Positions 1 through 64,000 of a stretch of DNA of 64,000 bases are shown here, piece after piece. Positions within the stretch are counted from its first letter, which is position 1. Each line of letters starts with the position of its first letter. This stretch comes from Caulobacteraceae bacterium (GTDB lineage Bacteria; Pseudomonadota; Alphaproteobacteria; Caulobacterales; Caulobacteraceae). Under the pieces are notes generated by a model that was given only the letters and a program-made list of their open reading frames with translations, searched no databases and had not been told where the DNA came from. The stretch spans positions 18,501-82,500 of the forward strand of contig JAIXZX010000006.1 in the NCBI GenBank assembly GCA_027489335.1. The letters are read 5' to 3'. The position numbers and the translations under genes were made by a program.

Positions 1-510
1 GCTGGCGTGGGCCAGGGGCACCATGCCGGCCGCCGTGGCCGAGGCCGCCCCGCCCGAAGATCCGCCGGAGATGTGGTCAGGGTTCCAGGGATTGCGGCAG
101 GCGCCCAGCTGGTCGGAATTGGTCACGCCGGGAATGCCGAACTCCGGCGTGTTAGACTTGCCCAGCAGGACGACGCCCGCGGCGCGATAGCGGGCCACCA
201 GTTCGCTGTCGGCGTCATCGGCGGCCACCTGGGCGAACCGGCTGCCGGAGGTCCGCGGCCAGCCCTTCACCTGGGCGCCCAGGTCCTTGATCAGGAAGGG
301 GACGCCCTTGAAAGGGCCATCGGGCAGCTTGCCTTTGGCCGTGGCGCGGGCCTCGTCATAGGCCTTGTGGACGACGGCGTTGAGGACGCCGTTGTGCCGC
401 TCGACCCGCGCGATGGCGGCCTCGACCAGTTCGGCGGGGCTGACCTCGCCCTTGGCCACCAGGGCGGCGAGCCCCAGGCCGTCGTGTTCGGCATATTCGT
501 CGAAGGCCAT
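1..510 (-). CDS. Amidase signature family protein (partial, runs off left edge)
   Basis: Reverse-strand reading from ATG at 510: MAFDEYAEHDGLGLAALVAKGEVSPAELVEAAIARVERHN...GVPFLIKDLGAQVKGWPRTSGSR...GKSNTPEFGIPGVTNS...NPWNPDHISGGSSGGAASATAAGMVPLAHA, with the amidase GGSSGG signature. Confidence 0.9.
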   Translation of the reverse strand, partial: MAFDEYAEHDGLGLAALVAKGEVSPAELVEAAIARVERHNGVLNAVVHKAYDEARATAKGKLPDGPFKGVPFLIKDLGAQVKGWPRTSGSRFAQVAADDADSELVARYRAAGVVLLGKSNTPEFGIPGVTNSDQLGACRNPWNPDHISGGSSGGAASATAAGMVPLAHAS

Positions 511-596
511 GGCCCAACTCCCTGCCGGTTTCCGGCTCTCGTTTCCTCTGAGCCGAAGAGTTGAGGAGTTGGGGCGGCCTGTCCAGGCCTGTGGGG

Positions 597-4188
<3,592 letters not shown>

Positions 4189-4309
4189 GGAGGGCTCATA
4201 GCCGGTTTGGCGGCCAGACGCGAAATCTCGGGCGTCCAGAGACATAATGACATAAGGATATCTTTATACGTTCCTTGACGGGGGTTTGCAGATGGGCCTA
4301 GATGTCAGG

Positions 4310-4505
4310 GTCGCGGTTCTGCGGGCTTTCGGGCCCGGAGCTAAGAGGGAATCCGGTGAGGGCCTAGCCATGCGCCCGACTCCGGAGCTGTCCCCGCAAC
4401 TGTAAGCGGCGAGCGGCTGTCGATCGTGTCACTGACGGAAACCCCGTCGGGAAGGCCAGGCAGCCGCTTCGACCCGCGAGCCAGGAGACCTGCCGCGTCA
4501 GATAA
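4310..4505 (+). promoter_or_regulatory. Cobalamin (AdoCbl) riboswitch upstream of metE
   Basis: Conserved blocks GGGAATCCGGTG, CCGGAGCTGTCCCCGCAACTGTAAGCGGCGAG and the B12-box-like GAGCCAGGAGACCTGCCGC. Confidence 0.93.
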
Positions 4506-4636
4506 CGTCCTCGGGCGGGGGGTCCCGGCGGGTCGCATCGTGCGCACGCCCGGACTCCCGTCTCGCGGCGACCCTGCGCCCGTAAGCGCCTGCCGCAAAG
4601 CCTCCGTCCTGTCCCTGACCTGAACGGGAGGCCGCC

Positions 4637-4708
4637 ATGGCGCCTTCGCCAGAGCCGAAGCTGATCCCGCCCCCGCATCGAATGCGATGGGGCCGTCGGC
4701 GCCCTTAA
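4637..4708 (+). CDS. Putative 23-aa upstream ORF in the metE leader
   Basis: ATG preceded by GGGAGG; MAPSPEPKLIPPPHRMRWGRRRP*. Confidence 0.3.
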   Translation: MAPSPEPKLIPPPHRMRWGRRRP

Positions 4709-4789
4709 GCCGCCGGCCCGTCCCACAGCCACTGCAACATCAAAACCTCACATCCCGCCTGCGCGCCCTGCGCCGGCGAAGGAGATCCC

Positions 4790-7129
4790 ATGCCCGCCGC
4801 TCAACCCGTCCTCGTCGCCAATCTCGGCTTTCCCCGCATCGGCCCCCGCCGCCAGCTCAAGACCGCCCTCGAGCGTTTCTGGTCCGGCCGCCTCGATCAG
4901 GCCGGCCTTCTCCAGATCGCCGCCGACCTCCGCCGCGAGGGCTGGACCCGCCAGGCCGAACTGGGGGTCGACATTCTGCCCAGCAACGATTTCTCGCTCT
5001 ACGATCAGGTGCTCGACGCCACCCTGATGGTCGGGGCCGTCCCGCCGCGCTTCGCCGGCGCCCAGGGGCTGGAGCTCTATTTCGCCATGGCCCGCGGCGC
5101 CCGGTCGGGCGAGCAGGAGACCGGCTGCTGCGGCCAGGACGCCGTGGCCTGCGAAATGACCAAGTGGTTCGACACCAACTATCACTACCTCGCCCCCGAG
5201 GTGGCCGCCGGCCAGACCTTCGCGCTGGCCTCCACCAAGCCGGTGGATGAGTTCCTTGAGGCCCGCGCCCAGGGCCATCACACCCGACCGGTGCTGATCG
5301 GGCCGGTCACCTGGCTGAAGCTGGCCAAGGCTAAGGACGGCTCCGACCCCCGTGACCTGCTGGACGCGTTGCTGCCCGTCTACGGGGAGATCCTGCGTCG
5401 GCTGGCGGCGGTGGGCGCCGACTGGGTGCAGATGGACGAGCCGGCCCTGGCGCTGGATCTCGACGACACTGACCGCGCCGCCTTCGCCTGCGCCTATGAG
5501 CGCCTCGCCCTGGCCGCGCCGGGGTTGAAGCTGATGCTGACCCCCTATTTCGCCGCCCTGGACGACAATCTCGACCTGGCCCTGTCACTGCCCGTGGCGG
5601 GTCTGCATCTCGACCTGGTCCGCGGACCCGGCGACCTGGATTCCACCCTGGCCAAGGCCCGCCCCGATCTTGTCCTGTCGCTAGGCGTGGTGGACGGGCG
5701 CAATATCTGGCGGGCCGACCTCACAGCCCTTCTGGACCGACTGGAGCCGGTGGTCGCCAGCGGCCGGAGCGTCTTGCTCGCGCCGTCCTGCTCTCTGCTG
5801 CACGCCCCCCTCGACCTGACCGCCGAGACCAGGCTCGATCCTGAGGTGGCCAGCTGGCTGGCCTTTGGCGTGCAGAAGCTGGAGGAACTGGCCCTCCTCG
5901 CCCGCGCCCTGAACGAGGGGCGTGCAAGCGTCGCCGACGCCCTGGCCGCTTCCGACGCCGCCCACGCCGCCCGCCGGGCCTCGCCCAAGGTGCGCGACGG
6001 AGCGGTCCAGGCCCAGATGGCGGCGGTGACGCCGCAGATGGCCGACCGGGCCGCGCCGGTGGCCGAGCGCCTGGCCCTGCAGGCCAAGGCGCTCAACCTG
6101 CCGGCCTATCCCACCACCACCATCGGCTCCTTCCCCCAGACCCAGGCGGTGCGCAAGGCCCGGGCCGACGAGGCCAGGGGGCGACTGGAGCCGGGCGCCT
6201 ACCAGGCCTTTCTGGAGGACGAGACGCGCATGGCGATCCGCTGGCAGGAGAGCGCAGGCCTCGACGTGCTGGTGCATGGGGAGTTCGAGCGAAACGACAT
6301 GGTGCAGTATTTCGGCGAGCAGCTGTCGGGCTTCGCCTTCACCGAACATGCCTGGGTGCAGTCCTATGGCTCACGCTGCGTGCGCCCGCCGATCATCTAT
6401 GGGGATGTCGCCAGACCCCGTCCGATGACCGTCGAGTGGTGGAGCTACGCCCAGTCCCTTACCGTGCGGCCGGTGAAGGGCATGCTGACCGGGCCGGTGA
6501 CCATCCTGCAGTGGTCCTTCGTGCGCGACGACATTCCCCGCCAGGAGACCTGCCGGCAGATCGCGCTGGCCATCCGCGACGAGGTGGCCGACCTGGAGGC
6601 GGCCGGGGCGGTGATCATCCAGATCGACGAGGCGGCCCTGCGCGAGGGCTTGCCGCTTCGCCGGGCGGCGCAGGCTGAGCATCTGGCCTGGACGGTGGAC
6701 TGTTTCCGGCTCAGCGCGGCGGTGGCGGCGCCTGCGACCCAGGTCCACACCCACATGTGCTATTCGGAGTTCAACGAGATCATCGGCGCCATCGGCCAGA
6801 TGGACGCCGACGTCATCTCGATCGAGACCGCGCGCTCGCAAATGGAGCTGCTGGAGGCCTTTGCGGACTATCGCTACCCGGCCCAGATCGGCCCGGGCCT
6901 CTATGATATCCATTCGCCCCGCGTGCCGTCCGTGGGCGAGATGGCCGACCTGCTGCGCCTGGCGGGCCAGCGCCTGTCGCCTGATCAGCTATGGGTCAAT
7001 CCCGACTGCGGCCTGAAGACCCGCGGCTGGGCCGAGGTGAAGCCCGCCGTGGCCGCCATGGTGGAGGCCGCTCGCCGCCTGCGCGCCGAGGTGAGTCTCG
7101 ACGTGGCCCGCAAACCGGCGGGTCAGTAA
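4790..7129 (+). CDS. metE: 5-methyltetrahydropteroyltriglutamate-homocysteine methyltransferase (cobalamin-independent methionine synthase)
   Basis: 779 aa; NLGFPRIGPRRQLKTALE..., YPTTTIGSFPQTQAVRKAR, QIDEAALREGLPLR, VNPDCGLKTRGW. Confidence 0.98.
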   Translation: MPAAQPVLVANLGFPRIGPRRQLKTALERFWSGRLDQAGLLQIAADLRREGWTRQAELGVDILPSNDFSLYDQVLDATLMVGAVPPRFAGAQGLELYFAMARGARSGEQETGCCGQDAVACEMTKWFDTNYHYLAPEVAAGQTFALASTKPVDEFLEARAQGHHTRPVLIGPVTWLKLAKAKDGSDPRDLLDALLPVYGEILRRLAAVGADWVQMDEPALALDLDDTDRAAFACAYERLALAAPGLKLMLTPYFAALDDNLDLALSLPVAGLHLDLVRGPGDLDSTLAKARPDLVLSLGVVDGRNIWRADLTALLDRLEPVVASGRSVLLAPSCSLLHAPLDLTAETRLDPEVASWLAFGVQKLEELALLARALNEGRASVADALAASDAAHAARRASPKVRDGAVQAQMAAVTPQMADRAAPVAERLALQAKALNLPAYPTTTIGSFPQTQAVRKARADEARGRLEPGAYQAFLEDETRMAIRWQESAGLDVLVHGEFERNDMVQYFGEQLSGFAFTEHAWVQSYGSRCVRPPIIYGDVARPRPMTVEWWSYAQSLTVRPVKGMLTGPVTILQWSFVRDDIPRQETCRQIALAIRDEVADLEAAGAVIIQIDEAALREGLPLRRAAQAEHLAWTVDCFRLSAAVAAPATQVHTHMCYSEFNEIIGAIGQMDADVISIETARSQMELLEAFADYRYPAQIGPGLYDIHSPRVPSVGEMADLLRLAGQRLSPDQLWVNPDCGLKTRGWAEVKPAVAAMVEAARRLRAEVSLDVARKPAGQ

Positions 7130-7175
7130 CGGGCGCCGCCTTGCGGCGGGGGCCGGGCTTGGATAGCGGTGCGTC

Positions 7176-7814
7176 ATGACCCGTGACGCCCCCCTGTTCG
7201 AGCCGCCGCCGCCGCAGGGCCGGGCTGACGGCGGCGCGGTGGCCGGGGTCCTGGCCGCCCATGGGGCGAGCCGGTTCGTGGGCTGGGACCTCGGCGAGGC
7301 CGATCTTTCCGGGCTGGACCTGGCGGGCTGCGCCTTTGTCCGCTGCCGGGCCGGCCTGGCGCGTTTCGCCAACGCCGACCTCACCGAGGCCCGCTTTGAG
7401 GCTTGCGATCTCAACAACACGACATGGCGCGGGGCGCGGCTGGCGGCGGCGCACCTGGCCGACTGCAAGCTGACCGGAGCGCAGTTTCAGGAGGTCAGCG
7501 CCCTGGGCCTCACCTTCGCCCGCTGCCTGCTGGTCAATGCGCACCTGCGGGGCGTGAGTTTCCGCAAGGCCGAGCTTGAGGCGCTGAACCTGCAGGGCGC
7601 CGATCTGGCCGGCTGCGATTTCCGCGACGCGGTGCTGATCGACTGCAATCTGCGCGACGCCCACCTGGCCGAGGCGCGGTTCGAGGGCGCCGATCTGCGC
7701 GGCGCCGACCTGGGAGAGCTGCGGTTGTCGGACGCCAGCCGGTTCCGGGGCGCCTTCATCTCCAAGGCTCAGGCGGCCCAGCTCCTGATCGGGCTGGGCC
7801 TGAAGGTGGTCTGA
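7176..7814 (+). CDS. Pentapeptide repeat protein (Qnr-like length and C-terminus)
   Basis: 212 aa with repeating A(D/N)LxxA/xF-type pentapeptides; C-terminus ISKAQAAQLLIGLGLKVV. Confidence 0.92.
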   Translation: MTRDAPLFEPPPPQGRADGGAVAGVLAAHGASRFVGWDLGEADLSGLDLAGCAFVRCRAGLARFANADLTEARFEACDLNNTTWRGARLAAAHLADCKLTGAQFQEVSALGLTFARCLLVNAHLRGVSFRKAELEALNLQGADLAGCDFRDAVLIDCNLRDAHLAEARFEGADLRGADLGELRLSDASRFRGAFISKAQAAQLLIGLGLKVV

Positions 7815-7820
7815 GCGGGT

Positions 7821-8939
7821 CTAGACCCGCAGGGGCATCAGCACGTACTGGACGTCGCTGTCGGCCGGATCGAGCACCAGGGCCGGATCATTGGGCCCGC
7901 CGAAGCGGAACTCGGCTTCCGGCGCGGTGATCTGGTCGGTGACATCCAGGATGTAGCGGGCGTTGAAGGACAGCTCGAAGGCCTCGCCGGAATAGTCGGC
8001 CTCGATCTCTTCCACCGCCTGACCGGCCTCCATGTTGCGGACGGTCAGGATGATGCGGCCGGGCTCGATGGCCATGCGCACCGAACGGCTCTTCTCCGCG
8101 GAGATGGTGGCCACCCGGTCGACGGCCTTGGCGAACAGCTTGTTGTCCACCCGCAGGATGCGGTCGTTGTCCTTGGGGATCACCCGGCCATAGTCGGGGA
8201 AGGAGCCGTCGATCACCTTGGAGGTCAGGGCGGTGGCGCCCAGTTCGAAGCGCACCTTTTGGGGCGAAAGCTGCAGGTCGATCTGTTCGCCGGCGTCGTC
8301 CAGCAGGCGCCGCGCCTCGCCGATGGTCTTGCGCGGCACGATGACGCCAGGCGCGCCCACAGAGCCTTCCGGGGCGGGCATTTCAGCGAGCGCCAGGCGG
8401 TGGCCGTCGGTGGCCACGGCGCGCAGCTTCTGGACGCCGCCGTCATTGACCACGTGCAGATAGAGGCCGTTGAGATAGTAGCGCGTCTCCTCGGTGGAGA
8501 TGGCGAAACGGGTCTTGTCGATCAGGCGGATGAGCTCGTTCACATCCACCCCGATGCGACCCGACAGGCCCTCGGCCGACATGACCGGAAAGTCCCCGGC
8601 CGGCAGGACCGGCAGGTTGAAGCGCGAGCGGCCGGCCTGGACCGTCAGGCGGGGGTCCTCGCCGGTGAAGCTCAGGGAGACGTCGGCGCCCTCGGGCAGC
8701 TTGCGGACGATCTCATAGAGGGTGTGGGCCGGCGCGGTGATCTGGCCAGGCTGATCGACCTGGGCCAGGGCCTCGTCAGTGATCTCGAGGTCGAGGTCCG
8801 TGGCCGAGAAGCTCAGGCGCTCACCCTCGGCCGAGAGCAGCACATTGGACAGGATCGGGATCGTGTTGCGCCGCTCGACCGCGCTCTGCACATGACCCAG
8901 CGCCTTGAGGAGCGCCGCCCGTTCGATCGTCAGCTTCAT
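7821..8939 (-). CDS. dnaN: DNA polymerase III sliding clamp (beta subunit)
   Basis: MKLTIERAALLKALGHVQSAVERRNTIPILSNVLL...; C-terminal VQYVLMPLRV. Confidence 0.98.
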   Translation of the reverse strand: MKLTIERAALLKALGHVQSAVERRNTIPILSNVLLSAEGERLSFSATDLDLEITDEALAQVDQPGQITAPAHTLYEIVRKLPEGADVSLSFTGEDPRLTVQAGRSRFNLPVLPAGDFPVMSAEGLSGRIGVDVNELIRLIDKTRFAISTEETRYYLNGLYLHVVNDGGVQKLRAVATDGHRLALAEMPAPEGSVGAPGVIVPRKTIGEARRLLDDAGEQIDLQLSPQKVRFELGATALTSKVIDGSFPDYGRVIPKDNDRILRVDNKLFAKAVDRVATISAEKSRSVRMAIEPGRIILTVRNMEAGQAVEEIEADYSGEAFELSFNARYILDVTDQITAPEAEFRFGGPNDPALVLDPADSDVQYVLMPLRV

Positions 8940-9068
8940 GATTCCGTCCGAACCTCCCTGCGCCGCCGAGACGATTCGCCGGCGCCCCCCGGGTGGAGGG
9001 GACTTGGGACTTTACTCATTTGCCCGGCCTGGGAAAGCCCTGGCCGGGCCGAACAGAGCGGTTCTGTC

Positions 9069-9689
9069 TCAGGCCTTGGTGTCCACCGACCCGCCGGCCT
9101 CCTCGGCCTCGCTCGCCGCATAGGGATTGGCCCCGGTGCTTTCAGCCGGCGTGGGCGCCAGATCGGCGCCCGAGCCCTTGGCGGCGACCACCACCATGGC
9201 CGGCCGCACGATGCGGCCGAACAGCTCATAGCCGGTCTGAAGGGTCTGCAGGACGCCGCCCGCGGCCACGTCAGGCGCCGGCTGCTCCATCATGGCCTGG
9301 TGCTTGTGGGGGTCGAACTTCTCGCCCCGCGGCGGCTCGATCTTCTTCAGGCCGTTGCTCTCGAAGGCCGTCTGCAGAGCCTTTTCGGTCATCTCGACGC
9401 CGAGCACGAAGTTCTTCACCGCCGGGTCGTCCAGATCGGACGGCGCGGCCGCGGTGGCGCGGGACAGGTTGTCGGCGGCGCCCAGCAGGTCGCGGGCGAA
9501 TTTCTGGATGGCGTAGACCCGGGCGTCATTGGCCTCGCGCTCGGCCCGGCGCTTGGTGTTCTCGGCCTCGGCGGCGAACCGCAGGACCTGTTCCTTCAGC
9601 GAGGCGTTCTCGGCCTTCAGGGCCTCCATCATCTCGATGGCGGCGTCGGCGACGGCCTCGGTCTCAGCCGGCGTGTGATCGTCGGACAT
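9069..9689 (-). CDS. grpE: Nucleotide exchange factor GrpE
   Basis: AENTKRRAEREANDARVYAIQKFARDLLGAADNLSRA; YELFGRIVRPAMVVVA. Confidence 0.96.
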   Translation of the reverse strand: MSDDHTPAETEAVADAAIEMMEALKAENASLKEQVLRFAAEAENTKRRAEREANDARVYAIQKFARDLLGAADNLSRATAAAPSDLDDPAVKNFVLGVEMTEKALQTAFESNGLKKIEPPRGEKFDPHKHQAMMEQPAPDVAAGGVLQTLQTGYELFGRIVRPAMVVVAAKGSGADLAPTPAESTGANPYAASEAEEAGGSVDTKA

Positions 9690-9700
9690 TCTCTACTTCC

Positions 9701-10768
9701 TTACGCATTCATCACCTGGCCCAGCACCTTGGCGGTGTAATCCACCAACGGGATGATCCGGGCATAGTTCAGGCGAGTTGGGCCGATCACCCCGATCGCG
9801 CCCAGAACCTTCTGACGCCCCGTCATATAGGGCGCGGCGATCACGGAGGAACCCGAAAGCGAAAACAGGCGCGTTTCGGCGCCGATGAAGATGCGCACCC
9901 CTTGCGCCTCACGCACCCCGTCCAGCAGGCCGATCATCTGTTCCTTCTGTTCGAGATCGTCGAACAGCATGCGCACCCGCTCCAGGTCCTCAAGGGCGTC
10001 GCGGTCGCCCAGCAGGTTGGCCCGGCCCCGGACGATCAGGGCCCGGTTGGCGCCGTCGCCGCCGCCCCAGGCGGCCAGACCGTCCTCCACCAGGCGGGCG
10101 GCCTTGTCGTCCAGCTCCCGGCGGGCGCGGTCGAGGTCCTGGCTGATCTCGCTGCGGGCGTCGTCCAGGGTCTTTCCCCGGGCCCGCGTATTGAGGAAGT
10201 TCGAGGCCTCCTGCAGGGAGGATGGCGTGACCCCGGGGCCGAGCGCCATGAGCCGGTTTTCCACCGTGCCGTCTTCGAACACCATGATGGCCAGGGCCTG
10301 GTCGCCGCCCAGGGCCACGAACTCCACATGCTTGACCTCGGCGTCACGCACCGGCGTCACCACGACGCCTGCCCCCCCGGCCAGGCCCGACAGCAGGGAC
10401 GAGGCCTCGTTGAGAGCCTCCTCGAAGCTGCGGCCCTGGACCCGCAGGCGGGTTTCGATCAGGCGGCGCTCATCCTCGCCCACATCGCCGACCTCCAGCA
10501 GGCCGTCCACGAAGAGGCGCAGGCCCGCATGGGTGGGCAGGCGCCCGGCGCTGGAATGGGGCGCGCCCAGGAGACCCAGCTGGGTCAGGTCCTGCATGGT
10601 GTTGCGGATCGAGGCCGGCGACAGGGAGACGCCGCCCCGGGACAGGGTTCGTGAGCCGACGGGGTCGCCGGTGTCGAGATAGCTCTCGACGATGCGGCGG
10701 AAGATGTCGCGCGCCCGCTCGTCCAGTTCGGCGAGCGAGGGCCCGCGGGAGAGCAGTGGTGTGTTCAC
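9701..10768 (-). CDS. hrcA: Heat-inducible transcription repressor HrcA
   Basis: [30 protein letters not shown]...[14 protein letters not shown]-terminal [23 protein letters not shown]. Confidence 0.96.
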
Positions 10769-10829
10769 GTTCTGGCGGCCGGAGCCTTCACCTGTTGCGG
10801 GGGCCCATGGACGGGCGGTTCAAGTTTTA

Positions 10830-10857
10830 GGATAAGCGCGCGCCACGACCGTGCAAG
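10830..10857 (-). promoter_or_regulatory. Candidate RpoH (sigma-32)-type promoter for hrcA-grpE
   Basis: Minus strand CTTG-N17-CTTATCC, close to the alphaproteobacterial CTTG-N17-CYTATNT pattern. Confidence 0.5.
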
Positions 10858-10919
10858 TGACGCGGCGCCCTGGCGTTCTTGTTATCACGCCGCTCACGAC
10901 CTCAGGAAAGGTTCTCGCC

Positions 10920-11684
10920 ATGCGCCCCTCCCAACGCGCCCCCGACATGCTGCGCGCCGTCACCCTGGAGACCGGGGTCAACCGCTATGCCGAAGGCTCC
11001 TGCCTGGTCAGCTTCGGTCACACCAAGGTGCTCGTCACCGCCAGCCTGGAGGAGGGCGTGCCGCCCTTTCTGCGCGGGAAGGGCCAGGGCTGGGTGACCG
11101 CCGAATACGGCATGCTGCCCCGGGCCACCCACACCCGCGGCCGCCGTGAGGCCGCTCAGGGCAAGCAGTCGGGCCGCACCCAGGAAATTCAGCGTCTGAT
11201 CGGTCGCTCGCTTCGGGCCGTCACCGATATGAAGGCGCTGGGCGAGCGCCAGATCTCCCTCGACTGCGACGTGATCCAGGCTGATGGCGGCACCCGCACG
11301 GCCTCGATCACCGGCGCCTGGGTCGCGCTGCGTCTGGCCACCCGCTATCTGATGGATGAAGGCGTGCTCACCGCCGATCCGATCCTCGACCAGGTGGCGG
11401 CCGTCAGCTGCGGCGTCCATCAGGACACCCCGGTGCTGGACCTGGACTATGAGGAAGACTCCGACGCCGAGGCCGACGCCAACTTCGTGCTCACCGGGGC
11501 CGGCGACATCGTCGAGATCCAGGCCACTGGAGAAAAGCGCGGCTTCACCCAGGGCGAGTTCGACGCCCTGTTCGGCCTGGCCCGCAAGGGCATGGACGAG
11601 CTCTTCGCCCTGCAGCTGGCCGCCGTCGCCCGCTCGAAGGGGGCCGCGCTGGATCGCCAGCCAGCCCGTCTCCCTCGGGCTTGA
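10920..11684 (+). CDS. rph: Ribonuclease PH
   Basis: [73 protein letters not shown]. Confidence 0.97.
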
Positions 11685-11750
11685 CCCGAGGGTCCATGCG
11701 CACTGGGGCCATCCCCCGTGTTCATGGATGGTCGGGTCAAGCCCGACCAT
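11672..11750. repeat. Paired palindromic intergenic repeat overlapping the rph stop codon
   Basis: CCCTCGGG-CTTGA-CCCGAGGG (11672-11692) and ATGGTCGGG-TCAAG-CCCGACCAT (11728-11750); core CGGGCTTGACCCG of the first is the reverse complement of CGGGTCAAGCCCG in the second. Confidence 0.85.
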
Positions 11751-11818
11751 GACGGCGGGAGGTGAGCTCAACGCTCGGCTGGCGTGCTCATCGCAAGGTG
11801 AGGCGCGCAGCAAAAGCA

Positions 11819-11852
11819 AAACGGCCGGGTGCGAGGTCCGCATCCGGCCGTT
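11819..11852. terminator. Strong stem-loop, probable terminator
   Basis: AACGGCCGGgTGCG-AGGTC-CGCAtCCGGCCGTT. Confidence 0.6.
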
Positions 11853-11897
11853 CTGATATCTCAAACCTCAGGCTGAGGCCGAAAGGGCGTTGAACCC

Positions 11898-12005
11898 TTA
11901 GAGGCCGATCAGCAGGTCGCGCTGGGCCGAGGGCGGCATGCGGGCCAGTTCATTGGCCAGCGGAGCCATCCAGCGGGTCAGGAAGCGTTCGATCGCTGCA
12001 AACAT
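11898..12005 (-). CDS. Small (35 aa) amphipathic protein
   Basis: MFAAIERFLTRWMAPLANELARMPPSAQRDLLIGL*; preceded by a GGGGCAGA-like SD and a 26-bp dyad. Confidence 0.55.
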   Translation of the reverse strand: MFAAIERFLTRWMAPLANELARMPPSAQRDLLIGL

Positions 12006-12018
12006 GTTCTGCCCCTTT

Positions 12019-12044
12019 GTGCAGTGCAAAATGTTGCATTGCAC
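12019..12044. promoter_or_regulatory. TGCA-rich dyad, candidate operator
   Basis: GTGCAGTGCAA-AATG-TTGCATTGCAC (11-bp arms, one mismatch). Confidence 0.6.
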
Positions 12045-12153
12045 ATAGGCCTGGGGTCCGCCCCCTGCAACGGTGCGCCGGAAAAAACTGACAGTTGCGC
12101 CGCAAGATCACGCTCATGTGTTGTCGCGTTGCAACATGAGCGGGCGGCGGCCG

Positions 12154-12390
12154 CTAGTCGTCCTCGCCAAAGTCCTCGTCGCCGGGGCCTGGCTCATAGT
12201 GCAGCAGGTCGCCGGGCTGGCAGTCGAGCTCGCGGCACAGGGCCGCCAGGGTAGAGAACCGCACGGCCCGGGCCTTGCCGGTCTTGAGGATCGACAGGTT
12301 GGCGATGGTCACCCCGACCCGGTCGGCCAGTTCGGTGAGCGACATGCGCCGTTCCAGAAGGACGCGGTCGAGAAGCACGCGGATGGGCAC
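12154..12390 (-). CDS. HTH XRE/YozG-like transcriptional regulator
   Basis: MPIRVLLDRVLLERRMSLTELADRVGVTIANLSILKTGKARAVRFSTLAALCRELDCQPGDLLHYEP. Confidence 0.9.
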   Translation of the reverse strand: MPIRVLLDRVLLERRMSLTELADRVGVTIANLSILKTGKARAVRFSTLAALCRELDCQPGDLLHYEPGPGDEDFGEDD

Positions 12391-12401
12391 TTTGGCGTTC
12401 C

Positions 12402-12932
12402 TCAGATGGTCAGTTCGGCTTCGCGACGCAGGCGGGCGCCCTCGCGAAACACCTCGGCCAGGACGAACACCACCAGCACCGAGAACCAGGCCGTCAGGCT
12501 GAGCGAGGGCTCGACGGCGTTGGAGTCCGGCAGGATCGCGCTGGAGAGCGCCCAGAAGGCGTAGCGGCCAAGCTCCAGCGCCGCCAGGATCAGGCCGACC
12601 ATGCGCAGGCGCCGCACATTGTCCGGATGGAAGGGGTCGCCGGCGGTCAGGGTGGCGAAGATTTTGCGCAGCTGGGCCACGATGACCAGGACGCCGCCCA
12701 TATAGACCGCCGCCGCCAGCAGGCCGAGGGTCACCACCGGGCCGCGGTTCTCGATCTCCTCGCCGCCGGCCGTGACCGCGATGTCAGCCAGCATCTCTGG
12801 ATTGAAGGAGAAGAGCAGCGCCGCCAGCATCAGGACGCCGACGACGCTGACCCCGATCCAGAGGGCCACATAGACCACGTCGAGAATGATCTTCAGAAAG
12901 CTCGATACCGAGCCTGGCCCCAGAGCGCGCAT
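12402..12932 (-). CDS. DUF2975-like membrane protein
   Basis: Several hydrophobic segments; LRKIFATLTAGDPFHPDNVRRLRMVGLI motif; paired with a YozG-like HTH. Confidence 0.8.
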   Translation of the reverse strand: MRALGPGSVSSFLKIILDVVYVALWIGVSVVGVLMLAALLFSFNPEMLADIAVTAGGEEIENRGPVVTLGLLAAAVYMGGVLVIVAQLRKIFATLTAGDPFHPDNVRRLRMVGLILAALELGRYAFWALSSAILPDSNAVEPSLSLTAWFSVLVVFVLAEVFREGARLRREAELTI

Positions 12933-12964
12933 GGTGTCTTAGCCCCGCTAATCCCAGCCGCAGA

Positions 12965-13075
12965 CTAGAGGATGCCTGCGCCGGCGACCACGGTGACGAT
13001 GGGCAGGACGGCGAGGCACAGGGCGCAGGCCAGGGCGAAACGTTCAAAACCGTTGGAGAAGGCAAAGCGGGGCAT
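12965..13075 (-). CDS. Small (36 aa) predicted single-TM protein
   Basis: MPRFAFSNGFERFALACALCLAVLPIVTVVAGAGIL*. Confidence 0.45.
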   Translation of the reverse strand: MPRFAFSNGFERFALACALCLAVLPIVTVVAGAGIL

Positions 13076-13300
13076 GGGTCAAAGTCCTTGATTGAGGGTC
13101 GCCCGGAGGCGGGAAGGGGTGGCGGAGCAACCTCGCTCCATGTCGTTAGTCGATACGGACATGCCGTTTTTCGATCAAGAGTTTTATCGTAAAACGATAT
13201 TAAATCGCCGTAAGGAAGTGGACGATTTGTCATCTGCGCCGCCGTTTGCCCGGGGCGCGCAGGCTGCCTATGTTCGCCCCGTCTCACGAAAGGATGGCCC

Positions 13301-13903
13301 ATGGCCCTGAAGCTCGAACCCGGCGCGCGGCTGGTGGTGGCCACCCACAATCCCGGCAAGGCCAAGGAGCTGGCGGCGATCCTGGAAAACCGCTTCGACC
13401 TGGTCACCGCCGGCGAGCTTGGCCTGCCCGAGCCGGAGGAGACCGAGACCACTTTTGTCGGCAACGCCCTGCTCAAGGCCCGGGCCGCCGCCCGGGGGTC
13501 TGGCCTGATCGCCCTGGCCGACGATTCCGGACTCAGCGTCGCGGCCCTGGACGGGGCGCCGGGGGTCTATTCGGCCCGCTGGGCGGGGCCGGACAAGGAC
13601 TTCGGCCTCGCCATGGCCAAGGTGGAGTCCCGGCTGGAGGCTACGGGGCTGAAGGATCGCGCCGCCTGGTTCACCTGCGCCCTGGCGGTGGCCTGGCCTG
13701 ATGAGGGCCCAGGCCTCGTCGTGGAAGGCCGGCTGGATGGTCAGCTGGTGTTCCCCGGCCGCGGCGACCGGGGCTTCGGCTACGATCCCATCTTTGTTCC
13801 GCAAGGCGGACAGGAGACCTTCGGCGAGATGGAGCCGGCCGCCAAGGACGCCATGAGTCACCGGGCGCTCGCCTTCGCCAAGCTCAAGGCCGCCCTGCTT
13901 TGA
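13301..13903 (+). CDS. rdgB: Non-canonical purine NTP pyrophosphatase (RdgB/HAM1)
   Basis: [17 protein letters not shown]...[14 protein letters not shown]...[24 protein letters not shown]...[12 protein letters not shown]. Confidence 0.96.
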
Positions 13904-15054
13904 CGAGCCCTGCGCCCCCCCTGGGGGTCTATGTCCACTGGCCCTATTGCGCGCGGATCTGCCCCTATTGCGACTTCAACGTCTATCGCGACCGGGGGCG
14001 GGCCGCCGAGCAGGCCGCTCTGGTGGACGCGATCATCGACGATCTGAGGACCCAGGCGGAACTGACAGGGCCTCGGACCCTGGTGTCGGTCTTCTTCGGG
14101 GGCGGGACGCCGTCGCTCATGGCGCCGGACGCGGTGGCGAAGGTTCTGGAGGCCGTCTGCCAGCTCTGGACGCCGGCGGCCGATCTTGAGGTCAGCCTGG
14201 AGGCCAATCCCACCGACGCCGAGGCCGGCCGCTTCGCCGCTCTGGCCGAGGCCGGCGTGGGACGCCTGTCCCTGGGGGTGCAGGCCCTGGACGACGCCGC
14301 CCTGAGCTTTCTCGGGCGCGACCACGACGCGGCGGCCGCCCGCCGCGCGTTGGAGATGGCCGCCAGGACCTTTCGACGCTTGTCCTTGGACATGATCTAC
14401 GCCCGTCCGGGCCAGACGCCTGAGGCCTGGGGGGGCGAACTGCGAGAGGCTCTGTCCTACGGGCCCGAGCATGTCTCGCCCTATCAGCTGACCATCGAGG
14501 CGGGCACCGCCTTTGACCGCGCCGTGCGTCGCGGCCGCTTCGTCCCCCCTGACGATGAGCTGGGCGCGGCGCTGTACGACACCACCCAGGCCGTGCTCGA
14601 GGCCGCAGGGTTCGAGGCCTATGAGGTCTCCAACCACGCCCGGGGCGAGGCCGCCCGCTCGCGGCATAATCTCGTCTATTGGCGGGGGCTCGACTATGTG
14701 GGCGTGGGGCCCGGCGCCCATGGCCGGATCACGGTGGACGGCGTGCGCCACGCCACTGAGGCGATGGCGCGGCCAGCGGCCTATGTCGCTCAGGTGGCCG
14801 AATCAGGTCGCGGCTTCAGCGGACCTGAAACCCTCTCGCCGGCCGCCGCCGCCGAGGAACGAGTTATCAGCGGCCTGCGGATCTGGCCGGGCGTCACTTT
14901 CGTAGAAGTGGCGCCTCTCGGTCTGTCGCCCGACCATCCTCGGGTCAAAGCCCTTACAGGGGCGGGCCTGCTCCAGGGGGACAACTCTAGATTGCGTGTC
15001 ACCCCGGCGGGGCGGCTGCTGCTTGACCATGTGGTGGAACGGCTGCTGGTCTGA
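13900..15054 (+). CDS. hemW: Radical SAM heme chaperone / coproporphyrinogen III oxidase-like
   Basis: [25 protein letters not shown] (CxxxCxxC); [19 protein letters not shown]-like; YEVSNHAR. Confidence 0.94.
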
Positions 15055-15099
15055 AGGCGACGCTTGCTTTGCGGGCTCCGACCGGCGAACCCTTGTCCC

Positions 15100-15984
15100 A
15101 TGGCCCATCCCGTCGATCCGCCCGCCCTGTCCGACGCGCCCCTGGCGCCGGGCCTCTACATTGTCGCGACGCCTATCGGGAATCTGCGAGACATCACACT
15201 ACGCGCTCTGGATGTACTCGCCGCCGCCGATCTGATCCTGGCCGAGGACACCCGCGTCACCGGAAAGCTGCTGTCGGCGTTCCGCATTTCCGGGAAGATG
15301 GAGCGCCACGACGAGCACGCCGCCGAGCGGGCGAGACCCAAGGCCCTGGCCGTGCTGGAGCAGGGGGGACGGGTGGCCCTGGTGTCGGACGCCGGCACGC
15401 CGCTGATTTCTGACCCGGGCTATCGTCTGGTGCGCGAAGCCGCCGCGGCGGGCTTTCCTGTCCATCCCATTCCCGGCGCCTCGGCCCTGCTGGCGGGCCT
15501 GTCGGTGGCCGGCCTGCCGTCCGACCGCATCCTGTTCGCCGGCTTTCCGCCGCCCAAGAGCGCGGCCAGGCGCAGCTTCCTGCAGGAGGTGGCGGGGGTG
15601 CGGGCGACCCTGGTCTTCTTCGAGGGCGCCTCGCGCCTGGGAGACAGTCTGGCCGACATGGCTCAGGTCTTCGGCCCCCGGGAGGCGGTGGTCTGCCGCG
15701 AGCTGACCAAGCTGTACGAGACGGTCGTGCGCGGGCCTCTCGACGTCCTCGCCGCCGATCCCACCCTGCAGGCGCCCAAGGGGGAGATCGTCATTCTGGT
15801 GGGACCTGGCCGGGAGATGGAGGCGACGGCCGCCGACGCCGATCTCGCCCTGCGCGAGGCCCTGGCCCGGCTCAAGCCCGCCGAGGCGGCGGGTGAGGTG
15901 GCCCGGGCGCTGGGCCTGCCCCGTCGGGAGTTGTACCGTCGAGCGCTGGAGCTGAAGGCGGATCAGGCCGATGCGGAAGCCTGA
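15100..15984 (+). CDS. rsmI: 16S rRNA (cytidine(1402)-2'-O)-methyltransferase
   Basis: GLYIVATPIGNLRDITLRALDVLAAADLILAEDTRVT...VSDAGTPLISDPGYRLV. Confidence 0.96.
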   Translation: MAHPVDPPALSDAPLAPGLYIVATPIGNLRDITLRALDVLAAADLILAEDTRVTGKLLSAFRISGKMERHDEHAAERARPKALAVLEQGGRVALVSDAGTPLISDPGYRLVREAAAAGFPVHPIPGASALLAGLSVAGLPSDRILFAGFPPPKSAARRSFLQEVAGVRATLVFFEGASRLGDSLADMAQVFGPREAVVCRELTKLYETVVRGPLDVLAADPTLQAPKGEIVILVGPGREMEATAADADLALREALARLKPAEAAGEVARALGLPRRELYRRALELKADQADAEA

Positions 15985-16369
15985 GTCTGGACAGGTCGCA
16001 GGCGCGCGTCAGCGCCGCGGGGCCCTGGCTCGCCGAAGCGGAAGACGGGCCGAAGTCTGGGCGGCGGTCTGGCTGATGCTCAAGGGCTACCGAATTCTGG
16101 GTTTCCGCCTCCGCACCCGCCTGGGGGAAATCGACCTCCTGGCCCAGAAGGGCGCCGTGCTGGCGGTGGTGGAGGTCAAGAGCCGGCTCACCCTGGCCGA
16201 GGCCCTGGCCGCTGTCGCACCCGAGCAGCGTGATCGCCTGCGCCGGGCCGGCGCGGCCGTGGCCGGGGGACGCCCCCGGCTGAAAGCCATGGCGGTGCGG
16301 CTGGACCTGATCGCCCTGGCCCCTGGACGGTTGCCGCAGCATCGCCCGGACGCCTGGAGCGGGGCGTGA
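15971..16369 (+). CDS. YraN/UPF0102 family endonuclease-like protein
   Basis: AEVWAAVWLMLKGYRILGFRLRTRLGEIDLLAQKGAVLAVVEVKSR. Confidence 0.92.
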   Translation: MRKPESGQVAGARQRRGALARRSGRRAEVWAAVWLMLKGYRILGFRLRTRLGEIDLLAQKGAVLAVVEVKSRLTLAEALAAVAPEQRDRLRRAGAAVAGGRPRLKAMAVRLDLIALAPGRLPQHRPDAWSGA

Positions 16370-16379
16370 GGGAGGCCGC

Positions 16380-17198
16380 ATGACTCGTGAGGAGGCGGAG
16401 GCTCTGATCGGTCAGGCCGGCCGGCTGGCGCCAGGCGACGACTTCCCCTTGCTGGATGCCGCCATCGCCTGCGCCATCCACGATGACCCCGCCCGTGATC
16501 CGCAGGTCGTGCGGGATCTGGCGGCCGTGGGCGTCGAGCGCCTGACCGCCCGGCTCCGGCGGGAGAGTCAGGAGGAGGCCCTGGCCGAAACCATGTCCGG
16601 CGACCTGCGGCTCTCCGGGGATCTCTTCACCTATGATGACCCGGACAACGCCGACATCATCGCCGTGGCCGAGCGCCGCAAGGGTCTCCCGGTGACCCTG
16701 GGCATACTCTATCTGCATGTGGCCAAGCTGGGCGGCTTGAACGTCAAGGGCGTCGACTTTCCCGGCCACTTCCTGCTGCGTATCGACACCCCGGAGGGCC
16801 CCCTGGCGCTCGATCCGTTCAGCGAGGGACGGGTGGTCCTGCCGTCGGAACTCACCCGCCGCGCGCTGCACGCAGGCCTGACCCCGAATGTGGCTGACCG
16901 GCTGGACCTTCTGATGGCGCCGGCGGCCGACCGCGCGGTGCTGATCCGATTGCAGAACAACATCTTCGCCCGGGCCGCCGCGGCGCGCGACTATGGCCGG
17001 GCCGAGCGGGCGGCCCTGCGCCGGGCGCTGCTTGACCCCCAGGACCATCGCCCCTGGCTGGACGTGGCCTCCGCCCGGGAGGGCCAGGGCGCCCTGGCCG
17101 GAGCCCTTGAGGCCCTGGCGCGGGCCGGCGAGCTGGATCACGGGGCCGCCCTGGCCGCCCGGGTCCAACGCGAGCGGGTCCGGCTGCGGCTGAACTGA
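16380..17198 (+). CDS. SirB1/transglutaminase-like family protein with TPR-like C-terminus
   Basis: ERRKGLPVTLGILYLHVAKLGGLNVKGVDFPGHFLLRID; RLQNNIFARAAAARDYGRA. Confidence 0.85.
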   Translation: MTREEAEALIGQAGRLAPGDDFPLLDAAIACAIHDDPARDPQVVRDLAAVGVERLTARLRRESQEEALAETMSGDLRLSGDLFTYDDPDNADIIAVAERRKGLPVTLGILYLHVAKLGGLNVKGVDFPGHFLLRIDTPEGPLALDPFSEGRVVLPSELTRRALHAGLTPNVADRLDLLMAPAADRAVLIRLQNNIFARAAAARDYGRAERAALRRALLDPQDHRPWLDVASAREGQGALAGALEALARAGELDHGAALAARVQRERVRLRLN

Positions 17199-17267
17199 GG
17201 CGCCCGGCCCTGGCGCTCTCGCCCGCCGCCGCCTATGTCGGGACAGCTGTTGAACCAGGAGCGCGCT

Positions 17268-18215
17268 ATGGCCTTGAAGGTCGCCGTCCAGATGGACCCC
17301 CTAGAATCGATCAACATCGAGGGGGACACGACCTTCCTGATGATGCTGAGCGCCCAGGCCCGCGGTCACAGCCTCTGGGTCTACACCCCCGACAAGCTGT
17401 CCCTGGAGAATGGCCGGGTCACCGCGCGAGGCCGCTCTGTGCGGGTGCAGGACGTGAAGGGCGACCACGCCACCTTCGGGGAGTGGGAGCGCCGCGACCT
17501 GGCCGAGATGGACGTGGTCCTGCTGCGCCAGGACCCGCCGTTCGACATGGCCTATATTACCGCCACCCACATCCTCGACGCCATCCATCCGAAGACCCTG
17601 GTGGTCAACAACCCGACCGAGGTGCGCAACGCGCCCGAGAAGCTGTTCGTCACGACTTTCCCCGGGGTGCAGCCGCCGACCCTGATCACCTCGGATATCG
17701 ACGCCATCTACGCCTTCCGCGCCGAGCATGGGGATGTGGTGCTGAAGCCGCTGCACGGGCACGGCGGCTCGGGGGTGGCGCGCCTGCTGGCCGATGATCC
17801 CAATCTCGACGCGCTGCTCGAGCTGCACGCCGCGATCGGCCGCGAGCCCGTGATCATCCAGAAGTTCGTGCCGGACGTCACCAAGGGCGACAAGCGCATC
17901 CTGCTGGTGGACGGCGAACCGGTGGGGGCGATCAACCGGGTGCCAGGCGCTGGCCAGATCCGCTCCAACCTACGGGTCGGCGGCCGCGCCGAAGCCGTCG
18001 AGCTGACGGCCCGGGACCGCGAGCTGTGCGGCATCATTGGACCCGAACTGAAGGCTCGCGGCCTGCTGTTCGTCGGCATCGACGTGATTGGCGACTATCT
18101 GACGGAGATCAACGTCACCTCGCCCACAGGTGCGCGGTCGTTGATGAAGTTCACCGGGATCGACGCCACCGACCTGATGTGGGCGCGGGTGGAGGCGATC
18201 CGCGCCGGGGCATAG
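17268..18215 (+). CDS. gshB: Glutathione synthetase
   Basis: [44 protein letters not shown]...[12 protein letters not shown]...NVTSPTG. Confidence 0.97.
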
Positions 18216-18370
18216 GATAGCTGTCCGAACGCCCCCGCGCATTTCACCATTGTCGCAGCTTCCCGTTGCGTTCTATGTTTGTTCGTGGTCTGGGCCGCGA
18301 CGGTCGCGGCTCTGTGGATAAAATCGCCCCTTAAGCCCTTTATGGCGAGGGCGTCGCGGGGGAGAGCGCC

Positions 18371-19903
18371 ATGGCGGGGGTGGTTACAGTCGCTTTCGAC
18401 GGGGTCGAGGCCCGCCGGGTGGATGTGGAAGTCCAGCTGACCGGCGGCGCGGTGGCCTTCGTCGTGGTGGGCCTGGGCGACAAGGCCGTCGCCGAAAGCC
18501 GCGAGCGCGTGCGGGCGGCCTTTGCGGGCCTGGGCCTCGCCCTGCCGGCCCGTCGCATCATCGTCAATCTGGCGCCTGCCGACCTCCCGAAGGAGGGGAG
18601 CCACTATGACCTGCCGATCGCGCTGGCGGTCATGTCGGCCATGGGGATCATTCCGCCAGACGCCCTGACCGGCTGGGCCGCGGTAGGGGAGCTGTCCCTG
18701 GACGGCCGCATCGTCCAGGTGGCCGGGGCATTGCCGGCCGCCGTCGCCGCCGGCGGCATGGACCTGGGCCTCATCTGTCCCGAGGCCTGCGGGGCCGAGG
18801 CCGCCTGGTCCGGCGACACCCGCATCCTGGCCGCGCCCTCCCTGATCGCCCTGGTCAACCACTTCCGCGGGACCCAGATCCTGTCGCCGCCGCAACCTGG
18901 CCCCGTGGTTGAGGGTGACCGCGTCCCCGACCTGCGCGACGTCAAGGGCCAGGAAAACGCCAAGCGCGCCCTGGAGATCGCCGCGGCCGGCGGCCACAAC
19001 CTGCTGTTCATGGGCCCGCCGGGATCGGGCAAGTCGATGATGGCCGCCCGGCTGCCGGGCCTTTTGCCGCCTCTGTCGGCGGCCGAGCTGCTTGAAACCT
19101 CCATGATCCATTCGGTGGCCGGACTGATCGCCAAGGGCGAACTGACCCGCCAGCGACCCTTCCGCACGCCGCACCATTCGGCCAGCATGGCTGCGCTCAC
19201 CGGCGGCGGGCTCAAGGCCAAGCCCGGTGAGATCTCCCTGGCGCACAACGGCGTGCTGTTCCTGGATGAACTGCCGGAATTCTCCGCCCAGGCCCTGGAC
19301 AGTCTTCGGCAGCCCCTGGAGACCGGCGAGGTGGTGGTGGCCCGGGCCAACGCCCATGTGCGCTATCCGGCCCGGTTCCAGCTGGTGGCGGCGATGAATC
19401 CCTGTCGCTGTGGCGTCGGCGGCCCGGGCCGGGGCGCCTGCGGCCGGGCGCCCCGCTGCCAGAGCGACTATCAGCGAAAGATCTCCGGCCCGATGATGGA
19501 CCGCATGGACCTGGTGGTGGAGGTCCCCCCTGTCACGGCGGCCGACATGGCCCTGCCGCCGCCGGCGCAAGGCACGGCCGAAGCCGCCGCCCGGGTGGCC
19601 CAGGCCCGGGCGATACAGCTGAACCGGGCCGCCGCCGCCGGCGAGACCGCCGCACCGCTGAACGCCCAGGCCTCAGGCGAGCGCCTGGAGGCCATCGCCC
19701 AGCTTGAACCTGCGGCCCGCGCCCTCTTGTCCAAGGCCGCCGAGGGCGCAGGGCTGACCGCCCGGGGCTGGACCCGCACGGTGCGGCTGGCCCGCACCAT
19801 CGCCGACCTGGAGGGCTCCGAGGCTGTCCGCCGGGTGCATCTCGCCGAGGCGCTGATCTATCGGCGGGCTTCGGCCGATGGCGCCACGGTGCTGACCGGC
19901 TGA
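18371..19903 (+). CDS. comM: YifB/ComM family Mg-chelatase-like AAA ATPase
   Basis: VEVQLTGGAVAFVVVGLGDKAVAESRERVRAAF; GHNLLFMGPPGSGKSMMAARLPGLLPPL; LVAAMNPCRCG. Confidence 0.96.
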   Translation: MAGVVTVAFDGVEARRVDVEVQLTGGAVAFVVVGLGDKAVAESRERVRAAFAGLGLALPARRIIVNLAPADLPKEGSHYDLPIALAVMSAMGIIPPDALTGWAAVGELSLDGRIVQVAGALPAAVAAGGMDLGLICPEACGAEAAWSGDTRILAAPSLIALVNHFRGTQILSPPQPGPVVEGDRVPDLRDVKGQENAKRALEIAAAGGHNLLFMGPPGSGKSMMAARLPGLLPPLSAAELLETSMIHSVAGLIAKGELTRQRPFRTPHHSASMAALTGGGLKAKPGEISLAHNGVLFLDELPEFSAQALDSLRQPLETGEVVVARANAHVRYPARFQLVAAMNPCRCGVGGPGRGACGRAPRCQSDYQRKISGPMMDRMDLVVEVPPVTAADMALPPPAQGTAEAAARVAQARAIQLNRAAAAGETAAPLNAQASGERLEAIAQLEPAARALLSKAAEGAGLTARGWTRTVRLARTIADLEGSEAVRRVHLAEALIYRRASADGATVLTG

Positions 19904-20382
19904 TCCCGGTGGACCCAGGCCCCGACCGCCAGGGCCGTCAGGGTAAGGTAGCTCCAGATCACCAGGCCCCAGCGATAGGGCAGGGCCGGCACGCCTTCGT
20001 CCACCCCCATGGCCACATGGGTGACGATGCCGAGCAGCTGGAAGGCGGTGGCGAACAGCAGCCATAGGCGGTCTGTGGTCAGGGCCAGGAACAGCAGATA
20101 GGCGAGAAAGAGGGCGTCGACCCCCAGGACGCCCCACTGCAGGCCCGCCAGGTCGCGGTCATAGGCCAGGGGCGTCAGAAACCAGGCGGCCACATTGGCC
20201 ACCGCAACCCGCTTCTCCGGAATGCCGCCCCGCCACAGGGCGGCGCCGGACACCAGGACCATGGCGACGAACCAGATCTGCTGCGGAAGAACGGCGAAAT
20301 ACAAGGCAGAGGTCCCCAGGGCGGATCGCGCCCGCCAGGGTGGCAGAGGCCGGCGCCCAATCATAGGCGCCGGCCACATCAC
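19858..20382 (-). CDS. Hypothetical multi-pass membrane protein
   Basis: 174 aa with repeated hydrophobic stretches; the 3' end overlaps convergent comM. Confidence 0.65.
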   Translation of the reverse strand: MMWPAPMIGRRPLPPWRARSALGTSALYFAVLPQQIWFVAMVLVSGAALWRGGIPEKRVAVANVAAWFLTPLAYDRDLAGLQWGVLGVDALFLAYLLFLALTTDRLWLLFATAFQLLGIVTHVAMGVDEGVPALPYRWGLVIWSYLTLTALAVGAWVHRDQPVSTVAPSAEARR

Positions 20383-20394
20383 ATGGGGGAGGGA

Positions 20395-20751
20395 TCAGGC
20401 CGCGTTGGTTTCGCCCACGGCGCGCAGGACCGGGGCCCGCGCCGGTTCGGCGGGCTTGGGCGCCCCGTCGCCATAGAGCACGGCGCCGAGGCCGATCTGC
20501 TTCTGGGCGATGCTGAGCTCCTTGTGCGCCTCGATCACAGCCCGGCGGGCCTCGGCCAGGGCGCTGATGGAGCGGCTGGTCCACTCCACCGCCTCCTGGC
20601 CGATCAGGGCCGAGAGGCCGGCCTGGGCGCGCAGGCCCGGCATGACCCCGGCCAGGGCGGCGGTCTTGGCCAGGGCGGCGTCGATGGCGGTCTCGGCCTC
20701 GAAGAGGCTGGCGGCGACCTGGTCGGCATACATGCGGCGTTGCTTGAGCAT
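20395..20751 (-). CDS. Hypothetical helical protein
   Basis: 118 aa, alanine-rich heptad-like pattern (EAETAIDAALAKTAALAG..., WTSRSISALAEARRAVIEAHKELSIAQKQIG). Confidence 0.65.
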   Translation of the reverse strand: MLKQRRMYADQVAASLFEAETAIDAALAKTAALAGVMPGLRAQAGLSALIGQEAVEWTSRSISALAEARRAVIEAHKELSIAQKQIGLGAVLYGDGAPKPAEPARAPVLRAVGETNAA

Positions 20752-20851
20752 GGGGTCTCTCCGTCCCGCCGGCTCCGCGCCGGGGGAATGTTGGGATGAT
20801 CGTCAGTGGGATGGCGCAGCCGGGACGGGGCTCAGTGTCCCGTGGCGGTGG

Positions 20852-21601
20852 TCAGACCAGGGCGGTCAGCGCCTGAAGCCCCGCCAGGACCCCCCCGAAG
20901 GCGAGGGCTGAACCGATGGCGATGGCGAGGATCAGGCCGATCCGCGCGGCCGGGCCTAGGCCGCCGGTGCTGCCGTTTCGCCAGGATGGAAGTTCTCGTC
21001 CAGCAGCACCCAGGTGAGGCACAGGATCTCGCGCATCACCATTTCCGGGGGCTTGAAGGCCGCCAGCTTGCGGGTGGCCGACACCAGATGCGTCACCATG
21101 TCGGCCTGGACCGACGAGGCCGCCAGATCGGTCAGCTGCCGCTCCAGCTGGTCCCAGGCGAAGCCCGGCATCGACTCCGCCTGAGGCGAGGGTTTCGGCC
21201 ACTTTTCCTCGAAGGCCTCGATCTCGCGTCTGAGGTGCAGGGCCCGGCTCACCGACGCCCGCCGATCCTCTCCAGTCCAATGCTTCATGGGTCTCGCCTC
21301 CTGATGAGGCTTCACCCGACCACGCCACGGGCTTTGGGTCTGTCCTGACTGTGTCCTGTCCTGACGCGATCAGGACAGAGCTGCCCGCAGCCCCGCCCTC
21401 GCGTTCATGGTCGGCCAGCAGGCGGGCGGCGTGGTAGCGGTCATTGACGCCCAGCTTGCGCCGCGCCCGGTCGCAATAGGTGTCCACCGAGGTCTTGGAC
21501 ATCCCCAGCTCGCGGGCGATCTGCTTGGAGCTGAAATGGCGATCCACGAGGCGCAGGCACTCCCGTTCCCGCGCGGTCAGCAGTTCCACCTGTTCCGTCA
21601 T
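20852..21601 (-). CDS. LuxR-type HTH protein with C-terminal TM helix (linker overlaps another ORF)
   Basis: N-term LLTARERECLRLVDRHFSSKQIARELGMSKTSVDTYCDRARRKLGVNDRYHAARLL; C-term RIGLILAIAIGSALAFGGVLAGLQAL. Confidence 0.65.
   Translation of the reverse strand: MTEQVELLTARERECLRLVDRHFSSKQIARELGMSKTSVDTYCDRARRKLGVNDRYHAARLLADHEREGGAAGSSVLIASGQDTVRTDPKPVAWSGEASSGGETHEALDWRGSAGVGEPGPAPQTRDRGLRGKVAETLASGGVDAGLRLGPAGAAADRSGGLVGPGRHGDASGVGHPQAGGLQAPGNGDARDPVPHLGAAGRELPSWRNGSTGGLGPAARIGLILAIAIGSALAFGGVLAGLQALTALV
20956..21288 (-). CDS. Hypothetical protein nested in another frame of the LuxR ORF
   Basis: Strong SD (AGGAGGcgagacccATG); MKHWTGEDRRASVSRALHLRREIEAFEEKWPKPSPQ...MVMREILCLTWVLLDENFHPGE, with a natural amphipathic pattern. 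Confidence 0.6.
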   Translation of the reverse strand: MKHWTGEDRRASVSRALHLRREIEAFEEKWPKPSPQAESMPGFAWDQLERQLTDLAASSVQADMVTHLVSATRKLAAFKPPEMVMREILCLTWVLLDENFHPGETAAPAA

Positions 21602-21716
21602 GACCCTTCATCCCCAATGGATGGCTTCACTACACGCTATGCGGGGGTCTGCGTCCATCTCCCGCCTGCCAACGTATAGCCGAACAGAAGGGGTCGCTCA
21701 GAGGTTGAGCGTCAAG

Positions 21717-22139
21717 ATGGAGCCGGAGATGAATTTGACGGAGTCGGATGCGAAGACGGACGTCGACGGCGTCGATCGGGCGATCGGCGCCCGGGTTCGC
21801 GCCCGCCGTCGGTCCCTGGGCATGAGTCAATCCGACCTGGCCGAACGGCTGGGGGTCTCCTTCCAGCAGGTCCAGAAATACGAACGCGGCGCCAACCGCA
21901 TCTCGGGCTCTACCCTGGTGGCTGCCAGCCGCGCCCTGCAGACCACGGTGAGCTGGCTGGTGGGCGAAGAAACCCATGAGAGCGCCCCGCCGGATGAGGC
22001 CTTCACGGCCCTGATGACGCCAGGCGCCCTGGAGATGCTGGAGGCCTATCGGGTGATTCCCCGTTCCCGGGCGCGCCAGGCCCTGCTGGCCCTGGCCCGG
22101 GAAATGGCCCGGGAGGACGAGCCTCAACCGGGGCTTTGA
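21717..22139 (+). CDS. HTH XRE family regulator
   Basis: IGARVRARRRSLGMSQSDLAERLGVSFQQVQKYERGANRISGSTLVAASRAL. Confidence 0.92.
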   Translation: MEPEMNLTESDAKTDVDGVDRAIGARVRARRRSLGMSQSDLAERLGVSFQQVQKYERGANRISGSTLVAASRALQTTVSWLVGEETHESAPPDEAFTALMTPGALEMLEAYRVIPRSRARQALLALAREMAREDEPQPGL

Positions 22140-22174
22140 CGGCCCGTTAAAGCCGCCTGGCCTAGGCTGGCGAC

Positions 22175-23731
22175 ATGGGAACGCCAGCCGACCACATCGA
22201 TGGGCCCGCCGCTGACGGCGAGCAGATCAGCACAGGGCAACTCGCCGCCCTCAGCCACGAATTCCGCACGCCCCTGAGCGGCGTGCTCGGCATGGCGCGT
22301 CTCCTGGAGGGGACGCGACTGAGCGCCGAGCAACGGGCCTATGTCAGCGCCATGCGCGACTCCGGCGAGCATCTGCTGGGCCTGGTCAACGAACTGCTGG
22401 ATTTCGCTCGCCTGGGCGCCGGCAAGATCGAGCTGCGCGCCGCCCCGGTTCCGGTGGACGACCTGCTACGGGCGGTCTGCGAGCTGCTCAGCCCCCGCGC
22501 CCACGAGAAGGGTCTGGAGATCGCCTGGGCCTCGCCGGACGCCGAGGCGGTCCTGATGGCCGACGAGAGCCGGCTGCGGCAGATCCTGCTCAACTTCGCC
22601 GGCAACGCCGTCAAGTTCACCGCCAAAGGCGGTGTGCTGCTGGGGGCGGCGCCTGCGGGCGAGGGGCGCTGGCGCTTCACCGTCACCGACACCGGCCCCG
22701 GCGTCAGCCAGGCCGCCCGGGACCTGATTTTTGAAGCCTTCGCCCAGTCCGATCCCAGCCATCAGCTGACCGGGTCGGGCCTCGGCCTGGCCATCGCCCG
22801 GCGCCTGGCCATGGCCATGAACGGCGAGGTGGGCGTCGAAACCGCGGCCCACGGCGGGGCGGTCTTCTGGTTCGAGGCTCCGTTTGAAACCCTGGCCGGG
22901 TTGGCGGCGGTCCCGTCGAAACCGCTCGCCGGCCTGCGGGTCGGGATCGCCTCCCCCAACCTTGTGGTGCGCGAGGCCGCCAGCCGGCAGGTGCTGGCCT
23001 GCGGTGGTACGCCGGTGGTCGCCGCCCAGGTGGAAGAGCTTCTGCCCCTGACCGGTCCGCAGGATGTCCTGTTGCTGGATCACGCCCTGGGTCATGGGGG
23101 CCGCAAGGTGCGCCGGCCGTTCGACCGCCCGGCCCTGATCCTGCTCGCGCCAGAGGAGCGCGACCGGATCGCCCGCTATCGGGCCTCAGGATTCTGCGGC
23201 TATCTGATCAAGCCCTTGCGGCGCGCCTCCCTGGCCGAGCGGGTGCTGGCGGCCCTGCAGAGCGCCGCCGACCAGGCCCCCGCGCCGGATGATGACCGGG
23301 TCGCGCCGGCGGCGGCCCCGGGCGCCCGGGTGCTGCTGGTGGAGGACAATCCGGTCAATGCGCTGCTGGCCCGCACCCTGCTCGGCCGCGAAGGCTGCAG
23401 TATCGACCATGCGCTCACCGGCCATGAGGCCCTGGCGGCCCTCCAGGTGGGGACCTACGACCTGGTGCTGATGGACATGCGTCTGCCCGACATCACGGGC
23501 GAAGAGACCACGCGGCGACTGCGCGCCGCCGGCGTCGAGACCCCGGTGGTCGCCCTGACGGCCAACGCCTTCCAGGAGGATCAGGAGGCCTGCATGGCCG
23601 CGGGCATGAACGACTTCCTGGTCAAGCCCCTGGCCGTGGAGGCCCTGCGCCTGGTGCTTTCCCGCTGGGCCCGACGGTCCCTCGACGGCCTGGTCTGGAC
23701 GGAAGCCGCAGGGCGCGCCAAGGTCGGGTGA
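22175..23731 (+). CDS. Soluble hybrid histidine kinase with pseudo-receiver and receiver domains
   Basis: H-box LAALSHEFRTPLSGVLGMARLL; HATPase DTGPGVSQAARDLIFEAFAQSD...GSGLGLAIARRLA; REC VLLVEDNPVNALLARTLL...LVLMDMRLPD. Confidence 0.93.
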   Translation: MGTPADHIDGPAADGEQISTGQLAALSHEFRTPLSGVLGMARLLEGTRLSAEQRAYVSAMRDSGEHLLGLVNELLDFARLGAGKIELRAAPVPVDDLLRAVCELLSPRAHEKGLEIAWASPDAEAVLMADESRLRQILLNFAGNAVKFTAKGGVLLGAAPAGEGRWRFTVTDTGPGVSQAARDLIFEAFAQSDPSHQLTGSGLGLAIARRLAMAMNGEVGVETAAHGGAVFWFEAPFETLAGLAAVPSKPLAGLRVGIASPNLVVREAASRQVLACGGTPVVAAQVEELLPLTGPQDVLLLDHALGHGGRKVRRPFDRPALILLAPEERDRIARYRASGFCGYLIKPLRRASLAERVLAALQSAADQAPAPDDDRVAPAAAPGARVLLVEDNPVNALLARTLLGREGCSIDHALTGHEALAALQVGTYDLVLMDMRLPDITGEETTRRLRAAGVETPVVALTANAFQEDQEACMAAGMNDFLVKPLAVEALRLVLSRWARRSLDGLVWTEAAGRAKVG

Positions 23732-23765
23732 ATCTGGCGGGGCGTCCCGCCTCGGGGGAGACGCC

Positions 23766-25517
23766 ATGAACACCCAAGACGCCGGCCCGACGCCAGCGCC
23801 CAAGCCCAGCCTGTGGTCAGCCCTGACCGTCTATGGCGAACGCCGGGCGCTGATCATGCTGGCCCTGGGCTTCGCCTCGGGCCTGCCCAACCTGCTGATC
23901 TTCGACACCCTCTCGGCGTGGCTGCGGGAATCGGGCCTGTCCCTGCAGGTCATCAGCATCTTCTCCCTGGCGACGCTGGCCTATTCGATGAAGCTGCTCT
24001 GGGCCCCGCTGGTGGACCGGACGAAGATCCCGTGGCTCACCGACCGGCTGGGCCATCGGCGGTCCTGGATGCTGGTGGCCCAGGCCGCGGTGATGATCGG
24101 CCTGTGGCTGGTGGCCGGCGGCGATCCGGTGCGCAATCTCGGCATGATGGCCCTCCTGGCGGTGCTGGTGGCCTTCGCCGGCGCAACCCAGGACATCGTC
24201 ATCGACGCCTGGCGGATCGAGGCGGCTGGCGAGACCCGCCAGGGCGCTCTGGCGGCCGCCTATCAGTGGGGCTACCGCATCGCCATCATCGTGGCCGGCG
24301 CCGTGCCGCTGATCCTGGCTCAGCAATACAGCTGGAATGTCTCCTATCTGGTCATGGCCGCCCTGATGCTGGTGGGCGTGGCCGGCGTCCTGGGCGCGCC
24401 GCGGGAAGCCCAGCACGTGGTGCGCGCCATCAATCTGGACGGCGTGCCCTCACGGCCTGGACTTGAGCTTCCTGAATGGCTGGCGCGTCTGACTCTGGTG
24501 GTGGCCGGCGCCATTGTCCTGGGCTCGGGCCTTGCCGGTTCGGCCGACATGCTGGCTCAGGGGCTGGGGGCGATCGGCCAGGCGGGGGCAGGCGAGGCCC
24601 TGTCGGGCGCCTGGACGAGCCGGCCCTGGGGGGTCTTCCTGCAGGTAGGCGCGGTGCTGGCCGGCGGCGGGCTGATCGTGCTGGCCGCCTTTCCGATCCC
24701 CGGCTTCCGCACCCGGCCTGGGGTCTATCTGTCGGCCGCCCTGTTCGACCCATTCATCGATTTCTTCGACCGCTACCGCGGGACAGCAGCCCTGATCCTG
24801 GCCCTGATCTGTCTCTACCGACTGGCGGATTTCGTCCTCAACATCATGACCCCCTTCTACCTCGACCTCGGATTCACCCTGGTGGAGATCGCCGAGGTGC
24901 GGAAGGTGTTCGGGGTGGCCATGTCCATGCTTGGCGTCTTCCTGGGGGGCCTGGCGGTGGCGAGGTTCGGCCTGCTGCAGGCCATGCTGATCGGCGCCTT
25001 CGCCGGCCCCTTGAGCAATCTGGTCTTCGCCTGGCTGGCCCTGAAAGGCGCCTGGCTGCCGGCCCTGTTCGTAGCCATCGGCGTGGACAATGTGGCCGGC
25101 GGCTTCGCTGGCACCTGCCTGATCGCCTACATGTCCAGCCTCACCGGCTATGGCTTCACCGCCACCCAGTACGCCGTCTTCTCGTCCTTCTATTCCCTGC
25201 CGGGCAAACTCCTGGCCTCCCAGTCAGGCCGTATCGTGGAGAGCACCGCCGCCGCCGCCGAGGCCGGCGGGCCCCTGGGGGCGCTGAGAGGCATGTTCGC
25301 CGGCCTCCCGGCCGAGGCCTATGCCGGGGCCATGGAGAAGTCCGGCGTCAGCCCGGCCTCCTTGGGGACGGGCTACCTGCTGTTCTTCTTCTACTCGGCC
25401 CTGATCGGGGTGCTCGGCATCGTCCTGGCCTTCATGGTCGCCGCGCGCCAGAAGCCGTTGGCCCCTCAGCCCGCCGAGGGCGAGGCCGACGGGGCTGTGG
25501 CCCCGCCGCCGGCCTGA
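23766..25517 (+). CDS. MFS transporter (AmpG/PAT-like)
   Basis: 583 aa; ALGFASGLPNLLIFDTLSAWLRESGLSLQVISIFSLATLAYSMKLLWAPLVDR; TQDIVIDAWRIE. Confidence 0.88.
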   Translation: MNTQDAGPTPAPKPSLWSALTVYGERRALIMLALGFASGLPNLLIFDTLSAWLRESGLSLQVISIFSLATLAYSMKLLWAPLVDRTKIPWLTDRLGHRRSWMLVAQAAVMIGLWLVAGGDPVRNLGMMALLAVLVAFAGATQDIVIDAWRIEAAGETRQGALAAAYQWGYRIAIIVAGAVPLILAQQYSWNVSYLVMAALMLVGVAGVLGAPREAQHVVRAINLDGVPSRPGLELPEWLARLTLVVAGAIVLGSGLAGSADMLAQGLGAIGQAGAGEALSGAWTSRPWGVFLQVGAVLAGGGLIVLAAFPIPGFRTRPGVYLSAALFDPFIDFFDRYRGTAALILALICLYRLADFVLNIMTPFYLDLGFTLVEIAEVRKVFGVAMSMLGVFLGGLAVARFGLLQAMLIGAFAGPLSNLVFAWLALKGAWLPALFVAIGVDNVAGGFAGTCLIAYMSSLTGYGFTATQYAVFSSFYSLPGKLLASQSGRIVESTAAAAEAGGPLGALRGMFAGLPAEAYAGAMEKSGVSPASLGTGYLLFFFYSALIGVLGIVLAFMVAARQKPLAPQPAEGEADGAVAPPPA

Positions 25518-26437
25518 TCTGGCGCCTTGGGCGCCGCGCCGTCCGGCAGGGCTTCCGGGGCCGGCATGGCCGCTGGCGTTCCGCGGCCCGGGCGAGCGTT
25601 TGTGGCGTCCGGCGCGATGCAGATCACCTGGGCCACCCGCAGGTCCCGGCGCAGATTGTCCGCCACCCGGCCGTAGTTTTCCGGCGTGACGGGCTCGCCG
25701 ACGGCGAAGCTGGCGGCGTCCCGGCCCGAAGCGTTCAGGGCGGTCAGCACGGTCTCCGGCGAGGTGGTGTAGATCCGCCCCCGCCGCGGCGCCTCGGCCA
25801 CCGTGACGCCGATGACCCGGCCGCCGCTGTCCAGGGCCGGCGCCCCCGAAAGTCCTGCCAGGGTGCCGGTGAGCCCATCCGTGCGGCCGGTCTCGGCCCA
25901 GACGAGCACCGACTCCGTACGCTCGCCTCGACCGCGGACCACCAGGTTTTCGCGGCCCAGCAGGCGAGAGGTCGCCTCGCCGGCGCGGCCCTGCGGATAG
26001 CCCGGATGGAAGGCGCGGTCGCCGCGCCGCAGGGTGCGGTCAAGGCCGAGCGGCAGGGCCGGCGCCCCGCCCTCGGTGATCAGAATGGCGGCCTCGCCCC
26101 GGGGATCGATGAACACCTCGGCGTCCACGCCGCGGCCGTCGGCGACCATGATGGCCGCATGGCTGCAGCCTTCCACCACGTGGCGGGCGGTCATCCACAC
26201 CCCGTCGTCCGAGACGGCGAAGGCCGTGCCCGCCCCTGGCTCTGCGGTCTGCGGCACCTCGACCACCACGGCCGGATCAAAGGGTGAGGCCGGTCCGAGC
26301 GGCAGGCCTTCCTCGCCCGGGACAGGCGGCGGCGGCGGCGGCGCAGCGGCGTTCTCCTGCCGGCCGACGGCCGAGATCAGGAGGGCCAGCACCACGGCGG
26401 CGTAGACGAGCCAGTCCGGAAGGCGGGGAAAGTGCAT
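25466..26437 (-). CDS. Trypsin-like serine protease, membrane-anchored
   Basis: N-terminal TM (LVYAAVVLALLISAVG); GTAFAVSDDGVWMTARHVVEGCSHA; LTGTLAGLSGAPALDSGGRVIGVTVAE. Confidence 0.82.
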   Translation of the reverse strand: MHFPRLPDWLVYAAVVLALLISAVGRQENAAAPPPPPPVPGEEGLPLGPASPFDPAVVVEVPQTAEPGAGTAFAVSDDGVWMTARHVVEGCSHAAIMVADGRGVDAEVFIDPRGEAAILITEGGAPALPLGLDRTLRRGDRAFHPGYPQGRAGEATSRLLGRENLVVRGRGERTESVLVWAETGRTDGLTGTLAGLSGAPALDSGGRVIGVTVAEAPRRGRIYTTSPETVLTALNASGRDAASFAVGEPVTPENYGRVADNLRRDLRVAQVICIAPDATNARPGRGTPAAMPAPEALPDGAAPKAPDQAGGGATAPSASPSAG

Positions 26438-26444
26438 CAGGCGA

Positions 26445-26873
26445 TCAGGTCGCCACGGCCGCGGCGAGGATCAGGGCGGTGGCGAGCTTGGCCCCCACCA
26501 GCAGGGCGGCGGCGGCGACCTCACCTTCCTGAATACGTTGCGGCAGGCCCCGCAGCAGCAGGTCGACGAGCCGGAAGACCAGCAGTTGGACCATCACCGT
26601 CGAGACCCCCCAGATGATGATCTCCACCAGGGAGGTGGAGGAGTTCAGCGACAGGGCGAGGGGCGCGGCCAGGCCCACCAGCACGCCGCCCAGGGAGATG
26701 GCGGCGGCGGCGTTGCCGTCGCGGATCAGGGCGACTTCCTTGTGCGGGGTCAGGAGCACATAGAGCGCCGCCCCCAGGAACAGGATCAGCACCGCCACGC
26801 CGGCGTGCAGCAGGGTGGTGGGAAAGCCGATGGCGAAGGCCTGGATTTCCGGAGACTGAAGGTCGGGGGGCAT
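26445..26873 (-). CDS. DUF350 family membrane protein
   Basis: 142 aa; ALIRDGNAAAAISLGGVLVGLAAPLALSLNSSTSLVEIIIWGVSTVMVQLLVFRLVDLL. Confidence 0.82.
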   Translation of the reverse strand: MPPDLQSPEIQAFAIGFPTTLLHAGVAVLILFLGAALYVLLTPHKEVALIRDGNAAAAISLGGVLVGLAAPLALSLNSSTSLVEIIIWGVSTVMVQLLVFRLVDLLLRGLPQRIQEGEVAAAALLVGAKLATALILAAAVAT

Positions 26874-26941
26874 GCGGTCTCACCTCGGCGGCGTCGGGAG
26901 GGGGATGGTTAGCACGAGGTCCGTCGGCCGCGGCAATCAGT

Positions 26942-28153
26942 TCAGGCCGCAGGTGCGTCCTTCGCCTCTGGCGCGAGGGGTTCGGCGGCGGAAATGGCGT
27001 CTGTCGCCTTGTCCAGACGCCGCCGCTCGCTGGCGCGCATCTTCTCGCTCTCCGACTTCAGCTGGCCGCAGGCGGCCAGGATGTCCCGGCCCCGGGGGGT
27101 GCGGATCGGCGAGGCGTAGCCGGCCCGGTTGAGCACCGCGGCGAAGGCCTCGATGGTCTTCCAGTCCGAGCAGGCATAGGGCGAGCCCGGCCACGGATTG
27201 AACGGGATCAGGTTGATCTTGGCCGGGATGCCCTTGATCAGGTTCAGCAGGGCCTTGGCCTCGGCCGGGCTGTCATTGACCCCTTTGAGCATGACGTATT
27301 CGAACGTCACCCGGCGGGCGTTGGACAGGCCCGGATAGGCGCGAATCCCGGCCATCAGCTGGTCCAGCGGATACTTCCGGTTCAGGGGCACCAGCTCATC
27401 GCGCAGCTCATCATTGGTGGCGTGCAGCGAGATGGCCAGCATGGCCTGGGTCTGGTCGCCCAGGGGGATCAGCTCGGGCACGACCCCGGAGGTCGACACC
27501 GTGATCCGCCGCCGCGAGATGGCGATGCCTTCATTATCGGCGATGATGTCGATGGCCGCGGCCACATGGGGCAGATTGTAGAGCGGCTCGCCCATGCCCA
27601 TGAAGACGATATTGGAGAGCCGGCGGTCCTCCTTGGGGCTCGGCCACTCTTCCAGATCATCCCTGGCCACCTGCACCTGGGCGACGATCTCGGCCGCCGT
27701 CAGGTTGCGCACCAGGGCCTGGGTGCCTGTGTGGCAGAAGGTGCAGTTCAGCGTGCAGCCCACCTGGCTGGAGACGCAAAGCGCGCCCGAGCGGCCCACA
27801 TCGGGGATGTAGACGGTCTCGACCTCGATGCCGGGCGCCATGCGGATCAGCCACTTGCGGGTGCCGTCGCGGCTGACCTGACGCTCCACCACCTCGGGGC
27901 GCGAAAGCGTGAAGGCCTCGGCCAGGGCCGCGCGGGTCTCCTTGGCCACGTCGGTCATGGCGTCGAAGTCGGTCAGTCCATAGTGGTGGATCCAGCGCCA
28001 CAGCTGGGTGGCCCGCATCTTGGCCTTGTCAGGCCGGACCACGCCGGCCTCGATCAGGGCCGCGGCCAGCTGCGGCCGGGTCAGTCCCGACAGGTTCGGC
28101 CGGGTCGGCGCGGCGGCGGACGCCGCGCGCGAAAGATCGAGGGTGACGCCCAA
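26942..28153 (-). CDS. rlmN: Dual-specificity 23S rRNA/tRNA adenine-C2 methyltransferase
   Basis: [52 protein letters not shown]; start uncertain (TTG at about 28153). Confidence 0.95.
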
Positions 28154-28346
28154 GGGTCTGAACTCACTGTCTGGAAGGTCCACCAATATAGGCGAGGCCG
28201 CGCCCTGGGCCAACTCGCGGGCGATGACGCGGGGGAAGCTGCGAGGATGTGGCCCTTCAAACAAATGTTCGTCCGCGACCTTCCGCCGCCGCCGGGGCTG
28301 GGTTAGCGTCCGCGCCAATTGCGCAAATCGGACGTGGGAGAACGAC

Positions 28347-29348
28347 ATGAAGGCTGTGCTGAGCAAGGTGACGGGCGGTCCGGACGCCCTGGTCGTCGAG
28401 AACATTCCCGCGCCCGTGGCCGGTCCCGGCCAGGCCCTGATCTCGGTGAAGGCCGTCGGCGTCAACTTCCCCGACGTGCTGATGATCGAGGACAAGTACC
28501 AGTCGCGTCCGCCGCGTCCCTTCTCGCCGGGCGGCGAGCTGTCCGGCGTCATCAAGGCCGTGGGCGAAGGCGTCACCAATGTGAAGGTCGGCGACCGGGT
28601 TCTGGCCAACACCGGCTGGGGCGGCATGGCCGAAGAGGTGGCCCTGCCGGCCAACCGCCTGTGGCACATCCCCGACAGCATGCCCCATGACGAGGCTGCG
28701 GCCTTCATCCTGACCTACGGCACCTCCTTCCACGCCCTGAAGGATCGCGGCCGCGTGAAGGCCGGCGAGAGCCTCCTGGTCCTGGGCGCCGCCGGCGGCG
28801 TTGGCCTGGCCGCCGTCGAACTGGGCAAGGCCATGGGCATGCGGGTCGTGGCCGCCTGTTCCAGCCAGGAAAAGGTCGATCTGGCCATCAAGCACGGCGC
28901 CGACGAGGGCGTGATCTATGGCCGCGGTCCCTTTGACCGCGACGGCCAGAAGCAGCTGTCGGAACTGTTCAAGTCCAAGGCTGGCCCGAACGGCTTCGAC
29001 GTCATCTATGACGCCGTGGGCGGCGACTATGCCGAGCCCGCCCTGCGCACCATCGCCTGGGAAGGGCGCTATCTGGTCATCGGGTTTGCGGCCGGCGAGA
29101 TCCCCAAGATCCCGCTGAACCTCACCCTGCTGAAGGGCTGCGAAATCGTCGGCGTCTTCTGGGGCACCTGGGCGGCCAAGGATCCGGAAGCCTTCGCCCA
29201 GAGCGTGAAGGATCTGCTGGACCTCTATGCGGCCGGCAAGATCAAGCCGCACGTCTCCGAGCGATTCCCTCTGGAGAAGGGCGCCGACGCCATCGCCCAT
29301 CTGGCCAGCCGCAAGGCCATGGGCAAGGTGGTCGTGACCATCGATTGA
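28347..29348 (+). CDS. NADPH:quinone oxidoreductase family / zinc-type alcohol dehydrogenase-like
   Basis: [70 protein letters not shown]. Confidence 0.94.
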
Positions 29349-29468
29349 CGGCGATCTCGGCGGCGGGGGGCGAAGCATCTTCCCCTGCCGCCCATCCCGC
29401 TTTAGTGATCGACGATCACATAGATGAGGCGCCGACGTCCGTGCGAGCGCCCAAAGGGGAGATGCGTC

Positions 29469-30341
29469 ATGGCTGGTCGTCTTGAGGGCAAGGTTGCGGT
29501 GATCACCGGCGGATGCTCCGGCATCGGCCTGGGTGCGGTGGAGCTGTTCATCGCCGAGGGCGCGAAGGTAGTGGCCGCCGACATTCAGGACGAAAAGGGC
29601 GCCATGCTGGAGGCGCGCTTTGGCGAGTCCGTCCGCTACGCCCACTGCGACGTGACCTCAGAGGACGACATCGTCGCCGCCCTGAAGCTCGCCGAAAGCG
29701 CCTTTGGCGGCCTCGACATCCTGTTCAACAACGCCGGCATCTCCGATCGCATGGGCGCGATCACCGAGGTCACCGCCGAGGGCTGGGACTGGATCTTCTC
29801 GGTGCTGGTCCGCGGGCCGGCTCTGGGCATGAAGCACGCCGCTCCGATGATGATCGCCCGCGGCGGCGGCTCGATCATCAACACCGCCTCGATCGCCGGT
29901 CTGCAGGCGGGCTTTGGCCCCATCGCCTACTCCACAGCCAAGGCCGGAGTCATCCATATGAGCCGGGTGGCCGCCGCCCAGCTGTCGCGCCAGAAGGTGC
30001 GGGTCAACGCCATCTGCCCGGGCCTGATCGCCACCTCGATCTTCGGCGCCTCCCTCGGTCTTCCCCGCGAGGTGGCCGACCAGATGGCCGCCCGGGTCGA
30101 ACAGGGCGCCGCCAGCGTCCAGCCGGTCCCCAAGGCCGGCCTGCCGGCCGATATCGCTCAGGCCGCCCTCTACCTCGCCTCGGACGCCTCAGCCTTTGTC
30201 TCAGGGACCCATCTGGTGGTGGACGGCGGCATCACGGTCGGCGGTCGCCACAGCTGGGATACGACCTCACCCTCGCCCTTTGCGCAGATGTTCGGCGAGG
30301 ACTCGCCCTTCGCGCCCCCCGCCGCGCCCACGGCCTCGTGA
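29469..30341 (+). CDS. SDR family oxidoreductase
   Basis: LEGKVAVITGGCSGIGLGAVELF; NNAGISD; YSTAKAGVIHMSRV. Confidence 0.94.
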   Translation: MAGRLEGKVAVITGGCSGIGLGAVELFIAEGAKVVAADIQDEKGAMLEARFGESVRYAHCDVTSEDDIVAALKLAESAFGGLDILFNNAGISDRMGAITEVTAEGWDWIFSVLVRGPALGMKHAAPMMIARGGGSIINTASIAGLQAGFGPIAYSTAKAGVIHMSRVAAAQLSRQKVRVNAICPGLIATSIFGASLGLPREVADQMAARVEQGAASVQPVPKAGLPADIAQAALYLASDASAFVSGTHLVVDGGITVGGRHSWDTTSPSPFAQMFGEDSPFAPPAAPTAS

Positions 30342-30351
30342 GGCAAGGCGG

Positions 30352-31275
30352 TTGAGCGAGGCGACACCCTCCCGCGCGCCGCTTGCGCCCAATGTCCACG
30401 GGGCCCTGTGGATGGTGGCCTCGGCGCTCGGATTCACCGTGATGACGACGCTCATCAAGTTCCTGGGCGACGACTATCCGGCGGCCTTGCAGACCTTCTA
30501 CCGGCAGGTGGCGGGGTTCGCGATCCTCATCCCGTTCATCGTCAGTCGCCGGGGGGCGGCCTTCGCCACCACGCGCCCGGGCATCCTGCTGTTCCGCTCG
30601 GCGGCTGGCACGCTGGGGATGATCCTGTCCTTCTACGCCTTCCAGAAGATGCCCCTGGCCGACGCCAATGCGCTGTCGTTCACCCGCACCCTGTGGCTGG
30701 TGCCGCTGGCCTTCTTCATCGTACGCGAGCCTGTGGGGCCGATGCGGATCGGCGCGGCCCTGGTTGGGTTCGCCGGCGTGCTGATCATGGTCAGGCCAGG
30801 CGCCGGCGGCGAGTTCGCCATCGGCTGGCCGGCCGCAGCCATGCTGGCCTCGTCCTTCCTGTTCGCGCTGACCATCACCGGCATGAAGGTAATGACGCGC
30901 GATCACAGCCCCATGGTGCTGCTGGTCTGGTCGGCGACGCTGGGCCTGGTCTTCGCCCTGCCCGGCGCCCTGTTCGTCTGGCGCTGGCCCGAGCCCTTCG
31001 ACCTGTTCCTTCTGTGCGTCATGGGGGTGGTCGGCACCCTGACCCAGGGCTTCTACATCAAGGGCATGTCCATAGGCGACGCCGGCGCCATGGCGCCGAT
31101 CGACTATATCCGGCTGGTCTTCGCCGCCGGCGCCGGCTTTCTGCTGTTCAATGAGTTGCCCACCATCTGGACCCTGATCGGCGCGGCCGTGGTGGTGATC
31201 TCCACCCTCTCCATCACCTGGCGCGAGCAGCAGCTCGCAAAACAGGCCCGGATCAGGGCGGCGGCGGAGGTCTAG
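30352..31275 (+). CDS. DMT (EamA) family transporter
   Basis: GALWMVASALGFTVMTTLIKFLGDDYPAALQTFYRQVAGFAILIPF...; 10-TM pattern; TTG start at 30352 or ATG near 30412. Confidence 0.88.
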   Translation: MSEATPSRAPLAPNVHGALWMVASALGFTVMTTLIKFLGDDYPAALQTFYRQVAGFAILIPFIVSRRGAAFATTRPGILLFRSAAGTLGMILSFYAFQKMPLADANALSFTRTLWLVPLAFFIVREPVGPMRIGAALVGFAGVLIMVRPGAGGEFAIGWPAAAMLASSFLFALTITGMKVMTRDHSPMVLLVWSATLGLVFALPGALFVWRWPEPFDLFLLCVMGVVGTLTQGFYIKGMSIGDAGAMAPIDYIRLVFAAGAGFLLFNELPTIWTLIGAAVVVISTLSITWREQQLAKQARIRAAAEV

Positions 31276-31706
31276 CTCTTTTCCTGGTCCTGCGATTGCC
31301 GGTCCAGGAAGGCCTGAGCCTCGGCCTTGTGGCGGGGTTTTACATAGCGGCCCACCAGGGCCAGCATGGTCCCGAATACGGCCGCGTCGTCGGTGAAGCC
31401 CACCACCGCCAGCACGTCTGGGATCGCATCGGCGGGCATGACGAAATAGGCCAGCCCGGCCAGCATCATGCCTTTGGCCGCGCTTGGGGTGGCCGGATCG
31501 CGGGCGCAGAACCAGACGGCGATGGCGTCGGCGGCGAAGGGGATCTTCGAGGCCGTCCGCACGATCTTGGGCCAGAAGCCCCGCCGGACCCGCTCTTCGT
31601 TGACCTTGACCACCGCGGGCACGAGGGCCCGCTTCGGGTCCAGCGCCTGGGCCGGATCAAATCCGTCGGTCTTGACGTCGGGTGATACTTTAGGCCGCGC
31701 GATCAT
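31272..31706 (-). CDS. YkvA family protein (DUF1232)
   Basis: GMMLAGLAYFVMPADAIPDVLAVVGFTDDAAVFGTML. Confidence 0.93.
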   Translation of the reverse strand: MIARPKVSPDVKTDGFDPAQALDPKRALVPAVVKVNEERVRRGFWPKIVRTASKIPFAADAIAVWFCARDPATPSAAKGMMLAGLAYFVMPADAIPDVLAVVGFTDDAAVFGTMLALVGRYVKPRHKAEAQAFLDRQSQDQEKS

Positions 31707-31761
31707 CAGGATAAGCCAGTTTCAGGTTGCATCATTAAACGCATCAGGAGGCGTAGCGTCC

Positions 31762-32544
31762 ATGAAACTTGATTCCTCTGTCGCCGCCGTCGTCACGGGC
31801 GGCGCATCGGGCCTCGGCGAGGCCACGGTCCGCGCTCTGGCCGCCCATGGGGTGAAGGTCGCCATCTTCGACATGAACGCCGAAAAGGGCGAAGCGGTCG
31901 CAAAAGATGTCGGCGGCGTGTTCTGCAAGGTCGATGTCACCGACGACGCCACGGTCGAGGCCGGCTTCGAAAAGGCCCGCGCCGCCCACGGTCAGGAGCG
32001 GATCCTGATCAACTGCGCGGGCACCGGCTTCGCCGCCAAGACCGCCAGCCGTGACAAGGCCACCGGCGAGACCAAGTCTCACCCGATCGCCATCTTCGAG
32101 AAGATCGTCCAGATCAACCTGGTCGGCACCTTCCGCTGCGTGGCCAAGGCCGCCCAGGGCATGCTGTCCCTGGAGCCCCTGGAAGATGGCGAGCGTGGCG
32201 TGATCGTCAACACCGCTTCTGTGGCCGCCGTCGATGGTCAGGTGGGCCAGGCGGCCTATTCGGCCTCCAAGGGCGGCGTGGTCGGCATGACCCTGCCGAT
32301 CGCCCGGGACCTGATGAACGACGGCATCCGGGTGAACACCATCCTGCCTGGCATCTTCAACACCCCGCTGATGAACGCCGCGCCGGAAAACGTGAAGGCC
32401 GCCCTGGCCGCCTCGGTGCCCTTCCCCAAGCGTCTGGGCAATGCCGAGGAATACGCCTCCCTGGCTGTGGAAATGTGCCGCAATGGCTACTTCAACGGCG
32501 AACATGTCCGCCTCGACGGCGCCATCCGCATGCCGCCGCGCTAA
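31762..32544 (+). CDS. SDR family NAD(P)-dependent dehydrogenase (HSD17B10-like)
   Basis: MKLDSSVAAVVTGGASGLGEATVRALAAHGVKVAIFDMN; NCAGTGFAAKT; YSASKGGVVGMTLPIARDL. Confidence 0.94.
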   Translation: MKLDSSVAAVVTGGASGLGEATVRALAAHGVKVAIFDMNAEKGEAVAKDVGGVFCKVDVTDDATVEAGFEKARAAHGQERILINCAGTGFAAKTASRDKATGETKSHPIAIFEKIVQINLVGTFRCVAKAAQGMLSLEPLEDGERGVIVNTASVAAVDGQVGQAAYSASKGGVVGMTLPIARDLMNDGIRVNTILPGIFNTPLMNAAPENVKAALAASVPFPKRLGNAEEYASLAVEMCRNGYFNGEHVRLDGAIRMPPR

Positions 32545-32552
32545 GACCGAGA

Positions 32553-32579
32553 TCGCAGCCGGGGTTTCCCCGGCTGCGA
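32553..32579 (+). terminator. Perfect stem-loop after the SDR gene
   Basis: TCGCAGCCGGGG-TTT-CCCCGGCTGCGA (12-bp stem). Confidence 0.75.
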
Positions 32580-32638
32580 CGTTGCGCCACAGTGAGGGGC
32601 TGAAGTAGCAAAAATCCCTCACTGGGGTGCGTATCCAA

Positions 32639-34957
32639 ATGATGGCCACCTGGGCCCAGCGTTTCGCCACCGCCATCGAGCGGCCTGCGATCGCCTATGG
32701 GATGGTCGCCGGTGCGGTCGCCGTCGCGACAGCCGCACAAGGCGTCATTGAACTCGCCCTGACCGCGCCGCCCGCCTTCATGATCTACTTTCCGGCGATC
32801 ATCTTCGCCACCGTGGTCGCTGGCGCCCGGGGCGGAATGACGGCCGTCGGACTGAGCGCCTTGGTGGCGGCCTCGCTCTGGCCGGCCGAAGCCCGGGCAG
32901 GGACCAGTCTGCCGGTGGCCTTGGGTCTGTTCGTGCTCACAGGCGCCCTGACGGTCGCCCTGGCCAAGCCCCTGCGGGTGGCGATCCGGCGCGGGGCCAA
33001 GGTTCAGGAACGGTTTCGCCTGGCCCAGCAGGCGGCCAAGGACAGCTTCGTCATCCTCGACCCCGTCTATCAGAACGGTGCCCTGGCGGATTTCGTCTGG
33101 GTCTACGCCAATGCGGCGGCCGACCGGATGGCGCCGGCCGGGGTCGAGACCCTGGTGGGCCGCCGGGTGCGCGAGGTGTTTCCCGACGAAACCGGGCAGG
33201 ACATGTTTGAGCGCCTGAGCCGGGCGCTGACCCAGGATGAGCCCGATGATGTGGAGGTGCTGCGGGTCATCGACGGCCAGGAGCACTGGGTCCGCTCCAG
33301 CGCCCTTAGGGCCGGGGCCGGGGTGGCGGTCACCTTCCGCGATGTCACCGAACTGCGGCGAACGGTGGAGACCCTGCGCCGGGGGGAAGCGCGGGTGCGC
33401 GCCTTCATCGAATCCCTGCCGCAACTGATGTGGGTCAGCGACGCCCAGGGCGCCTGGACCTTCGCCAGCCCCCAGTGGAACGACTTCACCGGCGGCGCGC
33501 CGGGCTCGGCCCTGGGCGAGGGCTGGCTGCAGTCTGTCCACCCCGAAGACCGCGACGCCGTGGCCGAGGCCTGGCGCCAGGCGGTCAACGGGGCCTTGCC
33601 CTTCGCCCCGGAGTTCCGCCTGCAGCGGGCCGATGGCGCCTGGCGGTGGTTCCACGGCCGGGCCGCCGTCCTGCCGGACGCCGCCGGCGGGGTCCGCAGC
33701 TGGTTCGGCTCGGCCTCCGACATCACCGAGGTGGTCGAGGCCCGTCAGGACCTGGAAGCTCGGGTCGCCGAACGGACTCGCGACCTTGAGGCGAGCCTGG
33801 AGGCCCGGGCCCGCACTGAGGCGGCGCTGGCCCAGGCCCAGCGGCTGGAGACGGTGGGCCGGCTCACGGGCGGGGTGGCGCACGATTTCAACAACCTGCT
33901 GACCGTGGTCATCGGCGGTCTGGACATGATGCTGAAGGACCCGGCCGACACGGCGCGGGTCACTCGCCTCGCCAGCGCCGCCTTGGACGCCGGCCGCCGG
34001 GGCGAGCGGCTGACGCGCCAGCTTCTGGCCTTTTCCCGCCGCCAGGAGCTGCGCCTCGACAATCTGGCGGTGGCGCCGCTGGTCGAGCAGATCGAGCCCC
34101 TGGTCCGCCGGGCAGCCGGCGAGGCCGTCGCCCTGACCATCGATTGCCCGCCGCAGGTGGGGGCGGCGAGGCTGGACGCCGCCCAGTTCGAGGCGGCCCT
34201 GCTGAACCTTGTGGTCAACGCGGCCGACGCCACCCCGCCCGGCGGCGAGATCCGGATTGAGGCCGCGCGGCTGGCCTTGGTCGAGGGCCAGGTGCATGAG
34301 GCGCCGGCTGGCGACTATGTCCGCCTGTCGGTGAGCGATACGGGGTCGGGCATGGCGCCCGACGTGCTCGAACATGTCTTCGAGCCCTTTTTCACCACCA
34401 AGGAGACCGGCAAGGGGACGGGGCTTGGCCTCGCCCAGGTCTATGGCTTCATCCGCCAGTGCGGCGGGGTGGTCGATGTGCGCAGCGCTCCAGGCGAGGG
34501 GACGACGATCAGCCTCTACCTGCCGGCCGCCGACCGCGCCGACGCCGTCGCGCCCGAGCTTGAGGCGCCCCCGGTCGCCGTCGGAATGGATGGCTTGCGC
34601 GTCCTGCTCGTCGAGGATGACGATGCGGTCCGCGCGGTCACCCACAGCCTGCTGGACGAGTTCGGCTGCCGGGTGGAGACGGCGGTCAACGGGGTCGAGG
34701 CCTTGCGGCGCCTCGGCCAGAATGCGGACTTCGATCTTGTTCTGTCGGACATCGTCATGCCCGGCGGCGTCAGCGGCGTTGATCTCGCCCGGCGGTTGAA
34801 GGCGGCCCATCCTGACCTGCCCGTGGTGCTGACCACTGGCTACAGTGGCGAGACCCTGGATGACCCGGGCGAGGCGCGAGCCTGGCCCATTCTCCGCAAG
34901 CCCTTCCGGGCCGAACAGCTCAGCGCCATGGTCCGCCAGGCGGCCGGCGTGGCCTAA
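32639..34957 (+). CDS. Membrane-bound PAS hybrid histidine kinase
   Basis: DUF4118-like TM region, PAS (FIESLPQLMWVSDAQGAWTFASPQWNDFTG), H-box VGRLTGGVAHDFNNLLTVVIGGLDMM, HATPase, C-terminal REC. Confidence 0.94.
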   Translation: MMATWAQRFATAIERPAIAYGMVAGAVAVATAAQGVIELALTAPPAFMIYFPAIIFATVVAGARGGMTAVGLSALVAASLWPAEARAGTSLPVALGLFVLTGALTVALAKPLRVAIRRGAKVQERFRLAQQAAKDSFVILDPVYQNGALADFVWVYANAAADRMAPAGVETLVGRRVREVFPDETGQDMFERLSRALTQDEPDDVEVLRVIDGQEHWVRSSALRAGAGVAVTFRDVTELRRTVETLRRGEARVRAFIESLPQLMWVSDAQGAWTFASPQWNDFTGGAPGSALGEGWLQSVHPEDRDAVAEAWRQAVNGALPFAPEFRLQRADGAWRWFHGRAAVLPDAAGGVRSWFGSASDITEVVEARQDLEARVAERTRDLEASLEARARTEAALAQAQRLETVGRLTGGVAHDFNNLLTVVIGGLDMMLKDPADTARVTRLASAALDAGRRGERLTRQLLAFSRRQELRLDNLAVAPLVEQIEPLVRRAAGEAVALTIDCPPQVGAARLDAAQFEAALLNLVVNAADATPPGGEIRIEAARLALVEGQVHEAPAGDYVRLSVSDTGSGMAPDVLEHVFEPFFTTKETGKGTGLGLAQVYGFIRQCGGVVDVRSAPGEGTTISLYLPAADRADAVAPELEAPPVAVGMDGLRVLLVEDDDAVRAVTHSLLDEFGCRVETAVNGVEALRRLGQNADFDLVLSDIVMPGGVSGVDLARRLKAAHPDLPVVLTTGYSGETLDDPGEARAWPILRKPFRAEQLSAMVRQAAGVA

Positions 34958-34963
34958 CTGCGC

Positions 34964-36445
34964 CTATCGCCGCCGCAACCCGCCCAGCATGCCGCGGACG
35001 ATTTCCCGACCGATCTGACTGCCCACAGTGCGCAGCACCGACTTGGTGAAGGCTTCGCCCAGGCTCTGGCGACTTCCACCCCCGCTGCTGCGGCTCCGGC
35101 GGGCCGGGTCGCGGGGTTCGGGCGCCGCCTTGGCCGGCGGGGCTGCGACGGCGCTCTCGGCCGCCCGGGCCTGCAGGCGCTCATGGGCGGACTCACGGTC
35201 CTTCGGCTCATCATAGAGGCCCCGCACGGGGCTCTGGGCCATCAGGGCGGTTCGTTCCGCCGTCGTGGCTGGGCCAAGCCGTGAGGCGGGGGGGCGGATC
35301 AGCGTCTTCTGGACGACGCAGGGCGCACCCTTCTCATCGAGGAGCGAGACCAGGGCCTCGCCGACGCCCAGGCCCTGGATCGCCTCGGCGGTGTCGAAGT
35401 CCGGATTGGCGCGGAACGATTGGGCCGCGGCGCGCAGGCCCTTCTGGTCGGCGGGCGTATAGGCCCGCAGGGCGTGCTGGATGCGGTTGCCCAGCTGGCC
35501 AAGCACGCTGTCGGGGATGTCGGCGGGGTTCTGGGTGACGAAATAGACCCCGACCCCCTTGGAGCGGATCAAGCGGACCACCTGTTCGACCTTTTCCAGC
35601 AGGCCCTTCGGCGCGTCACGGAACAGCAGGTGCGCTTCGTCAAAAAAGAAGGCCAGGCGGGGCTTTTCGGGGTCCCCCACCTCGGGCAGCTCCTCGAACA
35701 GCTCCGACAGCAGCCACAGGAGGAAGGTGGCGTAGAGCCTCGGCGAATTGATCAGCCGGTCGGCGGCCAGGATGTTCACATGGCCGCGGCCAGACCCATC
35801 CACCCGCATAAGGTCAGACAGGGCGAGCGCCGGCTCGCCGAAGAAGCCCGCGGCGCCCTGGTCTTCCAGCACCAGAAGCTTGCGCCGGATCGCCGCCAGG
35901 CTGGTCTTGGCCACCGCCCCGTAGCGGGCGCTGATGTCGGCGGCGTTGTCGCCCACAAAGCCCAGCACCGCCTGCAGATCTTTGAGGTCGAGCAGCAGCA
36001 GGCCTTCTTCGTCAGCGACCCGGAAGGCGACGGTCAGCACGCCCTCCTGGACGTCGTTCAGCTCCAGCATCCGCGACAGCAGCAGAGGGCCCATCTCCGA
36101 GACGGTGGCGCGGATCGGATGCCCCTGCTCGCCGAACAGGTCCCAGAACACGGTCGGGGCGCCCAATGGGGCGATCTCTAGGCCCATCTTGGCGGCCCGG
36201 GCGATGAGCTTTTCATTGGGGGCGCCGGCCATGGCGACCCCGGACAGGTCGCCCTTCACATCGGCGGCGAAGACCGGCACGCCCGCGTCAGAGAGGCCCT
36301 GGGCCAGGATCTGCAGGGTCACGGTCTTGCCTGTGCCGGTGGCGCCGGCCACCAAGCCGTGGCGGTTCGCCCGGTCCAGCCGGAGAAACAGGGTCTCCTC
36401 GCCCCCCAGGCCCACCAGAACACCCTCTGCGCCGCTCGCCGTCAT
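34964..36445 (-). CDS. HerA-like/DUF853 helicase (YjgR type)
   Basis: LRLDRANRHGLVAGATGTGKTVTLQILAQGLSDAGVPVFAADVKGDLSGVA; FFFDEAHLLF; VYFVTQNPADIPDSVLGQLGNRIQHALRA. Confidence 0.94.
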   Translation of the reverse strand: MTASGAEGVLVGLGGEETLFLRLDRANRHGLVAGATGTGKTVTLQILAQGLSDAGVPVFAADVKGDLSGVAMAGAPNEKLIARAAKMGLEIAPLGAPTVFWDLFGEQGHPIRATVSEMGPLLLSRMLELNDVQEGVLTVAFRVADEEGLLLLDLKDLQAVLGFVGDNAADISARYGAVAKTSLAAIRRKLLVLEDQGAAGFFGEPALALSDLMRVDGSGRGHVNILAADRLINSPRLYATFLLWLLSELFEELPEVGDPEKPRLAFFFDEAHLLFRDAPKGLLEKVEQVVRLIRSKGVGVYFVTQNPADIPDSVLGQLGNRIQHALRAYTPADQKGLRAAAQSFRANPDFDTAEAIQGLGVGEALVSLLDEKGAPCVVQKTLIRPPASRLGPATTAERTALMAQSPVRGLYDEPKDRESAHERLQARAAESAVAAPPAKAAPEPRDPARRSRSSGGGSRQSLGEAFTKSVLRTVGSQIGREIVRGMLGGLRRR

Positions 36446-36648
36446 CCCCGTCTCCCCCTGGGTTCAGCGTCAGGCTAGCGGCCTGAACCCGGATCGACCA
36501 GCCGCGGCGTCAATCTCCGCGCAGAGGTATTTTCATCCCCGGTGGCCCGGTCGAGTTGCGATAATCTGCCCGTCTCTGTGCGGCATGTCGGCGCCGCCGT
36601 GCAAGCCGATTGACGGGGCGCCGGGGCCGAAGGACAGTCGGAGAATCA

Positions 36649-36665
36649 CTGAGCCTCGCGCTCAG
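36649..36665. other. Small hairpin within the GDH leader
   Basis: CTGAGC-CTCGC-GCTCAG. Confidence 0.5.
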
Positions 36666-36839
36666 GGGGCCGTCGTCGGGCCTGTCCGCTCGGCGGAGCC
36701 GAAGCCCGCGGCCCAGAACCCATGGATGGCAGGTCTTCCCTTTGACGTTTGAACACCTATCTCAGGACCTGTCGGGGATCGCCCGTCCCCGGCCTCAGAG
36801 CGTCGCCCCGCAAGGGACGCCGACGCGACGAGCCCCCAG

Positions 36840-36900
36840 GGTTCCGCCGGTCCCCCCCGTCGGAACCAAACGCCGCCGGATCCTCTCCTCCGGCGGCGTT
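36840..36900 (+). promoter_or_regulatory. Tandem hairpins in the leader of the NAD-GDH gene
   Basis: GGTTCCG...CGGAACC (36840-36867) and AACGCCGCCGGA-N8-TCCGGCGGCGTT (36869-36900), just before the SD AAGGGAG. Confidence 0.6.
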
Positions 36901-36920
36901 CTGGTGAAAGGGAGACTGCC

Positions 36921-39900
36921 ATGAGCCCCGTCCAAGTCCCGCTGACCGAGGCCCTCGGTCAGGTTCTGGCCGACAAGCTGCTGGCCAGGCTTGGACCGGA
37001 TGCGGCCAAGGACCAGGCGCTGCAGGCCTTCGCCGCCCAGGCCGCCGAGGACGTGGTCCCGGCTGAACTGCCGGAGTTCGATCTGGACGACCTCGCCGCC
37101 AATCTGGCGGCCTTCTGGACCTTCGCCGAAAAGCGTCGCGGTCTCTCGCCAATTCTGCGGATCGTGCGCGCCGAACGGGCGTCCGAGGACTCGCCCCGGC
37201 TGGACTTCGACCGAGTGGAGATCGTCCAGGAGGATGGTCCCTTCCTGGTGGACAGTGTGATGGGCGAGATCGCCGACCAGGGCTTCCAGGTCCGCGCCAT
37301 GTTCCACCCGGTGGTCGAGGTGTCCCGGGACGCCAAGGGCCATCGGAGCCCTGACGGCGCCCTCCACCGAGAGTCGATGATCCAGGTCTTCGTCGACCGC
37401 ATCGGTCCTGATCGGGAAGACCAGCTGCTCGCCGGCCTGCGCGCGGCCCTGGCCGACGCCCGGGCCGCTGTGGCCGACTTCCCGGCCATGCTGGACCTGA
37501 TGGGCCGCACGGTATCGGAGCTCGAGTCCCTGGCTCCTGAGACCCCTCGACGAGCCGAGGAACTGGCCTTCCTGCGCTGGCTGCACACCGAGCACTTCGT
37601 CTTCCTGGGCGCCCGGATCTATGAGTATCCCCGGGTCGAGGGCGGCGACTACGCCCCTGAGGAGCCGCTGTTCCAGCCCCAGGACGGTCTGGGCGTGCTG
37701 CGCGATCCGGCGCAGCGGGTTCTGCGCCGGACCAATGAGCCGGCCGTGCTCACCGCCCAGCTGGCCAGGCGCCTAGAGGACGAGTCCGCCGTCACCGTGG
37801 CCAAGGCCAACATGCGCTCCCGGGTCCATCGCCGCGGCTACATGGACTATGTGGGGGTCCGCCGGTACGGCCCCGACGGCCGTCCCTCGGGCGAGGTGCG
37901 GTTCGTGGGCCTCTTTACGGCTGAGGCCTACGACCAGCCGGTCAGCGCCGTGCCCCTGGTGCGGGCCAAGGCGGCCGGCGCGCTGGCCCGGGCGGCCAAG
38001 GCGCCGGGCAGCCACAACGCCAAGCGCCTGAAGAACATCGTCGAGAACTATCCCCGCGACGAGCTCTTCCAGATGACCGAGGACGAGCTGCTGACCAATG
38101 CGCTCGGCGTCCTGCATCTGTACGACCGGCCCCGGGTGCGCCTGTTCGAGCGGCGCGATCCGTTCGACCGGTTCTGCTCGATCCTGATGTTCGTGCCCCG
38201 GGAGCGCTACGATTCCGACCTGCGCATCCGGGCAGGCCAGCTGCTGGCCAAGGCCTATGGCGGGCGGGTTTCGGCCTATTATCCGAGCTTCTCGGACTCC
38301 CCGCTCGCCCGGGTGCATTTCATCATCGGCTTTAGCGCCGGCCAGAAGCGCGAGCCCGATCTGGCGGCCGTCGAGGCAGAGATCGCCGAGGCCGCGCGCA
38401 CTTGGGAGGACCGGTTCGAGGCCGCCGTGCGCGACCTGGAGCGCCCGGCCGCCGTCACCGGTGACCTGCTCGGCCGCTACTACGGCGCGTTTTCGGCTGG
38501 CTACCGCGACCGCTATGACGCAGCCGAAGCCCTGGCCGATGTCGCGGTGATCGACGACCTTTCGCCTGACGAGGTCGTCCGCGTTCGGGCCTTCCGTCGC
38601 GAGGGCGACACCGCCCGCAATTTCCGGTTCAAACTCTATCGCCCGGCCGAGCCCGCGCCCCTGGCCGACGTGCTGCCGATCCTGGAGAGCATGGGGCTGA
38701 AGGCGATGGCCGAGGCCGGATTCCCGGTGCGCAAGGTGGGCGCAGATCCAGTCTGGGTGCATGAGTTCGAGCTCGACGACCCCCGGGGCGCCGACCTGGT
38801 GTTCGAGGATGTGAAGGCTTGTTTCGAGCAGGCCTTTGTCGCCGTCTGGACCGGTCAGACCGAGAATGATGGCTTCAACCGTCTGGTCCTGGAGCTGTCC
38901 ATCGGTTGGCGGGAGGCCGCCCTTGTCCGGGCGCTGGCCCGCTATCGCCAGCAGACCGGCCTCGATCCCTCCCAGCGCTTGCAGGAGGAAGCGTTGAGCC
39001 GCAGGCCCGGCGTCACCCGGCTGATCCTCGACCTGTTCCGAACCCGCTTCGACCCGGCCGTCCGCGCCGATCTGGCTGAGCGCCAGGCCCAGGCCAAGGC
39101 GGTGATGGAAGAGATCACCGAGGCCCTGCAGATGGTGGAGAGCCTCGATGATGACCGGGTGCTGCGTCGCATCGCCCTGCTGGTCCAGTCGATCCTGCGG
39201 ACCAACTACTATCAGCGGGGGGACGACGGACGGCCCGCGGCCTTCATCAGCTTCAAGGTGGCCAGCGAGGACCTGGCCGACCTGCCGGCGCCCAAGCCCT
39301 ACCGGGAGATCTATGTCTGGTCGACCACGGTCGAGGGCGTGCACCTGCGCTTTGGCCCGGTGGCCCGGGGCGGCCTGCGGTGGTCGGATCGGCGCGACGA
39401 CTTCCGCACCGAGGTCCTGGGCCTGGCCAAGGCCCAGCAGGTGAAGAACGCCGTCATTGTGCCCGTGGGCGCCAAGGGCGGCTTCTACCCCAAGGCCCTG
39501 CCGGTGGGCGGAAGCCCCGACGCGGTGCGGGCGGCTGGTGTCGAGGCCTACAAGACCTTCCTGCGCGGCCTGCTGGACATCACCGACAATCTGACGCCAG
39601 ACGGCGAGGTGATCGCGCCCAAGGGCGTGGTGGCCCATGACGGAGAAGACCCCTATCTGGTGGTCGCCGCCGACAAGGGCACGGCCACCTTCTCCGACAT
39701 CGCCAACGAACTGGCCGAGTCCTATGGCTTCTGGCTGGGTGACGCCTTCGCCTCGGGCGGATCGGCGGGTTATGACCACAAGGAGATGGGCATCACCGCC
39801 CGCGGCGCCTGGGAGGCGGTCAAGCGGCACTTCCTGGAGCTGGGCAAGGACATCCAGGCCGAACCCTTCACCGTGGTGGGCGTCGGCGACATGTCCGGCG

Positions 39901-41795
39901 ACGTGTTCGGCAACGGCATGCTGCTGTCTCGGCAGATCCGCCTCATGGCGGCCTTCGATCACCGCCACATCTTCCTCGATCCCGACCCGGATCCTGAGAC
40001 GAGCTTTGTCGAGCGCGAGCGCCTGTTTTCCCTGCCGCGCTCGTCCTGGGACGACTATGACCGCGCGAGGATTTCGGCGGGCGGCGGGGTCTTCCCCCGC
40101 ACCCAGAAGTCCATTCCGCTAAGCCCCGAGGTCCGCCAAATGCTGGGCGTCGAGGCCGAGGCCCTGGCGCCCACAGACTTGATCAGCGCCATCCTCAAGG
40201 CCCCGGCCGAGCTGCTCTATCTCGGCGGTATCGGCACCTATGTGAAGGCTGCGGCCGAGAGCCACGCCGATGTGGGCGACAAGACCAACGACGCCCTGCG
40301 GATCAACGCCCAGGACCTGCGGGTCCGGGTGGTGGGCGAAGGCGCAAATCTGGGTCTGACCCAGGCCGCGCGAATCGCCTTCGCCGAGGCCGGCGGGCGG
40401 GTGAACAGCGACGCCATCGATAATTCGGCCGGGGTCGATTCCTCCGACCATGAGGTCAACATCAAGATCCTCACCGGCATGGTCGAGCGGGCCGGCGACC
40501 TCAACCGGCCTGACCGGGACAAGCTGCTGCGCTCAATGATCGGTGACGTGGCCGACCATGTGCTGGCCCACAATTACGACCAGAACCAGGCGCTTTCCCT
40601 GCTGGAGCTGGACGCGGTCGGCGAGCTGGAGCCCCATGCCCGGTTCATGGCCAGGCTTGAATCCATGGGTCGCCTGGACCGGGTGGTGGAAGGGCTGCCG
40701 GACGCTGCGGCCATCGCCAAACGGGTCGAGGCGGGTCGCGGCCTGACACGGCCCGAGCTCGCCGTGCTGATGGCCTATGGCAAGATTCAGCTGTTCCGGG
40801 AGATGGTCGAGACCGAGGTCCCCGACGATCCCTGGTTCGAGCAGGTGCTGGAAGGCTATTTCCCCAAGCCCCTGATGCGCTACGCCCCCGAAATGCGCCG
40901 CCACCGGCTGCGGCGGGAGATCATCGCCACGGTGGTGGCCAATGACGTGGTCAATCGCTGCGGGCCAAGCTTCCCAAGCCGGCTGATGGCGGCGGCCGGC
41001 TGCGACGCCCGGGCCTTCTTCGTCGGCTATGAGGCCGCCCGCGCTGTCCTGGACGTGGCCGCCCTCTGGGAAGCCGTCGAGGCTCGCGATAGCGACATGC
41101 CCGCGCGGGCCCAGCTCCTGCTGCTGCGCCAGCTGGCCCGGCAGCTGCGCGGCCTGACCTTCTGGTTCGCCCGCCGCGCCTATCGCCAGGGGGAGGGGGT
41201 CAGCGCCCTGATCGATCGCTACGCCAAGCCGGCCCGGGCCCTGAAGGCGTTGGCGCCCGAGGTCCTGACGCCGGTGGAGCGGGCCGATCTGGACGCCCTG
41301 GCCGACCGGCTGACCGCGGCCGGCGCCCCGGAAGACATGGCCAAGGCGGTGGTCGAACTCCAGCCCCTGACCATCGCCGCCGACCTGGCCGATCTGGCTG
41401 AGGCCTCCCGCTGGCCCATTGAGAATGTGGCCCGCCTGCACCACAAGGTCGGCGAGGTGTTCGGTTTCGATCGCCTGCGCGCGGCGGCCGGCAGCCATTC
41501 GGCGGGCGACATCTTTGAGCGCACAGCGGTCCGACGTCTGGTGGAAGACCTGCTGACCGAACAGACCACGGTCGCCCGGTCGGTGATGGCGAGGGCCCGA
41601 GGCCCTGCGGCCGGGGCTGACGCCCAGGCGGCCGAGGCGGCCATCAAGGCCTGGTCGGCCTCGGCGGCCGATGCGACGGCCGCGGCTGGCCGCACCCTGA
41701 CCGAGATCGAGCAGGCGCCCGGCGGCTGGACCTTCGCCAAGCTGACCATCGCCCACGGCGCCCTGCGCGAACTGGCGGTCCGCGCAGAAGGCTGA
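36921..41795 (+). CDS. NAD-specific (large, ~180 kDa) glutamate dehydrogenase
   Basis: 1624 aa; HFVFLGARIYEYPR, VEGVHLRFGPVARGGLRWSDRRDDFRTEVLGLAKAQQVKNAVIVPVGAKGGFYPK. Confidence 0.97.
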   Translation: MSPVQVPLTEALGQVLADKLLARLGPDAAKDQALQAFAAQAAEDVVPAELPEFDLDDLAANLAAFWTFAEKRRGLSPILRIVRAERASEDSPRLDFDRVEIVQEDGPFLVDSVMGEIADQGFQVRAMFHPVVEVSRDAKGHRSPDGALHRESMIQVFVDRIGPDREDQLLAGLRAALADARAAVADFPAMLDLMGRTVSELESLAPETPRRAEELAFLRWLHTEHFVFLGARIYEYPRVEGGDYAPEEPLFQPQDGLGVLRDPAQRVLRRTNEPAVLTAQLARRLEDESAVTVAKANMRSRVHRRGYMDYVGVRRYGPDGRPSGEVRFVGLFTAEAYDQPVSAVPLVRAKAAGALARAAKAPGSHNAKRLKNIVENYPRDELFQMTEDELLTNALGVLHLYDRPRVRLFERRDPFDRFCSILMFVPRERYDSDLRIRAGQLLAKAYGGRVSAYYPSFSDSPLARVHFIIGFSAGQKREPDLAAVEAEIAEAARTWEDRFEAAVRDLERPAAVTGDLLGRYYGAFSAGYRDRYDAAEALADVAVIDDLSPDEVVRVRAFRREGDTARNFRFKLYRPAEPAPLADVLPILESMGLKAMAEAGFPVRKVGADPVWVHEFELDDPRGADLVFEDVKACFEQAFVAVWTGQTENDGFNRLVLELSIGWREAALVRALARYRQQTGLDPSQRLQEEALSRRPGVTRLILDLFRTRFDPAVRADLAERQAQAKAVMEEITEALQMVESLDDDRVLRRIALLVQSILRTNYYQRGDDGRPAAFISFKVASEDLADLPAPKPYREIYVWSTTVEGVHLRFGPVARGGLRWSDRRDDFRTEVLGLAKAQQVKNAVIVPVGAKGGFYPKALPVGGSPDAVRAAGVEAYKTFLRGLLDITDNLTPDGEVIAPKGVVAHDGEDPYLVVAADKGTATFSDIANELAESYGFWLGDAFASGGSAGYDHKEMGITARGAWEAVKRHFLELGKDIQAEPFTVVGVGDMSGDVFGNGMLLSRQIRLMAAFDHRHIFLDPDPDPETSFVERERLFSLPRSSWDDYDRARISAGGGVFPRTQKSIPLSPEVRQMLGVEAEALAPTDLISAILKAPAELLYLGGIGTYVKAAAESHADVGDKTNDALRINAQDLRVRVVGEGANLGLTQAARIAFAEAGGRVNSDAIDNSAGVDSSDHEVNIKILTGMVERAGDLNRPDRDKLLRSMIGDVADHVLAHNYDQNQALSLLELDAVGELEPHARFMARLESMGRLDRVVEGLPDAAAIAKRVEAGRGLTRPELAVLMAYGKIQLFREMVETEVPDDPWFEQVLEGYFPKPLMRYAPEMRRHRLRREIIATVVANDVVNRCGPSFPSRLMAAAGCDARAFFVGYEAARAVLDVAALWEAVEARDSDMPARAQLLLLRQLARQLRGLTFWFARRAYRQGEGVSALIDRYAKPARALKALAPEVLTPVERADLDALADRLTAAGAPEDMAKAVVELQPLTIAADLADLAEASRWPIENVARLHHKVGEVFGFDRLRAAAGSHSAGDIFERTAVRRLVEDLLTEQTTVARSVMARARGPAAGADAQAAEAAIKAWSASAADATAAAGRTLTEIEQAPGGWTFAKLTIAHGALRELAVRAEG

Positions 41796-41810
41796 CCGAA
41801 CGCTGCCGAG

Positions 41811-43424
41811 TTAGTGCCGGAAGACCCGCACGCCGGTGAAGGCCATGGCCAGACCCGCGGCGTCGGCGGCGGCGATGACCTCCTCGTCGCGGATCGAGCC
41901 GCCCGGCTGGATCACCGCGGTCGCTCCGGCCTCGGCCGCCTGGATCAGGCCATCGGCGAAGGGGAAGAAGGCGTCCGAGGCGCAGGCCGAGCCCTTGGCC
42001 AGCGACTCCGGGAGGCCCGCGGTTTCGGCCGCCTCGGCCGCGCGGATGGCGGCGATGCGGGCCGAATCCTTGCGGTTCATCTGGCCGGCGCCGATGCCGG
42101 CGGTCTGGCCGCCCCTGGCGTAGACGATGGCGTTGGACTTCACATGCTTGGCCACGGTGAAGGCGAACAGCATGTCGCGCAGCTCGGCCTCGGTGGGCTG
42201 GCGCTTGGTGACGATCTTCAGGTCAGCCGCGGTGATGTGGGCGGTGTCGCGGCCCTGGACCAGGAAGCCGCCGGCCACCTGGCGCCAGGTGACGCCGGCC
42301 GCCTTCGGGTCGGGGAGGCCGCCGGTGATCAGCAGGCGCAGGTCCTTCTTCTTCTTGAAGATGGCGATGGCCTCTTCGTCGGCCTCGGGGGCCACCACCA
42401 CCTCGGTGAAGACCTTGACGATCTCCCGGGCCGCGGCCGCATCCAGCCGGCGGTTAACCGCCACGATGCCGCCGAAGGCCGAGACCGGATCGCACTGCAG
42501 AGCACGCTGATAGGCCTCGGTCAGGTCCGAGCCCAGGGCCACGCCGCAGGGATTGGCGTGCTTGATGATGGTCACCGCCGCGCTGGTGGCGGGGTCGAAC
42601 TCGGCGACCAGCTCAATGGCCGCGTCGGTGTCGGCGATGTTGTTGTAGGACAGCGCCTTGCCCTGCAACTGGGTGGCCGTCGCCACGCCCGGGCGGTTTG
42701 AGCCGTCGCGGTAGAAGGCGGCGGCCTGGTGCGGGTTTTCCCCATAGCGCATGGTCTGGACCAGCTCGCCGGCGAAGGCCCGGCGGCGCGGGGCCTCCTC
42801 GGCCAGTTCCTTCGCGAACCATTGCGAGATGGCCGCGTCATAGGCCGCGGTGCGGGCATAGGCCCGGGCGGCCAGCGCCTTGCGCAGGGACAGCGAGGTC
42901 GACCCATCGGCCTTCAGCGCCGCGATCACGTCGTCCAGGTCGGCCTTCTCGGTGCAGACGGCCACATAGCCGTGGTTCTTGGCGGCCGAGCGGATCATGG
43001 CGGGCCCGCCGATGTCGATATTCTCCACGCAGGCGGCGAAGTCGCCGCCGCCGGCCACGGTCTGCTCAAAGGGATAGAGGGTCACATAGACGATATCGAT
43101 GGGGCCGATGCCGTGATCGGCCATGGCCTGGGCGTGGTCGGCGGCGTCGCGCACGCCGAGCAGACCGCCGTGCACCACCGGATGCAGCGTCTTGACCCGG
43201 CCGTCCATCATCTCCGGAAAACCGGTCAGGTCCGCCACGTCCTTCACGGGCAGGCCGGCCGCAGCGATGGCCGCCTTGGTGCCGCCGGTGGAGACCAGCT
43301 CCACCCCCATCTCCGACAGGGCCTTGGCGGCCTCGACCAGGCCGGTCTTGTCGGAGACCGACAGCAGGGCGCGGACGGGTTTGACGGCGTCGGGGGCAGG
43401 CGGGAAGTCGGGGGCGGCGGGCAC
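41811..43424 (-). CDS. purH: Bifunctional AICAR transformylase/IMP cyclohydrolase
   Basis: [60 protein letters not shown]; internal GTG start chosen. Confidence 0.97.
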
Positions 43425-43576
43425 GGCGGTCTCCTGGCGGGAAAGGTGACAAGGCGTGCCCAGGCGAGCGGCATATGAGGTCCTGGCTCCCCGGTGGTCA
43501 CCCACCTCGATTTTCGCCAGTCACGCAGGACAGGGGCCTCCTAGTCCTGGCTGGTTGGGGGAGTCAATGCGCCGTC

Positions 43577-45331
43577 TCAACGCGGCGGCGGCCAGGGCTC
43601 GGCGGCCGCGAGCTTCCATCGCAGGCGGGCGCCCGCCTCCTGGCGCACCTGGCCGCGCAAGACCACCTGGCTGGTCCGCCGGGCCTGACCGTCCTGGAAG
43701 AAGACCGAGGCCTCGATGGCGACCTCCATGGCGTCGTTGCGCAGCCACCAGCCGGTCTCCTCGCCCTCGGGCTTGATCAGCACGCTTTTGCCGTCCCTCG
43801 CCAGGGAGGCCCGGGCGTCCGGATGGATATGGAAGCGGACAACGAAGGGAATGAACCGCCGGGGGTCCTCCCCGGGCGGGGCGTCGCTCACCGGGGTGAA
43901 CCGATCCTCACCCCGCAGTTCATCGGCGGCAAGGTCCAGATAGAGGCGCCGCTCATGGCGCAGGCCAAAGCGCCGGACCCAGCCGTCATGGGCCATTTCC
44001 AGCCATAGCGCCCCTTCGGCCTGCTGGCGCTTGGCGCTCACCGCCGCATCGGCGCCGATCAGCCGGGGGCCCAGGGCGCGGGCCTGCAGTCCCCGCACGG
44101 GCGCGCCGCAGGACAGGTCGCCAAGGGAGGCGGTCGAGGCCGCATCCGCCAGACGCAGGGCCTCAGGCCCCACGGCGTCGGGCGACCAGCCGCAGTTGGT
44201 GATGGCCCGGCGGCCAGAAATCAGCACCTCAAGCGCCAGCGGCTGAGCGCAGGCGGTGACGCTCCAGGGGCCTGACGCCGGCGGGGCGGCGTCGGCCACC
44301 AGCTGCAGGCTGCGGCTCTCCAGACGCTGATAGCCGTTACGGGCCGCAGGCAGGGTGCGGCCAGCGTCGTTCTCACTGGCCCGGGCCGCGGCCACCAGGC
44401 CCGGCCGCAGCGCCTCGCCTCCCTGGAACACCGGCAGGCCGCCATCGGCGAGGGTGAAGAACCGCACCGCCCCCACGAGCCGGTCGATGGCCCGCATCAT
44501 CTCATCCGGCGGGGCGACGCCGCGCTGAACCAGGGCCTCGTCCAGGGTCTGCAGGTCGAGCAACAGCTGCACGGCCGCCTGGGGCGAGCGCGAGGCATGG
44601 CCGCCATCGGCCTGGACGGTTTCGGCCAATGCCCTGGTCAGCCGTTCCAGCGCTGTGGTCGTCAACCGGTCGCCGGCCTCGCCGGCCAGTACGGCGCCGG
44701 CCAGGGCCGCGGCGCAGGCCCGCTCGGCCGCCCGGGCCGGGCCGTCGATGGTGGCCAGCAGGTGGCGGGCCTGACGGGCGAGATCGAGGGCGATCTGGGC
44801 GGTTTCGGCGTCTGAAGCCCCTGCGCAGAGACGCGGCGCCCCGCAGGCCAGGTTGAACACCCGGCGCTCCAGCACCTCCGGGTCCCAGGAGAAGCCGTTC
44901 CAGCGGCCGAAGGTGCGCCGCCAGAGCAGGGTCAGCCGGAGCGCTTCAACGGCGCCGCTGTCGCCCACGGCGAGCAGGTCGCGCATCCAGTCGAACCGGT
45001 GCAGGGCCACGGCGAAGCGCCGACTGGGATTGGGTCGGTCCCAGGGATCCCCCTTCGGACCTGCATGGAGCGTGACGCCGGCGAAGGTGAAGTCGCCGAG
45101 CAGGATGCGTCGGCCGTTCTCCGCCTTGCCCGGACGGGGATCGGGGGGCGATCCGGTAAGGCCCTCGGGCCGGGGCCTGGCCAGCATCCAGCGGTGCAGG
45201 GGCGAGCCGGCCCATTCCCGACGGGCCTGGCGGCGCAGGCCGACCGCCAGCGCCAGCAGGGCGACCTGACCAGGCAGCCGCCTGGACGCCGGCGCCGGGG
45301 GAGGCTGTCCGGCCACGGGCGCCCCGCTCAC
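43577..45331 (-). CDS. Heparinase II/III family protein
   Basis: 584 aa; RFDWMRDLLAVGDSGAVEALRL; LADGGLPVFQGGEAL; RFHIHPDARASLARDGKSVLIK. Confidence 0.9.
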   Translation of the reverse strand: MSGAPVAGQPPPAPASRRLPGQVALLALAVGLRRQARREWAGSPLHRWMLARPRPEGLTGSPPDPRPGKAENGRRILLGDFTFAGVTLHAGPKGDPWDRPNPSRRFAVALHRFDWMRDLLAVGDSGAVEALRLTLLWRRTFGRWNGFSWDPEVLERRVFNLACGAPRLCAGASDAETAQIALDLARQARHLLATIDGPARAAERACAAALAGAVLAGEAGDRLTTTALERLTRALAETVQADGGHASRSPQAAVQLLLDLQTLDEALVQRGVAPPDEMMRAIDRLVGAVRFFTLADGGLPVFQGGEALRPGLVAAARASENDAGRTLPAARNGYQRLESRSLQLVADAAPPASGPWSVTACAQPLALEVLISGRRAITNCGWSPDAVGPEALRLADAASTASLGDLSCGAPVRGLQARALGPRLIGADAAVSAKRQQAEGALWLEMAHDGWVRRFGLRHERRLYLDLAADELRGEDRFTPVSDAPPGEDPRRFIPFVVRFHIHPDARASLARDGKSVLIKPEGEETGWWLRNDAMEVAIEASVFFQDGQARRTSQVVLRGQVRQEAGARLRWKLAAAEPWPPPR

Positions 45332-45990
45332 CCGCCCCGAAGGGCGGCGATGTTGGCGGCGTAGGCGTCCGCGCCGCCCTTGAAGACGGCGGTGCCGGCC
45401 ACCAGCGCCGTGGCGCCGGCCTCCAGGCAGAGGGGGGCCGTCTCGGACGTCACGCCGCCGTCGACCTCCAGGTGAATCTCCCGGCCGGTGGCGTCGATCA
45501 TCTCCCGCAGCCGGCGAATCTTCGCCAGTTGCGAGGTCATGAACTTCTGTCCGCCGAAACCCGGATTGACCGACATCACCAGGATCAGATCGACCTGATC
45601 CATGATGCCCTCGATGGTCGAGGGCGAGGTGGACGGATTGAAGACCACGCCCGCCTTGCAGCCTAGGCTGCGGATGAGCTGCAGGGTGCGGCTGAGGTGC
45701 GGGCCGCTTTCGGGATGGACGCTGATCAGGTCGGCGCCGGCCTTAGCGAAGGCCTCGATATAGGGGTCGGCCGGCGCGATCATCAGATGCACGTCGAAGG
45801 GGATGGTGACGTGGGGCTTCAGCGCCTTCACCACGTCGGGGCCAATGGTGATGTTGGGCACGAAATGGCCGTCCATCACGTCGATATGAACCCAGTCGGC
45901 TCCGGCGGCTTCGATGGCGCGGCATTCTTCGCCCAGGCGGGCGAAGTCAGCGGCCAGGATGGAGGGGGCGATGAGAGGCGTGCGCGTCAT
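45328..45990 (-). CDS. rpe: Ribulose-phosphate 3-epimerase
   Basis: IAPSILAADFARLGEECRAIEAAGADWVHIDVMDGHFVPNITIGPDVV; SVNPGFGGQKF. Confidence 0.98.
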   Translation of the reverse strand: MTRTPLIAPSILAADFARLGEECRAIEAAGADWVHIDVMDGHFVPNITIGPDVVKALKPHVTIPFDVHLMIAPADPYIEAFAKAGADLISVHPESGPHLSRTLQLIRSLGCKAGVVFNPSTSPSTIEGIMDQVDLILVMSVNPGFGGQKFMTSQLAKIRRLREMIDATGREIHLEVDGGVTSETAPLCLEAGATALVAGTAVFKGGADAYAANIAALRGG

Positions 45991-46056
45991 CGTCTGGACT
46001 TAACCCAAGCCGCGGGGCGGCCACAAGGACCGCCGGGGCGCCTGCCTGCCCTGCGT

Positions 46057-47340
46057 CTAGCTCTGCCGCAGGAAGCGGGCGACGTAGAAGCCGTCGGTTC
46101 CGCCCGGGCTGTGGAAGGGCAGGATGCGGAGCGTCCCGTCGGGCAGCACGCTAGCGGCGGGCGCGCCGCCCTCGCCAGGGGCGATGGGCTCCAGGACGAA
46201 GCCCGGGTGCCGGGCCAGGAAGCCCGCGACCTGCGATTCGCCCTCTTCCGGCTCCAGGCTGCAGACGCAGTAGACCAGCCGCCCTTGGGGGGCGACGCGG
46301 GGCGCGGTGGCGTCCAGCAGCCGGGCCTGGGTCTCGGACAGGCTGGCGATGTCGGCGGGTCGCGCGGCCCAAAGGACGTCGGGATGGCGGCGGAAGGTGC
46401 CGGTGGCCGAACAGGGGGCGTCCAGCAGGACGGCGTCGAACAGGTCCGGCGCCTTCCAGTCGACCGCATTGGCGGTGACGGTGGCGGCCTTCAGCCCCAT
46501 CCGCTCCAGATTGGCCGCCAGGCGCTTGAGCCGGCCGGCCGAGCGGTCCAGGGCCGTGACGCTGGCCCCAGTGGCCGCCAGCTGCAGGGTCTTGCCGCCG
46601 GGCGCGGCGCAGAGGTCGAGCACCTGCTGGTCGGGGCCGGCCTCGAGCAGGCGGGCGGGAATGGCGGCTGAGGCGTCCTGCACCCACCATGCGCCGGCCT
46701 CGAAGCCCGGCCAGGTCGCCAGGTCGCCGCGGCGGGCCGTGCGCAGGCTGCCGCCCGGCAGTATCTCGGCTTCCAACTCGGCCGCCAGGGCCTGGGCTGT
46801 GGCCGGGTCGCGGACGGAGAGGTCGGTGGCCGGCTCCTGGGCGATCACCTTGGCGATCTCCAGGGCGGTCTGTGGGCCAAAGGCCGCGCTCCAGCGGGCC
46901 ATCAACCAGGGGGGCGGCAGGGCTTCGGGCTCATCCAGGTTCGGCGGTTCGCGCAGCAGGCCCCGCAGGACGGCGTTGACCAGGCCCTTGAACGGCGCGG
47001 TGTCCCGGCGCGAGGCGGCCAGATCGACGCTGGTGGCCACGGCGGCGAAGGGCGGGGTCTCCATCAGGAAGGCCTGGGCCACCCCAATCCGCAGGATCTG
47101 GCGCACGCCGTCCGGCGGCGACTTGGAGAGCTTGGCGTCCAGGGCCCGGTCGATGGGCCCCAGCCGGCGCAATGTGGCCATGGCGAGCGCGCGCGCAAAG
47201 GCGCGGTCCCGCGGCGAAAGCGCGCCAAAAGCCGGCGTGGAGATCGCCTCTTCCAGGCCCGTTCGGCGGGCCAGGGCGGCGGTCAGGATGTCGAGGGCGG
47301 CGCCCCGGGCGGGGAGGCCAAGATCATTGTCGTCGTTCAC
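46057..47340 (-). CDS. rsmB: 16S rRNA m5C methyltransferase (RsmB/NOL1/NOP2/sun family)
   Basis: WWVQDASAAIPARLLEAGPDQQVLDLCAAPGGKTLQLA; DAVLLDAPCSATGTFRRHPDV; VYCVCSLEPEE. Confidence 0.95.
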   Translation of the reverse strand: MNDDNDLGLPARGAALDILTAALARRTGLEEAISTPAFGALSPRDRAFARALAMATLRRLGPIDRALDAKLSKSPPDGVRQILRIGVAQAFLMETPPFAAVATSVDLAASRRDTAPFKGLVNAVLRGLLREPPNLDEPEALPPPWLMARWSAAFGPQTALEIAKVIAQEPATDLSVRDPATAQALAAELEAEILPGGSLRTARRGDLATWPGFEAGAWWVQDASAAIPARLLEAGPDQQVLDLCAAPGGKTLQLAATGASVTALDRSAGRLKRLAANLERMGLKAATVTANAVDWKAPDLFDAVLLDAPCSATGTFRRHPDVLWAARPADIASLSETQARLLDATAPRVAPQGRLVYCVCSLEPEEGESQVAGFLARHPGFVLEPIAPGEGGAPAASVLPDGTLRILPFHSPGGTDGFYVARFLRQS

Positions 47341-47459
47341 CGGCTGCGACGTGCCCGCTCCGCCGGCCTCAGGCAAGGAAAGATCGCAGGCGAGCGCCCC
47401 TTTCGCCGCCGCCCGCGTCGCCGCCGCGTCTGGCGCAGCGGCCCTGGCCGTCCTAAATC

Positions 47460-47663
47460 ATGCCTATGAGCGAGACCCTGCCCCCCAACGCCGCGCCGGA
47501 CAAACCCCTGAGCCCCGCGGCCCGCCGCGCCCTGGAAGAGGCGCAGGCCCGCCGCGAGGCCGAGGCGGCCCTGCAACCGCCGCCGGAAGAAGGCGGCCCC
47601 AAAGGGCCAGAGCCGACCCGTTTCGGCGACTGGGAGCGCAAGGGCATCGCCGTCGATTTCTAG
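47460..47663 (+). CDS. DUF1674 (SDHAF4-like) protein
   Basis: GGPKGPEPTRFGDWERKGIAVDF C-terminal signature. Confidence 0.9.
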   Translation: MPMSETLPPNAAPDKPLSPAARRALEEAQARREAEAALQPPPEEGGPKGPEPTRFGDWERKGIAVDF

Positions 47664-47755
47664 TCTGGTCAAGCTCGCGCCCTGAGTGCAGCGACTCGCC
47701 CCGGCCCGCCCTGGGGCGTTAGGTTCCTGTTAAGACTTGTAAACAGGAGTGTCCG

Positions 47756-48421
47756 ATGTCCTGGCCCATTCGCCATTCCCTGCCCGCGGGCCTCGCCGCC
47801 GGCCTGCTCTTGAGCCTGGTCGGCGCAGGGACGGCCGCCGCCTGCCCCGCCCATAATCCGTGCCCAGCCTCGGCCGGGGGATATTATGGCGGGGGCTATC
47901 AGCACAGCTCCGGCTACAGCGAGACCTATGGCTACGAGCAGGCCTATGTCAGCGACGGCTACGGGACCCGCGGCTACGCCCAGGAACATGGCCCCTATCG
48001 TCAGGACTATGGCCATCTCCAGCCCTCGCATCCCGGCTATGGCCACCCCGGATATGGCCCGCCTGCCTACGGCCCGCCCGCCTACGCCCCTCCTGCCTAC
48101 GCGCCGCCGGCCTATGGGCCTTGCTGCAGTCCCTGCGTGAGCGCGTGCGGTCAGGGCGCAGGTCTCGTGCTGTCCGACAGCTTCTTCGCAGGCGCTGGCG
48201 GCGTGGGACCGATCCCGTCCGGCGGCTATGGCGGCGGCGGCTACTATGTGGTCGGCGGAGGCGGCGGCTCTTCGAGCGCCTATGCGTCAGCCTCGGCGTC
48301 CGCTTCGGCCTCGGCCCGGGTCTCGATCCACGGTGGTTACGCGGTGGGCCATGGCGGCTACAGCGGCGGTCACGGGGGCGGCCATGGCGGCAAGGGCCAT
48401 GGGGGCGGCAAGGGCCACTAG
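47756..48421 (+). CDS. Secreted Gly/Tyr/Pro-rich low-complexity protein
   Basis: Signal peptide-like N-term (LAAGLLLSLVGAGTAAA); tandem PAYGPPAYAPPAYAPPAY; SASASASASARV; His/Gly/Lys tail. Confidence 0.75.
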   Translation: MSWPIRHSLPAGLAAGLLLSLVGAGTAAACPAHNPCPASAGGYYGGGYQHSSGYSETYGYEQAYVSDGYGTRGYAQEHGPYRQDYGHLQPSHPGYGHPGYGPPAYGPPAYAPPAYAPPAYGPCCSPCVSACGQGAGLVLSDSFFAGAGGVGPIPSGGYGGGGYYVVGGGGGSSSAYASASASASASARVSIHGGYAVGHGGYSGGHGGGHGGKGHGGGKGH

Positions 48422-49137
48422 GCTCCGGCCATCTCCGCTACGATCCGCTGAGCGGCGGCCTGGGGGTCATTGGCCCCGGTGATCGGGCGGCCACAGACGA
48501 TGTGCGAGGCGCCGGCCTGAAGGGCCTGGGCCGGGGTCGCCGCGCGGGCCTGATCGTTCTTCGCCGCCCAGTCGGGGCGCACGCCAGGCGTCACCACCAG
48601 GAAGTCGGGCCCGCCGATGGCCCGGGCGAGTTGCGCCTCATGGGGGCTGGCGATCACCCCGTCGCAGCCGGCCGCCACCGCATGATGTATGCGCCGCTCC
48701 ACCAGGGACCGGGCAGTCTCGGTAAAGCCCATCTCCTGCAGGTCGTCGTCCGACAGGCTGGTCAGGACGGTGACGGCCAGCACCTTCAGTCCCGACCGCC
48801 CCCGGCCGCGCACGGCGGCGGCCATCACCTGGGGTTCTCCATGCACGGTGAGAAAGTCGCACCCGGACTCGGCCAGGACCGCGGCCGAGCGTTGCACCGT
48901 CGTGCCGATGTCGTGCAGCTTCCAGTCCAGGAAGATCTGCTTGCCCTGGGCCTTGAGCTCCCGGGCCAGCGTCATGCCATCCGAGGCGAACAGCTCCAGG
49001 CCGATCTTGTAGAAGCTGGCGGCCTCGCCGATCGCCGCCACCATCTCCCGGGCCTGATCGACTGTGGGCAGGTCCAGGGGCACGATCAGGCGTGGATCGC
49101 AGGCGACATCGGCGTCGAAGCGGGCGGCGGCGGTCAT
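48418..49137 (-). CDS. pyrF: Orotidine-5'-phosphate decarboxylase
   Basis: LIVPLDLPTVDQAREMVAAIGEAASFYKIGLELF; IFLDWKLHDIGTTV; VVTPGVRP. Confidence 0.96.
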   Translation of the reverse strand: MTAAARFDADVACDPRLIVPLDLPTVDQAREMVAAIGEAASFYKIGLELFASDGMTLARELKAQGKQIFLDWKLHDIGTTVQRSAAVLAESGCDFLTVHGEPQVMAAAVRGRGRSGLKVLAVTVLTSLSDDDLQEMGFTETARSLVERRIHHAVAAGCDGVIASPHEAQLARAIGGPDFLVVTPGVRPDWAAKNDQARAATPAQALQAGASHIVCGRPITGANDPQAAAQRIVAEMAGA

Positions 49138-49220
49138 GGCGCAGGCTCCAGGCGGATTGACGCCGGTCTGACCCCATAAGGGACATCGGCGCCGCTTCAA
49201 ATTTGAGCTAGGAGCGAGGG

Positions 49221-49907
49221 ATGAGCCAGGCTGAGTTTGCGGTCAACTTCTTCGTGGCGTTGTTCGCCCTGATCGATCCGATCGGCAACGTCCCTCTGTT
49301 CGGCGCAGCGACCCAGGGCAGCAAGGGTCGCGATGCGCGGCTCGTGGCCGTCTATATCGCCCTGTTCATCCTGGGCTTCCTGACCTTTTTCTACTTCTCA
49401 GGCCTCGCCCTGCTGGCCTTCTTCGGCATCTCCCTGCCGGCCTTCCGGATCGCCGGCGGCATCATCCTGTTCCTCCTGGGCCTGGAGATGGCCCGGGATG
49501 ACTTCACCGCCACCTTTTCAGCCATGGCCGACGGCGACGAGAACCCGAAAGGTCGCGCCGGGCGCAAGTTCGAGCGGCTGATCGTGCCCTTCGCCATGCC
49601 CCTGCTGATCGGCCCCGGCGCCATTTCCTCGGCGGTCATCTACGCCAGTGAGGCCAAGACCTTCGGCCTCGCGGGCGCCGCGATCGGGGTGGGCGTGATC
49701 GGCGCCATTGCTCTGGTGACCATGCTCTGCTTCTGGGCTGCGCCGGTGATCAGCAAGATCCTCGGCCGGATCGGCATGACCATCGTCGTTCGCGTGCTGG
49801 GCCTCATCCTCTGCGCCATGGCGGTGCAGTTCGTCCTGGTGGGCATCGCCGACGCCACCAGCGGGGTGATCCTCAACGAAGCCGCCCAGCCCTATGTGAC
49901 CGAGTGA
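49221..49907 (+). CDS. MarC family membrane protein
   Basis: FFVALFALIDPIGNVPLFGAAT; FRIAGGIILFLLGLEM; PFAMPLLIGPGAISSAVI. Confidence 0.94.
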   Translation: MSQAEFAVNFFVALFALIDPIGNVPLFGAATQGSKGRDARLVAVYIALFILGFLTFFYFSGLALLAFFGISLPAFRIAGGIILFLLGLEMARDDFTATFSAMADGDENPKGRAGRKFERLIVPFAMPLLIGPGAISSAVIYASEAKTFGLAGAAIGVGVIGAIALVTMLCFWAAPVISKILGRIGMTIVVRVLGLILCAMAVQFVLVGIADATSGVILNEAAQPYVTE

Positions 49908-49914
49908 CCCGGGC

Positions 49915-50709
49915 TCAGGGCTCGCCGAAGCGCCAGCCCTGGGACGCCGTGACGCCCATGATCCAGCGCTCAGGCAGATGGCGGGCGAGGCTGGCGATAA
50001 CCTTGTTCACCACGCCGGGCACGCAGACAGGCTGGTTCTTCTCCACAGCCGCCAGCCCGGCCTCCGCCACCGCCGCGGCGTCCATCCACAGCCAGGGCGG
50101 CGTGGCGCGGTTGAGCGGCTCGCGCATGCCGTTGACGTCGTGGAATTCCGACCAGGTGAGCCCTGGGCACAGGGCGCTCACATGAACCCCGGTTCCGGCG
50201 CATTCCATGTGCAGGCTCTGGGTCATGCCGATCAGGTAGCGTTTGACCGGGCCATAGAGGCCGACTCCGCCAGGCGTCAGGCCGGCCACCGAGGCCACAT
50301 TGACGATGCGCCCGTGGCGCCGGCTCAGCATGCCCGGCAGCAGCCGGTGGGCCAGTTCGGTGGGCGCGGTCAGCATCACCTGCAGCACGGCGGCCTGATC
50401 GGCCCAGCTGTTGCCGCCAAAGCCGCCCGGCAGGCCGTAGCCCGCATTGTTGATCAGCACATCGGGCTCCCGGCCCTGGGCCGCCACTGCCTCGGCCAGG
50501 CGGGCCGGCGCGGCGGGGTCGGCGAGATCGGCGGCCAGGGTCAGCACCTCCACCCCGTGTCGGGCGCGAAGCTCTCCCGCCAGCGCCTCCAGACGATCAA
50601 GCCGCCTCGCGGTGAGCGCCAGGTCATGGCCCCGGGCGGCCAGGGTCCGGGCGAAGGCGGCGCCGATTCCGGCGGACGCCCCGGTCACCAGGGCCAGTGG
50701 GCGAGCCAT
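49915..50709 (-). CDS. SDR family oxidoreductase
   Basis: MARPLALVTGASAGIGAAFARTLAARGHDLALTARRLDRLEALA; INNAGYGLPG; YGPVKRYLIGM. Confidence 0.93.
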   Translation of the reverse strand: MARPLALVTGASAGIGAAFARTLAARGHDLALTARRLDRLEALAGELRARHGVEVLTLAADLADPAAPARLAEAVAAQGREPDVLINNAGYGLPGGFGGNSWADQAAVLQVMLTAPTELAHRLLPGMLSRRHGRIVNVASVAGLTPGGVGLYGPVKRYLIGMTQSLHMECAGTGVHVSALCPGLTWSEFHDVNGMREPLNRATPPWLWMDAAAVAEAGLAAVEKNQPVCVPGVVNKVIASLARHLPERWIMGVTASQGWRFGEP

Positions 50710-50932
50710 GGGCGCTCCTGCAAAGCTTGGCGGACCCGTCCTGATCGGCCCCCTCGCAGCGGAAGGTTGGAGAAGGTCGCGGCCCGCGGCAAGCCGATCC
50801 TCCCTGCGGCGAATCCGGCCCTGCGATTGAACCCCGTGCGGAAAGGGTGTATCGCGCCCGCCGCATCGTCGGGGCTCAGACGTCCTGTCTGGAACATCCA
50901 AACGCCGCCCCCACGGTCTCCGGAGAGTCTTG

Positions 50933-52849
50933 ATGAGTGAGCCGACCCCATCGGCTGCCGAGGCGCATTCCGACGCGTCCCATCCCAAGCCGGAAGGATT
51001 CTGGGCGCTCGCCCTGGGTTCGGTCGGTGTGGTCTTCGGCGATATCGGGACCAGTCCGCTCTACGCCATGCGCGAGGCCCTGGCCCATTCCCGCAGCGGC
51101 GGGACGGATGAGCTTGCGGTGTTCGGGGTGGTGTCCCTGGTCACCTGGGCGCTGATCCTCATCGTCACCCTGAAATACGTCATCTTCCTGCTGCAGGCCG
51201 ACAACAAGGGCGAAGGCGGGACGCTCGCCCTGATGGCCCTGGCTCAGCGGTCCCTCGGGCGGCGGTCGGTGCTGGTGTTCTTCCTCGGCATGATGGGCGC
51301 GGCCCTGTTCTACGCCGACGGCATAATCACCCCGGCCCTTTCGGTGCTCAGCGCGGTGGAAGGGCTGAAGGTGGCCCCTGGCGTCGGCGGAGCCCTGTCC
51401 TCCTTCGTTCTGCCGATCTCGGCCGGCATCCTGATCGCCCTGTTCATGGTGCAGTCCAAGGGCACCGCCAGCGTGGCGCGCTATTTCGGACCCATCACCG
51501 CCCTGTGGTTCATCACCCTGGCGGGGCTGGGCGTCCTGCACATCTTTGATGACCCGCGCATCCTGATGGGCTTGTCGCCGCACTACGGCGTGCTGTTCCT
51601 GCTGGACAACGGCTTCCTGGGCTTTGTCATCCTCGGCAGCGTCTTCCTGGCCGTCACCGGGGCCGAGGCGCTCTATGCCGACATGGGCCATTTCGGCAAA
51701 GGCCCGATCCGCGCGGCCTGGGCGGGCCTGGTCTTCCCGGCTCTGCTGCTGAACTATCTGGGTCAGGGCGCCATGGTGCTGGATAATCCTGACGCCCGGC
51801 TGAACCCCTTCTTCGCCATGATTCCCGAGGCGGCCTTCTGGCCGGTGTTGATCCTGGCCACGGCGGCCACGGTGATCGCCAGCCAGGCGGTGATCACCGG
51901 CGCCTTCTCGGTCACCCAGCAGGCGGTTCAACTGGGGCTTCTGCCGCGGATCGACATCCGTCGCACCAGCGAGACCCTGGCCGGCCAGATCTATGTGCCG
52001 CAGGTGAACATGATGCTGCTGGTGGGGGTGCTGGCCCTGCTGGCCATGTTCCAGAACTCGTCCAACCTGGCGGCCGCCTACGGCATCGCGGTCACCGGCT
52101 CAATGTTTGTCGATACCTTGCTGTTCTTCGTGATCATCGGCGCGCTCTGGAAGCGCCCCTGGTGGCAGGCGGCCCTGGCGGCCGGCTTCTTTGGCATCAT
52201 CGACTTGGTGTTCGTCTCGTCAAACCTGCTGAAGATCCCCCAGGGCGCCTGGTTCCCGCTGGTCATGGGCGCGGTCCTGATGATCGTCATGTGGACCTGG
52301 ACCCGCGGCGCCCAGATCCTCACCGACAAGACCCGGCGCGACAGCATCCAGCTCACAGAGCTGACGGAAATCCTGAAGGCCCGCGCGCCGCACCGGGCCC
52401 CAGGCACGGCCATCTTCCTGACCTCGGACCCGGATGTCGCGCCCGTGGCCCTGATGCACAATCTCAAGCACAACAAGGTGCTGCACGAGAAGAACGTCAT
52501 CCTGACCGTCCGCACCACCGAGACCCCGCGGGTCAAGGACGAGGACCGGATCAAGATCGAGCCGGTCAACGAGGACTTCAAGAAGGTCGTGGTCTCCTAC
52601 GGCTTCATGGAGAGCCCAAACCTGCCCAAGGCGCTGGGCCTCTGCCGCAAGCTCGGCCTGAAGTTCGACATCATGGCCACCAGCTTCTTCCTGGGCCGTC
52701 GCTCGGTGGTGCCCTCGGCCCAGTCGGGCATGCCGCTCTGGCAGGACCGCCTTTTCATCTATCTGATGCGCAATGCGGCCAATCCCACCGACTTCTTCAA
52801 GATTCCACCCGGCCGAGTGGTCGAACTGGGCACCCAGGTGACGGTCTAG
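50933..52849 (+). CDS. kup: Potassium uptake protein Kup
   Basis: FWALALGSVGVVFGDIGTSPLYAMREAL; LLQADNKGEGGTLALMALAQR; FFLGRRSVVPS. Confidence 0.97.
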   Translation: MSEPTPSAAEAHSDASHPKPEGFWALALGSVGVVFGDIGTSPLYAMREALAHSRSGGTDELAVFGVVSLVTWALILIVTLKYVIFLLQADNKGEGGTLALMALAQRSLGRRSVLVFFLGMMGAALFYADGIITPALSVLSAVEGLKVAPGVGGALSSFVLPISAGILIALFMVQSKGTASVARYFGPITALWFITLAGLGVLHIFDDPRILMGLSPHYGVLFLLDNGFLGFVILGSVFLAVTGAEALYADMGHFGKGPIRAAWAGLVFPALLLNYLGQGAMVLDNPDARLNPFFAMIPEAAFWPVLILATAATVIASQAVITGAFSVTQQAVQLGLLPRIDIRRTSETLAGQIYVPQVNMMLLVGVLALLAMFQNSSNLAAAYGIAVTGSMFVDTLLFFVIIGALWKRPWWQAALAAGFFGIIDLVFVSSNLLKIPQGAWFPLVMGAVLMIVMWTWTRGAQILTDKTRRDSIQLTELTEILKARAPHRAPGTAIFLTSDPDVAPVALMHNLKHNKVLHEKNVILTVRTTETPRVKDEDRIKIEPVNEDFKKVVVSYGFMESPNLPKALGLCRKLGLKFDIMATSFFLGRRSVVPSAQSGMPLWQDRLFIYLMRNAANPTDFFKIPPGRVVELGTQVTV

Positions 52850-52920
52850 AGCCGCTGGCCTGGACTCTGCTGCCGTAACTGGGCCATGGGTCGGGCGATC
52901 AAGGTGGCAGGGAGAGACCA

Positions 52921-53286
52921 ATGAACTGGCTGGGCATTGTGGGCGACGCCCTCTGGATCGTCGCCTTGTCGATCATGGCAAGCGCCTCGCACAAGGCCTG
53001 GGCGCGGGTGCCGGCCGACACCAAGATGCCCCTGCAATTCGCCCGGGACGGACGGGCCATGATGCGGGTCCCGCGCCATGTGGCCCTGCTGCTGATCCCT
53101 GGGATCGCCTTCGTGATCAGCGTGATGCTGCTGTGGCAGAACCGGCAGACCGCGCCCGGCACGCCGGACGCCCTGGTGCTGTTCGGCGTCCGCGCCACCC
53201 TGGCCGGGGTTTTCGCCCTCTATCACCTGCGGTGGCTGCAGGCCGCGGTGACCCACCTGGACCAGGAAGGCGCGCTTAAGTCTTGA
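52921..53286 (+). CDS. Hypothetical membrane protein
   Basis: 121 aa; N-terminal and central hydrophobic segments. Confidence 0.7.
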   Translation: MNWLGIVGDALWIVALSIMASASHKAWARVPADTKMPLQFARDGRAMMRVPRHVALLLIPGIAFVISVMLLWQNRQTAPGTPDALVLFGVRATLAGVFALYHLRWLQAAVTHLDQEGALKS

Positions 53287-53355
53287 ACGGACGCCCCGTT
53301 CGATCTTAAAGCCGCGCCAGTTTTCATCGCTCCGACCATCGAAAGACCTCGCCCC

Positions 53356-54588
53356 ATGGCCGCCGACAAGCCGATCAAGAAAGTCGTTCTCGCCTATTCC
53401 GGCGGCCTGGACACCTCGATCATCCTGAAGTGGCTGCAGACCGAGTATGGGGCCGAGGTGGTCACCTTCACCGCCGACCTCGGCCAGGGCGAAGAGATCG
53501 AACCGGCGCGGGCCAAGGCCCTGGCCGCGGGCGTGAAGCCCGAGAACATCTTCATCGAGGATGTGCGCGAGGAGTTCGTGCGCGACTTCGTGTTCCCGAT
53601 GTTCCGCGCCAACACGGTCTATGAGGGCCAGTACCTGCTGGGCACCTCCATCGCCCGGCCGCTGATCGCCAAGCGCCAGATCGAGATCGCCCGGGCGACC
53701 GGCGCCGACGCGGTCAGCCACGGCGCCACCGGCAAGGGAAATGACCAGGTCCGTTTTGAGCTCGGCTACTATGCGCTGGAGCCCGACATCCATGTGATCG
53801 CGCCGTGGCGGGAGTGGGACTTCAAGAGCCGCGAGGCCCTGCTGGACTTCGCCGAGAAGCACCAGATCCAGATCACCAAGGACAAGCGCGGTGAGGCGCC
53901 GTTCAGCGTCGACGCCAACCTCCTGCACTCGTCCTCCGAGGGAAAGGTGCTGGAAGACCCGGCGGTCGAGGCGCCCGAATTCGTCCATATGCGCACCATT
54001 TCGCCCGAGGATGCGCCCGACAAGCCGACGGTCATCACCATCGACTTCGAGAAGGGCGATCCCATCGCCATCGACGGCGAGGCCCTGTCGCCGGCCGCCC
54101 TGCTCACCGGCCTGAACCAGCTCGGCCACGACAACGGCATCGGCCGCCTGGATCTGGTGGAAAACCGCTTCGTCGGCATGAAGTCCCGCGGCGTCTATGA
54201 GACGCCGGGCGGGACCATCCTGCTGGCCGCCCACCGGGGCATCGAGTCCATCACCCTGGACCGGGGCGCCGCCCACCTGAAGGACGAGCTGATGCCCCGC
54301 TATGCGGAGCTCATCTATAATGGCTTCTGGTTCAGCCCCGAGCGCGAGATGCTGCAGGCGGCCATCGACCACTCCCAGGCCCATGTGGCCGGCCAGGTGC
54401 GGGTGAAGCTCTACAAGGGCAATGTCACCGTCATCGGCCGCTCCAGCCCCTACTCGCTCTATGACCAAGAGCTGGTCACCTTCGAAGAAGGCAAGGTGGC
54501 CTACGACCAGCGCGATGCAGCCGGCTTCATCAAGCTCAACGCCCTGCGCCTGCGCGGGACCGCCAAGCGCGACCGCCGGGGGCGCTGA
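53356..54588 (+). CDS. argG: Argininosuccinate synthase
   Basis: [54 protein letters not shown]. Confidence 0.98.
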
Positions 54589-54613
54589 GCCCTAGACGAT
54601 CGCGCCCCGAGTC

Positions 54614-55789
54614 TCAGGGTTTCAGAACCACCTTCACGCAGCCGTCCTGCTTGTCCCGGAAGGTCTTGTACATCTCCGGGCCGCGGCCGAGGGGCACAGT
54701 GTGGGTGATGAGGAAGGTCGGATCGATCTGGCCTTCGTCGATCCGGCGGAGCAGATCGTCGGACCAGCGGCGCACGTGGGTCTGACCGGTGCGGATGGTC
54801 AGGCCCTTGTTCATCAGGGCGCCCAGGGGGATCATGTTTGCGAGCCCGCCGTAGACGCCCGGCACCGACACCGTGCCTGCGGCCTTGCAGGCCATGATCG
54901 CCTCGCGCAGGGCCACCGGGCGCTCGGTTTCGAGTTTGAGGCCAGTCTGCACCTTGTCGATGAGGCCCAACAGAGGGGTTGGCCCGTGGGCCTCCAGGCC
55001 GACGGCGTCAATGCACTTCTCCGGACCGTGGCCATCGGTCATGTCCTTCAGGGTGGGCAGCACCTTGGCCTGGCTGCGGTCGAGAACCTCCGCCCCCAGG
55101 CCTGCGGCCATCGCCAGCCGCTCGGGCACGTCATCAATGGCGATCACCCGCTTGGCGCCCTGGATCAGCGCCGACTGGATGGTGAACAGGCCCACGGGGC
55201 CACACCCCCACACGGCGACCGTGTCCGTCGGCTGGATATCGGCGAACGCCGCCGCCTGCCAGCCGGTGGGCAGGATGTCGCTGAGGAACAGATATTTTTC
55301 ATCCTCACCGGTCGCGGGCACCTTGATCAAGGTGGTGGCGGCGAAGGGCACCCGCAGATACTCCGCCTGGCCGCCGGCATAACCGCCGGTGATGTGCGAA
55401 TAGCCAAACAACCCTGCCGTGGTGTCGCCGAAGAAGGCCTTGGCGAGGTCAGAATTGCGATTGGTGGTCTGGCAGACGGAGAAGTTGCCGGCCTGGCACT
55501 GCTCGCATTCGCCGCAGGTCATCTGGAAGGGGACCACGACCCGGTCGCCCACCTTCAGTCCGCCGGCCCGGGCCTGGGGTCCGACCTCCACCACTTCCCC
55601 CATGGCCTCATGGCCCATGACGTCGCCGACGCACATGGTGGGCACGAGGCCGTTCATCAGATGCAGGTCAGAGCCGCAGATGCAGGTCGAGGTGACGCGG
55701 ATGATGGCGTCCTTGGGGTCTTCGATGATCGGGTCCGGCACCTCTTCGCAGCGGAGGTCCTTCTTGCCTTGCCAGCAGATGGCTTTCAT
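54614..55789 (-). CDS. Zinc-dependent alcohol dehydrogenase (glutathione-dependent formaldehyde dehydrogenase-like)
   Basis: MKAICWQGKKDLRCEEVPDPIIEDPKDAIIRVTSTCICGSDLHL; GHEAMGEVVEVG; CGECEQCQAGNFSVCQTTN. Confidence 0.95.
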   Translation of the reverse strand: MKAICWQGKKDLRCEEVPDPIIEDPKDAIIRVTSTCICGSDLHLMNGLVPTMCVGDVMGHEAMGEVVEVGPQARAGGLKVGDRVVVPFQMTCGECEQCQAGNFSVCQTTNRNSDLAKAFFGDTTAGLFGYSHITGGYAGGQAEYLRVPFAATTLIKVPATGEDEKYLFLSDILPTGWQAAAFADIQPTDTVAVWGCGPVGLFTIQSALIQGAKRVIAIDDVPERLAMAAGLGAEVLDRSQAKVLPTLKDMTDGHGPEKCIDAVGLEAHGPTPLLGLIDKVQTGLKLETERPVALREAIMACKAAGTVSVPGVYGGLANMIPLGALMNKGLTIRTGQTHVRRWSDDLLRRIDEGQIDPTFLITHTVPLGRGPEMYKTFRDKQDGCVKVVLKP

Positions 55790-55801
55790 GGGGCGGTCCT
55801 C

Positions 55802-56392
55802 TTAGGCGCGGTTGCGCTTGACGTTGGTCATGCGGGTGGCGGTGATCACATCCAGGGCGGTGACGGCCAGCACGGCCCCCAGGGCCAGACGGGCGTTGGA
55901 TTGCTGCGGGTTGCTGCGGCGGTTCAGGGTGCTGAGCACGGCGATGTCGAACACGTCCCCGGCCACCCTCGCCCACAGCACCCCCGACCGGGTGGGGTCG
56001 GAGAACAGGCCGATGCCGGTGACCATCTCCCGGGCGCCAAACAGGAGCTGGGTGGTCTGAGGAGAGCCGGTCAGCCCCAGGAAGCGATGGACGCCGTTGG
56101 GAAAGAACAGGCCCAAGACCCCGAGGCCGATGGCGTTCTGGCCGAGCATGAACGAGACCTGGGGCGACAGGGCGGGCTTGGCCCGCACGCGATCTGTGGA
56201 AAGGCGCATCCGCCCCCCGCCAGGCAGGCGGAAGGTGGTGGTCGGCGCACGGTCAGCGGGCTCGCCGGCAGCGAAGCTGCGGGCGCCCTTGAACAGGGAC
56301 ACAGCCTTGTCGGCGCGTCGGCGCCAGGCGCCGTCGGCGTCGGAATTGTGGACAGAGGACACGGGGCGGCTCCTGAGGGGGACGATGCCCAC
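55802..56392 (-). CDS. Hypothetical membrane protein
   Basis: 196 aa; LGQNAIGLGVLGLFFPNGVHRFLGL; follows the ADH gene on the same strand. Confidence 0.75.
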   Translation of the reverse strand: MGIVPLRSRPVSSVHNSDADGAWRRRADKAVSLFKGARSFAAGEPADRAPTTTFRLPGGGRMRLSTDRVRAKPALSPQVSFMLGQNAIGLGVLGLFFPNGVHRFLGLTGSPQTTQLLFGAREMVTGIGLFSDPTRSGVLWARVAGDVFDIAVLSTLNRRSNPQQSNARLALGAVLAVTALDVITATRMTNVKRNRA

Positions 56393-56584
56393 TAAACGGA
56401 GGCCGAAGGCAGGTTCGTTCCCTGGACTGCCGCGGAATTTCCCGCCGCCGCCCTAGGGTCGGGCTCGGCCGGGACTGCCCCCGCCGCTGCGCCCGAGAGC
56501 CTGTTCCGGCCGATCGCGACCCGTGCCACTGTGCCCCGGGCGCCAAGCGGCGCCGTCAAGACCGACAATAAGGGGGAATTCGTC

Positions 56585-56989
56585 ATGAGTCCGCACAGCT
56601 GGGTCGCACTGGTCACAATCGCCGCGCTGCTGGTCTATTTCTGGATGGGAATCCGTGTCGCCGGCGCCCGGCGGGTTAGCGGCGTCCAGGCCCCGGCCAT
56701 GACCGGCGATCCGGTGCTGGAGCGGCATATCCGGGTGCAGGCCAACACCCTGGAATGGTTGCCCATCTTTCTGCCGGCCCTGTGGCTGTTCGCCATCTAC
56801 TGGAACGACCTGATCGCCGCTGGCCTGGGCGTGGTCTGGATCGTCGGGCGGCTGCTCTACGCCTTCGGCTATGTGGCCGACCCCGGAAAGCGGGAGCTGG
56901 GCTTCATCATCCAGTTCGTGGCCGCCGCCGCCCTGCTGCTGGGCGCCGCAGGCCGGATCATCTGGATTCTGGTGACGGTCGGCGCCTGA
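56585..56989 (+). CDS. MAPEG family protein
   Basis: GVQAPAMTGDPVLERHIRVQANTLEWLPIFLPALWLFA; IVGRLLYAFGYVADP. Confidence 0.92.
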   Translation: MSPHSWVALVTIAALLVYFWMGIRVAGARRVSGVQAPAMTGDPVLERHIRVQANTLEWLPIFLPALWLFAIYWNDLIAAGLGVVWIVGRLLYAFGYVADPGKRELGFIIQFVAAAALLLGAAGRIIWILVTVGA

Positions 56990-57009
56990 GCCCAAGGAAT
57001 CGGACCCTG

Positions 57010-57042
57010 GCCCCGATCTGGTCCCCGTGATCAGGTCGGGGC
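57010..57042. terminator. Stem-loop between convergent MAPEG and TSUP genes
   Basis: GCCCCGAtCTG...CAGgTCGGGGC. Confidence 0.6.
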
Positions 57043-57812
57043 TACAGGAAGAGCACAACCGCCTGCCAGATCGCCAGGCCGGTGACCAGAACGCCCACGA
57101 ACCAGGTCAGGGCGCGGATGGGCAGGATCTTGGTCATCCAGCCGGCCAGGGGGGCGGCGACCACCCCGCCGGCGATCAGGCCCAGCACCGAGGACATGTG
57201 ATCGCGCAGGCCCTCAGTCTCCCAATGGCCCGACAGCAGGGCCGAGAGAAAGGCCGCCGAAACCGCGGTGGCGACAAAAAACTCCGCCGCATTTGTGGTG
57301 CCAATGGCCTTGCGGGGGTCGGCGCCGGAGCCGAGCAGGGTCGAGGTCACCACCGGACCCCAGCCGCCGCCGCCCACGGCGTCGAAAAAGCCGCCCGCCA
57401 CGCCAAGGGGCAGGGGGCTTTTCCAGGAAAATGGCTTGGGCCGGACGCCCTTCCAGGCGCGATACAGGATGACCAGTCCCATCAGACCGAGCCAGGCGAC
57501 CACATAGGGCTTGATCAGGTCGCCATCGATGGAGGTCAGCAGATAGGTGCCAGCGACACCCCCCACGACGCCCCCGGAGGCCAGCAGGGCCAGCAGTCGC
57601 CAGCTGATGTTCTTATGCAGCACATGGGAGACGGCAGAGGCCGCCCCGGTGAACACCTTGGCGGCGTGGACGCTGGCCGAGGCGTTGGCCGGCGACACCC
57701 CCATGGCCAGCAGGGTCGTGGTGGAGACCACGCCATAGGCCATGCCCAGGGCGCCATCCACCAGCTGGGCGGCGAAGCCCACCGCCGCAAACAGCATGAA
57801 GTCCGATTCCAT
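57042..57812 (-). CDS. Sulfite exporter TauE/SafE (TSUP) family protein
   Basis: AAQLVDGALGMAYGVVSTTTLLAMGVSPANASASVHAAKVFTGAASAVSH; GVAGGFFDAVGGGGWGPVVTSTLL. Confidence 0.95.
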   Translation of the reverse strand: MESDFMLFAAVGFAAQLVDGALGMAYGVVSTTTLLAMGVSPANASASVHAAKVFTGAASAVSHVLHKNISWRLLALLASGGVVGGVAGTYLLTSIDGDLIKPYVVAWLGLMGLVILYRAWKGVRPKPFSWKSPLPLGVAGGFFDAVGGGGWGPVVTSTLLGSGADPRKAIGTTNAAEFFVATAVSAAFLSALLSGHWETEGLRDHMSSVLGLIAGGVVAAPLAGWMTKILPIRALTWFVGVLVTGLAIWQAVVLFL

Positions 57813-57837
57813 CGCCCGCCCCTGACTTCTCAGACCC

Positions 57838-57860
57838 TGAGATACTACCCTAGTGTCTCA
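57838..57860. promoter_or_regulatory. 23-bp palindromic candidate operator upstream of the TSUP gene
   Basis: TGAGATACTA-CCC-TAGTGTCTCA (10-bp arms, one mismatch), ~26 bp before the start codon. Confidence 0.6.
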
Positions 57861-58130
57861 ATAGGAATTAAGTGAAATCTACAGCGCGCAGGTCTGCACG
57901 TCCCACGCCATCTGCCACGCCGCCCCCCCTAAGGCCGTGAAGAGGCTCCCGTTTTGGGCGAAGACGGTCTCCAACGCCCAGCTGTCGCGCACACGAAAAA
58001 GTCATCTGCCCGTCGGGGCCCAAGCCTTGGCCCGGGCGGCGGGAGTGGTCGGGCAACCAAAATTGCGCCACGGTGTTGGCCTAGTCTGCCGCAGAGCGTT
58101 CGGGGGACGTTCTCAAGGAACGAGACGAAC

Positions 58131-58706
58131 ATGAAAAGACTATCAGGTCCCGCTGTCGCCCTCGCCCTTCTGGCCGGGCTGAGCGCGTGCGCCACAGCGA
58201 CGCCCTATCAGCCGAACCTGCCGGGCGCGGCGGTCTCCGGCGGCTATTCCGAGATGCGGATCGAGCCGGACCGCTGGCGGGTCAGCTTCGCGGGCAACAG
58301 CCTGACGGGCCGCGAGACGGTTGAGGGCTATCTGCTCTACCGGGCGGCCGAACTGACCGTGCAGCAGGGCTATGACGGGTTTTCCATCGTCACCCGGGCG
58401 ACTGATCGGGATGCCCGCACCTATGTGCAGCCCGACCCCTTCTACAATCCCTGGTATGGGCCGCGCTATTCCTACTGGCGGCCCCATTGGCGCTACTATT
58501 CGGCCCATAACTGGCGCACCTGGGACCCCTACTGGGGCGACCCCTTCTGGGCCGACCGGGTGGATGTGCGCACCGTTGAGCGGTTCGAGGCTACGGCTGA
58601 GGTCGTGATGTATCGCGGCGCCAAGCCGGCGGGCGATCCCAACGCCTTCGATGCGCGCGCTGTGCTTGAAAACCTTGGCCCGAGGATCATGCGCCCCGCG
58701 CCATAA
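58131..58706 (+). CDS. CC0125/CC1285-like lipoprotein
   Basis: Lipobox LLAGLSAC; YSEMRIEPDRWRVSFAGNSLTGRETVEGYLLYRAAELTVQQGYDGFSIV. Confidence 0.9.
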   Translation: MKRLSGPAVALALLAGLSACATATPYQPNLPGAAVSGGYSEMRIEPDRWRVSFAGNSLTGRETVEGYLLYRAAELTVQQGYDGFSIVTRATDRDARTYVQPDPFYNPWYGPRYSYWRPHWRYYSAHNWRTWDPYWGDPFWADRVDVRTVERFEATAEVVMYRGAKPAGDPNAFDARAVLENLGPRIMRPAP

Positions 58707-58742
58707 CGGGCTCTACAATCAGCTTGATTTCGGCATGACAAA

Positions 58743-58768
58743 GGGGGCGGACCGCAAGGTCCGCCCCC
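58743..58768. terminator. Perfect GC-rich stem-loop between convergent genes
   Basis: GGGGGCGGACC-GCAA-GGTCCGCCCCC. Confidence 0.75.
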
Positions 58769-58795
58769 TCATCATATCTGGTCAGCAGGCGATTC

Positions 58796-58993
58796 TCAGG
58801 TGATGTGCTTAGGCGCGATCGGATCGCTGGCGGGGAAGGTTTCCTCCACCGCCTCATCCACCAGGGCCTCCTGACGGGTTTCAGCCTTGCGGCCATCGCG
58901 GTCCAGCTGGTCGTGCTTCTGGCCGTCCGGAAGGGGGGCGGCCGGGCGCGAGCTCGGGGCGTTGGCGTCGTCGTCTTTGCGCTGTTCGGTCAT
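58796..58993 (-). CDS. Small hydrophilic hypothetical protein
   Basis: 65 aa ending ALVDEAVEETFPASDPIAPKHIT, a recurring alphaproteobacterial tail motif. Confidence 0.75.
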   Translation of the reverse strand: MTEQRKDDDANAPSSRPAAPLPDGQKHDQLDRDGRKAETRQEALVDEAVEETFPASDPIAPKHIT

Positions 58994-59165
58994 GGGGACC
59001 TCCGTCTCTCGACCCCGCCCAAACGGCGGGGCGTCGCGCGAGGGAAAATGCTGGAGGCGTGGCTTTGGTTGCAGCCGTAGCGCTCAGCCTCGCCGAGCCC
59101 ACAAACAAAAAAAGCGGCCCGCGAGGGGCCGCCTTCTTGGATCGCCACATGTCCCCTTAGGGAAA

Positions 59166-59210
59166 TGGAGCGGGCGAAGAGATTCGAACTCTCGACCCCA
59201 ACCTTGGCAA
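59166..59210 (-). tRNA. 3' half of tRNA-Gly(GCC): island attachment-site remnant, not a functional tRNA
   Basis: Minus strand TTGCCAAGGTTGGGGTCGAGAGTTCGAATCTCTTCGCCCGCTCCA: anticodon loop TTGCCAA through T-arm and acceptor plus CCA; no 5' half adjacent. Confidence 0.88.
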
Positions 59211-59461
59211 CGGCGGAATTTCTTTTTCAGACAGTAACTTAGGTTTCACCCAGCTACTGCCGATTGCAGAGAAATGTACGCTTCTACGATCGCCGCAATT
59301 CGGCATTGGGAGCTCGAATATGTCGACTTTCCAGCACCTGTATGAATTCACCAGCGTCTCAGAGACTGCAACCCACCGGCAACCAACCCATCCCCAGGCG
59401 GGCCAAACAACAGGGTTGTCCTGATCGACTCGGCTGACGGTGGGCGGCACTGAGCACATTT

Positions 59462-59476
59462 GTTCTATTTTTGTTC
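59462..59476. promoter_or_regulatory. Candidate alphaproteobacterial LexA (SOS) box
   Basis: GTTC-TATTTTT-GTTC = GTTCN7GTTC. Confidence 0.55.
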
Positions 59477-59509
59477 TCGCATTCGCGCGTGATTTCGATA
59501 GAATAGTTT

Positions 59510-59564
59510 CATGGTGCGGGGTCTGCGCTGGATCGCCTGAGGGCATCCGAGCCACCGCACCATG
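59510..59564. other. Long-stem inverted repeat
   Basis: CATGGTGCGG ... CCGCACCATG perfect 10-bp arms enclosing 35 nt with an inner GGAT/ATCC, GCC/GGC stem. Confidence 0.7.
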
Positions 59565-59638
59565 ATGCCCAGCAACTAGAGCTGCCTCATCTCCTCCCTG
59601 AGAAGGCGCGCCTCACTCACATCCTCAAGGAAGCTAGC

Positions 59639-60235
59639 ATGGCCTTTGGTCTGATCGATCCCGCACGTCTGGAAGGTGAAGCGTTACAGCGATGGTATCG
59701 CCGCTCACCGGCGGATCTTGAATATGCGCGCGAAGCTGGAGAGGCCCAGCGATATGTGCAGATCACAGCTCCGATGCGGCCGGCGTCGTTGGCTCTTGCT
59801 GCAGAAGCAAACTCCCGCACGGGATCCGATCGGTGGCCGGGCGCCTTTGATTATGGCCAACGCCAACTTACCGCGCCGGCTCCCCAAAGAGGCGCGTTTG
59901 GCCACGAAGAGGCTCAGCGCCAGCGAGTCCAGATTGCAGCAAATGACCATGTTTGCCGCTCCTGCCACTGGGGTGGCGTGCCGCCTATTCCCCCGCGGGG
60001 CCTAACGTCTTTTCGCGACGTCCCCAAGCTGCCGCCGTCAAAGCCACCGGAGCGAGATCGCAAGCAGTGCGAGATTCAGGATGCCCGTGATAGGGAGACT
60101 TGCGGTCGTCAGCCCAACGCCGCAGCAAAAGCCGTTTGTAATGAGAGCGCCACCCGCCGCTATTCGCATTGCTTACTGACAGGCGAAGTCGACTACCCCA
60201 ACCTGTTCACCCACCCGAGCGCACCTCGAAGATGA
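59639..60235 (+). CDS. Hypothetical protein, possible orphan toxin-like cargo
   Basis: 198 aa; N-term LIDPARLEGEALQRWYRRSPADLEYAREAGEAQRY; C-term Cys-rich RKQCEIQDARDRETCGRQPNAAAKAVCNESATRRYSHCLL. Confidence 0.7.
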   Translation: MAFGLIDPARLEGEALQRWYRRSPADLEYAREAGEAQRYVQITAPMRPASLALAAEANSRTGSDRWPGAFDYGQRQLTAPAPQRGAFGHEEAQRQRVQIAANDHVCRSCHWGGVPPIPPRGLTSFRDVPKLPPSKPPERDRKQCEIQDARDRETCGRQPNAAAKAVCNESATRRYSHCLLTGEVDYPNLFTHPSAPRR

Positions 60236-60552
60236 CCATCATAGCTGAGCAGACCCTCGATCTCTCCTTCACCAGCGACAAGCTGGCGGCTCGTCTGTTC
60301 GCGCCGGAACAGAAGGATGAGGAGACGTGGGTCTGCCGCTTTGAGATCGGTGCGCCGATCAATGAGTCCCTTGATGCTCAGGGGGTCTCGAGCCTTCAGG
60401 CTCTTGCGCTTGCGCTCAAGAGCCTGTCAGCGGCGCTCTACAGCTCTGAACTCTATAGGAACGGCCAGCTAGGCGCGTTTGGCGAGTTCAACGGCTACCT
60501 GGGAATTCCTGCGCCGGGCATTTTCAAAGACATCGCCCCGTTCACCTTCTGA
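60232..60552 (+). CDS. Small immunity-like hypothetical protein
   Basis: ATGA overlap with the upstream gene; MTIIAEQTLDL...WVCRFEIGAPINESLDAQGVSSLQALALALKSLSAALYSSELYRNGQL. Confidence 0.7.
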   Translation: MTIIAEQTLDLSFTSDKLAARLFAPEQKDEETWVCRFEIGAPINESLDAQGVSSLQALALALKSLSAALYSSELYRNGQLGAFGEFNGYLGIPAPGIFKDIAPFTF

Positions 60553-60769
60553 GGCTCGCCACCTCGGACCGAGCCCTGATTTCCGATAAAGACCCCGTAG
60601 CGGAGGCTCCCCCATCCCCGCTGTCGCACGAGGATCACGGGTAAGCACTGTCTGGAAGAGCGGACTTTTTCCCGAGGGTTCTCGCCCCAAGAAATACCCC
60701 CATGCCGAGCGCGGGCCGGGGGTCTTTGGGGGTTGGGTGTATATCGGGGCGCTAAGTTCGCCTGCCCGC

Positions 60770-61006
60770 CTAGCCCTGCGCGGAGGCGTCGCCGGGGGCG
60801 GCGAAGAACTCAGCGGGATGGACCTCGAGCACCTGCGCCAGCCGACCGAGAACGGCCACCGAAGGATTTTCCTGGCCCCTCTCGATCCCGCCGACATAGC
60901 GTGTGTCGATCTCAGCCCCATGAGCAAGCGCCTCCTGCGTCAGCCGCTTGGCCTTACGCAGTCGCTTCACATTTGGGCCGATGACCTCCTCCCAGCGCAT
61001 GGCCAC
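60770..61006 (-). CDS. HTH XRE family regulator
   Basis: IGPNVKRLRKAKRLTQEALAHGAEIDTRYVGGIERGQENPSVAVLGRLAQVLEV. Confidence 0.9.
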   Translation of the reverse strand: MAMRWEEVIGPNVKRLRKAKRLTQEALAHGAEIDTRYVGGIERGQENPSVAVLGRLAQVLEVHPAEFFAAPGDASAQG

Positions 61007-61035
61007 ATGAGCCGAGACAGGCGGGGATGGGTCGA

Positions 61036-61082
61036 GGAACTATAGTTCCGAAATCTTTGGCAAATTAGTTTCGGCACTATAG
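61036..61082. promoter_or_regulatory. Divergent-promoter operator
   Basis: GGAACTATAGTTCC perfect 14-bp palindrome (61036-61049) inside CTATAGTTCCGAAA-N15-TTTCGGcACTATAG. Confidence 0.7.
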
Positions 61083-61118
61083 ACCCGGATCTCGGCTTGG
61101 CCGTGAATCCGGGATTTC

Positions 61119-61640
61119 ATGTTTCTCGCCGTTCACTCTTCCGCCGATGTCGATCGCTCCATGGGCCTCATCCGGGCCTCGGCCACGCGTGTACAGAGCT
61201 GGATCAAGACCCACGATGGCGATCCGCTAGACCTGCTAAGGCAGATGAAGTTCGCTCCAATCGGTCGTCACCCCATCGAGGCCCGGCCGCTGAATCTGGT
61301 CGAGCAGATCAACCAGACCTGGACCTATGCGGTGGCGTTGGTGGCGACGCGGCAACTCCTGCGGCTTCACCCGGAGGCAGGTGGATTTCGGGTTGCGCCA
61401 GGCGCACACATGTCCATCCCGCTCGACATCATGAGCGTGGAACCTGGTCTCGTGGGCGCTGAGACCTTCGCCACTGTACATCCGCGCAATAACGGCAAGC
61501 TGGCCGCCGATCTAGCCAAACTGGCGACCAGGCCTGAAACTTACCGGTATGTGTTCTTCAGTTCACCTAGCTATACTCGCCTGGAACGGGTGCTAAAGCT
61601 TGAGCGGGACGGGGTCCAGGTCTGGTCTGTCGCCCTTTGA
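61119..61640 (+). CDS. Uncharacterised island protein
   Basis: 173 aa ORF; IPLDIMSVEPGLVGAETFATVHPRNNGKLAADLAKLATRPETYRYVFFSSPS. Confidence 0.75.
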   Translation: MFLAVHSSADVDRSMGLIRASATRVQSWIKTHDGDPLDLLRQMKFAPIGRHPIEARPLNLVEQINQTWTYAVALVATRQLLRLHPEAGGFRVAPGAHMSIPLDIMSVEPGLVGAETFATVHPRNNGKLAADLAKLATRPETYRYVFFSSPSYTRLERVLKLERDGVQVWSVAL

Positions 61641-61718
61641 AGATGGTTCGTGACGAATAGAGCCACAGCCCACAAATGGTCTTGTCCAGCTTCTTGGACG
61701 TGAGCGAGGTATCCTCGA

Positions 61719-62357
61719 GTGCCTACTCCTAAACAGCCCCCCTACGACACCAGCGGAAGCCCACGCCCTTCCTTTGATCCGGCCGATGTTGCCTGGACCG
61801 GGATCGACGGAAGGCTCGATCCTGCAAATCTAATCGATGAGCATGGGTATGAGCCAGAGGGACCCCTTCAAATCCTGGTTCGCGCTATCGTGAGAGCCTA
61901 TCCAAATCCGGCGCGGCGCGACCAAGAGCGAGAGAACGTAGCTCTAGCTGCGCTGGTAGGGACTAATCATAAGGGCAGGCCTGAGGCCGACGATCACGAC
62001 CACCTTTTGGAGATCGCAAGGCGCTATCATGTGGAGGCCCTTGATGCTCGCTTTAGACAGGGCGGCGGCCCCGTCGAACCTGCTCTGGCGCCCATCATCA
62101 GAACTGTCGTGCCTGATGACTACCTGCCAGGGCAACGTGGCGGTCTCAAGAACTACAGACGGGTGCTTGAGAGGAAATTCTTAGGGCAGCGCGACGTGCT
62201 ACTAACCCGCGTTACATCCGAGGAAGACCCCAACCGTCTAGATATGAAGTCAGCCTTGCGGGGCGTGCTCAGGGCGTTGAAGCGCTTGGGCATCAAGGTT
62301 GACGAAACAGTGCTCCCGGACAGACGCGCCAAGCGGGGACGAAAATCGTCGATTTAA
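61719..62357 (+). CDS. Uncharacterised island protein
   Basis: 212 aa ORF with balanced composition; GTG start. Confidence 0.65.
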   Translation: MPTPKQPPYDTSGSPRPSFDPADVAWTGIDGRLDPANLIDEHGYEPEGPLQILVRAIVRAYPNPARRDQERENVALAALVGTNHKGRPEADDHDHLLEIARRYHVEALDARFRQGGGPVEPALAPIIRTVVPDDYLPGQRGGLKNYRRVLERKFLGQRDVLLTRVTSEEDPNRLDMKSALRGVLRALKRLGIKVDETVLPDRRAKRGRKSSI

Positions 62358-62391
62358 GCTCGAAGCCAGCCGGGCTAACTGTGGCTAATGG

Positions 62392-62415
62392 GATGTCTCC
62401 TAAATTGGAGACATC
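62392..62415. promoter_or_regulatory. Perfect dyad containing the SD of the downstream gene
   Basis: GATGTCTCC-TAAATT-GGAGACATC (9-bp arms). Confidence 0.85.
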
Positions 62416-62417
62416 AG

Positions 62418-62606
62418 ATGAATACGAGCTTGGAGCCGCTGCTATCCATTAAGGCCGCTGCCAATGCAGCAGGCTTGAAATACTGGCTTTTGCTGCGAGC
62501 CGTGAACAACGGCGATATTCCGACCTACCAGTTCGGCAACAAGCGGCGGCGGGTGCGACTGTCCGACATCGAGGCCGCGATCGTTAAGAGCGGGTGGTGC
62601 GAGTGA
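62418..62606 (+). CDS. AlpA/excisionase-like helix-turn-helix protein
   Basis: LLSIKAAANAAGLKYWLLLRAVNNGDIPTYQFGNKRRRVRLSDIEAAIVKSGW. Confidence 0.82.
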   Translation: MNTSLEPLLSIKAAANAAGLKYWLLLRAVNNGDIPTYQFGNKRRRVRLSDIEAAIVKSGWCE

Positions 62607-62693
62607 TGGATCGCATTCACTCACCCCGCCGGGGAGATTGGCTCGAGAATGGTCAGCATGGGCCTGTCCTGCGCTGCCTTGGGTGCGGAGGAA
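62606..62693 (+). pseudogene. Small ORF truncated by IS3 insertion
   Basis: TGATG overlap with the upstream gene; MDRIHSPRRGDWLENGQHGPVLRCLGCGG then IS terminus. Confidence 0.5.
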
Positions 62694-62754
62694 TGAGGTG
62701 GCGCCGGTTCTCCGTACAGTTTGGCGGCTTGGCTAAGGTTGGTTCGGGTTCAGA

Positions 62755-63651
62755 TTACGCCGCCAGTTTGTGCTCAGGGTTGGCCCTATCCGGGGCGAGC
62801 CCCGGATAGGGCGGCGCCTGGATTTGTCCATAGGCCTCGTCGGGGGTGGCCCCGGCAAGGGCCGAGTGGGGCCGGTTGGTGTTGTAGTAGCCGATCCACT
62901 TGGTGAGCCCGGTCCGCAGCTCCGATCCGGTCTCGAAGGCGTGGATATAGACGCACTCATATTTGAGGCTTCGCCAGAGCCGCTCGATGAAGACATTGTC
63001 CATCCAGCGGCCGCGGCCGTCCATGGAGACCCGCACGCCGGCGTCCTTCAGCACGTCGACGAAGCGGGGGCTGGTAAACTGGCTGCCCTGGTCGGTGTTG
63101 AAGATCTCCGGCGTCCCGTAGCGGGCCAGGGCCTCCTCCAGGGCCTGGATGCAAAACTCTGCGTCCATGCTGTTGGAGAGCCGCCAAGACAAGACCTTCC
63201 TGGTCGCCCAGTCCATCACCGCCACCAGGTACAGGAAGCCCCGCCGCATCGGGATGTAGGTGATGTCGGCGCACCAGACCTGGTTCGGCCGGTCGATGGT
63301 CAGGCCGCGCAGCAGGTACTTGTAGGCCCGGTGCTCGGGGTGCGGGATCGTTGTGCGCGGCTTCTGATAAATCGGCGCCAGGCCCATCTTGGCCATCAGC
63401 CGACGCACCCGCATCCGGCCCACCTCATAACCCTGGCGGCGCAGATGCCGGGCCATCTGGCGCGAGCCGTACCAGGGCGTCTCCAGGAACGCCTCGTCGA
63501 TCAGCCGCATCAGCGCCAGGTTCAGCGGGGTCTCACCCGCCGGCTGGTAGTAGAAGGCCGACCGGCTGATCGACACCAGGGCGCACTGGCGCTGGATCGA
63601 CAGCCGGGGATGCTCGGGCTCGATCATCTGCCGCCTCCGGTCCAGGCTCAA
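62755..63651 (-). CDS. IS3-family transposase OrfB (DDE integrase core)
   Basis: PNQVWCADITYIPMRRGFLYLVAVMDWATRKVLSWRLSNSMDAEF; FNTDQGSQFTSPRF; YNTNRPHSALAGATPDEAY. Confidence 0.97.
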   Translation of the reverse strand: MSLDRRRQMIEPEHPRLSIQRQCALVSISRSAFYYQPAGETPLNLALMRLIDEAFLETPWYGSRQMARHLRRQGYEVGRMRVRRLMAKMGLAPIYQKPRTTIPHPEHRAYKYLLRGLTIDRPNQVWCADITYIPMRRGFLYLVAVMDWATRKVLSWRLSNSMDAEFCIQALEEALARYGTPEIFNTDQGSQFTSPRFVDVLKDAGVRVSMDGRGRWMDNVFIERLWRSLKYECVYIHAFETGSELRTGLTKWIGYYNTNRPHSALAGATPDEAYGQIQAPPYPGLAPDRANPEHKLAA

Positions 63652-63932
63652 CGACCGAAGGCCTTGGCTAAAAAATCCCGCTCCACCACCAGCTGCCCGA
63701 TCTTGGCGTGCAGCTTATCGATCTCGCCCTCCCGGGCGCCCTCGCTCGCCTCGGCCTTGCCGGAGAACACCCCGGAAAGACCCTCGATCGCCTGCTTCCG
63801 CCACGCCGCGATCATCGTCTGATGGACGCCGTGTTTCGTCGCCAACTGCGACAGGGTCAGCTCACCCTTCAACGCCTCCAGCGCCACCTTGGCCTTAAAA
63901 TCAGCCGTGTACCGCTTCCGCTTCCCAGTCAT
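63648..63932 (-). CDS. IS3-family transposase OrfA
   Basis: MTGKRKRYTADFKAKVALEALKGELTLSQLATKHGVHQTMIAAWRKQAIEGL. Confidence 0.96.
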   Translation of the reverse strand: MTGKRKRYTADFKAKVALEALKGELTLSQLATKHGVHQTMIAAWRKQAIEGLSGVFSGKAEASEGAREGEIDKLHAKIGQLVVERDFLAKAFGR

Positions 63933-64000
63933 AAAGTCCGTCCTTCATCGAGGTCGAACCTACCTTAGCCAACTGTCCGAATTTCCGGCGCCACCTCAGA

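What the first reader, a model, noticed from the sequence alone, without database searches (positions are those of the whole stretch)
59166..59210. tRNA-Gly(GCC) 3' fragment marks the boundary of an integrated island
The minus-strand 45 nt match a tRNA-Gly(GCC) from the anticodon loop to CCA, with no 5' half. Left is core genome; right has island-like content (small unknown ORFs, HTHs, an IS element). Tyrosine-recombinase elements typically leave a tRNA 3' fragment at the distal end and an intact tRNA at the other. The geometry predicts an intact minus-strand tRNA-Gly(GCC) and probably an integrase beyond 64,000.
Basis: partly seen in the sequence, partly recalled or inferred. Interest (0 to 1): 0.7.

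Follow-up and report, generated by a model that had tools for sequence, protein, structure and literature searches.

The report
Integrase-less defence island in tRNA-Gly
The 45-base tRNA-Gly scrap is the far edge of a roughly 13 kb foreign DNA island that inserted into the cell's tRNA-Gly gene and carries probable phage-defence genes; it is an ordinary kind of island, unusual here mainly because its own integrase gene appears to be missing and a transposon has damaged it.

Summary
The window ends at its contig's end, just past an IS3-family element. The intact tRNA is on another contig (C9:8688-8762, minus) in the predicted orientation; C9's start overlaps the window's end by 119 bases. Two relatives (G001, G017) have the empty site: one uninterrupted locus matches both host flanks, which meet on the 45 bases. 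A closer relative (G359) keeps the same left junction with only 1.3 kb of island. The reconstructed island is about 13.4 kb, GC 0.60-0.61 against 0.69 in the core. It carries small unknown ORFs, HTH proteins, an IS, and an operon of PLD-SNF2 helicase, type-ISP-like methyltransferase, PDC-M61A and an IS-truncated Hsp70-like PDC-M61B. The predicted integrase is absent from both known ends, though the same site in G026 carries one. So the boundary and geometry are right; the integrase is not found. Best read as a decayed, CIME-like tRNA-Gly island, a new member of a known kind. Main uncertainty: the contig join at the IS, because a third contig (a guaA island) ends in the same IS.

The parts
59166..59210 (-). 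3' part of tRNA-Gly(GCC), from first base of the anticodon loop to CCA: attL-type remnant at the distal end of the island
   Evidence: 45/45 identity to the intact tRNA on C9; host flanks meet on these bases in the empty-site relatives
58125..58706 (+). core gene left of the island (probable lipoprotein); syntenic next to tRNA-Gly and the DUF6065 gene in relatives
59100..59165 (.). host flank just downstream of the tRNA 3' end (terminator-like hairpin), same as in G001/G017/G359
59211..60640 (.). first island segment; shared with G359 at the same tRNA-Gly site (left junction, then 59441-60640 at 96% DNA identity)
59639..60235 (+). 198-aa ORF of unknown family, present in the G359 island
60169..60552 (+). 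DUF6968 ORF (listed 127-aa frame; true start probably downstream)
   Evidence: Pfam PF22302 E=1.4e-15; 98% identical protein in G359
60770..61006 (-). Cro/C1-type HTH regulator
   Evidence: PF01381 E=6.7e-13
61119..61640 (+). 173-aa ORF of unknown family
   Evidence: no Pfam, PADLOC, PHROG or NCBIfam hit
61719..62357 (+). 212-aa ORF of unknown family, nearly absent from 392 genomes of the family
62388..62606 (+). 72-aa HTH_17 / excisionase-like ORF (weak)
   Evidence: PF12728 E=0.001, phrog_66 E=0.0009
62694..63998 (-). IS3-family element, 1305 bp, ends TGAGGTGGCGCCGG...CCGGCGCCACCTCA; two transposase ORFs (63648-63932, 62755-63651)
63882..64000 (.). 119 bases identical to the start of contig C9; includes 2 bases beyond the IS end. 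The island continues on C9:120-8687 (truncated PDC-M61B, PDC-M61A, methyltransferase, PLD-SNF2 helicase) to the intact tRNA-Gly C9:8688-8762 (-)

Best explanation
Window 59166-59210 is the displaced 3' half of tRNA-Gly(GCC). It was left when a mobile element carrying a copy of that 3' half recombined at the anticodon loop of the host's only tRNA-Gly(GCC) gene. Recombination kept a complete tRNA at one end (C9:8688-8762) and left the fragment at the other. Shown: the matching repeats, the orientation, the empty site in relatives, the GC drop and the island-only gene content. Inferred: that a tyrosine integrase did it. The element has since decayed. It has no integrase at either known end, and an IS3-family element cut off its last defence gene (the Hsp70-like PDC-M61B) without a matching duplication on the other flank. 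This is most simply an IS-adjacent deletion that removed the rest of that gene and perhaps the integrase. What remains is a CIME-like island carrying a probable restriction-type defence operon.
For: The only two 45-mers in the genome are the fragment and the intact tRNA. Both are on the minus strand in the predicted geometry, given the 119-base overlap of C14 end and C9 start. In G001 and G017 one contiguous locus matches window 57399/57433-59210 and C9 8685-10020/10117, overlapping on the tRNA 3' part. In G359 one contig carries C9 8685-20000 (92%) and window 40001-59276 (89%) on either side of the site. Identity starts at the first base of the 7-nt anticodon loop, the known 'A' crossover subsite (PMC4383910). 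G026 has a 3.9 kb element bounded by the same 45 bases with a PF00589 + Arm-DNA-bind_3 integrase. GC is 0.60-0.61 against 0.69 in the core. No PF00589 lies on C14 or C9:1-8687, and no G026-type integrase is in the genome.
Against: The contig join at the IS is not unique, because C6 ends in the same IS end; an unassembled stretch holding an integrase cannot be excluded. G359's right end differs: a host terminator copy lies between its intact tRNA and the 1.3 kb element, which simple integrase action does not explain. No integrase was seen in this element.
Confidence: 0.85

Rival explanations
1. The island still has its integrase, in a stretch missing from the draft assembly between the IS on C14 and the IS end on C9.
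For: C14 ends at the IS, and two contigs (C9, C6) carry the IS right end but only one carries the left end, so some IS-flanking DNA may be missing. The Hsp70-like gene is cut at the IS and its remainder is found nowhere in the genome.
Against: C14 and C9 overlap by 119 bases including 2 bases past the IS end that C6 lacks. Neither island end has an integrase next to the att site; in G026 it is beside the fragment.
Confidence: 0.2
2. The fragment is a decayed copy from a tandem duplication of tRNA-Gly, and foreign DNA later accumulated next to it by other means.
For: G028 has two intact tandem tRNA-Gly copies. In G359 the repeat includes about 65 bases of host terminator as well as the 45 bases, as a tandem duplication would give.
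Against: In this genome the repeat is exactly the tRNA 3' part and nothing beyond it. The break falls on the anticodon-loop boundary, is unchanged in G359, and matches the site used by the integrase-bearing element in G026.
Confidence: 0.08
3. C14 joins C6 (the guaA island with integrase and AlpA) through the IS, after recombination between two IS copies, so the two halves of the tRNA-Gly island are now apart.
For: C6 ends in the same IS end.
Against: G359, G001 and G017 keep both host flanks together. C6's integrase sits after guaA, and PF00589 hits of similar score (83 bits) occur in G001 and G017. The last 2 bases of C14 match C9, not C6.
Confidence: 0.06

Closest known systems
tRNA-targeting genomic islands as catalogued by Islander (PMC4383910)
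   Same: Intact tRNA at one end, 3' fragment at the other, same orientation, 2-200 kb, crossover at the anticodon loop (subsite A).
   Different: Islander requires an integrase inside; this island has none in the sequence at hand, so it would be filtered out.
CIME (cis-mobilizable element; PMC5704250)
   Same: Keeps both att-type ends but has no integration or transfer genes.
   Different: No related ICE/IME was identified as its parent, and no transfer was tested.
Integrase-bearing element at the same tRNA-Gly in relative G026 (L093 3835-7773)
   Same: Same target tRNA and the same 45-base core.
   Different: Different cargo; it has a 450-aa P4-like tyrosine integrase next to the fragment.
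Type-2 BREX-related systems (HKD + SNF2 helicase, N6-MTase, DUF499, DUF3780; PMC12839542), DISARM DrmD and PADLOC 'C3a139 HKD+Snf2'
   Same: Helicase with N-terminal PLD/HKD nuclease beside an N6 methyltransferase.
   Different: Methyltransferase has a Type_ISP_C domain; no DUF499 or DUF3780 hit in the four right-arm genes; partner genes are PDC-M61A/B.

Membership tests
Genomic island integrated in a tRNA gene (Islander type) | Intact tRNA and a cognate 3' fragment flanking the island in the same orientation | tested here: met
   order relies on the C14-C9 adjacency, supported by G359 on one contig
Genomic island integrated in a tRNA gene (Islander type) | Uninterrupted site in relatives | tested here: met
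   G001 and G017
Genomic island integrated in a tRNA gene (Islander type) | Tyrosine integrase (PF00589) gene inside the island | tested here: not met
   No PF00589 hit on C14 or in C9:1-8687; no remnant at tblastn E<0.1; a gap at the IS cannot be excluded
CIME (cis-mobilizable element) | attL and attR retained | tested here: met
   45/45 identical ends
CIME (cis-mobilizable element) | No integration or conjugation genes | tested here: met
   No integrase; no relaxase or transfer family among the ORFs scanned
CIME (cis-mobilizable element) | Derived from an ICE or IME, mobilised in cis | not testable with these tools
   needs a parental element or a mating assay
Type-2 BREX-related system | HKD-SNF2 helicase plus N6-MTase | tested here: met
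   PF13091, PF00176, PF00271; PF02384
Type-2 BREX-related system | DUF499 ATPase and DUF3780 in the locus | tested here: not met
   not among Pfam hits of the four right-arm genes

The most novel reading that the evidence does not exclude
The four-gene operon next to the tRNA (PLD-SNF2 helicase, type-ISP-like methyltransferase, PDC-M61A, Hsp70-like PDC-M61B) is one composite defence system not described as such, and the small 1.3 kb unit shared with G359 is an integrase-free element moved into tRNA-Gly by an integrase supplied in trans.
Probability: 0.12. Interest if true: 0.5.

Novelty: new member of a known kind. Interest (0 to 1): 0.27.

Why it matters
It maps both ends of a defence-carrying island to the base and adds tRNA-Gly(GCC) as a used integration site in this genus, occupied in three of the genomes examined here: the window's own, G026 and G359. 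It also illustrates how an island can lose its integrase and remain fixed in the chromosome, a case that island finders requiring an integrase would miss. The mechanism itself is textbook.

Tried and rejected
C6 integrase as the island's own: rejected, it sits after guaA in a separate island and PF00589 hits of similar score are in G001 and G017. tRNA-Gly as a busy hotspot in the genus: rejected. Many relatives have 2-20 kb between the two flanking genes, but only G026 had a second, truncated tRNA copy among the first 24 examined; G359 was found later. Integrase remnants in the island by tblastn with two integrases: nothing below E=0.19. Remainder of PDC-M61B elsewhere in the genome: none. PDC-M61A relatives: only weak or partial hits in 4 other genomes of the family, neighbourhoods not pursued. 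Repeats of tRNA ends around helicase homologues next to other tRNAs: no 14-base match in 6 loci. Literature on PDC-M61: none held.

Full report
What is there. Window 59166-59210 on the minus strand reads TTGCCAAGGTTGGGGTCGAGAGTTCGAATCTCTTCGCCCGCTCCA. A whole-genome search with up to 3 mismatches finds only one other place, C9:8688-8733 (-), which lies inside an intact tRNA-Gly(GCC) at C9:8688-8762 (-). The match is 45/45 and begins at the first base of the 7-nt anticodon loop. No full tRNA-Gly is in the window. The next best ungapped match in the window is 27/45.

Where the window ends. The window is contig C14:18501-82500, and the contig stops at the window's end. The last 1.3 kb is an IS3-family element, 62694-63998, with 14-bp identical ends, followed by 2 bases. 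The end of C14 and the start of C9 share 119 identical bases, including those 2 bases. The same IS end also occurs at the end of C6, so the assembly alone does not prove the join.

The empty site. In relatives G001 and G017 one uninterrupted locus matches window 57399/57433-59210 and C9 8685-10020/10117. The two matches overlap on the tRNA 3' part. Host sequence 3' of the tRNA in G001 continues as in the window (left of 59166), and host sequence 5' of the tRNA continues as on C9 (94% over 100 bases, against 24% for the window). Therefore 59166 and C9:8688 are the two ends of one insertion. In a closer relative, G359, a single contig carries C9 8685-20000 (92%) and window 40001-59276 (89%) on the two sides of the site. 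This independently supports C14-C9 adjacency.

Contents. With the direct join the island is about 13.4 kb. GC is 0.596 (left arm) and 0.61 (right arm), against 0.69 in the core on both sides. Left arm: a 198-aa unknown ORF, DUF6968, a Cro/C1 HTH, two unknown ORFs, a small HTH_17/excisionase-like ORF and the IS. Right arm (C9, minus strand, from the tRNA inward): a 1050-aa helicase with PLD and SNF2 domains, a 1171-aa N6 methyltransferase with a Type_ISP_C domain, PDC-M61A, and the first 96 codons of an Hsp70-like PDC-M61B that ends on the TGA at the IS end. 'Hsp70-like' rests on the IDFGTS ATPase motif read by eye and on the weak PDC-M61B match. The listed 556-aa PDC-M61A frame overlaps the methyltransferase and probably starts later. 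The helicase is widespread: 570 candidate stretches in the genome collection encode a relative, and most of the best-matching loci inspected have the methyltransferase next to it. I read the pair as a restriction-type defence module by homology; nothing was tested.

Integrase. Four PF00589 genes exist in the genome: two XerC/D-like (inferred from size and score), one after guaA on C6 and one beside tRNA-Arg on C4. None is on C14 or C9:1-8687. In 24 relatives only G026 has an integrase at this site. There, a 3.9 kb element is bounded by the same 45 bases, with the integrase beside the fragment. No gene of that type is in this genome beyond weak similarity to the two Xer-like genes. So the predicted integrase next to the intact tRNA is not there; a lost or unassembled one remains possible.

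Decay. The left flank of the IS (...GGAGGAA) and its right flank on C9 (GAGCTC...) do not show a clean target duplication. The rest of the Hsp70-like gene is not found anywhere in the genome. An IS-adjacent deletion is the simplest reading (inference).

G359. This relative shares the left junction and 59441-60640 at 96% DNA identity. It has only about 1.3 kb between the fragment and the intact tRNA, no room for an integrase there, and a repeat of about 110 bases (1 mismatch) that includes the host terminator. The shared junction shows the boundary is not an assembly artefact and may predate the split of the two species. The extra terminator copy is unexplained. A deletion involving an empty sister copy, or an earlier tandem tRNA duplication (as in G028), are possibilities.

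Verdict. The boundary and the prediction of an intact tRNA are confirmed. The integrase prediction is not. The island is a decayed tRNA-Gly island. By Islander's definition it fails the integrase filter (PMC4383910). By structure it fits the CIME description (PMC5704250), except that its parent element is unknown.

Noticed in passing
L197 (G359), reversed coordinates 600-2132: A 1.3 kb integrase-less insertion at the same tRNA-Gly with a repeat of about 110 bases that includes the host terminator; its origin is unclear.
   Followed up: partly
C9:115-405 (L005): Hsp70-like PDC-M61B gene cut to 96 codons by the IS; the remainder is not in the assembly.
   Followed up: yes
C6:360157-361911 (L017 10158-11912): Separate island after guaA: P4-like integrase, AlpA regulator, then the same IS end at the contig end. 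PF00589 hits of similar score occur in G001 and G017.
   Followed up: partly
C4:177685-178125 (L016): Integrase gene next to a tRNA-Arg(ACG), probably another tRNA island.
   Followed up: no
L113, L119, L131, L136, L143: Homologues of the PLD-SNF2 helicase start 0.15-1.1 kb downstream of a tRNA-Thr or tRNA-Ser in other genomes (7 of 67 loci have some tRNA within 2 kb upstream), hinting that this module often travels in tRNA islands; not tested against a background rate.
   Followed up: partly
L087 (G028) 4778-4852 and 4931-5005: Two intact tandem tRNA-Gly(GCC) genes.
   Followed up: no
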